A program made the position numbers and the translations under genes. Below the pieces are notes generated by a model. It had not been told where the DNA came from. It saw only the letters and a list, made by a program, of their open reading frames with translations, and did not search any database. Shown here one piece after another: positions 1 to 64,000 of a stretch of DNA of 64,000 bases (the stretch's first letter is position 1; every line of letters begins with the position of its first letter). The DNA is from Paramacrobiotus metropolitanus (Eukaryota > Tardigrada > Eutardigrada > Parachela > Macrobiotidae). The stretch covers positions 744,001-808,000 of the forward strand of contig NW_026570245.1 in the NCBI RefSeq assembly GCF_019649055.1, given 5' to 3'.

Positions 1-437
1 CAAGTGCGTTTTCGTCTTGTTCGCGAGATATTATTTGCGTCCCATAATCCTGCTTAAACAGTCCATCACCATGTATTAGGCCTATTGGCTATTCACGTCG
101 AACGCGATTACAATATATATTATATAATAGTATATATTATAATTGTACTTTTCACTTGCGAATGCCAGCGTGTTAGCGGCTGCTCTGTTCTTTCGGTCCG
201 GCAACTTGCCGGATGCGTAGAATTCTGATTTCAGTTGTTTACGTTCTGACTACCTTTGCATCTTTGCTCAGCTAAATTTATGTTTGTATTGTTTCCGAGG
301 GATTTTCACATCAAACATGACTTTTAATCGTTTTTACGTTATAATCCCAGAGACTTAACCGTATCCGATTCGTTTTGGTGTTCTCAAATTTCTTTTTGAT
401 CCTACTGTATCTAACGCCTCGGATTAACTGATTCGCA
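1..437. other. AT-rich leader upstream of the Gag-like frame
   Basis: No open frame or recognisable gene is seen. An alternating TA-rich run lies at about 109-142. The stretch could be the degraded 5' leader or long terminal repeat of the retroelement that follows, but I found no matching copy of it near 10.7-11.9 kb, so I do not call an LTR. Confidence 0.4.
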
Positions 438-447
438 ATGGGACGAG

Positions 448-1482
448 ATGGAAAGCAGTGGATATGCCGATCACCAAACCGAAGGCGAAACGCGGATGCC
501 TATCTCGCACGCCAACGTTATTACCATTTGTTCTTCCAATTTTACCTTCAGACATATTATCCAGCATCACATTTCTGTGTCCATGCCGAAAATATATTCC
601 GGGGCACTGAGCCGCTTTCTGCAGTTCCTACATTTCCCACGTTGTGTTGCGTAGCTCATTAATGAAGCTGAAGTGTTTAATTTATCGTCCGTTAATACGG
701 TGGATCCAACATACGCCGCAATCGCGGCTTTGAACCTAAACTCCCCACAACGTGGGTCCACACCGCCTAACGGTGATGGTGGTGGCTATGGTAAGGCCCC
801 GAACCAGGGTAACTTTGGCTATAGCCAGGGGAATAGCGGCGGAACACAAAGAGGCGGCTACTCTAGAGGCCAAAACGCCAGCTTCAGCGGAAGGCGAGGC
901 GGCAACAATAACGGCCCCAGACGCAACGCCTTGAGCCAAGGAGGCAGCGGAGGCCAAACTGGCCAACGCCAAGCACAAAACTCCGAAAAAGCTCGTAAGC
1001 CAGAGGACATGTACATCGACCGCATCGAGCGCATGCTCGAAAGGTGGGCCAGGGACAAAGCCATGACCTGTAACTTTTGTCTCTGGGGAAACCACAAGAC
1101 CAACGAATGCGGCTACGCCAACAGGAATCTCCAGGACAATCCTAACCGCAACTGGGTCCTGGATTGGCGCGAGCGGTACATGAAGGGATACCCGACAGGG
1201 GCACAAAATCCCAGCCGCTTTGGCCTGGTGCCACCCAAACAAGCCCGACCACAACGTGGTAGCGGGGGGAACGGCAACCGAAGGCAGTCCACCGGCTCAG
1301 GAAGTGGGTCCGGTGGCGGAAACCGTCAAGGCGGCACAGAACGATATGGCGGACCAGGCGGATTCCAAACACCCGCGACCGAATGGACCGCCTTACCGCC
1401 GCTGACCGACCAGCAGTTGCAGCCAACCAGCAATATTGGCGGCGGCTCTAACCGGGCCAGCCCAACTGCGAGAAACGCCTAA
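448..1482 (+). pseudogene. Gag-like protein with CCHC zinc knuckle, one internal TAG
   Basis: One frame runs from the ATG at 448 to TAA at 1480 and is broken only by a TAG at 652-654. The C-terminal half is rich in Gly, Gln, Arg and Asn. It contains a perfect nucleic-acid-binding zinc knuckle of the form C-x2-C-x4-H-x4-C (start C-N-F-C, coded at about 1069-1110), as in retroviral and Gypsy nucleocapsids. No capsid domain could be recognised in the N-terminal part, so it may be truncated or strongly diverged. It lies just upstream of the protease/RT frame, the usual Gag position. The TAG may be decay or a suppressible codon; the same pattern recurs in pol. Confidence 0.7.
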
Positions 1483-1675
1483 GGTCACGGAGTAACGGCA
1501 ACTCACCTGACCTATTACCGGAACCTAAACCGCCGGATATAACTAACCCTTCTGTTAAACTAACTCCAGCTGCTAGAAGGGCAGCGGATCCGGAACCGGC
1601 CGCCCAACCAGCCGCCGGCGGATTCAGGTTTAGCCCCAACCGGCGACTAAGCCACATGACGCTAAAAGTGTGGTA

Positions 1676-4600
1676 ATGCCAGGACGCGTAGAAGACGCGC
1701 CTGGACTGTATGGCCCTAGAAGTGAGGCCAAATCGACAGCCGTCCAACCGGCGGCCAAGTCGGTTTTCGGAGCCTGGGTTAACTCCAAGACCAACCAATC
1801 ACGTGGGAAAGCGAGACGTCGCACCGCGAACATGACGTATCCAAGATCAGCGTCAGAATCATCCTCCGACAGCGCACCGAAAGGATGGTCCGTAAGAAGT
1901 ACGGACAGCGAGGTGGCACCACTAGAAGAGTGGACAGCCGAACCTCTTGAGGCGTCATGTCCCGGGCCCTGCTGGCCCCAGACCGGTGGACGATCCCTCG
2001 GATCCGCACCAACAGTGCGGACCATTAACAGCTCCCGGACTTTCTCGAACCACAAGCAGATGTTCTCAACCTTAAGGGAAACAGGGACATTGCCACGGGA
2101 AGAGTCCGCCCAACAGAAACTCATAACACCTATGGACGCTTCTAATGACCCCGGACAAGTGTCGCTAATCCCCAGTATACCGGTGATGCGGGAAGTGACA
2201 GTTGGCCTGGATGAGAACCGGAAACCGAAGACTGCCAGAGCATGGACACACTCAGCCCAAATTGGACCAGTCCATACGCTCGCCATGCTGGACACGGGAG
2301 CAGAAACTTCCCTTATCACCCAGCAATTCTGCACGGCCAATGGCATCAAAACTGAGCCATTAGGACGGAACATCAAATTCCTTGGTGTTGGCGGCCAAAC
2401 CCCCTTTGTGGTCTCCCATTGCTGCACCGTACCGGTGACATTGCAGGGATATAAAAGCCACCACACGTTCTTCGTCCAACCGACGACAACGGACGTGCAA
2501 GTTTTACTTGGATGTGACTACCTGCACTCCAAGTTTACCTTCATATTGAAGCCAAACGAAGAAATTATTTGGGACGCGGTAAAGTCAATCCCGATACCAG
2601 AGGCACCGGGATCCGACAAGGAAGTGAGGATAAATCGGCTTCGCGAACTGACTGTTCAAGCTTCCACCTGTTCGGAATGCCTGGACACCATTGATAGCCT
2701 TGTCTGGGAACTGCGCGTCCATAATGCCATTGAGCGCTACATGAACCAATTTCGCTCTGGCATACTCAAATCAAATCACGGGATAGTAAACACTATCCCG
2801 AAACCAGAGGCACCGGGCCAACGGCCGGTGCCTGACAGGGAACTTAAGGAGAAACAGGTCCAGGGATATAAAACATGGTTCATCGGAGTGAGAAATTTCC
2901 TCCAGTACCGCGCTGACCGACTCCTTGCCCTAGAAGAGGGCTGGCTCGAAGAAAATGGCGTGCCGCTAACGTGGGCGCAGATTGGAGCAGAATATGGACC
3001 ATTTGCCCAAGAAAAGGACAAACTCCATGAAGAGGGATCGCTATGGGAGGACGAACGTCTAGCCCTATGGTGGGGATATAAAGAGTACCACATGGAAATG
3101 CCGAAAGCACTCCAACGAATGTGCTCGGACCTCTTCGATGACATTGTAAAACTTCACAAGAATTTGGCCCAACACCCTGGCGTAGCCGTCAGTATATGGC
3201 CAAAATACGACTTGTCCGCGACTAACGTCAGGACCATACCGGCAACATTACCAGAAGCAGCACCGCACATAGCGACAAAAGTGCGCTTCAGCGATGGCCC
3301 ACACCCAGAACAGGGAGGCCATAGGAGGAACACCAGCCAAACGCAGGACCCTTCAACGGAGGAAGTCCAACTGACTTGTCCTCTGTGTGAAGACGGCGTT
3401 GAAGCAGTAATACGGGCCATAGAGACCCGTGCTGCTCAGCGGTGGACAGGAGGCCGACCAGCCTCGCCACTAACCAACAGGGACCATCCAACCACTTCGG
3501 CTGAACCGGACGAACCTGAGAAGCAGGAAATCGAAACTGGAAGGCCAGGAAACCAGGAAGCGGATCCCACGACCGAACCGGCACCAACGGTGACCGGTGG
3601 CGCGCCAACCTCTAACGAGGACAAAGGCGAGCCAAAGCCAGAGCAGGACGACAAACCCGAGCCTACCGACTCGGACGTCCAAAGCTCAAGTGATTCACCG
3701 GACACTGATTCCGACAATCAATCATCGGAGGAGTCCAGTGACGACGAGGACGACCCGCCTATCCGCCAACTTTGGAGTTTCCCAGTGGTCCTCGCCTCGA
3801 AGAAAAACGGCGACGGAACCATGGGCACCCGGTTCTGCATAAACTACATTAGGCTGAACTAGGTGACCAAAAAGAACAATTATCCATTGCCCAATCCAGA
3901 CGAACTTCTGGACCAGTGTGCAGGCAACGCCTATTACGGCAAGGTAAATTGTCAGTCCGGATTCTGGCAGATCCCAATGGACCCAGCGTCCATGAACTAC
4001 ACTACCTTCGTTACACCAGAAGGGATGTACTGGTTCAAACGAATGCCGTTTGGCGTCTGCAACGGGCCAGCCACATTTCAGATGACAATGGACAAGATTA
4101 TGGCGCCAGCACGCAAGAAAGGCGGCGTCTTCGCATACATTGACGAAGTGATATTTTTCGGCAAAACCTTCGAAGAATTCAGGCAAGCGTTCAGAAATAC
4201 GCTCATCTTTTTGCGAGATGCCGGATTCACGATAAAACCGTCGAGGTGCGAATTCGGAATGGAAAAACTCCAATTCTTATATCACATCCTTAGCAAGGAC
4301 GGCGTCCATACTGATCCTGAAAAGATAGCGGCCATCGCCGAGAAACAGCCGCCCATGACCGAGCGTCAACTTCGCTCGTTCCTTGGACTCGCCAACCATT
4401 ATCGTCAGTTCATTCTGGGCTACGCCCAGAAAACTTCAAAGATGTACGAACTCCTGCGGTAGGAAAGTTTGGTCAAGAACGACTGGACTGACGCCCACAC
4501 CGCCGAGTTCAACGATATTAAGAAGGCCCTAACGGAAGGCCCAATTCTGGCCAAATTCGATGGGACCAAGTAGACCACCATCGAATGCGATGCAAGTGGC

Positions 4601-5119
4601 GCAGGCATCGGAGCCATACTCAGCCCAGACTAAAGGCCAATCGCTTACGCGAGTCGTGTCCTACTTGGAGCTGAGAAGAACTACCGCGTGACTGAATGGG
4701 AATGTTTAGCCGTAGTGTGGGCCGTCCAAAAGTTTAAGCACTACATCGACCATGGACCATTCACCGTAAGGACGGACCACAGAGCCCTGACTAACCTGCT
4801 CAGATGCGAGTCTAACCGGCCCGGCATCAACCCTCGGCTTACTCGATGGGCCCTCGCCTTACAGGGAAGGGATGTCACCATTGAGTACAAGCCCGGCACT
4901 TTCTGCGACAACGCCGACGCGCTGTCCAGATGGCCACTCGAACGGGACGACGACAAGGGCCCACATGAAGAGTTGGACCAAGTCACCAACTTCGAGAATT
5001 ACAAATACGAAATCCCAGCCCGCGTCATAAAGGTGCGGAGGCTGCAAGTAACTGATGAGGATCCCACAGACGACTGGGAAACGTCTTTCCTTCCTGATTG
5101 TAACGCAATCAGCGATTAG
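1676..5119 (+). pseudogene. Pol polyprotein: protease, reverse transcriptase, RNase H (stops at 3860, 4460, 4571, 4631, 5117)
   Basis: A single reading frame spans about 3.4 kb without any frameshift but with in-frame stops TAG 3860, TAG 4460, TAG 4571, TAA 4631 and TAG 5117. From the N-terminus: a retroviral aspartic protease with the active-site string L-D-T-G-A-E at about 2288-2305 and a second G-C-D-Y element near 2511; a long linker of about 400 residues that ends in an acidic Ser/Asp/Glu-rich tract (about 3590-3760); then the RT palm starting near 3775. The RT shows the M-P-F-G-V-C-N-G-P-A-T-F-Q block (about 4042-4080) and the catalytic box as Y-I-D-E (about 4135-4146) where the family has Y-[VI]-D-D. 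RNase H starts with E-C-D-A-S at about 4582 and continues past 4960. The catalytic Asp change plus the stops argue for a dead copy. Confidence 0.85.
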
Positions 5120-5187
5120 AATGAATTCAGCACGGCGGACATACGGGTCATCATGTACCGGCGCCCAAACCGGACGAACCGGACCCC

Positions 5188-6517
5188 GTGGTCCCGCCGT
5201 GTCCAGAAAAAGTTACGGACCGCACCGTGCAAGAACTGCGACGGATGCAACACCGCGATCCAACTTTGGCCAAGAAAATTCACGAGTTGGAACATCAGAC
5301 CGAAATGGATAAACGGTCCAAACTTCCTGAACATTACCAGATAAATAAAGGTATGCTCTACCGACTGACCGAAATTAATGCGAAGCTAGAAAGGAGGCTC
5401 ATCATCCCACTCTTCATGCGGAAAAATATTATCCAGTCCCTCCACGACGGAAAAACAGGGAATCACTTTGGATACCGCAAGACCATTAAAGCCGCCAAGC
5501 TCAGGTACTACTGGGACCGTATGAACAGCGACATACACGACTACATCAACCGATGTCAGACGTGCATCTTCAGCAAAGTACCGCGGCGAGCTACCTACGG
5601 AAAGCTGCAGCCGACCGACGCTGTTGCGCCTTGGTACCGCGTCTTCGCCGACTTCAAAGGACCATTACCGGTGACCGAAACGAAGAAATACCGGTATGTC
5701 GCCGTAGTGGTTGACCAAATGACGAAGTTTACCATAGCCCGGCCGACCAAAACAAATTCGGCCAAGGAGTTTGAAAAGCTCTCCGTCGAGGAAGTTGTCC
5801 TCAAATATGGAATGCCACATACAGTGCACTCCGAGCGGGGCACGCATTTTACGGCAAAATCCTCGCCAAAGTGGCGAAAATTTTTGGCATCGAGCAAACG
5901 TTCGGATCTGCCTATCACCCCGAGGGCCAAGGCCAAGTCAAACGCCAGATGCAAACGATCTGTGATGGAATTTGAAACGTTGGCGGCGCGATGAACATCG
6001 TTGGCACCGGGCCTTACCATACCTGATCTCCGGCATGAATCGTGCCGTTCACCCGACCACTGGATTCAAACCGCACCACATGTTATACGGACGGGAGATG
6101 ACCATACCGCAAGACGTCCTCGCTGGGACCAACGTCCTAGAAACATTCACGACTAACGAACGTTATGTCCAGAGGATGCAGCAGCGCCTGAACCGGCCGC
6201 ATGAAATTGCGAAAACGCGCATCGAAGAAGGCTTCCTACGGGATGCGGCCATCTATAACAAAAAGAAGGACCAGACCGAGTTCAAGAAGCGGGACTTGGT
6301 CACCCTGAAGAACACTGTGGATGACCCGACCAACCCAAACAAGTATGAGGGCATCTACATAATCCTCGGAATTCCTAAGCCAAACACTTACTGGATCCGA
6401 GAGCGGGACACCGGTGAAGAACTCACCGTATGTGTCGATCGCTTGAAGCCGTACCTAAACCCGGACGGCCCAAGTCGCCGAATCACCCGTTCAACAAAGA
6501 AGAGCGGCGACGCTTAA
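5188..6517 (+). pseudogene. Retroelement integrase, frameshifted
   Basis: The N-terminal H-H-C-C zinc domain is readable (His pair in the H-D-G-K/G-N-H-F segment, then C-Q-T-C at about 5554-5565). Next comes the catalytic core with its first Asp in V-F-A-D-F (about 5641-5655). At the second catalytic position the frame reads H-S-E-R-G-T-H-F (about 5821), with Glu where Asp is expected. A frameshift near 5860-5870 moves the rest of the core, including an E-G-Q-G-Q element for the third carboxylate, to another frame. A further shift leads to the C-terminal segment 5972-6517 (P-L-x-Y-G-R-E style region, ends in a basic tail). The entry into this gene from the RNase H frame also needs a shift near 5150-5190. 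Not functional as read. Confidence 0.8.
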
Positions 6518-6739
6518 CCTGAACCCACGGAGTCGGGAAGGTGCAACGACCCGAAAAAGACCGAGTCGGGACGGTGCAAATACAAAGACCAAACAGAGTT
6601 GGGACAAAGTGCAGGACTCCCACAAACCACAGAGCCATGAAGGCGCAAAGATGCGGCTTCTCCGGCAGCTTCTCCCCAGACCAAACTGGAGAAGCTGCTA
6701 AAGAAGCAAAAGCCCGGAAAGGGCCCTTCCAAGAAACTC

Positions 6740-7210
6740 GTGGAGGAGCAGCAAAAGACTCTGAAGATACCTGGCCTTAATGGGCCTGAACCAGAACCAG
6801 AAAACCCGGCCCCAAAGCGCGGCCGTGGCCGGCCTCGGAAGACCAAACCGGACTTCAAGACGCCAGCCTTGACTAAACTCCAAAACGAGCCATTAGCCGT
6901 CATTGATCCTGAGTCAGTACCTGCGGAACCTGAAAAAGCATTGGCCGCACCTGACAAGCTTAAACCCGACCCAAATCTACCAAGTCAGAACCTGCAAGAG
7001 AAGCCGAAAAGACCAAAGTCGCCTAAAACGCCGAAGGCAACCCTTACGGCTCAGCAGGTCCTCAACCGAGGATATCTGCGCGGCCTGATTAAACAAGCCC
7101 TCCAACGCGTGCTGCCTAAACCCCGACCGGGGCAAGCAACACGCGGAGCCCGAACCGGACTCTTGGTCCCAACACATTCCTCAGACCGTCGACCGGCGGA
7201 AGAACTGTGA
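6740..7210 (+). CDS. Pro/Lys/Glu-rich ORF downstream of integrase
   Basis: A 156-codon frame that opens with GTG, not ATG. It is rich in Pro, Lys, Glu and Ala, with a G-R-G-R-P-R-K motif (coded near 6820) that resembles an AT-hook. The style matches the tail of the retroelement. No domain recognised; it may be a remnant of a larger 3' protein that spans several frames in 6.5-8.8 kb (neighbouring frames 6541-6780 and 7324-7740 are of the same type and show no domain). Confidence 0.35.
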   Translation: MEEQQKTLKIPGLNGPEPEPENPAPKRGRGRPRKTKPDFKTPALTKLQNEPLAVIDPESVPAEPEKALAAPDKLKPDPNLPSQNLQEKPKRPKSPKTPKATLTAQQVLNRGYLRGLIKQALQRVLPKPRPGQATRGARTGLLVPTHSSDRRPAEEL

Positions 7211-7825
7211 GACCGTTATAGGCGCATTATGCAGGTCTCAACTGAAAGGCTTGCAGCAGGGCCAGCATTCAGTCGGCCAACCACTCCGTCTCAATCGGAA
7301 ACGGAGACCGACAGTGACATTGAATGGCTGGACCTGCCCGATCCTATTCCCGTACCGGGATTAACGGCACCGCCGGATCATATGGTCGCGCCAGAATGAC
7401 AAATCCATCCAAGACGAACCACACTGGCGCCACCACCAGAAATCGCGGAACGCCTGGAACAGATCATGCGAGCCACAACGGCTCAACCTATTACTACAAG
7501 AACAGGTGCCATGTCCACTATCATATCGCTTGCAGAATCCAGCGAATCGGGCCGCCGAACTCTCTACGACCAATGGCGAGTGGAGGAAGAAGCCCGGCGC
7601 CGAAGAAGGTTATGCGAAGTGGATACAGGTACATTCCAAATGACGACCCCAGTGGCGATACGGGTCAGAACCCTGATCAGAGACGCCAAGGACATCGATC
7701 GTCGCATGGCCAACTAGATAAGGGACCTCAGCCCATTTGACCCGGAAGCGGTCCGGCCGACCCAACAGCAGCAAAGTCTATCCCATCGGATAGCCCTGCT
7801 TAGGGAACTTACACCGAACAACACG

Positions 7826-8509
7826 ATGCCGACCGGCGATTCGTTAGTTGTCGTGGAGCATACTATAAGATGGCTCCGCACATTTGTTGAAGATTACTGG
7901 AAAGTCCAACGACCAGGCCCGGCAACAACGGAGCTCCCAGGTGACTTTGATCCAGTTAACGAATGGCGACCAGACACAGCGGCAGCGCCAACGGCGCCGA
8001 CCACTGAACAAGCATCAGTCGCCTCAACATCGGCGGACCCAACTTTGGTCCAAGCCCCAACAGTGGCCCCAGCACCAACCGTGCCTGGGCCAACATCAAG
8101 CCAGCCTGCGGACACTGCCGTACCCGCTACCGCGGACGACAGTATGGAAATCCCACCGCAGGAGGATGAAATGGACTTGAGTTTGCTCGACAAAACTTTC
8201 GAGCTCTCGCCGGAGAAGCCGACACCAGTCCAACTGACTGGTGCACCGATAAGTCCAATGGCAGTCGATGAGCCAACGGCTTCATCTGACACCACGCCCA
8301 CGCCAAACCGAATTGAAGGCGATACATCAGGCGGCACTTTAGTCGTCCGGCCAACGGCCAGGAAATCGACTGGAGGAAGGACCGCCACACCGGAGCGAAC
8401 GGCCACACCAGCCACAATTGGCGGCCCACAGTCGCCCAGGTTTAAAACGAAGAAACGGACCCCTCCAGAAGCAGAGGAAACGCCTTCGCAACGGTCACTC
8501 CGCACCTAA
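7826..8509 (+). CDS. Thr/Pro/Ala-rich low-complexity ORF
   Basis: Starts at ATG 7826; 227 residues dominated by Thr, Pro, Ala and Ser with repeated A-P-T-V-A and T-P-E-R-T-A-T-P type phrases, so probably disordered. Codon style is that of the upstream pol region. In an overlapping frame, 8418-8771 codes a basic, Lys/Gln/Arg-rich stretch (K-D-K-K-K-Q-E near 8550) followed by Pro/Glu-rich sequence, which looks like the continuation after a frameshift. Function unknown; no family recognised. Confidence 0.35.
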   Translation: MPTGDSLVVVEHTIRWLRTFVEDYWKVQRPGPATTELPGDFDPVNEWRPDTAAAPTAPTTEQASVASTSADPTLVQAPTVAPAPTVPGPTSSQPADTAVPATADDSMEIPPQEDEMDLSLLDKTFELSPEKPTPVQLTGAPISPMAVDEPTASSDTTPTPNRIEGDTSGGTLVVRPTARKSTGGRTATPERTATPATIGGPQSPRFKTKKRTPPEAEETPSQRSLRT

Positions 8510-8718
8510 CCCAGAGGCCGAACGGAACCGCCAAAAGAGACAAGCGGCCAAGGACAAAAAGAAACAAGAGGCCAAGATCGCCCAGCTGGAAAAGCGGCTG
8601 TCAGGCGACGAAGAAGTCCAGGTTTTATCGGACAGCCCGGACAAACCAGGGCCCTCACAACCCTTGGCTGAACCAAGACCACTACCACCCCTGCCATCTC
8701 CCTATCGGGAGGAGGACT

Positions 8719-9828
8719 TTGAACCGGTCCCAGAGGGAGACCCGCCCTCTGAGGAAGTCATGCTCCCATAACCTTGGGATGACGAAGCTGAATTTCCTGA
8801 CCCAGGACCAGAAGCCACATTTTGAAATCCTAGCGGGTTACGTCGATCAATGGGTAGCGACCGCTAGAATTATGAGAAGGGAATCGGGCCGAGACATTTA
8901 CCAGTGTCTCACCAGCTTTCTACGCGCCCGCATGGCATTCGGACAATAATTTAGAGGACTCCCGCTCACGGACCGCGTACTGACGGCACCCTATATGCGG
9001 CGGGTGGTCACTCTTATTCACGACTCAGGCCTACTGGTCCGCACACATCGCGATTGGACTGACATGGCAGAAATCCACGTGGCCCATCGGCCATCTGGAC
9101 TCTCGCGTAGCGGGGATAACTACTTTCAACAAATCTGCCGGACCATTGGGTACTTACATGACCCAAGAGGCTCCACCTTGATGGACATCTCCAGGACAAT
9201 CAACGCCCTTTACTACAAGGGAACGATGGATCCGTGGAAATTGAATGACCAACTAGTGAACGAATTACTAGCACAGGTTAGAGACGGCGTCCTGGAAACC
9301 ACCAATGCCTTTCGCGCTGAACCATTACGCTTCGCTGTCCCGGGATTCATCCCACAGAAGACGCAACGGTCTCTGTATGTGTCGCACGACGTTGGCACTA
9401 GATGGGATCCGAGCAGAAAGAAAGCGGTAGGAGCGAAGGCAAAAGACCTTAAAGGCGGGGCCAAAGAGGCATATAACATGACTCAACTGGCCAAACTGCC
9501 AGGCCCAAAGAATCTGCCGCAGGAAAAGCCTCCGAGACCATCAGTTACTCGAAGGGAGAACGCCGTGCGAAAGGAACAGCAGGAGGCGAACATGCGTGCG
9601 ACAGGCCAACGGCCCTCGCCGCGGGACACTGTGTCGCTGCCTAACGCAGCTGGCCAGTCCCGACCGCCTTCACCGGCCCCATCAGTTATTTCAACGAAGA
9701 GCCGAAAGACTACGGCCAAGAAAGGGCGCGGCAAGAAGTCGCCAACCCCGCCACCTGATGACTCAGATTCTGAGGACTCCAGACCAGAGGACTCAGAATC
9801 AGAAGAAGATGAAGAGGAGGACCAATAG
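8719..9828 (+). pseudogene. Unknown retroelement-associated protein, one internal TAA
   Basis: One frame 8719-9828 interrupted by a single TAA at 8947-8949. The first about 200 residues look globular and helical; the segment around 9160-9330 (L-M-D-I-S-R-T-I ... V-N-E-L-L-A-Q-V-R-D-G-V-L) has the spacing of a helix-turn-helix or winged-helix unit. The tail is Pro/Lys-rich and ends in a long acidic Ser/Asp/Glu run (about 9755-9825). It lies directly before the winged-helix-like ORF at 10009 and shares its style. I do not recognise a family; the fold call is a guess from helix spacing. Confidence 0.4.
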
Positions 9829-10008
9829 GACCAAGAAATGGCATCCCAGAAGTCTGACTCCGAGGACTGACGATGATGACCAAAGCCCTGGCAAACTGAC
9901 CATAAATGTCCCACCGGACTATAGCATGGAAATTCCTCCAGTGGCTATGTTTCGCCACCACCACCAAAGGTGGCCAGAAAATTGCCGGGCGGAGATCCAT
10001 CCAAGAAG

Positions 10009-10659
10009 ATGAAAATCTCCAGTATGGACAAAGGATGGGTATATGTAAAGGCAGCCATACAGGCGTTGTCCCAAACGGGTACAACTTACGCCACAAGGGA
10101 TCTAGCCTACCAGCTCACTGAGAAATGGGAAGGCCCGGGGCTGTCTAAATCCAAAGTGAGGCAGTATGTCCAGATGGCATTCAATGAGGGCGCCATCCTG
10201 CGGACTCACACGCCCAACGGCGATATCTTTTACACGTTCCCACCGGAAAGACGTGACGCGGCCCCTCAAGGATATTGGGAATGGAGCAACGCCATTCTCA
10301 CTGTGCTGACGACCACACAGCACCCTCTTGGCCTCACCCGTGGAGAAATTGCCAACCAACTGCTGGGCCATTACCAACTGTACTACATTGCGCATCACCC
10401 GCAGCTGATTGATGGAACGGAATACGCCTCGGGCAACGGCCGGAACATAGGCTTATTCCCCATCTTTGAAGACGTTAGACACGTCGTCAAGAAGATGCTG
10501 CGTGAACGTTGGCTCGAACAAACCGTTGATGAGCCAGAGACCCAGCAGCGCTACCGAAGGTTGAATGACCCACCAGACCATTACGGCCCTCGTCCTGCCG
10601 ACACCCCCACTTTGGCTTCCACCAAGAAGAAGCAGAAGCGGAAGTCCTACCACCAGTGA
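10009..10659 (+). CDS. Protein with two winged-helix-like segments
   Basis: The open frame begins with GTG at 9970; the first ATG is 10009, giving 216 residues. Two segments have the pattern of winged-helix DNA-binding domains. The first (about 10027-10235) shows A-I-Q-A-L, a T-R-D-L-A-Y-Q-L helix, a recognition-like S-K-S-K-V-R-Q-Y-V helix and a wing ending G-D-I-F-Y-T-F. The second starts near 10285 with A-I-L-T-V-L and T-R-G-E-I-A-N-Q-L-L. The last about 40 residues are basic. Such a gene after integrase is unusual for a Gypsy element. No frame break is seen within it, unlike pol. Confidence 0.5.
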   Translation: MKISSMDKGWVYVKAAIQALSQTGTTYATRDLAYQLTEKWEGPGLSKSKVRQYVQMAFNEGAILRTHTPNGDIFYTFPPERRDAAPQGYWEWSNAILTVLTTTQHPLGLTRGEIANQLLGHYQLYYIAHHPQLIDGTEYASGNGRNIGLFPIFEDVRHVVKKMLRERWLEQTVDEPETQQRYRRLNDPPDHYGPRPADTPTLASTKKKQKRKSYHQ

Positions 10660-10808
10660 CCCGGCATAGAACTTGCATAGGGCATAGGGGGGAACGGGTT
10701 GTAAAATTCATAGGGACGTAAATTTATAGGGCGTAATTATCATAGGGACCAGTCCTAGAAGTAGACCTCCCCAGTTTTCTGTATGTTTAATTTCCGTTAC
10801 AACAGAGA
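10660..10808. other. Short A+T-rich spacer with repeated ATAGGG
   Basis: Non-coding gap in which CATAGGG/ATAGGG occurs about six times in 80 bases (10675-10755). No function is assigned. Confidence 0.4.
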
Positions 10809-11378
10809 ATGGGATTCACCCCGCAGCAGAAGTATGAATCGGGATGCGCGGACTGCAAACGGAACAGTTTGGACTTGTCCGGCCGGAGGGAAAACTCTCG
10901 ACGAGAGTACCTACCCTGCGCGTACCACTTGCGACCCGGTTTTCGCGACGAAAGCGAACGAGCCTATTGCTTCTAACTAGAAGTGGTGAGAGGCAACTTC
11001 GACGCGTACTGCCACATGACCAGCCGAGATGGACGCCATTTGATCCCCCTACTGAGGGATCATGAACAGATAGAGATCCACGATCTCTATATGCAACGCA
11101 GCGGCGACAGACTCCCCGGCTGGAGCAGCATGGAAACACAACCGCCAACTCTTACCCAATCGGCATTAGAGAAGAAGGCAGAGCGCGATTATGAACGGAA
11201 CAGCCGGCCTCGTAGCACGGGTGCCGACCGTTTATCAGGGCGGCCGTCCCGAAAATACATGACCAGTCACATCAGCAACAGCCATCGCCAGGCCCTCAGC
11301 CCGACGGGCGTGGGGCGTCAACTTCGGCGACATATGACCAGTTTATGGCTGCCATCGACAACCAGATGGTGGACCTAG
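10809..11378 (+). pseudogene. Cys/His-containing ORF with one internal TAA
   Basis: From ATG 10809 a frame runs to 11378 with one TAA at 10974-10976. The first 55 residues hold C-A-D-C, C-A-Y-H and a final Cys-Phe, a spacing compatible with a zinc-binding ribbon; beyond the stop the same frame continues with Y-C-H-M and a charged region. Another frame (11345-11764) overlaps its end and codes a Gln/Arg/Pro-rich protein of the same GC-rich style. Function unknown; likely part of the decayed retroelement tail. Confidence 0.35.
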
Positions 11379-11764
11379 TGGCCAAACAGCTGATGGAAGA
11401 AGGACTGCTGGATGCCCTAAAGGGTCAGTATGACTCGACGCGTACTCAACAGCACGCGCCAGCGCCATTGGCACCGCTACCGCGGCAGCCAGACGACTTG
11501 CGCCACTACATCGAGACTCGCAACCAGGACCAGACCAGCCAACAGAACCGTGGCCGTCCTCAGGAGCTCCAGCCACAAACGCGGACCACGCCCGGAAAGC
11601 GGAATGAGGATGAAAGCCTGGTTGTTTCCCGCACTAACAAGAGGCCTGAGCGAACCGTTAGCTGGCCTAGAGTTGACTCTGAAGGTGCACGAGAAGTACG
11701 GGCGTACGATCATGTTTTCTCATCCAGGGCGCTCTGTTCAACAACCATACGTGGGATTCACTGA
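11345..11764 (+). CDS. Gln/Arg/Pro-rich ORF at end of retroelement block
   Basis: Starts at ATG 11345, 139 residues. The first about 30 residues can form an amphipathic helix (D-L-V-A-K-Q-L-M-E-E-G-L-L); the rest is Gln, Arg, Thr and Pro rich and probably unstructured. It overlaps another open frame (11430-11816) of the same composition. No family recognised, and which frame was coding is uncertain. Confidence 0.3.
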   Translation: MAAIDNQMVDLVAKQLMEEGLLDALKGQYDSTRTQQHAPAPLAPLPRQPDDLRHYIETRNQDQTSQQNRGRPQELQPQTRTTPGKRNEDESLVVSRTNKRPERTVSWPRVDSEGAREVRAYDHVFSSRALCSTTIRGIH

Positions 11765-11935
11765 TGTGGCCCGAATCTTGGACGACAGCTTTAAAGCGCA
11801 AGCTCTTATTGTTTAATCGTACTTCTCATATTTCTTAACACAATAAAATTGTTTGTTTGTTGTTGTTGCTATTATTCTTGTTTGTTTCCTACTATCTCCT
11901 TTGTTATGCAAAAAAAAGGCTGAAAACGCCATTTT

Positions 11936-11990
11936 TTGCGACAGTTTCAGCAGTGAAGTATATAAAGTCTTCTTGCTGACACTGTCGCAA
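11936..11990 (+). promoter_or_regulatory. TATA box at the centre of a 15-bp inverted repeat
   Basis: Arms 11936-11950 and 11976-11990 are reverse complements at 14 of 15 positions (core TTGCGACAGT / ACTGTCGCAA). The spacer holds TATATAAA at 11959-11966, centred within one base of the dyad axis at 11963. The ATG of the TBP-like gene is at 11994, so a start site 25-30 bases after the TATA box would give an almost leaderless mRNA. This looks like a core promoter overlapped by a symmetric operator; which protein binds it is unknown, and autoregulation is inference. Confidence 0.65.
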
Positions 11991-11993
11991 GTA

Positions 11994-12599
11994 ATGCGTT
12001 CAGTCATGGAGATCTACAACGTTATTCTGGCGGTGCAGCTCAACAAGGAAGTTGATCTTCAGCAGGTTTTAGAGGTTTTTGGGAAACATGCTACGAAGGT
12101 GAAAAATTTTAGCGCAGTTAATATCAGACTTATAGACCAGTCACATACATTCTGCCAGATTTTCCAGAATGGCAAGGCAATCGTAATAGGTGGTAAGTCC
12201 ATAGAAGAATCGAAAAGGCTATTAAAAGAGTATCTGAGAATGTTGACTCTAAATTGTATCGACGTGACTATTAAGGAGCGCTTTGTGGCAAATATAGTCT
12301 GTACGTACGCTTACAGTGAAATAATAAACTTAAATAAGCTGTATAGCCAAATTTTAAAACAAAAGCCAACAAGTGTTGCATTCTTCTATGAACCTGAGCT
12401 TTTTCCAGCGATCAAACTACGGTTCCCGTTATTGAAAACTACCGTTAACGTTTTCCATACTGGAAAGTGTGTAGTTCTCGGAGCGAGATCACTGTTGCAG
12501 ATTCAACGCACAATTGAACAAATTAAAAACCTCCTTGAAAAGTATACCACTAAGTCTATAAAAGGGGAGAAATCTGAACATTTCAGAAGCACCATTTGA
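11994..12599 (+). CDS. TATA-binding-protein-like protein encoded by the Polinton
   Basis: 201 residues from ATG 11994; the frame is open further upstream but has no earlier ATG. It has the two-repeat saddle layout of TBP. Repeat 1 (about residues 7-90) has an N-terminal strand and helix, then F-x3-F-Q-N-G-K at 53-61 and G-G-K-S-x-E-E-S at 66-73. Repeat 2 (about 97-184) has Y-E-P-E-L-F-P at 132-138, V-F-H-T-G-K at 153-158 and V-L-G-A-R-S at 161-166. These match the TBP signatures E-P-E-L-F-P, F-x-[ST]-G-K and G-A-[KR]-S. Phe 53, 57, 137 and 154 fall at or near the places where TBP inserts Phe into DNA. It is strongly diverged from cellular TBP, is uninterrupted, and is the first gene of the capsid-side cluster. 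TBP is not among the usual Polinton genes I know. Confidence 0.82.
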   Translation: MRSVMEIYNVILAVQLNKEVDLQQVLEVFGKHATKVKNFSAVNIRLIDQSHTFCQIFQNGKAIVIGGKSIEESKRLLKEYLRMLTLNCIDVTIKERFVANIVCTYAYSEIINLNKLYSQILKQKPTSVAFFYEPELFPAIKLRFPLLKTTVNVFHTGKCVVLGARSLLQIQRTIEQIKNLLEKYTTKSIKGEKSEHFRSTI

Positions 12600-12637
12600 G
12601 AGTTTTTGTGATCCAATATATTGTAAAGTGCCGATAG

Positions 12638-13303
12638 TTAGCAACAAAAAGCCAGGAAAAATTTAAAAGGGAAAAGCTGAGTTTTGATTTTCGCTTTAAA
12701 ACTCCATGCACCATTTATATTTCTGGGCCAACTATGTCAGGAAAATCGACTTTTACAGTGAAACTCTTGCAAATTCTTACGGAGAGCTTCAATCAACCAC
12801 CTGTTAGGATAGTATATGCTTATGCTACGTGGCAAAATGCCTTCCAGGATTTTGAAAAAAATATTGAACTTATTAAAGGTCTTAGACCCATCTTAGAAGA
12901 TGAGAAATATTTTGACAAAGACGTCCCGAGCCTGCTAGTTTTAGATGATCTAATGGAAGAAATTGCTGGGAACCCTCAGTGTTTTACGATTTTTATTCGC
13001 GACGTTCATCATAAAAATGTTTCTGTAATTTTCATATCTCAAAATTTATACAAGCAAGGAAGAAGCATGCGTGATATTGCTTTGAATTCGCAGTATTTGG
13101 TAATTTTTAAATCAGTTCGCGACGTTCAGTAAGTTAAAACACTTGCACGTCAGTTAGGTATGCCACACATGCAGGAGGTCTATCGAAAGGCTATAAAGGA
13201 ACCTTTTGGATATTTACTGATAAAACTTAGACCCGAAGCTCCAGACGATGTTCCCCTTCAGTCGCACGTGCTTGAGTATAGACGAATATACGTAGAACAA
13301 TGA
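12638..13303 (+). pseudogene. Polinton packaging ATPase (FtsK/HerA-type), stop at 13130
   Basis: P-loop ATPase that would pump DNA into the capsid. Walker A reads G-P-T-M-S-G-K-S-T (coded about 12725-12751); Walker B is L-L-V-L-D-D near 12937-12954; a following S-Q-N motif (about 13039) fits the sensor region. The frame is open from 12638 without an upstream ATG, and the first Met (12734) is inside Walker A, so the start is lost or the 5' end is shifted from the frame 12600-12667. An in-frame TAA at 13130-13132 splits the C-terminal quarter, which otherwise stays in frame to TGA 13301, overlapping the next ATG by the bases ATGA. Confidence 0.85.
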
Positions 13304-13620
13304 ACCCAGAAGATATTTTTCGACTTATTGAAGCGTTAAAGCTACTGACACCACGTCAGAGAAGAAGCTTTGTTCAGCTGGCAACTAAACAACAAATAAG
13401 CGCATTCGCAGAAGCCTGCTTGAACCTAGTTAAGCAACCCACTGGTCTTAGCAAAGTTGATTTAGCTCGGGCTCGAAAACATTCTTCAAAAATCAAGCGT
13501 CTAGCTGACCGCAGTACAGACCGTTCAAAGAAACGTAAAATATTACAACAAAAAGGCGGATTTCTCAACGTTTTGCTACCAGTGTTATGTACATTAGCCT
13601 CAACTTTTCTAACAAAATGA
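13300..13620 (+). CDS. Small basic Polinton protein with QKGGF motif
   Basis: 106 residues. ATG 13300 overlaps the ATPase stop as ATGA, and its own TGA (13618) overlaps the next ATG the same way. A helical N-terminal half is followed by a Lys/Arg-rich stretch (R-S-K-K-R-K-I-L) and Q-Q-K-G-G-F, then a hydrophobic C-terminal segment of about 15 residues. This layout is typical of a small conserved ORF seen beside the ATPase in many animal Polintons (known family pattern); its role is not established, and a virion core or membrane-active part is possible. The frame is intact. Confidence 0.65.
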   Translation: MNPEDIFRLIEALKLLTPRQRRSFVQLATKQQISAFAEACLNLVKQPTGLSKVDLARARKHSSKIKRLADRSTDRSKKRKILQQKGGFLNVLLPVLCTLASTFLTK

Positions 13621-15316
13621 AAACGAACGTTTTAGTTGCCGAAACTGAGTTTCTAAAACTGAAGCATACTCGGGAAAGTGTGCCTGCGCCGACTGCTTGG
13701 AAAAAGGCTCAAGAGATCGATCATGAAATTACACAGCATCTCATGGCGAAGGCCGCTTTTGATTACCAGCGCTTAAACAATGCGGGTAACGCTCCAACCG
13801 CGACTCCGTTGTTGGAAACGGTGCCATTTGAGACTACCGCTCCCAATATATCACCCATAATGATTTATAAAAGTATACAAGCTCATTCTACAGGTTTTCT
13901 TAAAGATCAATATAGTCAGGCAAGTCCAAACGTTACCCATCAAGCTGTGCAGGCTGTTCCGACATTTCAGGAACAACGTAATCAAGCAACAGCCCCACCG
14001 TTAGTTGAATACAAGTGTGTCAAAGTACCATCACAACCAATTGTACAATATGTACAAGTGCCTAGTGAGCCGCAAATACAAGTTTTTCCAAGCAAACTGG
14101 TGGTCAAACACGTTTATCGAAAGCCAAAAAAACCACCTTTGGTTAAAAAAGTCCATGTTAGACGCATTCCAAAATCCGATAGCCCTTAAGAAGCTGCAAT
14201 AGAATACGCTCCTACTCTACCTAGTATTCCGATAGTAGAATTTACTGCCGATGGTGTGTTAGAATATCAAGTACCTGACAATGGATCTGTTCCGGCTTTG
14301 GAAAATAACCAACTAGCCATTGAAGGAATGAAAGAGCTGGCTGTTAGACTTAGAAACTTAGAAACCAAAGCTTACTTAGAAACCAATGACGCATATACAC
14401 AACACAAACATTTTCGCTCCAAGTTCAAACGCCGAAAAATTATTTCCGTTAATGTTGGCGACCAACATCAAATTGATTTTTTGGATTTTCAAAATTTGCT
14501 AGTTACAACGATGGCTTTAAATACATTCTTATGTGCATCGAATTCTTTTCTCGTTATGCATGGGCTGAGCCGGTTAAATCAAAACGGCCTACTGATATTC
14601 GCGAAGCGCTTTTGAAAATTTACAAGAGTGATTATCCTCCATTACGTGTTCAAAGCGATAATGGTAAGGAATTTGTTGGTAAAGACAGGGGTAAGCTTTT
14701 TGAAGAGTTTAACGTTACTTTTTTTACAACAAAAAACGATGACGTGAAGTGTGCGATGGTTGAACGTTTAAATCGTACAATTGAGGAGCGGTTATACGTG
14801 TTCATGACCGAAAACAAGACATACCGATTCATAGATGTCCTTCCTAAGGTTTTATCCGCATACAATTCTACAAAACATTCGGCTACAGGTGTAGCCCCGA
14901 AAACAGTAGGTGCTGAGGAAGCTGAGCAAATTCTTCAGAAGATTTGATGAGCAGAAAGATATGAAAAATTTAAAACCAGCATTTGCTGTTGGTGATCATG
15001 TACGTTTGGCCAAAAAGAAACAAACTTTTGAAAAGGGTATAAGACTCGTTTCACAGAAGAAATCTTTAAAATAACCCACACTACACGGAGTGGGAGCCAT
15101 TACCTTTACACTGTCGAAGATTTAGCCGGCAAGCCCGTGGATGGTAAGTTTTATCCGGAAGAGTTATCTAAAGTTGCAATGAAAGAAAAGTCATATCACA
15201 GGATCTCCAGGATATTAAGGGAAAGAAAACATAAAGGAAAAGTCCAATACTTAGTACGTTGGTATGGATACGGTCCAGCTTATGACTCTTGGGAAAACAA
15301 AGAAGATTTAGAATGA
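13617..15316 (+). pseudogene. Pro/Val-rich protein running into chromodomain integrase; stop and three frameshifts
   Basis: From ATG 13617 a frame of about 190 Pro/Val/Gln-rich residues (repeated V-P-S-x-P) ends at TAA 14187 and continues open into an integrase. The integrase part has the Y-T-Q-H-K entry motif, the first catalytic Asp in Q-I-D-F-L-D (about 14470), a frameshift near 14495, the second Asp in Q-S-D-N-G-K-E-F (about 14650), the Glu in V-E-R-L-N-R-T (about 14760), a shift near 14940 and another near 15040. The last 40 residues (about 15190-15313) are a chromodomain with Y-L-V-R-W and W-E-N near the end. The catalytic D-D-E is present. The usual zinc N-terminus of Polinton integrases is not visible, so the join to the Pro-rich protein may come from a deletion. 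Confidence 0.75.
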
Positions 15317-16054
15317 GTTTTTACATGACTTTGACGTCTTCGGCGTCAGAGGGGTTATACCCTGATAACTCTCCAGGCAAGTTTACAACGCTTCTCGCTA
15401 GACCTATAGACTTGGACGGTGCGGGGGAAGTAGGTCTGTCAGAAATTATGCTACCTCCTATGCGTATAAAGTTTAGTACGGGATTATCTATTATGATCTC
15501 GAAGCATGGTATGCCACGAACAATTTCTAGATTTATCGATAAACATGTGTTTGAGGATGAAAATCATTTACTTCATACGGTTAACAAACTGTTGAGGATA
15601 GACGAGGAGGATAGGGACTCGAAAACCTTCGGCCAAATAATGGTAATTGGTCAAGCAGCTCAGTTACACATCACACCCGGCGTCGCTTTGAATTTTAGGC
15701 TCCGAATACGTGCGCGCGCTAGGCATACTGCAGCAATACTCATATAACAGTGCACATAGTCTGACTCATACTTTATATCCGGGACAGCATAATCGTCTCG
15801 TGCATGTCTACTGTGATGTGATTACACATGGGTTGGTGGGTGATTCAATGGTGCCCTTACTACGCACCATATTAACTCAAGCTCACTCGTTTAGAGAGAC
15901 AGTAATCCGTTTTGAGAATCCACATTATATGCCGTTAGCCTACCATACATTTGAAACTATAGAAATAGCACTGCGGGATGATTTAGGGAAAGAAGTACTC
16001 TTTCATCTAGGTACATCATTAATTAAACTTCACTTTCGACCAAAGAAGCATTAA
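15313..16054 (+). pseudogene. Polinton minor capsid (penton-type) protein, frameshifted near 15.70 kb
   Basis: Begins at ATG 15313, which overlaps the chromodomain stop as ATGA. The N-terminus has the family look: M-S-F-Y-M-T-L-x-S-x-A-S, then Y-P-D-N-S-P-G-K-F-T and R-P-I-x-L-x-G-x-x-E-V-G-L-S-E-I. The frame ends at 15747, but the expected second half continues in another frame (about 15700-16054), which includes H-V-Y-C-D-V-I and F-E-x-I-E-I-x-L-R-D typical of the jelly-roll end. A single indel in the CGTGCGCGCGCTAGG stretch near 15708-15722 would explain it, so an assembly error there is possible. Confidence 0.8.
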
Positions 16055-16055
16055 A

Positions 16056-16439
16056 ATGGTTCTACAGGAATTAAAATTTGACGAGCACCGCTACACCCAG
16101 ATCTTTACCAAGCAGCATGGGTACGGTATGCCATATGATCGTGGCGCGCCCATGAAAGGTGGTAGTTTCTGGGGTCGCGTGATTGGCTTTGCAAAGGGTT
16201 TATTCAGCAAAGCTGCACCGCATATAAACAATTTAATTGCAACTGCACAACCTCACATGAAAACGATGGCCAGCAAGGCTGTGGAATCAGTGATCGATAA
16301 AGCTGTTGAGCGTGTTAGCGAGAAATTACGCAACACAGCTCAACAACAGGGGTCGGCTATTAAGGGTCGTCGTCGAAAGAGAATGATCAAAACAACGAAA
16401 CGTCAACGCGCGATAGACGCTATAAAAGACAAACTGTAA
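16056..16439 (+). CDS. pVI-like membrane-active/core virion protein
   Basis: 127 residues, intact. After a short N-terminus come G-G-S-F-W-G-R-V and G-F-A-K-G-L-F-S-K-A-A-P, the amphipathic pattern seen in Polinton proteins compared to adenovirus pVI. A long amphipathic helix follows, then a strongly basic tail (G-R-R-R-K-R-M). It starts two bases after the penton stop and ends three bases before the major capsid ATG, so it sits in the virion gene cluster. A role in membrane breakage or DNA condensation is inferred from the family. Confidence 0.65.
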   Translation: MVLQELKFDEHRYTQIFTKQHGYGMPYDRGAPMKGGSFWGRVIGFAKGLFSKAAPHINNLIATAQPHMKTMASKAVESVIDKAVERVSEKLRNTAQQQGSAIKGRRRKRMIKTTKRQRAIDAIKDKL

Positions 16440-16441
16440 CG

Positions 16442-17785
16442 ATGGCTCTTATTGAAGCTGGCTCAGAACCCTTCATGCTGTTGAAAAGTCATTTGTTTTA
16501 TCTTCCAGCTAAGCTTGCGGAAAGGTGGAACACACATGACTATGACTTGGGTCCTTCTCAAGCCGTGACCGACGATTCAAACGATATTGTATTCACGATT
16601 TCACCGTGTCAAACCGAGCTTATCAGTTTAGCTGATATTAGATTTTCATGTGATTTATACGTTACTAACTCTTCTGGTGCTCACCCTAAAGAAAAAAACT
16701 GTCTTGCCCCGATTAACAATATTTTGCATAGTTTGTTCCAGTCAGTAACGGTTTCATTAGGAGGGCGCAATATAACCGATAACAGCCCTTTGTATTATAT
16801 TCGAGCGTACATTGAATCCCTCTTGGGTTTCACTGTTCAGGCTCAGAACAGTCAGTTGACCCTCTGCGGATTTGCGTTAGACACTGACCTTGAAAAAGGC
16901 CCGTTATACACAAATGAAATAACTGGAGCAACAACGTTTCATAGTAAGGGACTGAAACGCGTAGAACATGGCTGCAGACTTGTCGTCCGTTGCAGTTGTC
17001 TGGTAAACTGCACTGCGACTTGTTCCAACAAGACCGACCGCTAATTCCTGGTGTCGAGTTGAGCATTAAACTGATACGAAACAGAGCAAATCTTTGTTTT
17101 CTTGCTGATAGTGATCTAGCTGCTCCAAAACATTTTGCCATTCGAAACCCAAGCTAAAAGTTCGAAAGTATAAGCCTGCGCCAGACTTTTTAGCAGCTAT
17201 GACCAAGCAACTAGTCACAACTAATGCAAAATACCATATTGAACGGGTCGCTTTAAGACAGACCACAATGCAAACAGGTCAGCAGCAACTATCCTGAACG
17301 AATATTGTCATTGGACAGCTACCCAAGGTTATGTTCTTTGCGATGTCACCCAATCGCTCGTTTGTGGGCGAATTTAAATCGACACCGTTCAATTTTCATC
17401 TTTTCCACATATCTAACTTAAGTGCAGAAATTGATGGACAGCTTTTTCCTACGCGGGGTATAACCTAGATTTCCAAAACGGTGCGTGGATTGAGGGGTAC
17501 GAAGGGTGGTTAGATACTCTAGAGCGGCTGCATGAAGGCCACGGTGAACTACCATTTGACAGACCCGTATTTAACAAGGGCGGCTTTAATATTTTTGGGT
17601 TTGACTTCACTCGCGGCCACACGGGCAGAGGAGGGTTGTCGTTAATAAGGCAAGGTAATTTAAATATCAATGTTAAATTTGCAAAACCACTACCCGAAGG
17701 TATACTTTGCGTAGCTATGATGGTCTTCGATAAAATTATCGAAATTAACAACAATCGCCAAGTACTTTTCGACTTTGCGCCATGA
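16442..17785 (+). pseudogene. Polinton major capsid protein (double jelly-roll), several frameshifts
   Basis: The first about 180 residues are in one frame from ATG 16442, including the start M-A-L-I-E-A-G-S-E, a Y-L-P-A-K segment and S-L-G-G-R-N-I-T. The frame fails near 16.96-16.98 kb. Capsid-like sequence goes on in a second frame to about 17155 (P-G-V-E-L-S-I-K-L), a third to about 17295 and others after that. The C-terminal jelly-roll is clear from about 17460 to TGA 17783 (N-K-G-G-F-N-I-F-G-F-D-F-T near 17575-17612). At least four frame changes are needed. The last stop overlaps the protease ATG as ATGA, so the ancestral gene order is preserved. Confidence 0.8.
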
Positions 17786-18283
17786 ACAGCCTACAAATAG
17801 AATCAGCGCTAAAACAAGATCCTAACGTTCGCGACATTTTTGTCGGAGTATTCGCAAGCGATACACTACCAGTAAAAGAATTTCCAGGTGCATACATATC
17901 AAACACCCAACCGTCAGGTGCGGCGGGTGAACACTGGGTAGCATTCTTCTGTATAAAACCAGGAACGATGGAGGTTTTTGATTCGTACGGGAAAAATCCC
18001 GGTGATTATTCAGATAACATTAAAAAATGGATAGACGATGACTTTGTCATAATGTCGAACAAGTGAGCGACAAAACAATGATAGCACCGTATGCGGTCAA
18101 TATTGTATGTTCTTCGTCTTACTACGCTGCTATGGGTTCTCATACAAAGATGTTATGTCAGCTCTCACTAAGCATAAAGGGGTTAACGACAAATTTGTAT
18201 GCAAATTCATCAACAAGTTCTTCCGACTAAGGACTGTAGTCCGTGACGCAACATTTATACACGACCTTATAAGAAATGGTTAA
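17782..18283 (+). pseudogene. Adenain-like cysteine protease (maturation protease), frameshifted near 18.06-18.08 kb
   Basis: The catalytic triad of the adenovirus-type protease can be seen: His in G-E-H-W-V-A (about 17930), Asp in F-D-S-Y-G-K (about 17975), a Gln/Asn region, and Cys in V-C-G-Q-Y-C (about 18090). The first part ends at 18066; the Cys-bearing half is in a different frame (about 18079-18283). The break falls near an AAAACAA run, so one indel is enough. The gene would cleave virion precursors. Its end overlaps the next small ORF by 8 bases. Confidence 0.8.
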
Positions 18284-18476
18284 ACCAACAGCAAAAAAAA
18301 CAGCATCGGTATTTTTTGCAGTACTGGTTACCATCCTGCTGGTAGTTTTCGATACTCTAGAAATTGTTTCCTATTTTGTCAAGTCCAACAATCGTACGCA
18401 GTTGGAAGAATCGAGAAAAATTACGAAAGAGGTGTTGGATCTATCGGTCAGTGACGAAACAATGCAAACAGAGTAG
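18276..18476 (+). CDS. Small single-pass membrane protein
   Basis: 66 residues, intact. A basic start (K-P-T-A-K-K-T) is followed by a hydrophobic segment of about 20 residues (about residues 11-31, rich in Val, Leu, Phe) and a polar C-terminus. It is the last plus-strand gene before the convergent PolB gene. No family recognised; small membrane proteins are common in this position in viral genomes. Confidence 0.5.
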   Translation: MVKPTAKKTASVFFAVLVTILLVVFDTLEIVSYFVKSNNRTQLEESRKITKEVLDLSVSDETMQTE

Positions 18477-18518
18477 GTTTTCCCCTTTCTTTTATTTATT
18501 TTTCCCCACCCTATTTTT

Positions 18519-21500
18519 TTATCGCGTGCCAAAAGGCAGCGTTGTAAAATCATCCAACATGATGCGTTTATCGTAAACAAGTTTCAATTTTTTAGCCAGC
18601 TGAACAGTATTAACTTCTTGGGGTTTTCCATTCCGTTTGCTGCATTCTGGGTATACAACCTGGACATGTCCATCCACGCCATCCAGTAGTCGCTTCAGCT
18701 GGTTGAAATCCAAGGCTTTTCCAGTCCGCGTCAGCTCCTTCGTGACCGAGTCCCAGTCCAGAATATCTTCCGTGAATCCGTTCTGCATCATATCTTTTAC
18801 ACTTAATACGCCCCGTATCGGTTTCGTAGCTGTACACTTCTGGACCGCAGCACACGAATTTGACGATATAATTCTCGCCAGCTTTTATCTGGTTATCCCA
18901 ATCACCAAGAATACTGACGGTATCAGGAAGCCAGTCACCAGGACGATGGATGAATATCACGGAATCCGTGTCGTAGTGCAAGAGGCGTTCGCCCAATTTT
19001 TCCATAAGGGACAGCAGAATGAGTCGCGCATGACTGGTGGTGAAAGCGGCAATGACATCATTCGTGCCATTGATACCTTCATTGAAGTCGTCCACTTTCG
19101 AGTGTGTTACCATCAGACACGTTGGGTTTACGCCATAGACATCATGTATTTCAATAACTTTTGAACGACACAGATCAGAATAGCGTTTGGTGTCGTAAAC
19201 AAACTCCGTTGAGTTCATATCGCAACTTTGACCGGTTTTACCCCAAAGACTGTTCACCACAACCTTGGTAGTGCTCTTCTTTCCAGCATCAAAAACCATA
19301 GCATCAGGATCCAAGGAGATGCCTTCGCGCTCTTTAACCATCCGAATAAAATTGGCTTTCTTTTCTTCGGTATCGCACCACGCAGGCCAACCACAGGCTT
19401 CCATTTTTTCTTTCAAAAACTTGTCCATGTATGCCGCAAAAAGTTTGGTGTCAGACTGCGTCCAGTGCCACAATTTCATACATTTCCACAACACGATACC
19501 TCATATTGATCGCATGATGTAGGTCTGGTGTAGCCCAAACCCCTTCGAAACAGCGCTCATCGTCTGTATGCTTGCAGCGACTTGCCGCTTTTTCCATCGC
19601 GCATTTTTTGCACAGAACAAACATAAGTTTGCCGTTTATCGTGGCCGGCAAGACTGGATACAGGCATTGATCAGGAGCCGCTACTTTACAGAAGACAAGG
19701 CCAAAACATTCTTTGGCATCCTTGAAATTGGATACGATTACTTCAGGATGGCCAACCGGATACGCCTTGGTCTTATTCACGAATGGGTATAGACTGACAA
19801 TGTCATAGTGTTTAATTTCTTCATTGTCCTTTGCTTGGTAATACAATCGACTCGCATTCGTTCTGCCTCCTGTGAAAGCGTCACGAAGATTCATTGGCTC
19901 CCGAATGTTCATATTCAATAGAAATGCGGCAATATCGGGATCTTGTCGTTCCTTAAGCCATTCACAGCTCCATTTCACCTCCACAATGTACCCCTGACTT
20001 TCGAGGAAGCGTTCGCGTTCCTGGAACTCCTCGTAGACTTCACGCATTTTCTTTTTGGAGTATGGTACAACATCGTTCTCTTCGGTGCAGAAAGGATGTC
20101 CATGGAAGACGCAGCCGTTGTACTCGTAAACGGTTTGTGTGTCCTCGTCGAAACCGTCCACGAAGTATCGCCCAATTTTAACTACTTTTCCGTTGCGACC
20201 ATGTTGTATACGGCCATTTGCACTCATGTTCTCCCACTCCAGCCATTGCGTGGCTTGAATACTAGTCCGTCGGTTTCTGTGCGGTCCGTGACTGGATAAA
20301 GCTGCAACTTTGTTCTCCTGAAGGTGAAACATTCGCCAGTACCGGTAACAGGCCGAAGGCATGGTCATACTTTCCATAGGATTCAGCGAAGTCAGAGCTT
20401 GGTAATCGCTGATAAACTTTAGCGCACAAACGCGCAAAACCGTCACATCGTTCGAGCAGTATGTCATCATCGGCTCGCGAAAATTGAACACCCCATTGGC
20501 AGCCGTTTTAGCTTCAGCATCTTACTTCAGGAAGTCTTCTTTTTGCTTTTTTCGCATTCCATCAATCGTGTACTGATCCGGTTCTGGCCAGGGCAAATCA
20601 GTTTTGTCCCTATTTTCCGGCTTGTTAAATCGGTGTGGGAAGTCGCCTTTCTGAACTTCGATTTTCAAGCCAACCGCTTTTGGTAACTGGTTCAACTTCA
20701 AAGCCAGAAAGTTGAGTGTATCAGGCGACCGGATCCCCAGCTTACGATACCGTAATTCCAACAGCTGCGTACCACGTTTTATGACCTCCACTCCTTTTAA
20801 ACCATTGTCCAACATGTACTTCAGGACAAAATGTCCATCATAACCCCGAAAATTGTGCGCTATGATAGTAAATCCCCGATGCTTTTCTTGAAACAACCAG
20901 CGCCCAAATGCTTCGTCAACTTCCGTATTCATTGGTTGACCATCTTCCGGATAACGTACTTTCGAACCATCAGCATACTGCGCAACGATGCACGTGGGCA
21001 CGTGCCCATTTACTGGATCGTTGTAGGTTTCGTAATCGAAGAAAATGTATTTCATTTCATCATGCTGCCATTCTGGCGATGGCTTGAGTGGTTTTATGTA
21101 GCACAAATGCGTGGCTTTGAGGAAAAAGCCGTTGCACGTGTTGCAGTAAATTCCGCCTCACTGGTGTCTTACGTTTTTGCCACGACTGGAAAGATTCACG
21201 AAAACACCGCATGTCTGGCAAATGAACATTTGCTCACAATAATTCTTTCCATTTTTCCTCTTCTTCTTATGGATCTCGTAGCACTGTTGGTTGTGGAACC
21301 CACGGCTGCATTCAGTGCAGTTAATAGGATTCTCCACCAGACAGTCGCTGTTGTTGCGGTAGCAGGACCTACACTTCCCCTCGCAATGATGACGTTCTTT
21401 ATGATGATACGTTCGATCGCAATCATTGCAGAAGTAGGGTGAGCAGTAGAACCCAGTAGCCGTGGTGACAAGGTCAAAATGCTCATTATCCAACAACAAG

Positions 21501-21763
21501 AAAATCTCTTGCATGTCGGTCGTCTTGCGTTCTGGCACCCGCGCAATTATCATATCACCTTGATTGGCCGAAATGACTTTGATTTGGAACTGTGGGAAGG
21601 CTTCCTTCTGCAGAACTTCCAGGTCATCAAGGTCGCAGTAACGACCAGGCGGCAAGAGGCACTCTTCCATTATCTTTACAGCTTCGTCCTCCAAATTCTC
21701 GGTGCGGTTTGCGCGTATATAGTTGCTCCATTTATACTTATTGCTCCATTTATACTTATTCAT
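18519..21763 (-). pseudogene. Protein-primed family B DNA polymerase (PolB), two stops and two frameshifts
   Basis: Reads from about 21763 down. The N-terminus (to 21158) has paired Cys/His clusters (F-C-N-D-C, H-H-C-E-G-K-C, I-C-Q-T-C) as in Polinton PolBs. A TGA at 21158 and a TAA at 20522 interrupt an otherwise constant frame. Exonuclease motifs: F-D-Y-E-T-Y (about 21030), A-H-N-F-R-G-Y-D (about 20850), Y-C-S-N-D-V (about 20455). Polymerase motif A is D-I-V-S-L-Y-P (about 19800); after a frameshift near 19.46-19.48 kb, motif B is K-V-V-V-N-S-L-W-G-K-T-G (about 19240) and motif C D-T-D-S (about 18965). A last shift near 18.80 kb leads to the C-terminus ending at 18519. All catalytic Asp motifs survive, but the gene cannot be read through. 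Confidence 0.9.
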
Positions 21764-21938
21764 TCACCATACGGATCTGGCGTTCTATCATGTCGGCTGG
21801 TGGATCCTGGTTCCTCAAACATCAGCACGTCAAGCATGACAGCAACCGTTTCAAGAAATCCATGAATAAGTACTTCGAAATCATGCGTCAGGCGAAATTT
21901 TCCCAGAAACAGCGCGGCGGGTAAGCATAGGTTATTCT

Positions 21939-22331
21939 TCACGCGAACGGATACAATGGATTCTTTGACCAGTTGGAAGAGACCTGAGAAATCGGGTAGC
22001 GACTCATCTCGAGCCACATTTCCACCAGCTTGCGGCGCTGGGGATCTTCATACTGCCAGTCGTCTAGTTGCGCAAGAGCAAGAGCGGCAGCCAAAAATCC
22101 CGGGCTTCGCTGATCAACCTGACCCAGGTGCAGCAAAGCCGTTGTCAGAGTCTGTTCATCATGTTCATTGAACTCACTGGGATTAGCTAGCATGTGATCA
22201 AAGGCTGCTTGATCCTCGACTGTTAACTGGTACGCATTATTAACCTGCTGCTCTTCATCAACATCCATCCACCGCTCACTAAGTATGGCCGCAATGGCCG
22301 CATGATCAGAAGCAGACAGCTGATAAGTCAT
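21939..22331 (-). CDS. Unknown Polinton-end protein with an internal repeat
   Basis: The first ATG is at 22331, giving 130 residues; the frame is open to 22400 but only through a TTG. Two similar segments occur near the N-terminus: Q-L-S-A-S-D-H-A-A-I and Q-L-T-V-E-D-Q-A-A-F, each continuing as a helix, which suggests a duplicated helical unit. The whole is acidic and helical (A-L-A-L-A-Q-L, L-V-E-M-W-L-E-M). A TATA box lies about 55 bases upstream. It is the outermost minus-strand gene of the element. No family recognised. Confidence 0.5.
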   Translation of the reverse strand: MTYQLSASDHAAIAAILSERWMDVDEEQQVNNAYQLTVEDQAAFDHMLANPSEFNEHDEQTLTTALLHLGQVDQRSPGFLAAALALAQLDDWQYEDPQRRKLVEMWLEMSRYPISQVSSNWSKNPLYPFA

Positions 22332-22382
22332 TTTCGCCAGACGTGAAAGATTGAAATGAAGAAAATTCTTGTGCCGCGCAAC

Positions 22383-22390
22383 TTTTATAG
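22383..22390 (-). promoter_or_regulatory. TATA box for the minus-strand gene at 22.3 kb
   Basis: On the minus strand the sequence reads CTATAAAAG ahead of ATG 22331. It is the second clear TATA box at an outer end of the Polinton and has no obvious flanking dyad like the one at 11.96 kb. Confidence 0.45.
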
Positions 22391-22506
22391 ACGAGCTCAA
22401 TTACTGTAGCATGTGCTTATTGGTCTGATGTTTTCTGTAATGCGATGCAATTGGTCAACAGTGTTTTAGCCACACCTTTGGGCGTTTCAGTGGGCGCGAG
22501 TGGATA

Positions 22507-22533
22507 CTTACCGGCGCTAGCAGCGCCGGTAAG
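22507..22533. repeat. Perfect 12-bp inverted repeat (hairpin)
   Basis: CTTACCGGCGCT and its exact reverse complement are separated by three bases. It lies just outside the last Polinton gene. It could be part of an element end or a terminator-like structure; no partner copy was seen near 11.9 kb. Confidence 0.6.
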
Positions 22534-22759
22534 TAACCGCTCGGCCTTTTTTTCGACATGTTTTAACGTGAGAATCAAACCACATATTTTTGGCCTGCGA
22601 GTAGTACGTGTAGTAGGTGTGGATCTGCTCAAACTCCGTACGTAAAGCCCATTCCGCAATCAAGACGTTTACTTGTTCTAAAAGGATAAGTACGTTTCAA
22701 ATATTGGAATTGAAAAACACAAAAACATTTAAACCGAATCAACAAATTTAGTGGCTTAC

Positions 22760-22838
22760 CAGTGTATTGTGCAAGTAGTGGAAATTCGTCAGGTAGATCC
22801 GGCGTGGGAACATTGAGCCAATAGTAGAAATCATGCAA
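22760..22838 (-). other. Exon-like segment coding a D-L-P-D-E-F-P-L-L motif
   Basis: The minus strand codes P-T-P-D-L-P-D-E-F-P-L-L followed by a GTAAG donor-like site at 22759-22755. A similar segment occurs at 23283-23330. Acidic/hydrophobic motif; family unknown. Either repeated exons of one minus-strand gene or a local duplication. Confidence 0.35.
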
Positions 22839-23282
22839 CTGCTTCTACATAGGAAATTTTGAAATTAGCGATAAATCATGAGCCAAAATGAAAGAAGAAC
22901 TACGAAGTGAAACTTTAGGCGAAGAAAAAAATTTACAGCTGAAATACAGTGGATGCATGAAATTCAGCAACGTGGAGAAACCGGATGAGGGCATCAAAAT
23001 GGCGGATGTAGTAAGCGAGATCAGTCCACAACGCAAAGGCTGGGTTAAAGTAGCCAGAATAGCGCCGGATCCTGCGGCAAGGACTGAGAGCCAACCAATC
23101 CAAAAATAATTCATTTGCGATTTCTAAAAAAAGCCGAGGTTTTCTTTAGGCAACAAAGTAACAACTATGTTATTAAGAGCCTCAATCGAATTAGGAAAGG
23201 TCACCTTTTACTAATGTTAGAAAACTAAATTTGACAGTTTCTTAAAATAAATAAGCTAGCAGCAGATACTGTGTGCACCTAC

Positions 23283-23330
23283 CAGCGGGCTCTTCAAGCA
23301 GTGGAAACTCGTCAGGAAAATCGGGAATGG
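23283..23330 (-). other. Second exon-like segment with F-P-D-E-F-P-L-L motif
   Basis: The minus strand reads M-A-I-P-D-F-P-D-E-F-P-L-L followed by a donor-like GTAGGT. It resembles the segment at 22.8 kb at both DNA and protein level, including the position of the splice-like site, which favours duplicated exons. Confidence 0.35.
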
Positions 23331-24556
23331 CCATTGAAGATACTGAAGATCCAGTTGCAGTGGTGAGTAAACGAAAACTGTCCAAATGATTTGATTTTGT
23401 GTTAGAGACATCGACTTATATCATCTGAGTTGGAACTCGAAATTTTTCCTGGTACACGGCCATTGGCTGCAGATGATTTGTAAACACCCACTACCCTTAA
23501 CGAGACTGATTTGCACCGAAAGAGCGAGTTCTTGGTCTGGTGGACACTGGTTCTCTTACGATGTGGGTTGGGCTGTATCATACGTGGAGCTAAGAAGGAA
23601 AATTCCTTCTGACCCATTCCGTAGAAAGGGTCTAGAGAGAACCATTGTGAGACTCCGGAAAACCGTTTTTTGATACAATAGCAAGCAGGTCACAGTCGCG
23701 TCGGAATTCGGCTCGTAGATATCCAGGTACCAGACCAAATCGAAAGAACATGTAACCCAGATAAACATGATTGTGTCGCTAGTAAAACAATGCAATCATA
23801 GTCAGTGTCGCGACGAATCCGGGATATTAGCTAGGCAACAGGGCAAATCGACAGGAGAACGGCAGCCATTATGTCAAAATTCTCAAACAATAGAAACCAG
23901 GCCGCTGACGCGACTTATTCAGGATCTGAAATACGGATGCAGGGTATATCAGAATGCCGCTTGACCCAAAAAAAACAAGAACATAATGGCTCTTATCGGG
24001 GTCGTGAGACGGATTACTGTTCATTGCTTGCACTCCAGTGTCTTTTCATAGGACTCCTCTCAACTTTCCTTCACTTTAACACATATCAAAATTCCACAGA
24101 AACTTGCCTTTTCTCTTAACACTTGTACTGAGAAACTCAACCGTACGTTTTTTGCCTTGTTGGTTAAAACTTTATTCCTACATGTATGTACGGAAACAGT
24201 TAGGCTTAGTCCTACGAAGAGAAAACAATCTTAACCAGACCGCAGGTAAGGAAACAAAGAGACCTGTACGGTAAAAATCTGGAAACCAAATTTTTGCTGA
24301 TATAAACCAACTGCAGCCACAGTAAAAATCCATCAGTTGCTCGAACAGCAGTTTTTGGACGCTTCTTGGATCTTATACCGTTACTTTATACCAGCACTGT
24401 AGACTGTTCCGTTAGTAAGCTTGAGTTAGTGAGTGACCTTTTCATAATGTCTTCCCGAACAGATTCAGTAGCATCCACATCATTTTCTTCATCCTCATTG
24501 TCCTACGCATCATCCACTTCCTCCGATGGCGTGTATCGACCATACAATCTGGTTAA

Positions 24557-25910
24557 TCTTGCGGGTCCGTTTGCTACGCTTGTCTGGAGATCGACCAGTT
24601 TTTTCATGTTTTTACTCACACTCCAACGACTCCAGAGCTGGCTGCCATTTCCAACAGAGCATTCGGTAAGAGAATTTTTCAAATTTTTTTTTTGTCTAAT
24701 ATTGCAACAAAATTGTATTAAACAGAAATTGCTACTCGTATACGCCGTGATATGCTGGCTCGACGTCCAAACGTTAGCGCCATGAATGATCTTCCCGATG
24801 ATTGGGTGCACGCTATCCATTTGGCAGATATGATTCTGGTAAATTCAACAATAGAATTATTTTATTTTTTGCTTCGTTTTAAAGCGATATATTTTTGTTA
24901 GTGAAATTGTAAGCCGTAATCTTTATTTATTATTTCTACCATTTACAGGATGACTTGCAGTTTTTTCATGATCTTTTGTTGGACCGTATGGTCCTTGCCC
25001 CGCTTAGAACTCAGTCTACCAGTTTGGCGTGACGGGTACCGTTCCGTTCATTGGTGGGAATCCCTTACCCGACTCCCAACCTGGGCATCACGCACCGCCA
25101 ATTCCGCAGTTTCTGGGCGTTTACACTCCAGCAAACGACTATCCTGCTCCAGCCAACGTCCACATCTACACTCCAATTAACGACGGCGAAGTCTATACTC
25201 CCGCCTACGACAACGTCTACTCTCCGTTGCCTGACGACACCGAGCGAGAGCTAGCGTTTTCCCTACCACAACGTTCACACACACCCGAACCGACGATCAC
25301 AACGCTGGTGGCTGTGGATTACAGTCCCGCTTCTCCTGACATGTCAACTTTGAGCCGTTACCTTACGCAGCCAGCACATATTTCAAGTTGGAATTTTTCT
25401 CGCGTTGCACGAGAGCGAATGCCATCACCACCTCAAATGCAGTCTTTCAACTTAATTCGTTTGACTTCACCCTCACCTGCACGCAGCCCATACCGCTCAC
25501 GCCTTTTGGATGCGCCACGAGGTAGACGCCGCTCTTCAACTCCGCCGTCACCCGGAATGCCTTCCACTTCTAACGCCTTTACTACTCCGACTCGCAATCA
25601 ATGCCGACCACGCTTTCTGAATGCGCCCCAACGCCGCCGCCGCAGGCCAACACCATTCCGTTCCACGGCTACGCGCCCATTAACGCCGGTGTCGGACTTT
25701 TCACCAGAGGGCCAAACCACCGTTGACAGAATCAATAGCCTTCTTTCCCAGCTTTTATCCTCGACCAAATTGACCGCATCGCTAACTCGCCCAAGGACCA
25801 TTATCCGGAGAAAATATACGGACATTCAGCTACGCGCAAGCGCTCTACCGACTCGCCAGACAATTCTCAATCTAGCCGTCGCCGCCATAAATAACCAGCA
25901 GTCTGCGTAA
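24557..25910 (+). CDS. Unrecognised multi-exon gene with Tyr-Thr-Pro repeats
   Basis: Exon-like segments: 24557-24665 (donor GTAAG), 24726-24838 (acceptor AACAG, donor GTAAAT) and a long last frame 25023-25910. The phase at the first junction is consistent and gives a helical stretch with E-I-D-Q-F-F-H and P-D-D-W-V-H-A-I-H. The acceptor TTTACAG at 24948 would give a short end at TGA 25030; CTACCAG at 25022 leads in frame into the long exon. The last exon has repeated Y-T-P-x-[NY]-D units (about 25110-25230), two related Arg-rich blocks (S-R-L-L-D-A-P-R-G-R-R-R and P-R-F-L-N-A-P-Q-R-R-R-R) and a helical end. The true start is not found; a Ser-rich frame from ATG 24447 lies in a different phase. 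Function unknown. Confidence 0.45.
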
Positions 25911-25949
25911 TTTTTAAATTACTCGATTTTTAAACATTTGTTTTGTTTT

Positions 25950-26770
25950 TTTGGACTTTAACTATTGTTCACCGTCTTGTGTCTTTGTGGTACAGGGTGA
26001 GCCTGGAACTAATGTTGTGGTATGTTGTACTATTGTTGTACTAATGTTGTACTAGCCAACTGTGTTATGTTGTAGTGGGTAGCGATTTGTATTAAACTGC
26101 GTTAAACAGAGTGTGTGGGTGGTGCCATGTAATAAACTATGCTGACCAGTTTCTTTGTAAGTACAAAGAAGCTCTGTCTAGCTTAATCATTAAATCAAGT
26201 TTTTAGTCTGTCTATATCGGTAAAGTTGTAACAGTATTAGGTCCGGCTGTAAAGGTTAAGATACTATTACATTGTACCTATTCATTGAGTAATCGAATGT
26301 CATGAATAGCTCCAGTTAGATTTCCATGCAAACGGAACTACCGTATTGTTCTATTAGATCAGTGGCTTCGTTCTTTTATATAAAATGTTTTTAATCCGGG
26401 TCCAACGTGTTTGTAGTCAGGAGTTTATTGTTTGTCGAATCATACACTAGTCGTCTTTTGAGTCAACAAAACAAAACCTTTTTATCAACAGAGCTTTCAA
26501 TAGTATCCGTGTTAATAAGATAGCTAGTTACGTAACTCAGTGGTCCGAGCGAAGCGAGGACCACGCGCGCCCTCTCGGTGTGTGCGCGTGAACTCGACGC
26601 CCAATTTCAAGTCAGTGTATAAGATAGCTGATGCATCAGTATGCTCGTATTAGTTTGAGCACGCCCACATGGGTTCTGTCTGATATTAGCACGTTTCAGT
26701 TATTATTTGTAATACAAGTAATGGTGGTATTGTTCAGTGAAACGTTACAGTTGGTTGCTAGTCTAAACCT
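25950..26770 (+). repeat. Left inverted arm of the fold-back element
   Basis: Non-coding, AT-rich outside, with a GC-rich inner block at about 26540-26600 (GAGCGAAGCGAGGACCACGCGCG). Matches the right arm in reverse orientation over nearly its full length, with point differences. Confidence 0.75.
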
Positions 26771-27011
26771 CAATTTTTAGTCTGGTCAACAGAGTTCAGT
26801 TAACGGGTGGCGTTGTACAAGTAACTAAAACAATAGTTAATACGTTTTTGTAGATTTTGAGAGTTGAAACCTACAATTTTTAGAGTATAAAACATCAGCG
26901 GCCAAGCAAATTTTTTCATTCCAAAGTTTTTTTAAATTTTATCCACCTACCTTGGAATACCTGCCAGGATCGCCTCGATATTTTCAGTTAGTTTAGTTTA
27001 TCTTATCTTCC

Positions 27012-28467
27012 ATGGCTCCATTCCAATATCTTGCGGATTATCAGGAGTGGTGCCGCCAGCAATTGGGTAAGTCTTATCAATTTTTGGTGTCAAAATTTTT
27101 TTTAAATTTGTTTAATTCTAAATGATTTTTTATACTTGTTATAAGCAAAATTATTCCAAAGCTATAGTGCGGGGGTTGAAAGCCCAGTGGAAAGGTTTCA
27201 CGGAGAAAGAGCGTCGGGAGTGTGCCCAGTATAATATCGGTATGTTTTCGTTATTATTTGTTGAAAAATTTAGACTAACAATACAGGTTAATTTATTAGA
27301 TCTGAGTGCGAGTATCAGAAAGTTCATGAGTGCCTGCACTTGGAGCAAACAGGGAGAAGTCATTGGCACTCTGCTATATGAGGCCAATTTCGTTGAGGTA
27401 ATTTTTAGTTTTTATTTTTTATAAAAATTTTCGTTACAATCAGATTATTTGTTTAGTGGTTCGTGAGCTTCTTGGACAATTCCATTGTTCCTAATCCGAG
27501 TCGTACCAACTTACATCTTGATACGTGCGACATTATCATGGCTGGGAGCGTGAAGTGTGATCGAAAGAAGAAGAAGCTTAAGGCCAAAGCTTCATCGTCA
27601 AAGCCATCCACTTCCAAAGCCAAGCCGAAGAAGAAACAGAACCCAGCCAAGCGCGTAATCCGACAGCCGGCTGAATCACCAACACCATCTCCGCCTTCGA
27701 GCCGCTCTCCAACACCGGACTTTGGCGGGTTTGATTTCACCCGGCAGCGGGAGCCCACCCCCCAGCCACTGCCTTCTCAACAAACTCCACCATTGTCGGC
27801 GGCTGTCATCACCGAGCCACCCCAGCCCACTCCACCAGTTGCAGTATCTGTCACCGCTGACCAGCCGGCAACTACGCATATGGTTCCTTTGATGCTTCCA
27901 GTTAGTCAAACCGCCACCATTGCCACGGATATTATTACCTTCAAGGCAACGTTCGCTGACGGTACGACTATTGAAGATACTTTGCCTGTCCCTCCGACTA
28001 TTCCTACCCCACCGTCTCCAACCAAAGGCCATCCTGAGCAACACTTCAAGGCGCCATTGCCATTGAACAACTGGATTCTCGTTCCGCAGAAGTTCACGTT
28101 CCCTAACACTCTAACCGTTATCGCCGTGAAAGATGATCCGCTTGGCAGTGCCGGAAATCCTATTATCATCGAAGAAGACAAGGCAGAGCCGCCCATCATT
28201 ACTCTATACGATTCTTTCAGTTCGGACAAAGGTATGAAAAAAACGAAGGGAAAAAAATATACAAGTATTGATTTTGTCACAAAAAACAAAAAAAAGGCGC
28301 TTTATAATGGAGCGCGTCAGCGCTCCATTAAAAAGCGCCCTCGAGGCGCATGCGCCAAGTCGAAGCCGCGGCCGAGCGAAGCGAGGCCAGGCGGAAACTT
28401 CGCGCGCACACACCGAGAGGGCGCGCGTGGTCCTCGCTTCGCTCGGACCACTGAGTTACGTAACTAG
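27012..28467 (+). CDS. Four-exon gene of unknown family inside the fold-back element
   Basis: Exons 27012-27066, 27168-27239, 27300-27397 and 27457 onward join with GT-AG introns of 101, 60 and 59 bases in matching phase, the best spliced model in the left half of the window. The N-terminal about 75 residues are helical and Trp-rich (D-Y-Q-E-W-C-R-Q-Q, A-Q-W-K-G-F-T-E-K-E-R-R, F-M-S-A-C-T-W-S-K-Q-G-E). Exon 4 has a Lys-rich stretch, a long Pro/Thr/Ser-rich linker with S-P-T-P-x-P-P-S repeats, then a globular-looking end (about 28060-28230). Coding may stop by splicing at the donor 28232 or run to TAA at 28465 through the hairpin and repeat sequence. No domain recognised; a cargo or mobility role for the element is possible. 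Confidence 0.6.
28296..28339. repeat. 20-bp inverted repeat (hairpin) with 4-base loop
   Basis: Arms 28296-28315 and 28320-28339 match at 19 of 20 positions (GGCGCTTT..AATGGAGCGC). The stem lies at the end of the internal gene of the fold-back element, at the junction to the GC-rich repeat block. Confidence 0.75.
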
Positions 28468-28576
28468 CTATCTTATTAACACGGTTACTACTGAAAGCTC
28501 TGTTGATAAAAGGGTTTTGTTTTGTTGACTCAAAAGACGACTAGTGTATGATTCGACAAACAATAAACTCAATAGA
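28410..28576 (-). repeat. Extra partial copy of the arm's GC-rich block
   Basis: About 160 bases (GCGCACACACCGAGAGGGCG through the AGTTACGTAACT block to CAAACAATAAACTC) repeat almost exactly at 29020-29190 in the same orientation. A duplication internal to the right arm. Confidence 0.7.
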
Positions 28577-29613
28577 CTGGCAACCAACGGTAACGTTTCA
28601 CTGAACAATACCACCATTACTTGTATTACCAATAGCAACTGAAACGTGCTAATATCAGACAGAAACCTACGTGGGCGTACTTCAGTTTGGAATCAACCAG
28701 TAAAAACCGTTTTGCAAACAATGAGTGACTGAAACGCGCTAATATCAGACAGAAGCCGACGTGGGCGTACTTCAGTTTGGAATCAACCAGTAAAAACCGT
28801 TTTGCAAACAATGAGTGACTGAAACGCGCTAATATCAGACAGAAACCTACGTGGGCGTACTTCAGTTTGGAATCAACCAGTAAAAACCGTTCTGAAAACA
28901 ATGAGTGACTGAAACGCGCTAATATCAGACAGAACCCATGTGGGCGTGCTTAAACTAATACGAGCATACTAATGCATCAGCTATCTTATATACTGACTTG
29001 AAATTGGGCGTCGAGTTCACGCGCACACACCGAGAGGGCGCGCGTGGTCCTCGCTTCGCTCGGACCACTGAGTTACGTAACTAGCTATCTTATTAACACG
29101 GATACTATTGAAAGCTCTGTTGATAAAAAGGTTTTGTTTTGTTGACTCAAAAGACGACTAGTGTATGATTCGACAAACAATAAACTCCCGACTACAAACA
29201 CGTTGAACCCGGATTAAAAACATTTTATATAAAAGAACGAAGCCACTGGTCTAATAGAACAATACGGTAGTTCCGTTTGCATGGAAATCTAACCGGAGCT
29301 ATTCAAGACATTCGATTACTCAATGAATAGGTACAATGTAATAGTATCTTAACAGACAGACTAAAAACTTGATTTAATGATTAAGCTAGACAGAGCTTCT
29401 TTGTGCTTACAAACAAACTGGTCAGCATAGTTTATTACATGGCACCACCCACACACTCTGTTTAACGCAGTTTAATACAAATCGCTACCCACTACAACAT
29501 AACACAGTTGGCTAGTACAACATTAGTACAACAATAGTACAACATACCACAACATTAGTTCCAGGCTCAACCTGTACCACAAAGACACAAGACAGTGAAT
29601 AATAGTTAATGTC
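28577..29613 (-). repeat. Right inverted arm of the fold-back element
   Basis: Reverse complement of 25950-26770 with an added tandem array at 28641-28950. The outermost matched part is the TTCCAGGCTC..CTGTACCACAAAGAC region near 29560-29587. Confidence 0.75.
28641..28950. repeat. Tandem repeat, period 90 bp, about 3.4 copies
   Basis: Units start with GAAACG[TC]GCTAATATCAGA at 28641, 28731, 28821 and 28911, exactly 90 bases apart. The unit is a multiple of three and so yields a long minus-strand open frame with a 30-residue repeat that is an artefact. The left arm holds only one unit. Confidence 0.9.
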
Positions 29614-29770
29614 CACAACTCCAAATAATGACGTACGTGAAAACCTCCAATCTGAGTAGTACGACAACATTGCGGTATAACTAGGGTTGGGCGAAGTACT
29701 GATGATCCAATAGGTGGCAAGCACACAGTGCAGAGGTTTCGTCTCGACTTGACACGGACTTAAATTACTA

Positions 29771-29776
29771 TATAAA
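29771..29776 (+). promoter_or_regulatory. TATA box of IAP copy 1
   Basis: CTATATAAACC lies 13-18 bases before ATG 29789. Given that spacing, transcription would start at or after the first ATG, so the second ATG (29816, M-D-I-T-Q-M) is the more likely start of translation. Confidence 0.5.
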
Positions 29777-29788
29777 CCTCGGTCTTTC

Positions 29789-30563
29789 ATGGCTACTGTT
29801 CAGTTTATTTTCAAAATGGATATAACACAGATGAGCAATCGCTTCAAGAGTTTTCAAAACTGGCCCGACCAGTCGCTTTTTACCCCTGGAGAACTGGCAA
29901 GCCAAGGGTTCTTTCATCAAGGGCAGCATGACGAAATTCACTGCGCATACTGCGACTATGTTATGGGTGACTGGGTGAACTCACAGTATAAACCATACTA
30001 CCGACACCGCTTAGCCCGTCCAGACTGTGTAAGGGGTATGAAAGAATCCGGATCGGGAAAACATATTCAGCACTCACCGACAATGGGAGACTACAGAACA
30101 CGCTTTGCTACTTATGCTGAATTGTCTGCCAACAAACACCAACATTACAGAAATATGGCTGCCGGCTTTTATTATGAAGGCCAAGATGATTGTGTACGCT
30201 GTTTTCACTGTGTTGGTGCACTTCATGCTTGGGACAAAGATGATGTTCCGTGGGAAGAGCACGCTTGGACTTACCCAAAATGTCCGTATCTTGTTCAAAC
30301 AAGGGGCTCAGCGTTCATCAACGATGTTCGAAAAAAACGCCAACACAACATGTTCTGGACTATCGCGAAAAGCTCCGCCAACCACAACTTCTGAAGACCG
30401 CAAAGAAAAATTACGCTGTAAAGTCTGCTATGAAAATGATTCGGAAATCATGTTCAGACCATGCGGTCATTTAGTTTGCTGTGCAAAATGTTCAAGCAAG
30501 CTGCTGCTGTGCCCAATTCGCCGGGGTGCCATTTTCCATAAGTGCTGGGCTTTCTTCTGTTAG
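29789..30563 (+). pseudogene. Inhibitor-of-apoptosis gene copy 1: two BIR domains, frameshifted and broken RING
   Basis: BIR 1 (about residues 18-82) has C-A-Y-C, a Trp, and H-x6-C in H-R-L-A-R-P-D-C. BIR 2 (about 100-170) has C-F-H-C, W-E-E-H and P-K-C. The frame then stops at TGA 30392, while a RING with C-K-V-C, C-G-H and C-C-A-K-C lies in another frame to 30563. Compared with copy 2 the linker near 30330-30350 differs by a short deletion and a longer A-run, and the last RING zinc pair is C-P-I-R instead of C-P-N-C. Thus it could only make a BIR-only protein of about 200 residues, or is dead. A TATA box is just upstream. Confidence 0.8.
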
Positions 30564-31830
30564 TTTGGAACGGTGTGTATGTTTCATGTTCATTCATGTT
30601 CATACGAAAAAGAGGGTGGGGAAAAAATAAACCAAAGAAAGGGGCAATCGGCTCCAGTCCGGTTCAAACCGACTGAAAACCGAACCGATTACAAACCGAA
30701 CCGCGGACCGGTCAAAAACCGGACCGAAACCGAGTTGACGCTAAACTAGCGCTATATCTTCTCGGGCAGAAGTACGTAATTACGTCGGCATTTTCCTTTA
30801 TGCGGGTTGCTGTCTGGGTGTGCTGTGTCGCAGTCCAAACCAACCGACCGAACCAAACCGGCGGCATTCCGTGGGGGTTCCGTGGAAAAGCGAGATGTCC
30901 AGATTGTTAGGTGAATGAGTGACAAGAGCTACCACTACTTGTACCGGGTGGCCCAACAAAATGGCGATCTCAGATTTTTTTCGCTATTCTTCAGCTACTT
31001 GTCGTACCACAAAATTTTAGATTTGTTCGATTAATAATTTGTTAGCTACTCAAATCAAAAAAAGTGTTTTGAAAAGTTGTGACATACTCGCTAAAAACTG
31101 TGTCAATTAAAATTGTGCGGAAATTCACAGTGGCCCAGCTGCAAACTTCTGTGTTATTTATTATCCGTACGGACTACTTCAGTTATTCAACTGTTTTATG
31201 TAGAGACGGACGCGTTTTATCGGCTTAAAAAAATGGTTTCCATTGTTCACGCAATGGGGGAGCAATGCACTCGAACCACTTTTGAAGGAATGCCGTTTTT
31301 TGTTTAACTTCTGAGCAATTTTAATAAAAATTTTCTTCCTGTACGACAGGCTGCAGCAAACTATGTTAATTTAGCTGCTACAGTTATACAGTCTAGACTA
31401 GGATTAAACGGGCGTACACTCCCACCAACAGCATTCCAAACGCATGCGGCGCAGTGTGCTGTACGGCTCAGTTGTTCAAAATATCCGGTTCGTACAAGTG
31501 CACTGCCGCATGTACAAGCCCGTCCAGCAATTCTTTGACCGCTGTAAGCGGGAATTTAAAGAAACGTAGGCTTGAGCCATTTAATGTGCTTCGACACGTG
31601 ACGCCACATGAGTATGCGTATTCAACGTGAATAAGCAACAAATCTGCATGTGTTGCAGTTACTGTATCTGTGAAATACATTTTAATGTTTGATATGTTTA
31701 GCATTTATAATTTATTTATTGCCATCATAATTGATATTAATTTTATGCTTTTGTAACAGTATTATCTTTGCCGTGCAATACAATATCGCGGTGATAATAT
31801 CCATATCACTTTCAAATTACTGATTGCACG
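30564..31830. other. Intergenic stretch with a GGTTCGG-type degenerate repeat
   Basis: No gene supported. 30655-30735 is a cluster of CCGAACCG/AACCGGACCG variants. Near 31511-31550 is a sequence resembling one end of the small MITE found at 43.54 kb (TACAAGCCCGT ... GACCGCTGTAAGCG). Confidence 0.4.
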
Positions 31831-32745
31831 TTGGCGATTGCATTGCATCGAGCTCGACAGACTCATAGCTTATCTTCCCTTGCTAAAATGTTTAATAAAA
31901 GCAAATCCTGGATCGGTTTGATTCCAAACGTAACATCGCCGCTGCATGGAGCGCGCTGCAATCTGCATCCAGACGGATTGTGCCGGTCAAGTATTCATGC
32001 GCGCCTGCAGGATGCAGGATGGTCCAAGGTAGGGGCAGTTCGGGATGATTTGACAGGAGACCACAAACGCAAGCGCCTGGAATACGTAGCTGCGCAGTTG
32101 TACTTATTCGAAGAATGGAAGCGTCGCCAGCGGGAGGATGCCCAACAGCCATTACTATTTTATCAGATGTTGCACAGCGACGAAATGTACGTTACGCTTC
32201 AGGGGCGGAAAGTTACGATGTGGAAAGCGCCAGAAGAAGATCGTTTTGGGACTGATTTGCAGGTTCCACGGGTGCGAGAAAGAAAGGGGCTGATGATTTG
32301 GGCTGCATCGGAGCGGAAGGCGGTCTGTGCATCCGGATTTTAGACGGCACTCAAAGTGCGGAAAAATATGAGGACCTGCTTACCGAGACGCTGTTACCGG
32401 CAATGAACGGCCCAGGACCATAGACTCTCCGCGGTTACACATTCGTTCAAGACAATGCAAGAATCCATACGGCGGCTAGTGTACGAATTTTTTTCGAGAG
32501 AGAGGGAATCATTGTGGCCGACTGGCCCGCGCGGTCTCCGGATTTAAACGTGATAGAAAATTTATGGACTGTGATGAAGCAATATATCACCCGTTTCCAG
32601 CCACAGAACCTGGCGCAGTTGCGTCATCTGATAAAAGAAGCCTGGGTGATGTCTGCCACAACAGAATTCTGCCAGAATCTTTACCAATCAATACCAGTGC
32701 GACATGAGAAGGCCTTCCACGCCGGCGGCGCTCGGATTGAGTACT
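31831..32745 (+). pseudogene. Tc1/mariner-type transposase, decayed
   Basis: The DDE core is visible: first Asp in H-S-D-E-M-Y (about 32175), second in F-V-Q-D-N-A-R-I-H (about 32445), and third position in S-P-D-L-N-V-I-E-N-L-W (about 32535-32565). The N-terminal helix-turn-helix region reads S-L-A-K-M-F-N-K-S-K-S-W-I. A stop at 32341, a TAG at 32420 and at least one frameshift break it. The spacing fits the DD34E group. No clear terminal inverted repeats were identified within 150 bases on either side. Confidence 0.8.
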
Positions 32746-34035
32746 GATATTTCGTCTTATGAATGGTAGTTCATAAACTGATCTGTTTTTTTTGTAATTA
32801 CTGATAAGTTAACTGTGATAATTCGAACTGCGATCTGTTTGGTTTTGTTGATTAACCTGATAATTTTAACTGTTACGAAGGCTTTATCGGTGATTAATCA
32901 AAGAATACTTAATTTCCATGGCGCGACAACAATATCAAGGTCTATTTACGATTAAAAGAAACAACGTTTTCACCACTAATTGTGATCTAATATATTATTA
33001 TTGGTTAAATATTGATAAATATATCTGCCACTACACTACGATTCGCATTTGCATTACTGCGCGATTTATATGCGCTGCCGCAGGCGTACAGAATGCTGGG
33101 CACAGTCGTTAAAAGGCTAAAGCTAGTCCAGACAGCGCACGCTTGCTGCATTTGTTCCTATGGATCAAGACTTCGTTGCTCGAAAGCCATATAATTCGCT
33201 AGAACATCGGCAGAATGCCGACCTGAAAGAGTGAATGCATTTCGAACAATGGGTTGTGTTCGAGATTTATACCGTTGTGGTATAGTCCGTCGTTGTGGTA
33301 CACTCCGTCGTATACTACTTATACCGTTGCATACTGCATAACAAGTTAGCAACATTCAATAATGTAGCATCGCTGCATTTATTTTTAGTAAATGATGATT
33401 AAACTGATTGAAATACTAAAATTTTTATAAGTATACTCGTAGGCTACTAGTCGTAGCCATCGTGTGTTGACATTTAACGTTTGCTAGTAATGGTTTTTTA
33501 CAGTCGTTTATACATAATAACGGAATTTATTGTCTTTCGCTACGGAGCACTGCCCCCTTTAAGCTAAGACAGAGAAGATGGAAAACACACAAATTTTCAT
33601 GCAAAGAAAAAGGATGTTATATGCAAGATCGAACGGATTTTACAGACATCACTTGCAGCCTGTACAGTAAGTATCAACTGGAATTTAACAAAACAATAAC
33701 AGCACAAACATGTCAAGCAGCAAAAAGCTTCTTAACCCACGCAAGTTTCATCCAATCCACGTCGTCGAGTGCCTTCTGATGCACCGAGGAACTTGTAGGC
33801 TTCTGGAGGTAACGGAAGCTCATTCCACAACGTAGCAAGTTGCTCCACGTGCGATCCATGGACAGCACTCACGGTAGTGCCACATACCGATGTTGGAGCG
33901 GGCATTATTGGGTGAGGATGGAGAGTGATATAAACGCAGTGACGAGTACTACCTGCAACAGAATGGAGCGCAGCAGCCGAACCGACACACTTTACAAAAC
34001 AAAAGTTACCAAGCGGGACTTTACAAAACCATCCC
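32746..34035. other. AT-rich interval without supported gene
   Basis: Includes a short cluster of CCGTTGTGGTA / CCGTCGTTGTGGTA / CCGTCGTATAC variants at 33270-33330. Short frames do not show domains. Confidence 0.35.
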
Positions 34036-34755
34036 TTCAACAGTTTTGAAAACTGGCCGGACCAGTCGATTGCCCTTAGAAAACTGGCAAGCCAGGGGTT
34101 TTATTATCAAGGGGTGCATGACGAAATTCACTGTGCATACTGTGACTATCTTACGGGTGACTGGGTTAACTCACGGTATAAACCATACTACCTACACCGC
34201 TTAGCCCGTCCAGACTGTGTAAGGGGCGAAGATGAGAGAATACTACTTCAGTTTTCACCGGCAATGAAAGACTACAAGGCACGCTTCGCTACATACGCTG
34301 AATGGCCAGCAAACAAACATCAGCATCCAAGGGATATGGCTGCAGCCGGCTTTTATTATGAGGGCAAGGATGATCGTGTACGCTGTTTTCACTGTGGAGG
34401 TACACTACATGCTTGGGAGAAAGACAATGCCCCGTGGGAGGAGCACGCTTGGACTTACTCTAAGTGTCCGTATCTTATACAGACAAAAGGCTTAGCATTC
34501 ATCAGTGACATTCGGAAAAAACGCAAAGAAGCCGAAACAACGTGTTGTGGGCTATCGAGAAAAGTCCCGCCGCCTACGACGTCAGAAGACTCCAAAGAAA
34601 AGTTGAGCTGTAAAGTCTGCTACGAAAATGATTCCGAAATTATGTTTAGACCATGCGGCCATTTAGTTTGCTGCGCAAAATGTTCAAGCAAGCTGCTACT
34701 GTGTCCGAATTGTCGATGTGTTATTTTCAATAAATGTTGGGCTTTCTTCTGTTAG
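34036..34755 (+). CDS. Inhibitor-of-apoptosis gene copy 2: BIR-BIR-RING, N-terminus unclear
   Basis: Homology to copy 1 starts at about 34036, and the frame is open from about 33950 without an ATG until 34114, which lies inside BIR 1. So either an upstream exon exists or the start was lost in the duplication. BIR 1 has C-A-Y-C and H-x6-C; BIR 2 has C-F-H-C-G-G, W-E-E-H and K-C. The RING is complete: C-K-V-C, C-G-H, C-C-A-K-C and C-P-N-C. The family binds caspases or regulators through BIR and acts as an E3 ubiquitin ligase through RING. No internal break is seen from BIR 1 to the stop. Confidence 0.8.
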   Translation, partial: FNSFENWPDQSIALRKLASQGFYYQGVHDEIHCAYCDYLTGDWVNSRYKPYYLHRLARPDCVRGEDERILLQFSPAMKDYKARFATYAEWPANKHQHPRDMAAAGFYYEGKDDRVRCFHCGGTLHAWEKDNAPWEEHAWTYSKCPYLIQTKGLAFISDIRKKRKEAETTCCGLSRKVPPPTTSEDSKEKLSCKVCYENDSEIMFRPCGHLVCCAKCSSKLLLCPNCRCVIFNKCWAFFC

Positions 34756-35359
34756 ATTGTGTGGTATATCATGTTCATTCATGCTCATTCATGTTCATAC
34801 AAAAAAAAGAATCTCCCTTTAAGGTAGTCATAAATTAGATGCACAATCTGCCTTGGTAGATTTAAATCTGCAGATATTGTTTTCACAATGTTGGGGCTTG
34901 TTTTAAATCTTCATATATTGTTTTCACAATGTTGGGGCTTGTTATAAACCACTCGATTATCATGTGAAAGATTTGGTTGTTTATTAAATTTAGTTCTTTC
35001 TCTGCCATTCCAGTACCGCGTTATCGAAAAATGCACTGAAGTTCTGCGCTCGAGAAGTCTTCAGTCTTTCAGGATACGCCCATTTCTACCGACTTCCATA
35101 GACTTTTGTTTACCCAGTGTTCTAGCCTATTCGGCTTTCAGCCGAGTGTCTCAGATATGCCCCTTACCTATGCCCCGACAGCTTTTCAGCATTTTAAAAT
35201 GAGTGTGCGAAGCATGTGCAAGCAAACGTTACGTGCCGAAGTTGTCGCTAGCGCATGCCACCCATGGGTGCTGCGCCAGATTCAAAAATCTTGCTGTTCG
35301 CTTCACTGGCTTCATTGTAATATCGCTAATAGTTATGCCCCTCTAGAAAGGTCATTTTT
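34756..35359. other. Intergenic region with a short direct repeat
   Basis: A phrase TATTGTTTTCACAATGTTGG occurs twice at about 34873 and 34916. Otherwise no gene is supported. Confidence 0.4.
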
Positions 35360-35800
35360 GACGAACCCGCCTTAGTAATGTACAGGCGGTCCGGAAATTT
35401 GGACCCGGTCCGGATTTTTTAAGCGACCCCCGGGTGGATCATTTTTGAGAAACCGTGACGTTAATTATAACCCGGTCATTATTGACGAACCCACCGTAGT
35501 AATGTACGGGGGGTCCGGAAATTTTGACCCGGTCCGGATTTTTTTAGCGACCCCCGCGTGGAGCGTTTTTGAGAAACCGTGACGTAAATTTCAACCGGGT
35601 CTTTTTTGACGAACCCGCCGTAGTAATGTACGGGCGGTCCGGAAATTTGGACCCGGTCCGCATTTTTCTAGCCACCCCCGCGTGGATCATTTTTGAGAAT
35701 CCGTGACGTAAATTATAACCCGGTCATTATTGACGAACCCGCCGTAGTAATGTACGGGCGGTCCGGAAATTTTGACCTGGTCCGGATTTTTTTTGCTACC
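35360..35800. repeat. Tandem repeat, period 124 bp, about 3.6 copies
   Basis: Units start at 35360, 35484, 35608 and 35732 with GACGAACCC. Each contains TAGTAATGTAC, GGTCCGGAAATTT and GACCCCC-type segments, with point differences and conserved length. Non-coding satellite-like array; the spacing shows it is not a CRISPR. Confidence 0.9.
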
Positions 35801-36899
35801 TTCGGGTTGGTGTCTTTTCAGGGAGCCGACGTTTGGGGAAATACCTACGGAATTTTCAGGAGTCCGCCGTTCAATTGCAGGCGTAGCCCGTTTTGTGAAA
35901 TGTGAACCCAGTCCAGTGATTCTGCCAAATGTAGGCGGTGGGGTTTCTATGTCTATGCGTCCCGTAACAGCTTACTTTTCTGGCAACCATTACTAATTAC
36001 TATCAATAAAATTACCGTTTTCGCAATAAGTTACTTTAGCCGGGGATTACTGTTACCATAAATATTTACTTTTTATGCAACGGCTGATTATTACTAATTT
36101 CTGTAATAATTAATCCGCAGCAAAACCGGTTACCGCTACGCAACCAGTATTGTAACAAATTACTATGGCGGAATACTGTTACTGCTACCGTTAACGTAAC
36201 GGATTACCGTGCATGTTATTGTCACCGTTGAGGGTGACCGTAACCGTTACTGCTTCCTTTAAGCATTACCAGTTGCCGTATTGAGTTGCTCTTACTTTAA
36301 TAACTGACCGTTTCTATAAAAGAGCTGAATGCGAAGCTGGATCTAGAATTATAATTTGATTTTTTCGAAGCTGGATCAACAATTTGATTTTTTCTTGAAA
36401 AAGTGGATGTAAAAATCATAAAAAAAGCTAGCGAAAGCTAGATCTAGAAATTACTAACACCCTTTTTCATCAAAACTTAATACAAAAGAGTTATAATTTA
36501 ATTGAACGGGTACGCTTAGAAGCGCACATTCGAGAATTTGAAAAATTTTAAACAAAATGCAAAGGATTCTTAGCTTTTGAGCAATTGTTAGGAATACGTT
36601 GTATATCGTGGGAATACGTGTTGGGAATACGTTTTATTGGGAATACGCCATAGCGAAACATTTATTTAAGAAAATCAATGAAGTCGGGAGCCACTACTAT
36701 CTTTACTAACGTTAACACTGTCACCTGCATCGTTACTGTTGTTTTTCAAATAATGATGGTTCATCTTTACGCATTACCGCTACCAGCGTTACCACTCAAA
36801 CCAGGCGTCACCAATAATAAGTGTTACGCTACCCTAACTGGAAAAAGGTACCGTAACTGTGTCAGTTTTTGGTAATGTATCATGTTTCTTTACGGTTGA
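35801..36899. other. Low-complexity region rich in TTACCG/GTAACG
   Basis: Between about 36000 and 36310, and again at 36680-36880, variants of GTTACCGTAAC and TTACTGTTACCG are frequent on both strands, giving local palindromes. A short cluster of GGGAATACG occurs at 36607-36650. No gene supported. Confidence 0.45.
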
Positions 36900-37430
36900 A
36901 ATCAAAGGCGGGGCCGAAGGCGACGCCAAAATGTGGCGCTAGCGAGCGCAGCAAAACGAGCGGAGCCCCAAGTAAAACAAAAACGTTCTATTGTTCTATT
37001 ATTCAGAAAGATTCTTCTCGCAGTTCCACTTAGACTTTCCATTACCGTAATGATACGGTTCTTTCATTCTGAAGGGATTATTCTTAGAGTTCCGCTTGGG
37101 CTTTACCGTGATGATACGTTACCGTGATGATATGGTAGCGGAAACCGAAGGCGGAGCCGAAGGCGACGCCGAGCTGCGGCGCGAGCAAGCGCAGCGCAGC
37201 GAGCGGAGCAGCAAGTAAAGCAAGAAGATTCTATTGTCCTCTTATTCTGAAAAGATCCTTCTTGCAGTTCCGCTTGAACTTCTCGTTTCTGTGATGATAC
37301 GGTAGCGAGCTGCCGTTTCTACGGAAACCAAAGGGGGAAGCGAAGGCGACGCATAGCTTCGGCTTAAGCACACTCTTCGATGCGAGCGGAGCAGCAAGTA
37401 AAACAAGAGCAGTTCATTTTCCTTTTTATC
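36900..37430. repeat. Three diverged copies of a repeat with CGAAGGCGACGC and AGCGGAGC
   Basis: The sequence GAAGGCGACGC followed by a GCGAGCGCAGC-type block and AGCAAGTAAA[AG]CAAGA occurs at about 36917, 37157 and 37341, with an ATTCT..AAAGAT..TTCTYGCAGTTCC tail in between. The spacing is about 240 then 184 bases. Non-coding. Confidence 0.7.
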
Positions 37431-39639
37431 AAAAAGATAGTTTTCACGGACGAAATTCCCGTTACCGCTCTGAAATTCGGTAGCGAACCATTGCTTCGAG
37501 GAAAACTGAAGGGAGCGGCGGCACAAATTAAGCATCATGTAGAACGAAACATTAACTTTTTTTAATTTGAAGTTTTGTTTCAATAAACATAACAAAATAT
37601 AAATAAAATTTGCATGAAATTTTGGATATCAATTTTGCAAATGAAAAACGAATTATTTAATTGCTTCATCGAAGTTTCTCGCCTTGTGCTACAACTCCCT
37701 TTTTCAAACCTTAAACCAAGCTCATTTATAAAGGTTTGAATAAATTGAATACAAAAGAACAAAACAAACTTCAGCGATTAACGTTTTGGTTTCTCTTCGT
37801 AAAAAGAGAAAGGAGATCTACCTCAAAGGTCTTCACTGTTTCATACACCGGTGTTCTCAGAAATTCAAACACGTGGCCTTGCCCTCAACAGCATTGCCTA
37901 AAATGGGTAAATTTCAACATAGTAAGTAGCGTGGTAAAACTTCCTATTTTTGGAACGACTTTTAACCAAATTTGCAAATTTTTAAGATTTTCGAGGAACT
38001 TTTGTAGACATATTTTGAAGAAAATCACGCGGTTCATGAACTTTATTGTAGACCAAAGATTCTGGTAAGCTTAGTCAAATCAACACCCAAACACTAAAAC
38101 ACTTTCGCACCAAGTCGAGTTGATTTAGTACGTCAAAACCAAAAATGACCGTGGATAATCAGCCATAGTTATATACCGGAAACGGTCACTAGATCTTCAA
38201 AACCATGGTAAAAATGAGTTACTCGACCGTTTTTTTCTTCAGAAGAAAATCAACCGAATTAAACTAAAAACCATAGAAAAGCATGACACCCTTTACCCAA
38301 GAAAGTCATCCAGTTAGGACCCTTACTGCGTTATTGTTATATACGTTGCCATTGCCACCAGACATCGAATAAGGTGTTGAACCGATAAATCATTTGCGCA
38401 GTCAATTAAGCCTAATAGCCTAAGTTAAGCTAAAAATCTAAATTGAGCCTTCACGAAAAACATTGATCTCTGAATTAAAAGTCTGCGCCGGCGCTTCTCA
38501 GATCCTGTGTGGTTACATCGCGTATGCGCTTTGCGTAAATCAGTATGCCATTTCAACCGCAGCGAATACAATCTTTTCGTAAATTTGAAAATACTGGGAT
38601 TTAAATGGCTAGAACTTCTATGCATGTAACAACTAACTGGAAAAAATCAAAACAAAGATTTTTTTGGGTTGCTTGCTACGGCGGAGAATCGTTTATTCAG
38701 TTCAGAAATCCGAAGCCGAGAAGTTTGCGGTATATTGACAGCGTTATCGAATATTTCCGATAAAATGGGCTTTTCTTCCAATAAAAAGAAACGACTCGGA
38801 AACTTTCCAGGTAAGCATTGCCATCGAGTTATGGTCCACCATTTAGCGAAAATTTAGAGATCTGCAGCGGAACATATTTTTTGCTTTGCCATGAACCAGC
38901 ACCAAACTTAATATTTCTTAATTTATCGTTTACCACCAAAAATAGGCCTGATGGACCGTCACGAAATGTTCAAATTTTTTTCAGAGAATCACAGATTTGC
39001 AGTTTGCCAACGACTACAGTTCAGAGTGTATGGCGAATTAATGTCGCCAGAAGTGTAGTGACGTGGACTGTATTCTCTACAGCCGCCTGACTGATGAGTC
39101 GAGCTGCCAAACCATTCTGCATATTTCGCTCTTAATCGCGATCGCGTTGGGAAATCTTTTTAGTATGTTATGTTGGGCTTTTTTCTGTGCAAGCGGTAGG
39201 TTCGGATATTCATCCTGTGGAAACAATTGTACTTGACGGATAATTTCTTGAACATGGTCCAACTCTTCTCATCCAATATGAACGTAAAAGACGAATGTAG
39301 CCACTGAATTGGCTTTGTAGGCGATTTTTAAAAAAGCCCTAACAAATTGAGGGCAACGACCAGTATCTGGAAATGGACGGCTATGTGCGATTGGATATTT
39401 ATATTAGTAGTGCTCGCGTCGAAGTTGCTTGCGTGGTCATGTCTGATCGTGCAGCATACCATTTGTGTTACCCGAGGGATCGTTATTGCCATTTATATCA
39501 GTATTATTATCCATATCACGAAATGAGATGACCAAAGGTGGTGGCTCGCTCGTATCGCGTTGCGTCGGGTGCGAGAGTACGGAGAGACCTAGACAGACTG
39601 GTGGATAGCGGTAAACTCATGCCAGTGAATCCCGCCGAC
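37431..39639. other. No supported gene
   Basis: AT-rich sequence with only short frames lacking domains or splice context. Confidence 0.35.
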
Positions 39640-40215
39640 TTTCGACTAAGGCTCCCGATCACTTCGGCCGTTTTTATTTAGGCCCGTAAATTTCGGCCAA
39701 CGTTTTTTGGCCGTCAATCACTTCGGCCGTCGTACACTCCGGCCGTCATTCAGTTGGCCGCCGATCACTTCGGCCCCGGTACATTTCGGCCGACGCTGAT
39801 TTTATTTTGATTTACAAGAAAACGTTACTTTCGATATAAATTGATCGGTAACTTAAAACCGTTGAATCAAAGAAATCATAGCAAATGGCCGCGTTTATAT
39901 CATTTTGCACGCACATTTTGTTTGAGCAGTTCTGGAAGTGTCGCTGTCACCATCATGTCTTTCCATCGATGACACGCAAGTCACGTAACCTATTGGGAGA
40001 GTACTGAAATCCTAACCGTAGGATCCGTAGGAAAACGAAAAAAATGAAAAGAAATTTTCATATTGCAAATCACCTAAGGATAACCTAAGAATATCTAGGA
40101 AAACAGAAGAAAATCAAAGAAAACCTAATAAGACCAAAGAAACCACGGCCAAAATGAACGCTGGTCGAGGCGAACCTGTGCGGCCGAAATGTACCGCGGT
40201 CAAAGTGATCGGACG
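39640..40215. mobile_element. Small fold-back/MITE-like element with CGGCCGAAATGTACC ends
   Basis: At 39762-39794 the sequence CCGATCACTTCGG..CCGGTACATTTCGGCCG matches, inverted, the segment at about 40178-40212. The left side also carries several direct repeats of [CG]AATCACTTCGGCCG and TTTCGGCC (39655-39795). The interior is AT-rich with AGGATAACCTAAGAATATC-type repeats and no coding frame. Confidence 0.65.
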
Positions 40216-40959
40216 CGGTCGACTCAGCATTCAGTTATTATAAGTAACCGTTTTAGCTGCTTATCGGCCGCAAAATCGGCTTTACAATGGCGGACGTAAC
40301 CGCAAGCAATATTCTGGCCAATACACAAATCTGAAATGCCTTAGGCTTGGTTAGCTCAAGCGTCAAAGCCCCTCCCCTCGCGTTGTACCAAAAAAATTTA
40401 AATTTTCAATTTTTGGAATTTAGTTTTACGTGGAAAAATAAAATTTGCGCGTTATCAAAAGACATCGTTTATCTTTTTACACGCAGTTTTCAGCCAACAA
40501 GAAACCATTTCATCTTACGAAATTCTGAATTCAGTTTCTTGGAACCCATGCACCAGTACGAAGCTCAAAGAACATTATACTTTTTTTAAAGGAATCAAAA
40601 ACAATATATTGTAACGGCATAGTTCCGTAAAACGACATAAAAATAATTATATCATATCGGCATGGTAGCGGTGGCAAAAACTGATATCTGAGCAGCTCTG
40701 CTGATAAGCCTTCCACAGCATATACAACAGCTACAAAAGCGAGTAGACTCTCAACTACTGTTGCAGTTTTACCCAACCGAGTCTTTTACAACAAGAAAAA
40801 TTTACACGCTTGCTCGCTTGCACTAAGGGCGGTTACGACCTTTATACTAGTTTAAATTTATCCGTAATCGCGCTATCGATATGAGTATGAATCCAAACGT
40901 GAGCTTTACACTGGTATAGAAACAGTCGTTGTAGTTGCTGCCCGGTGGTGGCATGTCTG
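40216..40959. other. No supported gene
   Basis: AT-rich spacer between the fold-back element and the long inverted-repeat element. Short frames only. Confidence 0.3.
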
Positions 40960-41109
40960 CTTTTAACTACGCGTTCGTCCCTCGTATGGGAACATCGCGA
41001 TCATTGGCCAGAATCGCTTAGCCTCACAACCAATAGAAATTGTAAAACACCGGATTCCACTGGGCTGCATTACAACGTTATAATAATATGGAAGCTTAGA
41101 TAATGGAAC

Positions 41110-42785
41110 TCCATTTCATTATGTTGAATTAACATACTTAAGAAGAAGTTATACCATGTCGGGTAACAAAAATTTTAATTTTCCTAACTTTGTGTTGGAA
41201 TTAGTATGGTCTGACCTAACTTCACACCACACCAATGCCCAAACAAATTTCCATTTAAAAAGTTATTCAGTTTTTTGTGAAGATTGCTGTTATCGTTTTG
41301 GCGGACTGGCGATCTTTCTGCTCTGCTGCCACCTGTGGTCAAATCGTTTAGTTGAATGACCGCAGTTAGCTATGAAACGGCACAGCCATCTAAACGCGCT
41401 TTCCTTTATTCTAGAGAAGATTGCATGGTTTCAGGAGTAACAGCGCACTGGCAAGTGAAATAGGGAGCAGACCGAAATCTTGTGTATGCAGTAAGGACAA
41501 GATGAGATAACAAAAGCCGTGAGACAAAAGGAAAGATATAACACTGTTCCGTGAGCGCTCGCCACCAAAGCCTGTAGAATATACAAAGCCTGGAAGCAGG
41601 CATATAACACGGTCACGTCCTCAAGCCAACTCCGCTGATTTGAAGGGAGCTCAGACCAGCCTCCTTTGATGGTTGGTGAAAATTAATTCGTTAGTAATTC
41701 CTCGTGCAAGATAAAGGGATGTGCTTGCAGTACCAGGTGTACAAAACAATGTGCCAAAACGGATGTAGCTTTTGAAAAAAATTATAACTAAACCAGGAAA
41801 GTAATACAGGATGTTTTGGCAAACGCCCTATTCATCCCATTCATCGCGCGATATTGTCTTTCTGAATTCAGGTCATGTGCGATCACAATTTGATGAATGG
41901 ATATTCGCTACGAAAATTCTTTAAAATTCATGGTTTGAAAAAGCATACTTGATCAGTGCATAGACAACTGGATAACGTTAACTTTCAGGTGGCCACCGTG
42001 CAACATACCTGTGCATTTTGGACGGCTGAATTATTACGATTTTTTAAACGACTTTTTCAGCCGTTTCTCCGTAGACTCGTATGCTAACTCAGCGGAATTC
42101 CGCTTTGCTGATAAGATCAGCTTCAAGGCTTTGTATATTCCACTGGCTTTGTCGCAACTCACCAGTGGTTATTCTGTGCATACATGAGCAAACTAACTGT
42201 GGCGGCACTGCAGGCGCAAAAATGAAAGATTCGGCGAAATTGCAGAACAAAGAAAGTTCTCCGCTGCATTCTGAGCAATCTGGCGACTTCAATTCGTAAA
42301 ATCAATAACTAATTCACAAATCGTGATAAAATTCTCAGATTTGATCAGAATGTAGAAAAATCAATTGCTAACAACTTTAGGGAGGCTTTTTTTTATAACT
42401 GTATTCTAACTCTCAACACAAAAATAAAAGTGACTTCCGGTGAACAAAAATGCAAATTTTAGAAACATTTTAAACTTTGAACAGAAAAACTCTTCTCAGA
42501 GTTTTTCTTATTTTAGTAAACCCCACTTCTACGTTGTAGTTCATTTTTTTGGATTCACTGAAATTTGTTATTACATTTCGAAAATTTGGATTGAAAAACA
42601 TCGTTTTTTTCAGTTTATTTCATACAAACCTTTTTTCTCTCATGAAGGTGTGTAGTATAATCATTTTGGTTGTTATAAATTGTATGGGTTCGGATGTTAA
42701 CGTTTCGCTCAACGAGCACAAGCGATTTTGCCACTCAGACCACGAACACGGTATAACTTCTCGTTAATGCGCCCAGGGCATGCTT
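41110..42785. other. Sequence inserted into the left arm, no gene recognised
   Basis: It interrupts a match between the two arms, so it arrived after the arms formed or was lost from the other side. Contains only short frames. I saw no clear inverted ends. Confidence 0.45.
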
Positions 42786-43244
42786 TAAACTTATAAAAAT
42801 TCGCAAACACAAACTATGTAAGTTCAGTTTGCTGTTAGGTGCAAAATCAAAAAAAAAAATAAATTTAGAAAACTATCTCGTTCGAAAAGCTTAAACCAGC
42901 AATCTTTATTTATGAGAGACCAGATCGAATAAATTAAAGGACACCAGGGTCGAAATAAAGTTTTGCTGATTTGCTGTCTCGTTAAAGAAATGAGGCACTT
43001 TTAGTGACGCCTAAATATTTTATCTCGTTCCCATGACACATCGAAGTTATTTGAAAATTTTACCAGAATTTGTTTTATTCTATCGACTTAAATATTTGTA
43101 AATTATTAAATATATAAGCAAAATTACTAAATTAACAAGCAGATGTTTACAGTTATAAATTACGGCTACTGCGATAGAAAAAAGCATCTAAAATTAACTG
43201 CACTTACTGTATGTATATTACGATATTGGTACTTAATTTGGTAG

Positions 43245-43925
43245 CACGTACCGTAATTAGTAGCGCCTGGATGTATTTCTATGTATATGTATTACAAGTT
43301 ACAAAATAAGTAGCACCTAATCAGAAGCACCTAGAAGTAATTGTACTGTGCATGCAGTACAAGATTAGCAGCGCCTAATTAGTAGCACCTAGACGTAACT
43401 GTACCGTGTATGCCTTACAATTTTAGTAGCACCTAATTAGTGGCACCTAGAAGTAGCTTTACTCTGTATGCAATACAATTTTAGTTGCACCGAATTAGTG
43501 GCACCTATTAGTAGGTGTACTGTGATGCAGCACCATTATACAAGCCCGTTTTCAAACCTGTAGACCGCTGTAAGCGCGACGCAGTGAATAGCGCACAGTA
43601 AGGCTAGATTTTATCTACTCTACACTGGATGCATTGAATGCACTGGCTCAAGCTCACGTTTCTCAAATATCCCGCTTATAGCGGTCTACAGGTTTGAAAA
43701 CGGGCTTGTAGTAGCGCCTAATTAATAGCACCTAGACGTGACAGTACGTACTGTAAAAGTCTTACAAATTTAGTAGCGCCTAGCTAGTGGCACCTAATAG
43801 TTTCGTATTGTGTATGCAACAGTTTTAGTAGCACTAGCATCTAATCAGTATCGCCAAGAACTATACTGCGTATGCAGTATACAGTACAATTTTAGCAGCA
43901 CCTATCCAATACCACCTGGACTTAA
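43245..43925. repeat. Degenerate array of GTAGCACCTA units
   Basis: GTAGCACCTAATTAG, GTAGCACCTAGA[CA]GTAA and variants recur about every 40-80 bases, interleaved with TGTATGCAGTACAA-type segments. The same units occur inverted at 45190-45450. A small MITE (43539-43712) is inserted in it. Confidence 0.7.
43539..43712. mobile_element. MITE of about 170 bp with 37-bp inverted ends and TA flanks
   Basis: CAAGCCCGTTTTCAAACCTG and the following CTGTAAGCG reappear inverted at 43673-43710 (CGCTTATAGCGG...CGGGCTTG). TA borders both ends, as expected for Tc1/mariner-mobilised MITEs. It interrupts the GTAGCACCTA array, so it is younger than the array. Confidence 0.75.
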
Positions 43926-44363
43926 TTGTGTCGTATACTTAATGCACAAAATATCAGTAGTACATAATTATGAAGTAGTACTGAAAAAACAAATGTACTG
44001 TAGATTTTCTTTAACAACATTAAAACATAAGTATCAACTAAAAAGTCACATACTATTCAATTCATTATTCGCTACGTTTGTTTAAAAGTTTATTCACTCC
44101 TAATTTAAAGATTAACTTTTGAAGTAATTAAAAGATTAAAAAAATAGCTCGCAACGTGTAGATCTACTATAAGTGGATATGATCGCGTGCGAATAAGTGC
44201 AAAATTGTGAAATTCAGTACTGTGATATTGTAGAATATATTTTTAGAAATTTTTATAAAGGTCAACAATAGCAGCAAATTTGCAATTTATGAATAGTGTT
44301 ATATTTGCTGTTAATTAATGTTTGAGAACAAAATTTATAATACTATGCAACAACACAAACCAA

Positions 44364-44930
44364 TGTACTGTATTCGCTCGCACATCTTGAACCACAGAGT
44401 GTGTGTACGGGAAAAACGCGCATTCAGTATACACACTCTAACCGGGCCAAACGCGCGATTCACGATTTGATAAATTTCTGATGTCTTTGCAACATCTGGT
44501 CTGGAGAACTTCTTGAATGTTAAAAAAATTAGAGCTCTAACAATTTTTAATCATGTTTACTGTATGCTCGAAAGCAGCCATTAACATACAGCTTTGCCGT
44601 AAGCACGAGTTACAAACTGATTTGTTGTGGTTTTTGGGGTGCACCTTGAGGGGGAAGGGTACGTTCAGCGTCAACATTCCTGATGACGATGAAGCACAGA
44701 ACAATTCGAGCTTTCAGCTGCAGAACCTTTTTTTCCAGAGTGAACTGCCATTTAAATGAAAAGTCTTGATTTATTGGACAAATTCACAAGAAGAACTGTT
44801 CATCTTGAAACCAAATGAGCAATATTTCGTAGTCGTGCATTTTGCCCGGTTAGAGTGTGTGTATTGAATGCGTGTTTTTCCCGTACACAAACTCTGTGGT
44901 TCAAGATGTGCGAGCGGATACAGTACTTAA
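44364..44930. repeat. Inner inverted repeat of about 90 bp flanking a 385-bp loop
   Basis: The left arm 44364-44455 (GCTCGCACATCTTGAACCAC..., ...CACACTCTAACCGGG) and right arm 44845-44930 are inverted copies. The loop has a 68-codon frame without recognisable domain. It lies in the middle of the 5.1-kb element and may be its central palindrome or a separate MITE. Confidence 0.7.
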
Positions 44931-46090
44931 ATTTATGCTGACAAGTGCGGGAATTCACAGATAACGGCGGCATCGCGTCCATATTTTAAATCTCACTAAA
45001 TTTTAAATCTTTTAAACTTTAAATCTCCCTATATTTTAGATTTTTTTATCACCCATATTTCAAAAATCTTTTGAAAATACGGAACACTGTAAGTATTTGC
45101 AAAACAAGTTCGATGAATTTGGTGAGACACGCCCAAAATGTTTACATTCTACAATTTTAAAAATTTGAAGACAACTCGAAATATTTCTTCAGTTACTTCT
45201 AGGTGCTACTGATTAGGTGATACTGATTAGGTGCTACAGAAACGTAAGGCACACACAGTACAGTTACGTCTAGGTGCTACTAATTAAGCGCTGCTAATCT
45301 AGTGCTGTTTTCGCAGTCCAGCTACTTCTAGTTGCTACTGATTAGGTGCTACTAATTATGTAACTTGTAATACATATACAATAAAAATAAGTCGCTACTA
45401 ATTACGTGCTACCAATATCGTAATACGCGTACAGTAAGTGCAGCTACTTCTAGGTGCTACTAATTTTTTATCGCAATAGATGTATTTTATAAGTGTTAAT
45501 ACTTGTCTAATATTTAACTAATTTAGCTAACATATCTAAGCAATTTACACATATTCAAGTCGACTGAACTAAGAAAATTCTAGTTAAATTTGCAAGAAGC
45601 AAGGTCACATATTTACTTAAAGAGGATAGGTAGCGTTTTCTATGGTCATCACTTAATACTGCTAAAACCGTAATTAGACGCTACTAAATGTCTCAATTTT
45701 TTAAACGAGACAGCAGACCTAGCACAAATTCGTTTTGATTCTGGTATCAATTAATTTATTCAGTTGGTCTCTTCTGTTGTTGTGTTTAGGGTTCTTCAAC
45801 GAGATGATTTTCTAAAATTATTTTTTAGTTTTGCAGCCTGTCGGCAAATCGAAGCCACATAATTTGTGTTTGCAAATTTTCACAAGTTTTTAGTTTCCTT
45901 GGTCGCATTACATTAATGCAGGCATGGAGTTCCATATCATTTGACACTGCATTGCAGCCCAGTGGGATCCGGTGTTTCGCAATTTCTATTGGTTGTTAGG
46001 CTAAGCGATTCTGTCCAATTATCGCAATGTTCCCATACGAGGGACGAACGCGTGCGTTACCTTTTAACTAGCAAGGCACGCACAATCAGG

Positions 46091-46626
46091 CGGCAGTTGC
46101 GCGTATTCATCACACCTGCCCAATTTAACGTCCCCAGATATACAATTTTTGAATAGAGAAAACATTTTTGAATGTAAATGTAATTTTTTGGAAAGAGATC
46201 GTTTCACGCAGTGCGAGAAAACAAATTAAATCTTAAGGGACCCAGAGTCAGCTATGCGCCTTCGCTGAGTACTTTGTACACTGCTACCTCGATGGCGGTC
46301 GTCCAACTACACGATAAGGGATGGTTAAGGTATGGTTATGGTGTTTTCTGCTCAAAGCCTCTATTGGTGTACACTGTCCACTGTGTCTAGTGTCATGGAA
46401 AACGGCTCCTTTCCAGTTTCCAGTAATGCACAATTTCGAGTGAATTTTCAAAATCGGCAATCGATAAATATTTTCTAATTTTTGCGGCTTCATATAAACC
46501 AGCGTACGCTATAATGGTTTCAATCTGAATTACATAAATCAACCCATAAGTATGTACTGTAATAAAATTATGGCGGTAACCAAAGTATGATTATGAATTT
46601 ATCCTACAAGAATCAATGCAGCTGTT
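46091..46626. other. No supported gene
   Basis: AT-rich spacer between two mobile elements; only short frames. Confidence 0.3.
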
Positions 46627-46856
46627 TTAACACTTCGTTGACTAGCAGTTTTGAGCAACGCGGCTGACTTTCTTGGTGGGTCACCAGAAGCATTCCATTG
46701 GCCCGTAAGATCTTCTAACCAGTCGTACTTTTTGTTTTAATGAGATTTCGCCAATAACACTGATCACTGAGACAAAAGAAATTCATTAGCACGTGCGCCA
46801 GATTTACTGGCGAAGAAAGAACGCTTTTGATGGGATGTTCTGCTTATCTGCTAATT

Positions 46857-48754
46857 AGGTTCAGGCAGAACCCTAATGAGGTGTGATATGGTCTGCCTCT
46901 TTCGAGCGATTTCAGAGGGTTGCAGCAGTTTCTATAACATGGACGTCTACGGGAAATGTGCGATGTCCAAGCAAATTTTGGCCTGTGTACGCTTTGTATT
47001 GCGCTGTAAAGCAAAAATACAGAGAAAAAAGTTGTGCAGCTTTAAATTCTCTATCAAACTAATACCACAAAAAATTTCAGGTATGACAGATGCACAAAAA
47101 ATGGCCAGGTCAGTGACTCACACATGTCCAATCTGCATACTGTCTTCGACTCTGAAAAGCACAACGTGGCTGTTGTGGCCCACGATCTGTAGTTAAACGC
47201 TTATATATGCACCACCATACAGCAGCACTCATTTCCGGGCGGATATTTTCAGACACACAGGCACTGCAATGATGAAGCACGTATTGTGCTTGTAAACTGT
47301 TTGCTAGCGATAAGTTCTGAATACGGTGCCCGTTTGTCTTTGTGGCACGGCAGACAACAGAATTTTGTTGATGCTCTGTCGCAAATTAAATAAACAACAA
47401 TAACATCATGAAAATTACTAACTGCAACCTGTTCATAAGTGTGTTTTGGCATATAACATGTACAGTAGATAATTAATGCATATATAACCATTATAGTTCT
47501 TTATAGCGCATGGCTTACATTCAGGATATTAAAATTTAATATGGTTCGAGGTAATGTTGTATACAGTGTACTCTATAAAGTATATTTTAACTAACATCAC
47601 TACTCTAGTATTTTCACTGGTAGATACAAAAGTAAAATCCGCAGTTTTGAATGCATACAGCGTCAAAGATGAATCCGAAGATTGCGCATGTTTGGACAAA
47701 TAATTTTAACCGTACAAGCGATTTGACGCCTAGAAAATGTACTCTCCAAAAACGCGAAATAATTTCAATATTTGATAACACGATTTGATAACACGATAAC
47801 ACGATATTGCAGCGTTAACACTCGAATTTAAACTTGCGGTAATTTATTTGATAACTTACTTGTTTCCGCATAAATCACAGTCTAGCATAAATCACATTAT
47901 TGACAATAAAATTATGCACAAAACAGGTAAATTAGGATCAAGCAAAACTTATTATCTGTTCAAATTTGACCCTGTAAAGAACGATAAGAATTCAGATTTC
48001 TGTTGTTCTTTTTGTAGTATGCTATCACAGTTTAGATACACGATGCAAATCAAAACGATAATAACATGAAGTTCCGAAAATTTAAGTTTTTTTATGGGCA
48101 ACACTACATATCAAACTGCAAGCCATGGTTTTAGCTAGCCTGTGGCTAGCAGACTTGGGCCGCCAACGACATCTCCGCTTTCCGCCCGCCCCGCTCTGGC
48201 TAAAATTTTCCGCCCCGCTCCGCCCCGCCGTAACAAAAAAATTTCCCACTTCCGCCCGCCATATTTTAATTTCCCGCCACCCGCCCGCCAAAATTGTGAA
48301 AAAAATTTTCAGTGCTTTTCATTTTTTAATTTTTTTCCGTGTGTTCTTTTTCAGAAATGTCTGTTCAAAGACCACCATTGGTTAGTTGCTAACTTGCAAG
48401 AGCCAGCAAGCAATTCGCCGCAAAAACCGTTAGAAATTCTATAAAAATAGTGAAAATATTTCAGTAAATGATGTTAACTTTTATTTTATGCTTGATCTCC
48501 GCCCGCCTTTGAAATAATCCCGCTTCCGCCCGCTCACACTTTTTTCCTCCCCGCCCCGTCCCTCCAAACTCAACTTCCACCTGCCCCGCCCTCCAAAAAG
48601 GGAGGGGCGCGGAACGGCTGGAGACTTTTCCCGCTCCTGCAAAAGGCGGCCCAAGTCTGGTGGCTATGCACTTGAATTTGCGGCTACCCTCTGAAACGCC
48701 GTGGCGCTGCTGTCGCTTTTCACGTGACCACACTAGCCACGCCTTTCGCCTGGA
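46857..48754. mobile_element. Sequence inserted in MITE copy A; contains a CCGCCC-rich tract
   Basis: Defined by comparison with copy B, which reads directly from GCTAATT to GATCGCAGG. The ends read AGGTTCAGGC and, inverted, AGTCCAGGCG, a weak 8/10 match. The interior is AT-rich with short frames only, except for 48160-48640, which is dominated by CCGCCC/CCCCGC variants. No transposase is seen. Confidence 0.55.
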
Positions 48755-48817
48755 CTTAATTGATCGCAGGCTCGCATCCATTGTCTTTGCTTAGTCCAAG
48801 CTGACCCGGATTCAACC

Positions 48818-48872
48818 GTAGTGCATATGAAGCCGCGTATTACGCGTGTAAAGTCTCCTTCATATGCACTAC
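48818..48872. mobile_element. 55-bp palindromic micro-insertion with 9-bp target duplication
   Basis: GTAGTGCATATGAAG at 48818-48832 and its exact complement at 48858-48872 flank 25 bases. GATTCAACC occurs directly before (48809-48817) and after (48873-48881). The homologous site in copy B (about 50766) has GATTCAACC once and no insertion. Confidence 0.85.
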
Positions 48873-49512
48873 GATTCAACCTTGAATCAGAGTGCCTTTT
48901 ATTGCCCTAGCGGTATGCGCGCGCCTGATTGTTAGCTGCTCCGGTTGTTTTCCATGTACAAGCTTGTCCGGTAATTTCTGCCGGTTCAAAACAGCGAAAT
49001 ACTCAAATTTGCGTGTTACGCCAAACGTAGTGTAGTGGCAATCGCTATAGCGCAAACTTCGCGCTAAATATGCGCAATCTGTACCTTTACGACAGAAATT
49101 ACCGGACAAGTTTGTATGCCTTTCAGTCGAACAGCGGCATCATTGGGCAGTCTTCCCAAACTTCCCAATGCGCCTCATTTTTTTGTAAGCGATCGGAGCC
49201 TCAAATGTCGCTCAAAATCGACCAGTTGGTTACTAATAGTATCCAGTACATGGCCTGATTTTTTCGATATCATACATTCACGCAGTTGAACGGTGTGACC
49301 ATTTGAACGTGCATATCCCAAAAAGATGGTGACTTCCACCATCTCTATCCTGGACTTCCGGCTGCATTGACTGTGCCGAAAACAGCAGCAAACGAAACTA
49401 GACATTTTTTCACTCACACAGCCCAAAAATTGCTGTAAAAATATTTTTTTGAAGTTAGTTACTGAATTAATAAGGCCAGCTCTGGTGTGAGTAACCACGC
49501 TAGTCAACGAAT

Positions 49513-50014
49513 TTCATTATCAATAAATGATATGCTGACATGCTGACAAATTGTCAGCATATGCACACGTACTAATTGATAACTGGTGCATATATAGCCA
49601 TATATAGTGTGACCTACCTACGGTATACATGTGAAATGTGGATATTTTAAAATTTAATCTGACAATTTGTGAGTGAAACATTTCTACACTAAATGGTCCG
49701 ATTCCATGCAGTTGTTTTATGACTGCAGCAGCTGTAGCCGGTACAGTTTGCAACTTTACAACCTGTTCTGCATAGTTGTTAGAATTATGTTGAAAGCACA
49801 TCTGTTTTCATAAATAATTTTTTTCCAGACTGTTGCGTATTGCACTTCCCATCGTCCTCCTATAGAAAAAGAAGAGAACAAAGAAAAGAGAACAAGAAAG
49901 AACAAGAAACTAAAGTGCAGTCTGAAACGCAATGAAAAGAGAACAAGAAACTAAAATGCAGTCTGGCTTATCGTTTTTTTTGTGGAACGAACTCAACATG
50001 TTCCAGAATTCACG
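49513..50014. other. Start of the upstream unit of the UGT segmental duplication
   Basis: From about 49.7 kb the sequence (ACCTGTTCTG, GGTATTGCA-type, CTCCTATA) matches 54.43-54.62 kb, so this is the 5' flank of UGT copy 1. A short duplication of AGAGAACAAGAAACTAAA occurs within 49890-49955. No gene. Confidence 0.5.
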
Positions 50015-50019
50015 CGGTA

Positions 50020-50330
50020 CATAGTACCAGTACACTGTACTATAGTACCAGTACACTGTACTATAGTACTATACTATGTACACTGTACATAGTACCAGTA
50101 CACTGTACTACACTGTACACACTGTACACTGTACACTGTACCAGTACACTATAGTACTATACTATGTACACTGTACATAGTACCAGTACACTGTCCTATG
50201 TACACTGTACATAGTACCAGTACTATGTACACTGGTACTATGTACACTGTACATAGTACCAGTACACTGTACTATAGTACTATAGTACTATAGTACACTG
50301 TACATAGTACCAGTACACTGTACACAGTGC
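50020..50330. repeat. Self-complementary GTACACTGTAC / ATAGTACCAGTAC array
   Basis: About 300 bases built from TAGTACCAGTACACTGTAC, ACTATAGTAC and TGTACACTGTACAT units, almost all palindromic. The matching site in the UGT copy 2 flank (about 54.62-54.65 kb) has only a short AGTATAAGTACACC, so the array expanded after the duplication. Confidence 0.85.
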
Positions 50331-50486
50331 ACGTTTATGAATTTGCTGTGCATCGTATTGCATCATGATGTGGAATTTGGCATGTTGGGTATCTACATAG
50401 TCCTACATATCTTTGGATGCAGTTACGTGGAATTCTCTGGTATCTAGAATTCGGTAATAGTATCAGACAATTATGACTTTGCTAAT

Positions 50487-51579
50487 TTAACACTTCGTTG
50501 ACTAGCAGTTTTGAGCAACGAGGCTGACTTTCTTGGTGGAAGTCACCAGAAGCATCCCATTGGTCAGTAAGATCTTCTGACCAGTCGTTCTTTTTGTTTT
50601 AATGAGATTTGGCCAATAACACTGACCACTGAGACAAAAGAAATATATTTGCACGTGCGCCAGATTTACTGACGAGAAAGAATGCTTTTGATGGGCTGCT
50701 CTGCTTATCTGCTAATTGATCGCAGGCTCGCATCCATTGTCTTTGCTTAGTCTAAGCTGACCCGGATTCAACCTTTAATCAAAGTGCCCTAGCGGTATGC
50801 GCGCGCCTGTTTGTTAGCTGCTCTGGTCGTTTTCCATGTATGAGACGGGAACCTGAGAAGGTTCACGTCGTAGAATCGGAATTGACGTAATTCCGTCTAC
50901 CAAACAGATCTGGCAATGCTAATCGTCTAACGCTATGGAAAAGCGAAAAAAAGACGTGACTGCGAGAACTTTTTATCCAAGACTGAATTTCGATAGAAAT
51001 TCCCCAAGGGCAACTCTGCACTGCTGGCTACAGCAAGCGCACGTAGCTGCCACACCGTGCGGTGGCGCTGAGAACACTACGGTTTCGCCACGCGTAGGCG
51101 GGCGCGCAACAACAAAACGCGACAGACTGCCAAGCGAGGGTGTACGCTGAGTACGCCTGCGCGCATACATGTATACCTTTCAGTCGAACAGCGGCATCAT
51201 TGGGCAGTCTTCCCAAACGTCCCAATGCGCCTCATTTTTTTGTAAGCGATCGGAGCCTCATATGATGCTCAAAATCGGCCAGTAAGTTACTAATAGTATC
51301 CAGTACATGGCCTGATTTTTTCGATATCATACATTCACGCATTTGAACGGTGTGACCATTTGAACGTACATGTCCCGAAGGGATGGTGACTTCCACCATC
51401 TCTATCCTGGACTTCCGGCTGCACTGGTTGTGTCAAAAACAGCACCAGCGAAAACTAGACGCTTTTTCACTCACACAGCCCAAAAACTGCTGTAAAAATA
51501 TTTTTTTGAAATTAGTTACTGAATTAATAAGGCCAACTCTGGTGAGAGTACTTAACCACGCTAGTCAACGAAGTGTTAA
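50487..51579. mobile_element. MITE copy B, intact, about 1.09 kb
   Basis: Inverted ends TTAACACTTCGTTGACTAGC at 50487 and its complement ending at 51579. The interior carries no convincing gene. It sits inside the UGT copy 1 upstream flank and is absent at the equivalent place before UGT copy 2, so it inserted after that duplication. Related to split copy A at 46.6-49.5 kb. Confidence 0.8.
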
Positions 51580-51994
51580 TCATTCCGAGAAACACGGAAA
51601 GATAACCGTCATGCGGCATGCCACAATCTGCACCCAATTAATTAAAGGTAAGCGCTAAACCCGGGTCCGTTACGTACGATGCATTTGCAGATCTATGTAG
51701 AGCGCATACTATTGCAGCTGGATTAGGCATCTTATCATTACACAGGCGCTTTATTTGATCGCAGTTTGTAACAATTTCTCTGATTGATTGGTTAGCGCGT
51801 TTAAGGGAAATGGCCCGGTACATAGCGTCCAAAATGGTCCAAGACGGTACATTTCTTCTTCCACGCTTTGCCGGTTTGGTTCCTCCTGACGGTAAGAAAT
51901 TTATTTCGCTAGATTTCTTTACAAAGTTAGCCAACCAGTTTGACGAACTAGTTTCCATTGTTTTTTTGTTTCTTACTAGTGTTACCAATTCACA
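51580..51994 (+). promoter_or_regulatory. Upstream flank of UGT copy 1, shared with copy 2
   Basis: The phrases TTATCATTACACAGGC, CCACGCTTTGCCGGT and AGAAATTTATT..GCTA occur in the same order here (about 51730-51910) and before UGT copy 2 (about 54790-54925), ending at the ATG in both. Likely the duplicated promoter/5' region; no TATA box stands out. Confidence 0.5.
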
Positions 51995-53414
51995 ATGGCC
52001 CAAAAGGAGCAAAAACATTTTCTCCTAGTCTCTGTCCCGGGCTACGGGCACACTATCCCCATGGTATAAGGATTGGCGAGTAAGCTGGCATCTCGCCAAC
52101 ACAAAGTCACCTTCGTCATCTGCAAATCCGCCGTGGAACATATTCGCAAGAAGCAAGAGATTACTACGGAAGATGAGAAAACCATCCATGTTGTCGGACT
52201 GGAGGACGGCATCCCGGAGAATGAATCAGAGGATATCGTCAGCTACACATCTTTCTAAGGATTCAAAGACAATGGTGTGCCGGCAATGCAAAAGCTGATT
52301 AAAGGTCTCCCTGTCGCTAGACAGCCGCCAGCAGATGGTGAAGAACGCTACGGTATAAAAGTGCCGGTTAATGCGTTGGTGGCGAATATTTTCATTGCAG
52401 CCAGTTTAGTCGGATGTGTTGAACGAAAACTGCCCTACTATTTTCTGAACTGCTCGGCTATCGGACCGTTCCGCAGTATGCTGTATGTCACCGAGCGCAC
52501 ACCGGTAACCGAGAAGAACGACTTGGAAAGTTTTGAGACTGTCCGCCCTGAGTCGGAAGGTCCGCAACCGGCCATCGGTCAAATGATGAAGGGGATGCGT
52601 TTAGCCATTAATCAATTCTTGTCTACCGGCAACGGAATCCTTATCAATTCTTTCCGGGAAATTGAGCAGCGTTTCATCGATGAGATCAAACAGGATTCGC
52701 GTATGAGAAACATGGAGTATTACTGCGTTGGACCGTTTATGCCGGAAGAGAAGGATGATAAAAATCCCAGCCATGCCGAACTGGGACAAAAGGTCACGCG
52801 TTGGCTGGACCGTCAACCTGACAATTCAGTGGTGTATGTGTCGTTTGGCTCTGTGGTCGTTCCCAACGAGAGCCGTATCGTGGAGATAGCTAAGGCTCTG
52901 CAGGCATTGAAGAAGCCGTTTATTTTCTCCATCCGCCAACATCAGCAATCCATTCTGCCAGGTGACGTACACGTCGGCATCGATACCCACTTGGACAACC
53001 CGGAAGCACCAGGACTATTTCTGCACTGGGCACCACAAAAGCTAATTTTGGCCCATCGAGCCACGGCGGTTTTTGTTAGCCATTGCGGATGGAACAGCAC
53101 TATCGAGAGTCTGTTCAACGGCAAGCCAATTGTTGGTTGGCCGATTTTTGGGGATCAGATAGAGAATTCATTGTGGATTGAAGAGATGTTTTTGGGGGAG
53201 TCATTGCTTCGCCGCGAGCACGCTGATAATGATGAGGAGAAAAAGAACATCACGAGCGATAAAATTGTCGCAGCTGTTCGGCGCGTTGGATATGAGAGTG
53301 ATGCGGCACGGAAGTCAGCGCTGCAATGGATCGAAGGATAAGATTCGAAAGGCCGTTGCACCGGGTGGAAGCTCTAACAGTGAATTGCAAGACTTTACTG
53401 ATGCCGTAGTGTAA
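51995..53414 (+). pseudogene. UDP-glycosyltransferase copy 1 (GT1 family), two stops and a frameshift
   Basis: From ATG 51995 the sequence matches copy 2 at most positions. Lesions: an extra TAA after the M-V at about 52068, a TAA at 52256 where copy 2 has Val, and a 4-base insertion near 53330 that ends the frame at 53341 instead of 53414. The donor-sugar box near 53026-53160 reads W-A-P-Q-K-L-I-L, H-C-G-W-N-S and G-D-Q, as in the plant-type PSPG motif. The N-terminus has P-G-Y-G-H with the acceptor-activating His. No signal peptide or C-terminal membrane helix is visible, so a soluble enzyme is implied. Not functional as read. Confidence 0.85.
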
Positions 53415-53807
53415 TGCCGTTTGCCAACTCCAATTAAATTACTATACTTTCTACGGATATTTTTTTGCGTTGCTTCCCTGTTACATAATTATTCTCGATG
53501 TTATCGAGCTGTCAGTACTCACTACATAACTGGAGATAAACGCACGCTGCGCGAGCTTCGATTATTTTAAAAAAAACTTCTCTATTTCATATTAGAGTAT
53601 CATTAATATTAACTATTAACAGACAAAAAATTGCATATTATCATTGTCGTATACGCGTGCCTGAAATTTAACGTTGATGTAATTCGCACACTTTTATAAA
53701 CTTTACGGTACCGCTAATAAAATGTCGCTGCTATAAACAATTCGGAAGCAACGCAGAAACAGAACAGAACACCTTAAGCAGAGTACGTACTATATCCGAA
53801 GAAGTCG
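53415..53807. other. Spacer between UGT copy 1 and the UGT fragment
   Basis: AT-rich, no gene supported. Confidence 0.35.
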
Positions 53808-53935
53808 ACATGGAGAGCTTTGATGTCGTTCCACCGGAATCGGAAGGCCCGCAACCGGCGATCAGCCATATCATGAAAGGTCTCTGTTTGTCCATCAACC
53901 AGTTTATCGCTACTGCTAACGGAATGCGGGTCAAA
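53808..53935 (+). pseudogene. UDP-glycosyltransferase fragment
   Basis: About 42 residues (M-E-S-F-D-V, P-E-S-E-G-P-Q-P-A-I, I-M-K-G-L) match the middle of the flanking UGT genes, corresponding to about 52530-52645 in copy 1. It is closer to neither copy by eye. It then runs into unrelated AT-rich sequence. Remnant of a third gene in the cluster. Confidence 0.75.
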
Positions 53936-54994
53936 GTTGAGTTTATTATATATATTTCACCAGTATTGCAAAATTTTACAATTTTCGCAATGGATAACTA
54001 TTTTAACTGCAGCTTCTGGCTTCATGTCAGCAATCAACAGTTTATTCTTACACTTTTTCCGATCTGTCTGCATTATAAATAATAATGCATTTTAATTCGT
54101 ATAAAAATAATCCGTAATAAAATTTAGGCGGCTGCCAGATAACTACAAAGTATTATTGTATTATTATTGTATTATTGTATTATTTTTGTATTATTGTATT
54201 ATTGTATGTATAGTATGTATAGTATTACTGTATTATTGTATATAAAAATAACTGTAGTATACTCCTAAATATCATTCTTCTATTATGTCCATTATCCGTA
54301 CGCTACAATGCAAGATAATAATACTGGTTTTTATGATACGCCATATTTTATTGTTAATCTCAGCGAAATATGTCTCCTTGCTAATTCTGACGACTCATGG
54401 TCAGTCTGATAAGTACCATGCTGTTTTGTGACTCTACAGGTACTTCTATCGGTACAGTAGTGGTTTAAAACCTGTTCTGTAGAATAGCTGACAGCATTTT
54501 TTTTCAAACTGCTGGGTATTGCAAATTTCCATAGTTCTCCTATATAAAGCAAACAAGCAGCCTGGTTTATCCGCTTTTGTGAAACGAATTCAAAACTTGC
54601 TCCAGTATTCGCGCGGTACAAAGTATAAGTACACCCTAGGGTAGTCACAGCTCGTGCATTTGCAGTGGATCGTATTACCTTATGACATTGTGTAAGTTTT
54701 GCATGTTGGATATCCACATACTATATATATAGTATAATTTATTTTACATATCCATCTTCGGACATAGTTACGAATTGGGTACCATGTCTTATCATTACAC
54801 AGGCACCTTTATCGTGCGGGTTGACTGGTGATCACTTTGAAGTTTTCTTTCGATCGTACAGAATATTTATTTTATCCACGCTTTGCCGGTATAATTCCTG
54901 CTGGCGGTCAGAAATTTATTACGCTAAAGAATTCTCAACGAAGCCAGAACAACAACTTGGTTTTAGTACAAATTTGTAGTACTACCAATTAACC
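53936..54994. other. UGT copy 2 upstream region with ATT/TATTATTG microsatellite
   Basis: 54148-54245 is a (TATTATTG)n-like microsatellite. From about 54.43 kb to the ATG the sequence aligns with the flank of UGT copy 1 but lacks its MITE and long GTAC array. No gene. Confidence 0.5.
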
Positions 54995-56412
54995 ATGGCC
55001 CAAAAGGAGCAAAAACATTTTCTCCTAGTCTCTGTCCCGGGCTACGGGCACACCATCCCCATGGTAGGATTGGCGAGTAAGCTGGCATCTCGTCAACACA
55101 AAGTCACCTTCGTCATCTGCAAAGCCGCCGTGGAACATATTCGCAAGAAGCAAGAGATTACACCGGAAGATGAGAAATCTATCCACGTTGTCGGACTGGA
55201 GGACGGCATCGCGGAAAATGAATCAGAGGATATCGTCTGCTACATGTCTTTTGTAGGGTTCAAAGACCACGGCATCCCGGCAATGCAGAAACTGATTAAA
55301 GGTCTCCCTGTCGCTGGACAGCCGCCCGCAGACGGTGAAGAACGCTACGGTATAAAAGTGCCGGTTAATGCGTTGGTGGCGGATATTTTTATTGCTGCCG
55401 GTGTAGTCGGGTGTGTGGATCGTAAACTGCCCTACTATTTTCTAAACTGTTCATCCATTGGACCGTTCCGCACTATTCTGTATATTACCGAGCGCACACC
55501 GGTAATCGAGAAGAACGACATGGAAAGTTTCGATTTTATCCGTCCCGAGTCGCAAGGCCCACAACCGGCCATCGGTCAAATTACAGTATGAAGGAGATGT
55601 GCTTAGGCATTAACCCGTTCTTGTCAACCGGTAACGGGATCCTTACCAATTCGTTCCGGGAAATTGAACAGCATTTTATCGACGAGATAAAACAGGATTC
55701 GCGTATGAGCAACATGGAGTATTACTGCGTTGGACCGTTTATGCCGGAAGAGAAGGACGATAAAAATCCTAGCCATGCCGAACTGGGACAAAAGGTCACG
55801 CGTTGGCTGGACCGTCAAGCAGACAATTCTGTGGTGTACGTGTCGTTTGGCTCTGTGGTCGTACCCAACGAGAGTCGTATTGTGGAGATTGCTAAGGCTC
55901 TGCAGGAGCTGAAAAAGCCATTCATCTTCTCGATCCGCCAGCATCAGCAATCCATTCTGCCCGGTGAAGTACGCGTCGGCATCGATACGCACTTTGACAA
56001 TCCGGAAGCACCAGGGCTGTTTCTGCACTGGGCGCCGCAAAAGCTGATTTTGGCCCATCGAGCGATAGCGGTTTTCGTCAGCCACTGCGGATGGAACGGC
56101 GTTATTGAGAGTATGTTCAACGGCAAGCCGATTGTCGGTTGGCCGATTTTTGGGGATCAACTGGAGAATTCGTTGTGGATTGAAGAGATAGGTTTGGGAG
56201 AGTCTTTGCTTCGCCGCGAGCACGCTGATAATGATGAAGAAAAAAAGAACATCACCTGCGATAAAATTGCCGGAGCTGTTCGGCGCGTTGGATATGAGAG
56301 TGATGCGGCACGGAAGTCAGCGCTGCAACGGAAGGATAAGATTCGAAAGGCCGTTGCACCGGGTGGAAGCTCTAACAGTGAACTGCAAGACTTCATTGAT
56401 GCCGTAGTGTAA
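54995..56412 (+). pseudogene. UDP-glycosyltransferase copy 2, single 5-base frameshift
   Basis: The N-terminal half runs from ATG 54995 to 55591 and the C-terminal half to 56412 in another frame. Copy 1 shows that only about five extra bases (ATTACAGT region, 55580-55588) separate the halves, so removal of the shift would give about 470 residues, the usual size of soluble GT1 enzymes. The P-G-Y-G-H motif is near the start; the sugar-donor box near 56026-56160 has W-A-P-Q and H-C-G-W-N-G (Ser replaced by Gly compared with copy 1), ending W-P-I-F-G-D-Q. Such enzymes move a sugar from UDP-sugar to small lipophilic acceptors. The break could be an assembly error or a short alternative splice product; otherwise inactive. 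Confidence 0.85.
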
Positions 56413-59400
56413 TAAGTTCATGTTAACTCCAACCATATAATTTCATGCAGCAATAATATTGTTGCGATGTGGCTTAGGTACATTCTCTAGTGGCTAGTTA
56501 TATCGACAAGTGCATTTACAATGTTAATTCCTCCTAATTTCTATTTTTTGATTTTTTGCGTAGCTTCGCTGTTACTTTGTTCTCGATGTTATGGAGCTGT
56601 TAGTTCGTAATTAATACAAACGTGCAAACATGACAAACAATTATCCGTGATGCGGCCATCCATTTTATTGGCATGTAGTGTCCATCGGGATCCCTAAAAA
56701 CGAAAACGCCAAAAAATGCGACTGATACTGTGCGTGCTACAATAGCGGTGTACAAAACGAAAGTGGGTAAACTGACCTTTTGATCAAACAGACAACAGTG
56801 TCCAGAAAAAAGGAAGTGGTAAAAACATCTTGAGTACCGACATGACTTTTTTCATCGCTAACAAAAGCAGCCTGAAACGCGAATAAAGATGCCTCGAAAC
56901 GTGGGTGCACAAAACATTAACAATAAGCAAAATCGGTAAATTTTATGTTCGTATATATATTTATCGGATGCGCTCCGCGTGGCTATTTTTGCGGAATTTA
57001 TTAGCAAGGGCATGCTGCAAATCAAACATAAAATATAATGTATGTACACAACAATGATTAGAAGTAGTGCGTGCAGGAGCTGGGAGCATTTTATTGTAAA
57101 AATAAGTACAGACTTAATCGTTGATGATCAAAAACAAAAACAGGTTAACAATTCACAAAAGAAACATCACATAATGGTGTTAACAAACAGCAGAATAATG
57201 TTTCCGAATGCATTCAGCACATCATGCACGTAATAATGCATCGGAAATTCGGAATGCACCGTGTGCATTGCACACTGGCAAGATAAGCGCGCTCCATATA
57301 TAAAAACAGTACTCGTATTCAATGGCCGCCATAATTTTTTTCGGCCAGCCCTATGTTTGGACGAAAACACAATCTGCTCCCCTACTAGGCGTTGTGCAAG
57401 TTGGTCTAGCCGTTGAATTTCAGTTTTTGTCCACAAAGCACTCTGGAAATGGCATAAAATTAAGCTTAATTTCAAGCGCTTAAAATCATTTTTGATTTTC
57501 TGGTTGAATGAATTATTTTTCAAACATTGTCACGACTCGCTCCATCGATGCCTTCCCTTCCGAAGGTGCTTCCTGCGGCATCGCAACGGCAAAGTCTATT
57601 GAATTCTTGTTCAGAAAATGGGAAAAAAACCGGCGACCTCGCGAAGGAGGGCGTCCTGCAGTTTAGGCACGCCGACAGTTATACCGCTGGCGGTCCGCTG
57701 CCCTTACCCAGAAGTGCAGTCCAAAGGGTATAAGGATACCGCTAGATGCCTAAGGCAACAGATTTGTTTATATTTTGTTACCCTTGGAGTGCGGCAAAAC
57801 TGAAAATTTAGAACGAATTTTGCTTGAGAGAAAGGCAACCACGGTAGTTAAACTGCAGCGCGTTTTGAGAAGATCGCCTCTAGTTCTGAAATTCCTGTGA
57901 TTCGTGACACTCAAATCTTCGACACCCAAATGCAAAAGGTGGTGGATAGATTGAATGATCCATGAAAGTTAAATATAAGCTCAATTTTCCGACCAGTGGT
58001 TTATGGGAATTTTTTAGTGATGTGCTACTACAGCTTTCTGCTACCTTACTTACTATTTACTAATCTAAAACTCAGTTGCTGATCCAAAAATCATTTTGAT
58101 GGTAGACATAAAGATATACTCCAGACATAAATATATACCCAAACGTATTGTTAGTAAAGCGTAATTGATTTTCGAATTTCGAAGCAGCCACTGTTTTGGC
58201 TTTCGTTATGCGAAACTGAAAACTGCAAATTTTGATACATCTTCGAAACACAACTATAAATTTCTGTAAGTAAGAGTTTCAGTAAGATGTTTCTGTAAGT
58301 AAGAGACTTAGAGAACTTGATAAATTTGCATATAAAATTTTATATATGGCTGAACATGGCGCTTATGTTACGGGACAGATTTAACACTTTTGATACAGGT
58401 GCTGCCGCATGGCGCGTAACGTCATACTCCAGCTGGGTGACGACAGCAAGTACATGGACTGTCATCGGGTCTTATAAGTTGCTTGTCTTCCTCTATGTAT
58501 ACTTTGGGAATGCTTGTGTGTGAGCGAGCTGTGTCCCTGCATTAACAGTTAATCATCGTTGATTGGGTAATATTAGAGCGCATAGTATATTATTCGCTGT
58601 ACCCGCCACGCCATGCACTCAGAAACCGGGGGTTTTTCGGTTCTTGATTTTCGATTTCTCGATTTTTAGTATTTTAATAAATTGCAAGTAATAATTAAAC
58701 GAAGTTGGCTTTCGCGTTGTGAAAGTACTGGTATTCCATTTGTTTAATTTTTTACGACAAAGTACTAGGTCAAATTATTGTTAAATCAACGGATTAACCA
58801 TCGTTCGGCTCAACTGAAGACCATCGTCGCAAAGCCAGCTCCAAAATTCCCAGGTTTGACATAAGTCAGATGAATTCTTAAAAAAACATAATGATTGATT
58901 ATTTGTTAAAAATAATTTTCAGCGGTGCACCGCAGCACCAGTTCGAATTTCGGGTTTCGAGCGTTCGTTGTTTTAGTGTAACACAACGCCGTAGTGAAAA
59001 GATATTTGAGTCAGCTATGGTTTATTATTTGCGTTTTGCAGTTCAGGACAATATCAAGTACTGTAACGTTCGTTTGGACGGGAATGCAAAAGCCTACTAT
59101 GTAAACTCTTCGGTCCGACAAATTTTCCGCCGTTTTTGCTTTCTGCTAATTTTTTTGGCCTAGCCGTTCTGACCACTATATAAGCAGAACGCATTTAAAC
59201 CGCGTAGTAATATTTGTATGTAAATAATAATAAACGCATACGGCATCGTAGAGCGATGGCATGCAGAGCGATGGAATTACTGTGCGCGCAGACGCACTTG
59301 TATAACGTCATAAGAAAAGATGATATATATAATTAATCCGAATATCCGAAGTGTTTTTTTTAATCCGGCATATCCGAAGTGTTTTTGTTGTAACCTAGAA

Positions 59401-60136
59401 TATTATTTGCTGGTTAAGGGTGTTGTAGCAGCTGCTGTTGTAACTTCACTAATAATTCTATCGATTGTTAATTGTTATTGATAAGGGTAAGTTGTTTCGT
59501 ATACTTGTCAAACCATCTATTTATTTTTAATATAACAATATGCAAAATGTTACTAAACGTATGTAAGTGTACGGTATAATTAATAATAATTAATAATAAT
59601 CTGAGTGGTGCGTAAGCTGCTTTATTACCAGTGTAATGTGTTGATCGCATATCCGCGTCAACAATTACTGGATTCTGCGTAATACCGTAGTGCTTATGAA
59701 GGAGACTATATAGAGGATCTTAACGTGTGTCGTTTTGATTCCGGAAAATTTTTTGTAGTAATCAAATTTATCCACTGACCAGCATTTCGATCCAGTTTTT
59801 TTTAAAAGCATCATCCGTGTCGGAAGCGAACTGTCTATTAGTGTTTAAAACTACCATCATGTCCCGTGTGTTTTCTTTCGATTGTACGCGCGTTAACTGT
59901 CGGAGGAACTGATTGCCGTTTACAGATTAATTTAATGGTAGCTTGTTTAATTTAATTTAATGGTAGAACTTCCGGCACGGGATGCATGCATGTAACGGGG
60001 CCCGAAGAGCGCAGTCGCTAGGCAAAATGAGTTTTTTTTATCAAGTGTACTCAGCCGGGGCGTTTGTGAGGCGCAGCCGTTTGGTGGAATGGATGGCATC
60101 GTTAAACTTACACCTCTCTTATGTATATCATTGCAG
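56413..60136. other. Long AT-rich interval, no supported gene
   Basis: Short frames (for example 57527-57733 and 58891-59163) lack domains and splice context. An imperfect repeat ATATCCGAAGTGTTTTT occurs twice at 59342-59388, and a TAATAATAAT run at 59577-59600. The first exon (signal peptide) of the alpha-2/delta gene could lie here but was not found. Confidence 0.35.
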
Positions 60137-63100
60137 CTGGCCAATTTGGGCATCGGTCGCGATAAGACCCAGGCCCTGTTCGATTCAGCCAACTACACAT
60201 TCGAGCAGAAGGACGGCGATTCCCTGATGAACAACGTGGAGACCAGCTTAAAGGATTATCTCCGCCGGAAAGAGGTGGCAGCCAAGGTGCGCATATATGT
60301 GCCGGCGTATTAATACTAGAGGAAATGAGAAAATGTGCCCTTTTCGATCTGACGACACATTGGCATATATATACACATACACACTCATCTGATCGCTGAG
60401 ATGAAATGGCGTTTTTCATTTCCGTAGCGGATTGCCAGCCACGCCATTAAGCTGCACGATGACTATCTGCGCTCCAAGTTCGAGAACACCACCATCCGCT
60501 ACAAACGCTTACGGGATATGCCGTTGAATTTATATCGTGACTCCGACATACCGCATACCGTATTACCCAAAAAGATCAGTCCGTAAGTAGTCGTCGGGAA
60601 ACGGTTGTTATGTGTCGATAATAACGGTCATCATGGGTACGATCGATGCCGTGTACACCGGGGCGATTACGACCGCGCCGGCAGACAAAATGTTATGTAG
60701 GAAACGGGAGAAATTGCCGGTTGTTACCACCATATCGGTTCCGATGTAAATGTTTTGTATTGGTCATGACGATATATAGACAAGGGAGAGCCGTTGCTCC
60801 CTCTCTCTTCTGTTCGATTGTCCGCGCTGAGAATCTCTCGATTAGCTTAATTAACTAATTCACTTGTTGTTTGTAGTTATTTCAAACAGGAAGTCAATCA
60901 CGATTACCGCACTGTTAAGATCCCCGACCAAGTCCCTCGAGATAGCGAGGAAATCATCGATGCCGTCTATTACAGTGTTGAGCTGGATGGGGTGTTCCGG
61001 CAGAATCGCAAATCAGATCAGTTTATACGGTAACAAAATCACACTCGCTGTGGAAATTCCAATCCTTTTTAGTAATCAAAGAAATATCTGCAGAATAAAC
61101 CGGGCAAAGCTGGAATGAAATGAGTTAGTTTGGGAAAATATACTTAGTACACTTTATTATAACTTTTTCTTAGCCAGTGCAATAGTTACGGGTTAAATGC
61201 AACTTGCAAGAGAAATGTAGTGCAGTGTAGCTGTAAAAATTTATCAAGGGAAGTTATAAGCTCGGCACTTGTGCAGTAGTGCGCATACGTGCATGTTTTA
61301 GGGTTATTGTTGCCTGTTGGTATTGATCTTGATATTTTTTTCGCGAATGGATGCGCATTCTTGTCAGTCGTACTCGGTACAGTGCTTTATTTTTATTATG
61401 CTAAGTGTCTGCAGTCTTGAGGTTTGTTTTGCAGCAGCTATGCAATGACTGCAATCTAATAAGTTTTCGGTTGCATAGATGTTGTCGGCCGAAAATTTGC
61501 AATAATTTTGTATTATTTACACCATTGATAGATATAATTATACTTACTTGTACGGTTGTACCCAATACACTGAGTTTACTGGCAGTACAACATTTTGTAT
61601 TGTTTGATTCCTGGGAATGACCCTGTTATGTGCAATCTTGCAGATGGCAGTATTTCGGTACGAACGTGGGCTTGATCCGATTATATCCCGGTCGCGAATG
61701 GGATATGAATTTTGCAGGATTTTATAACGATTATGATCCAAGAATTCGTCCATGGTAAGTTGGGCAATGGTCGCCTCCCGGTAATATGCGCCATAATAAT
61801 TTAAGAAGTACGCCAAGCAGAGCGTGAGTGTTTAGTCAATAAACTGGCGTCGACAATTCCATTTGCTTAATATACTACGCCGATATATCTGCATCGGCCT
61901 GGTTCGAGCGCCTGAAAAGGAGGCAAATTAGAAGCAGCCGGTAATATTATCAGCACTTTACACGACACCGACTGTCGGCATCCATAGTTATCCCGCTGCA
62001 AACTTCCCAACGCTACGCGTCGCGTATTTTCATCAAACTCCGCTCCGGTCTAATGGTATCGTTTTTCCTTGGTGCGCAGCAGCAGCCCATTTTTTTTCGC
62101 TGACACAAGTGATTAAGTTGAAAGCTGGAAAAAATGTCTGTTGGGAATTTGAGGTGAACAGTGCGTGTGCTGATGAGAGCACTCCCGGGTGGATTGGGGG
62201 CATTACAGCGACGTTACAGGAGAGGGGAAATGGAGGAAATGTTGACCTTTGGGGTATAGACGTGCGGATAAATTTACCCGAGGTAGAAAATGTTTGTAGG
62301 CCGCTGGCGGTTATATGTGAACGGCAATATGATCCAATAAAACCGATTACGCTCCATGTTATAATCGGCCTGCCGCTCGGGATGCCTGCTGAATATATAA
62401 TGTGACAGAGCCGGTTAAAGTCAATTTGTATCTGTTTATACACTGTCAAAGCCATTTGGATGGCGTATAAACGGACTCACAACATGCAGGCTTTTCATTC
62501 AGGAGCATTTCTTTATTACGCAAACGAGGCGTAAAGATTTGAACTGAAATATATGTTGATCTTAACTCTACGGAAATCTTGAAGTGTATAGGGTTCCCAT
62601 GCAACCAAAAGAAAGTTTTTGTTAGTTACTGATGATCATTTAATTGCCATTGGCGCTTCTTCGGTGATTTTTTGATTGTTTTAAAATTGGTGTTTGGAAT
62701 CGGCTTAAGTTAAAACTGGATGAACATATACTAAAAATGAGTGGATATCTTCTTAAAATTGTGCTTTTAGGAAAGGATGGAGTGATCTACAATACTGAAT
62801 ATTTTACTCGTTGTTTTCTCTTGAAATAAACGTTTTCGCGTGGTTGCTTAATAACAATGCCGGTTTGGTGATATCTCGCAGCTTTTGTTTACTTTGTTTA
62901 CGTACTTCTGGAAAACTGCAGTCTTTATGGATTATTGACGTTTAACCCGGACGGCATGGAATAAAATGCAAATTATGTTGTGTTGATCAAACAAGGCAAC
63001 GTTTTTGATAGACAGGAATAAAATGGGATAGGTGCCCTTTTGCATGAGCAGTTCGGTTAGTGGCATATCGTGAGAGCTTATCAACTGGAGTTGCCTAACG

Positions 63101-63925
63101 TTTTTGAGGCGACGCTTTTTTATTGCTTCACTGGTCTGCAGCGAAATTAATGACGCATTTCCTTCATTCCAAGCACACAATTTTTGATGACAGCCTACAA
63201 TTCTATTCCCGATAATGACCCATACAAATCATCATAATATATTGATTTGGGATAATTGCTTGGAATTTGAAGTGTTGGCGGATGCTGTATGCAGTCCAAA
63301 TCTATTATTCAGCTTAATTCGTGATTGCTTATACTAATATTAAATTAATGAACCACTGGAATTAAAAATAAGGATTTATTTTAATATCAACAGTTTCGGC
63401 ACTTTTATTGAGACACCCAATTATTAAGATTCGGATGATACGGTTATGGTGCCACTCTACTACGTCCAGATCTGGCTTTTTCTAAAATGAATGACGACTA
63501 TATAGTTTACACCATTAATCCAATAATTTTGTGCATTTAATTGTGTGCTTTTGCATTATTTAAGAAGTGGTTATGTAACTTAGAATTTAGGAGACATTTT
63601 CCTAATTTTGTGTAATAACCAAAATCGGCGTCCCAGTGCGTGATGATTTAGTTTAAAATTTTTGCATGCACATAGTTATGTTTTCATAAGTCGGTTTTAT
63701 AGATATTAAGTGCACTTTGGTTAAGATTTGGAGAAAAATACCTGGATGTAAATTTGACACTATTATTATTAAAGTGGAGGTTGAACTGGAATTTAGCTGA
63801 CCCGTGTATTGTGCACCAATAACTGTCCATAAACTTTGTCATGAAGATACGTTATGCTGGTTTCTCAACAGGTATACTGCTGCCACAAGCGGACCGAAAG
63901 ACGTTTTGATAGTTCTGGACTGCAG
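60137..63925 (+). CDS. CACNA2D: Voltage-gated calcium channel alpha-2/delta subunit, five internal exons (partial gene)
   Basis: Exons 60137-60286, 60428-60582, 60877-61029, 61644-61755 and 63872-63925 join by GT-AG introns (141, 294, 614 and 2116 bases) with matching phase. The first two and the start of the third form the VWA_N domain (helical, A-I-K-L-H-D-D-Y). The third includes V-N-H-D-Y and D-A-V-Y-Y-S; the fourth has Q-Y-F-G-T-N-V-G-L-I-R-L-Y-P-G and the D-P-R-I-R-P-W stretch; the fifth opens the VWA domain with S-G-P-K-D-V-L-I-V-L-D. These match the order of metazoan alpha-2/delta proteins, which promote calcium channel trafficking and current at the surface. The signal-peptide exon and all downstream exons are outside or unidentified. 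No lesion is seen. Confidence 0.85.
61756..63871 (+). other. Large intron of the alpha-2/delta gene
   Basis: Contains one plus frame at 62109-62405 (98 codons, W-E-F-E-V-N, W-I-G-G-I-T-A) and an overlapping minus frame 62033-62455. Neither has a recognised domain. The rest is AT-rich. Confidence 0.4.
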
Positions 63926-64000
63926 GTAAAAAGCACGGCTGTCAGTTTCCCCATTTCACCGGTTTTCTAATCAGGTAGAAAGTGTATTATTTCACTGACA
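63926..64000. other. Start of the next alpha-2/delta intron
   Basis: Begins with donor GTAAAA after the split AG codon of the VWA domain; the next exon is beyond the window. Confidence 0.6.

Follow-up and report, generated by a model that had tools for sequence, protein, structure and literature searches.

The open reading frame at positions 11994 to 12599 of the window (the whole stretch of 64,000 nucleotides analysed here) belongs to a Polinton (Maverick) of Paramacrobiotus metropolitanus and encodes a TATA-binding protein (TBP), which in cells normally marks the start of gene transcription. On balance we favour a role in transcription, in which this Polinton protein is predicted to seat on the TATA boxes of the element and would likely recruit host TFIIB and RNA polymerase II for the element's own genes. 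The element and its surroundings in the window comprise the following features:

1009–11660, plus strand: retrotransposon-type sequence (aspartic protease, H2C2, rve integrase), approximate extent, outside the Polinton
11661–11816, plus strand: 3′ remnant of an upstream gene that encodes 148 aa in copies C129 and C151 and matches no family
11936–11990, no strand: palindrome with the TATA box between its arms, TTGCGACAGT-n-TCAGCA ... TGCTGA-n-ACTGTCGCAA
11959–11967, plus strand: TATA box TATATAAAG, with the first ATG of the TBP gene 35 bp downstream
11994–12599, plus strand: TBP gene, 201 aa, open frame
12638–13132, plus strand: packaging-ATPase-like gene, P-loop visible, shorter than in most other copies
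13300–14189, plus strand: two element genes, a 106-aa gene and a portion of a 365-aa gene
14190–15316, plus strand: integrase in broken pieces, rve core at 14477–14947 and chromodomain at 15032–15316
15313–16439, plus strand: two genes without a family match, of 247 aa and 127 aa in copy C129
16442–17785, plus strand: major capsid protein gene, broken in the window
17749–18283, plus strand: adenain-like cysteine protease gene
18519–22400, minus strand: DNA polymerase B (PolB) gene of viral/organellar type, broken pieces
22382–22389, minus strand: TATAAAAG, TATA before PolB
29753–30563, plus strand: IAP-like accessory gene in two frames, BIR at 29753–30394 and RING at 30042–30563
29769–29776: TATATAAA at the IAP-like gene, in the window copy
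30608–30762: right terminal inverted repeat, outermost bases AGAAGATATAGCGC read inward; the element ends at 30762

An open TBP frame in a degraded Polinton

In the window-type layout, TBP, ATPase, two small genes, integrase, capsid genes and protease lie on one strand and PolB on the opposite one. The window copy is degraded, with PolB, integrase and capsid in pieces and TBP open. In the window, the integrase pieces match rve (PF00665; E 2.3e-8, with 1.1e-13 for the C129 copy) and Chromo (E 2.2e-10), two pieces of the polymerase match DNA_pol_B_2 (PF03175; E 1e-21 and 7e-10), a family B polymerase of the viral, presumably protein-primed type, and the IAP-like gene contains BIR (E 1.9e-31) and RING (E 1.3e-10) domains. 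Matches are weak for the ATPase-like gene (Pox_A32; E 0.0011 in the window and 0.0049 in another copy, both under the curated cut-off) and for the protease (Peptidase_C5; E 0.04 in the C151 copy, below the cut-off). Homologues of the capsid gene carry the name F54H12.2-like. The structure model of the homologue P0122, which has 69% identity to the C151 copy, matches the double jelly-roll capsids of Sputnik, mavirus, iridovirus and PBCV-1, with Foldseek E values of about 2e-15 to the Sputnik and iridovirus proteins and 3.8e-13 to that of mavirus; the identity of the window capsid gene is based on these names and this model. Searched by sequence, the capsid protein gave no match among phage records and one chance row in the PDB. 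A structural role is assumed for the two genes at 15313–16439 from their position only.

The terminal repeats are seen by comparison between copies, and the left repeat has been lost from the window copy. Its right terminal repeat and the left end found in the C129 copy are, in inverted orientation, 93% identical over 157 bp. At the left, retrotransposon-type sequence occupies the place of the element's end: in ten other window-type copies the match to the window starts no earlier than about 11661, and to the left of that point all ten share sequence together with the start of the 148-residue-type gene. An open reading frame at 11421–11816 cannot, for this reason, be all retrotransposon, since element sequence begins at 11661. 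The preliminary description had presented the TBP gene as the first gene of a Polinton; membership in the Polinton stands, and first-gene status does not, the left end being missing here and a further gene preceding TBP in the other copies. The six copies with left open reading frames listed have an ADP-ribosylglycohydrolase-type frame on the minus strand, which in the C151 copy is fused to BIR in one frame; the C129 copy shows the same two parts. This left-end gene (L098:2-922 and L021:2-640), which the window lacks, combines in the fused C151 form two host-directed types of function within a single Polinton gene. Loci L021 and L022 (C13:231000-250999) contain the element's left part twice, in inverted order and with 99.8% identity across 3.6 kb.

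Several other features of the region were noted. Inverted repeats of 456 and 272 nt (96–97%) at 25942–29625 lie between PolB and the IAP-like gene; they were considered as element termini and rejected, being internal to an element that ends at 30762. A stretch of about 40 bp is common to window positions 18471–18522 and 30607–30654 and to L097:1134-1173, with AATAAA on the coding strand; located at the 3′ ends of PolB, the IAP-like gene and a left-end gene, it is perhaps a common 3′-end signal. Outside the right end of the element, a second BIR/RING (IAP-like) gene is found at 34264–34755, and UDP-glucuronosyl/glucosyl-transferase domains at 52286–53341 and 55588–56412 probably belong to host genes.

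The preliminary reading of the intact 201-residue frame as a TBP is borne out by the protein itself. The Pfam TBP family (PF00352) scores above its curated cut-off in the window protein, P0001 (90.4 bits against 22.9), in two stretches that correspond to both repeats, and the predicted structure model of P0001, a check that the preliminary description had proposed, gives the saddle fold of TBP. The nearest relatives start at a position that aligns with a second ATG, located at 12006 (residue 5, MEI). All four DNA-kinking aromatic positions and both groove asparagines are kept in P0001 (F39, F57, F137, F154, N9 and N100), positions identified through their human equivalents and the roles of these in TBP–DNA structures. 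Across alignment A1, composed of 18 element-type TBPs (P0001 and 17 fetched sequences), N100 and F154 are present in all 18 rows, F137 and F39 in 17 each, Tyr or Phe at position 57 in 18, and N9 in 15. The EPELFP stirrup, which we take to be the TFIIB contact, is complete in P0001, and the TFIIB-contact residues vary across the 18 proteins (E133 in 10, E135 in 15, L136 in 12). Position 55 is Gln in 18/18 rows of A1 and Leu in 8/8 cellular rows of alignment A4, where 31 of the 34 public-assembly TBP rows also have Gln; the cellular Leu presumably faces the DNA, as in published TBP–TATA structures. The TBPs of loci L037 and L038 have long C-terminal tails with repeated W-containing acidic motifs, the L038 frame reaching 439 residues.

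These residues bear on a different use of the protein, host shut-off, in which the element TBP would divert TFIIB (or TFIIA, TAFs, BRF) from host promoters and act more as a competitor than as an initiator. The retention of the stirrup in P0001 is compatible with such a decoy, the uniform replacement of the DNA-facing Leu by Gln in the 18 element-type TBPs would fit altered DNA use, and further genes of host-directed type occur in the elements (BIR/RING and ADP-ribosylglycohydrolase-BIR). However, the kinking aromatics and groove asparagines are conserved as well, neither of which a pure decoy would need, and TATA motifs stand at the presumed unit heads of window-type elements (see below). We regard the decoy as quite unlikely and retain initiation at element promoters as the preferred reading.

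Recurrence, descent and selection

A search of the same genome with P0001 gave 151 matches, and a search with PF00352 gave 493 first-look candidates, the best 150 of which were scored. Linkage to Polinton genes was assessed with 150 of the 151 TBP matches, leaving out 7 of 150 integrase rows that were second fragments of listed genes. After merging, the matches form at least 137 TBP, 150 ATPase and 142 integrase loci, each search representing the best 150 or so candidates. At least 108 of the 137 TBP loci have an ATPase or integrase match within 15 kb (ATPase at least 97, integrase at least 84), against a chance expectation of at most about 7 of 137, a comparison among loci that are related and not independent. 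The gene thus recurs in other Polintons of this genome. The preliminary description had named a host paralog outside the element as the finding that would count against its reading; the copies are instead linked to Polinton genes at these 108 or more loci, and cellular TBPs group apart from them.

The position of the gene within the element, by comparison, is not constant: at least four gene orders occur. Among the 137 loci, the ATPase lies downstream on the same strand at 0.4–1.0 kb in 58 and at 1.3–1.6 kb in 13, is divergent in 9, lies 4–12 kb upstream in 14 and is otherwise placed in 3; 40 have no ATPase match among the best 150 listed. Neither an ATPase nor an integrase match falls within 15 kb of 29 of the 137 TBP loci, again among the best 150 matches listed. 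In their P0001 search scores, several of the 29 resemble the class that includes C189 and C60:887625. The ATPase matches of these two come near the bottom of the best 150, and for several of the 29 loci the missing neighbour is likely explained by an ATPase outside the best 150 matches listed. Some TBPs of A1, such as those of L044 and L047, are among these 29 loci. At L052, L068 and related loci, TBP directly follows a conserved gene with no Pfam match, and in L052 and L068 the two share an open frame.

The proximity of TBP to ATPase and integrase in several gene orders could be taken to indicate a DNA-bending or targeting factor, with TBP helping the integrase to choose promoter regions, or serving replication or packaging, instead of transcription. 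Yet the partner shifts with the architecture (ATPase downstream, divergent, or 4–12 kb away), and such a role leaves the TATA motifs inside the element unexplained. We give this explanation little credence, less than the decoy, and continue to prefer transcription of element genes.

Whether the elements bring their own TFIIB was also considered and rejected: TFIIB-family matches in the genome number six, fall at three loci and show no multiplied gene. Among the scanned element ORFs, no member of an RNA polymerase or TFIIB family was found.

A tree that includes cellular TBPs, another of the checks originally suggested, separates the element proteins from them. In an 81-row tree, 11 cellular rows lie on one side of a branch with support 100/98, and 23 tardigrade element-type TBPs and 47 public-assembly TBPs lie on the other; the same split is found in a 30-row tree with support 99/98. 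We picked the sequences in A4, in A6 and in the trees by hand from longer match lists, and the labels "cellular" and "animal-type" for P0050, P0057–P0064, P0098 and L075 are our reading of the sequences and the tree. The approximately unbiased (AU) test did not reject joining the whole element group to the host TBP and P0064 (p = 0.097), and rejected, barely, joining the window class alone to two animal-type TBPs (p = 0.047). The best PF00352 match in the genome is a cellular-type TBP at C4:406165-406662, in which the N-terminal region occupies a different frame, as an intron would cause, and which is separated by about 330 kb from the closest of the ATPase and integrase matches listed on its contig. 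Between 11 window-type copies (55 pairs), the median dN/dS is 0.198 at a median dS of 0.30, indicative of purifying selection.

The selection result argues against the view of TBP as a passenger, that is, a captured host gene without function for the element. TBP is cellular by origin, and the p value of 0.097 leaves an animal origin of the whole group unrejected, as a passenger would have it. Against this stand a dN/dS of 0.20, the retention of TBP in many subfamilies and across no fewer than four gene orders, the lack of a special link to the host TBP (p = 0.047 for the window class with the two animal-type TBPs), and the split-frame, distant state of the cellular-type gene on C4. A mere passenger is the least probable of the explanations that we weighed, and very improbable in itself; a TBP that works for the element remains our preferred reading.

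TATA boxes, gene junctions and a palindrome

TATA motifs were counted within 120 bp upstream of each gene in those of the 11 window-type copies in which the gene start was found. The motif is present at the presumed heads of transcription units: before TBP in 11/11 copies (window included), which share ancestry and are not 11 independent cases, before the upstream gene in 9/10, before PolB in 6/6 and before the capsid gene in 9/9. Counts for genes within the run are 1/10 for the ATPase, 0/11 for the 365-aa gene, 0/10 each for the integrase, the penton-position gene and the 127-aa gene, and 0/9 for the protease. The 106-aa gene has a TATA site in 7/9 copies, inside the ATPase frame. The capsid motif also lies inside the preceding reading frame and is absent in the relative L076, and on account of this loss it was rejected as a conserved promoter. 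Beyond the window-type copies, TATA precedes TBP in 6/7 subclass representatives (shuffle chance 0.02–0.19 each), and the looser pattern TATAWA does so in 19/20 further related copies. In other architectures, where TBP follows another gene or starts beside a divergent ATPase, the motif was found before TBP in 0/15 loci within 91–130 bp, so that self-regulation through such a box cannot be general.

Operon-like overlap of genes through ATGA is unexpected in an animal genome. Such start–stop overlaps occur at four (C129) and five (C151) gene junctions in the same-strand run, which may for this reason be read as one transcript. The operon-like layout with ATGA junctions is seen at L015:2118-5968 and in the same stretch of L023.

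The TATA box of the TBP gene is situated at the centre of the palindrome in the window and in the L033 and L034 types. Folded as DNA, the palindrome yields −18.6 kcal/mol (z −6.7), and 87.9% of cells pair across 17 distinct rows. Both sides have changed in 9/20 pairs, and the covariation score is 0.335 versus 0.057–0.098 with the partners slid. Of five measures of covariation, one, the number of pair types, is not above shuffles (294 of 500). Conservation is poor at the four innermost pairs. Among the 16 outer pairs, 35/272 cells are non-Watson-Crick, comprising 25 G-T, 2 A-C and 8 others, and this excess of G-T over A-C hints at pairing as sense-strand RNA.

The palindrome at 11936–11990 might then be an RNA hairpin in read-through transcripts, with a part in processing, termination or control of TBP translation, and TATATAAAG in its loop might be only partly a promoter. 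The 25 G-T cells set against 2 A-C speak for such a hairpin. The bias rests, however, on few independent changes, the 5′ arm would be absent from any RNA started at this TATA box, and elements of the L035–L037 types have TATA before TBP without the palindrome. We consider the hairpin unlikely, if somewhat less so than the decoy, and prefer the view that the palindrome around the TATA box may let the element regulate its own TBP.

Proposed role and comparison with known systems

On the model that we favour, element TBP would be made during the active phase of the element and would bind TATA boxes at the presumed heads of the element's transcription units, and its kept stirrup would recruit host TFIIB and thereby host Pol II. 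TBP made early could raise expression of its own gene and of the integration and capsid genes behind it; because TBP heads a tight same-strand gene run, a positive loop of this kind is the simplest picture. Such a loop might free the element from host TBP/TFIID and its regulation. The preliminary description had foreseen either control of host transcription initiation or a private promoter system; the arrangement of TATA motifs in window-type elements would fit promoters belonging to the element. A broader proposal, which we put forward tentatively and hold to be less probable than the role of the window protein itself, is that a whole diverse branch of animal Polintons, present also in environmental sequences beyond this tardigrade, has a private initiation system, in which a TBP with the DNA-contact residue altered from Leu to Gln recognises the TATA promoters of the element, borrows TFIIB and Pol II from the host, and self-regulates via a TATA box centred in a covarying palindrome.

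If true, this would mean that even small elements can have under their own control the opening step of initiation, in which the promoter is chosen. The element TBPs would offer natural divergent variants for studying the surfaces needed in contact with DNA and TFIIB, and the presumed promoters of the element carry TATA motifs that could be mapped in tardigrade RNA data. The Polinton TBP branch would also be a candidate route of TBPs into larger viruses.

Database searches place the protein among distant relatives. As a single sequence, P0001 found no match among 5.8 billion proteins, and a search of the same proteins with the 18-row alignment gave 310 matches, the best 120 of which were listed. 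IMG/VR scans with P0001, A1 and A3 gave no match, PHROGs had nothing for TBP better than E 0.05, and a GTDB scan gave a single archaeal TBP among the matches listed. The 47 public-assembly TBPs that group with the element TBPs in the tree (P0002–P0048) are known as proteins only. One of them, P0022, and a capsid homologue, P0162, come from the same source and from contigs of equal length (20,036 bases), and so are probably on one contig.

Vertebrate Mavericks, as described in one report (PMC8097293), likewise have PolB, ATPase, integrase, capsid genes, protease and terminal inverted repeats, with two gene modules on different strands and accessory genes at the ends. They differ in that the core named there (polymerase, ATPase, PM, PZ, protease, capsid proteins, PW and integrase) is without TBP; TATA, TBP and TFIID are unmentioned in the main text of that paper, as are TATA and TBP in PMC11071308, PMC11071296, PMC10120064 and PMC4028283. 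In a paper on tardigrade transposons (PMC11071193), Maverick is named once and TATA is unmentioned. We found no report of TBP in a Polinton or Maverick in the open-licence literature.

With cellular TBP (host C4:406165-406662; human 1cdw) the window protein shares the two-repeat saddle, the kinking aromatics and the EPELFP stirrup. It is distinct in being about 28% identical to the host TBP fragment, in being encoded in one open frame inside an element, and in having Gln for Leu at position 55. Among viruses of other kinds, phage records gave haloarchaeal virus TBPs only: those of HRTV-9 and HJTV-2 are similarly borne by a dsDNA virus, with 25% identity over about 90% of P0001, and belong to archaeal viruses, another kind of carrier. 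The listed BFVD fold matches are viral, many of them from giant viruses, at 5–22% identity to the window TBP. TBP is reported to be present in 59% of mirusvirus genomes (PMC10132985), and elements of putative mirusvirus origin in a green alga to carry it sporadically (PMC10675990). The TBPs of giant viruses and mirusviruses are, like that of the window, virus-encoded and of the same fold; their carriers are large viruses, whereas the carrier here is an animal Polinton of about 20 kb.
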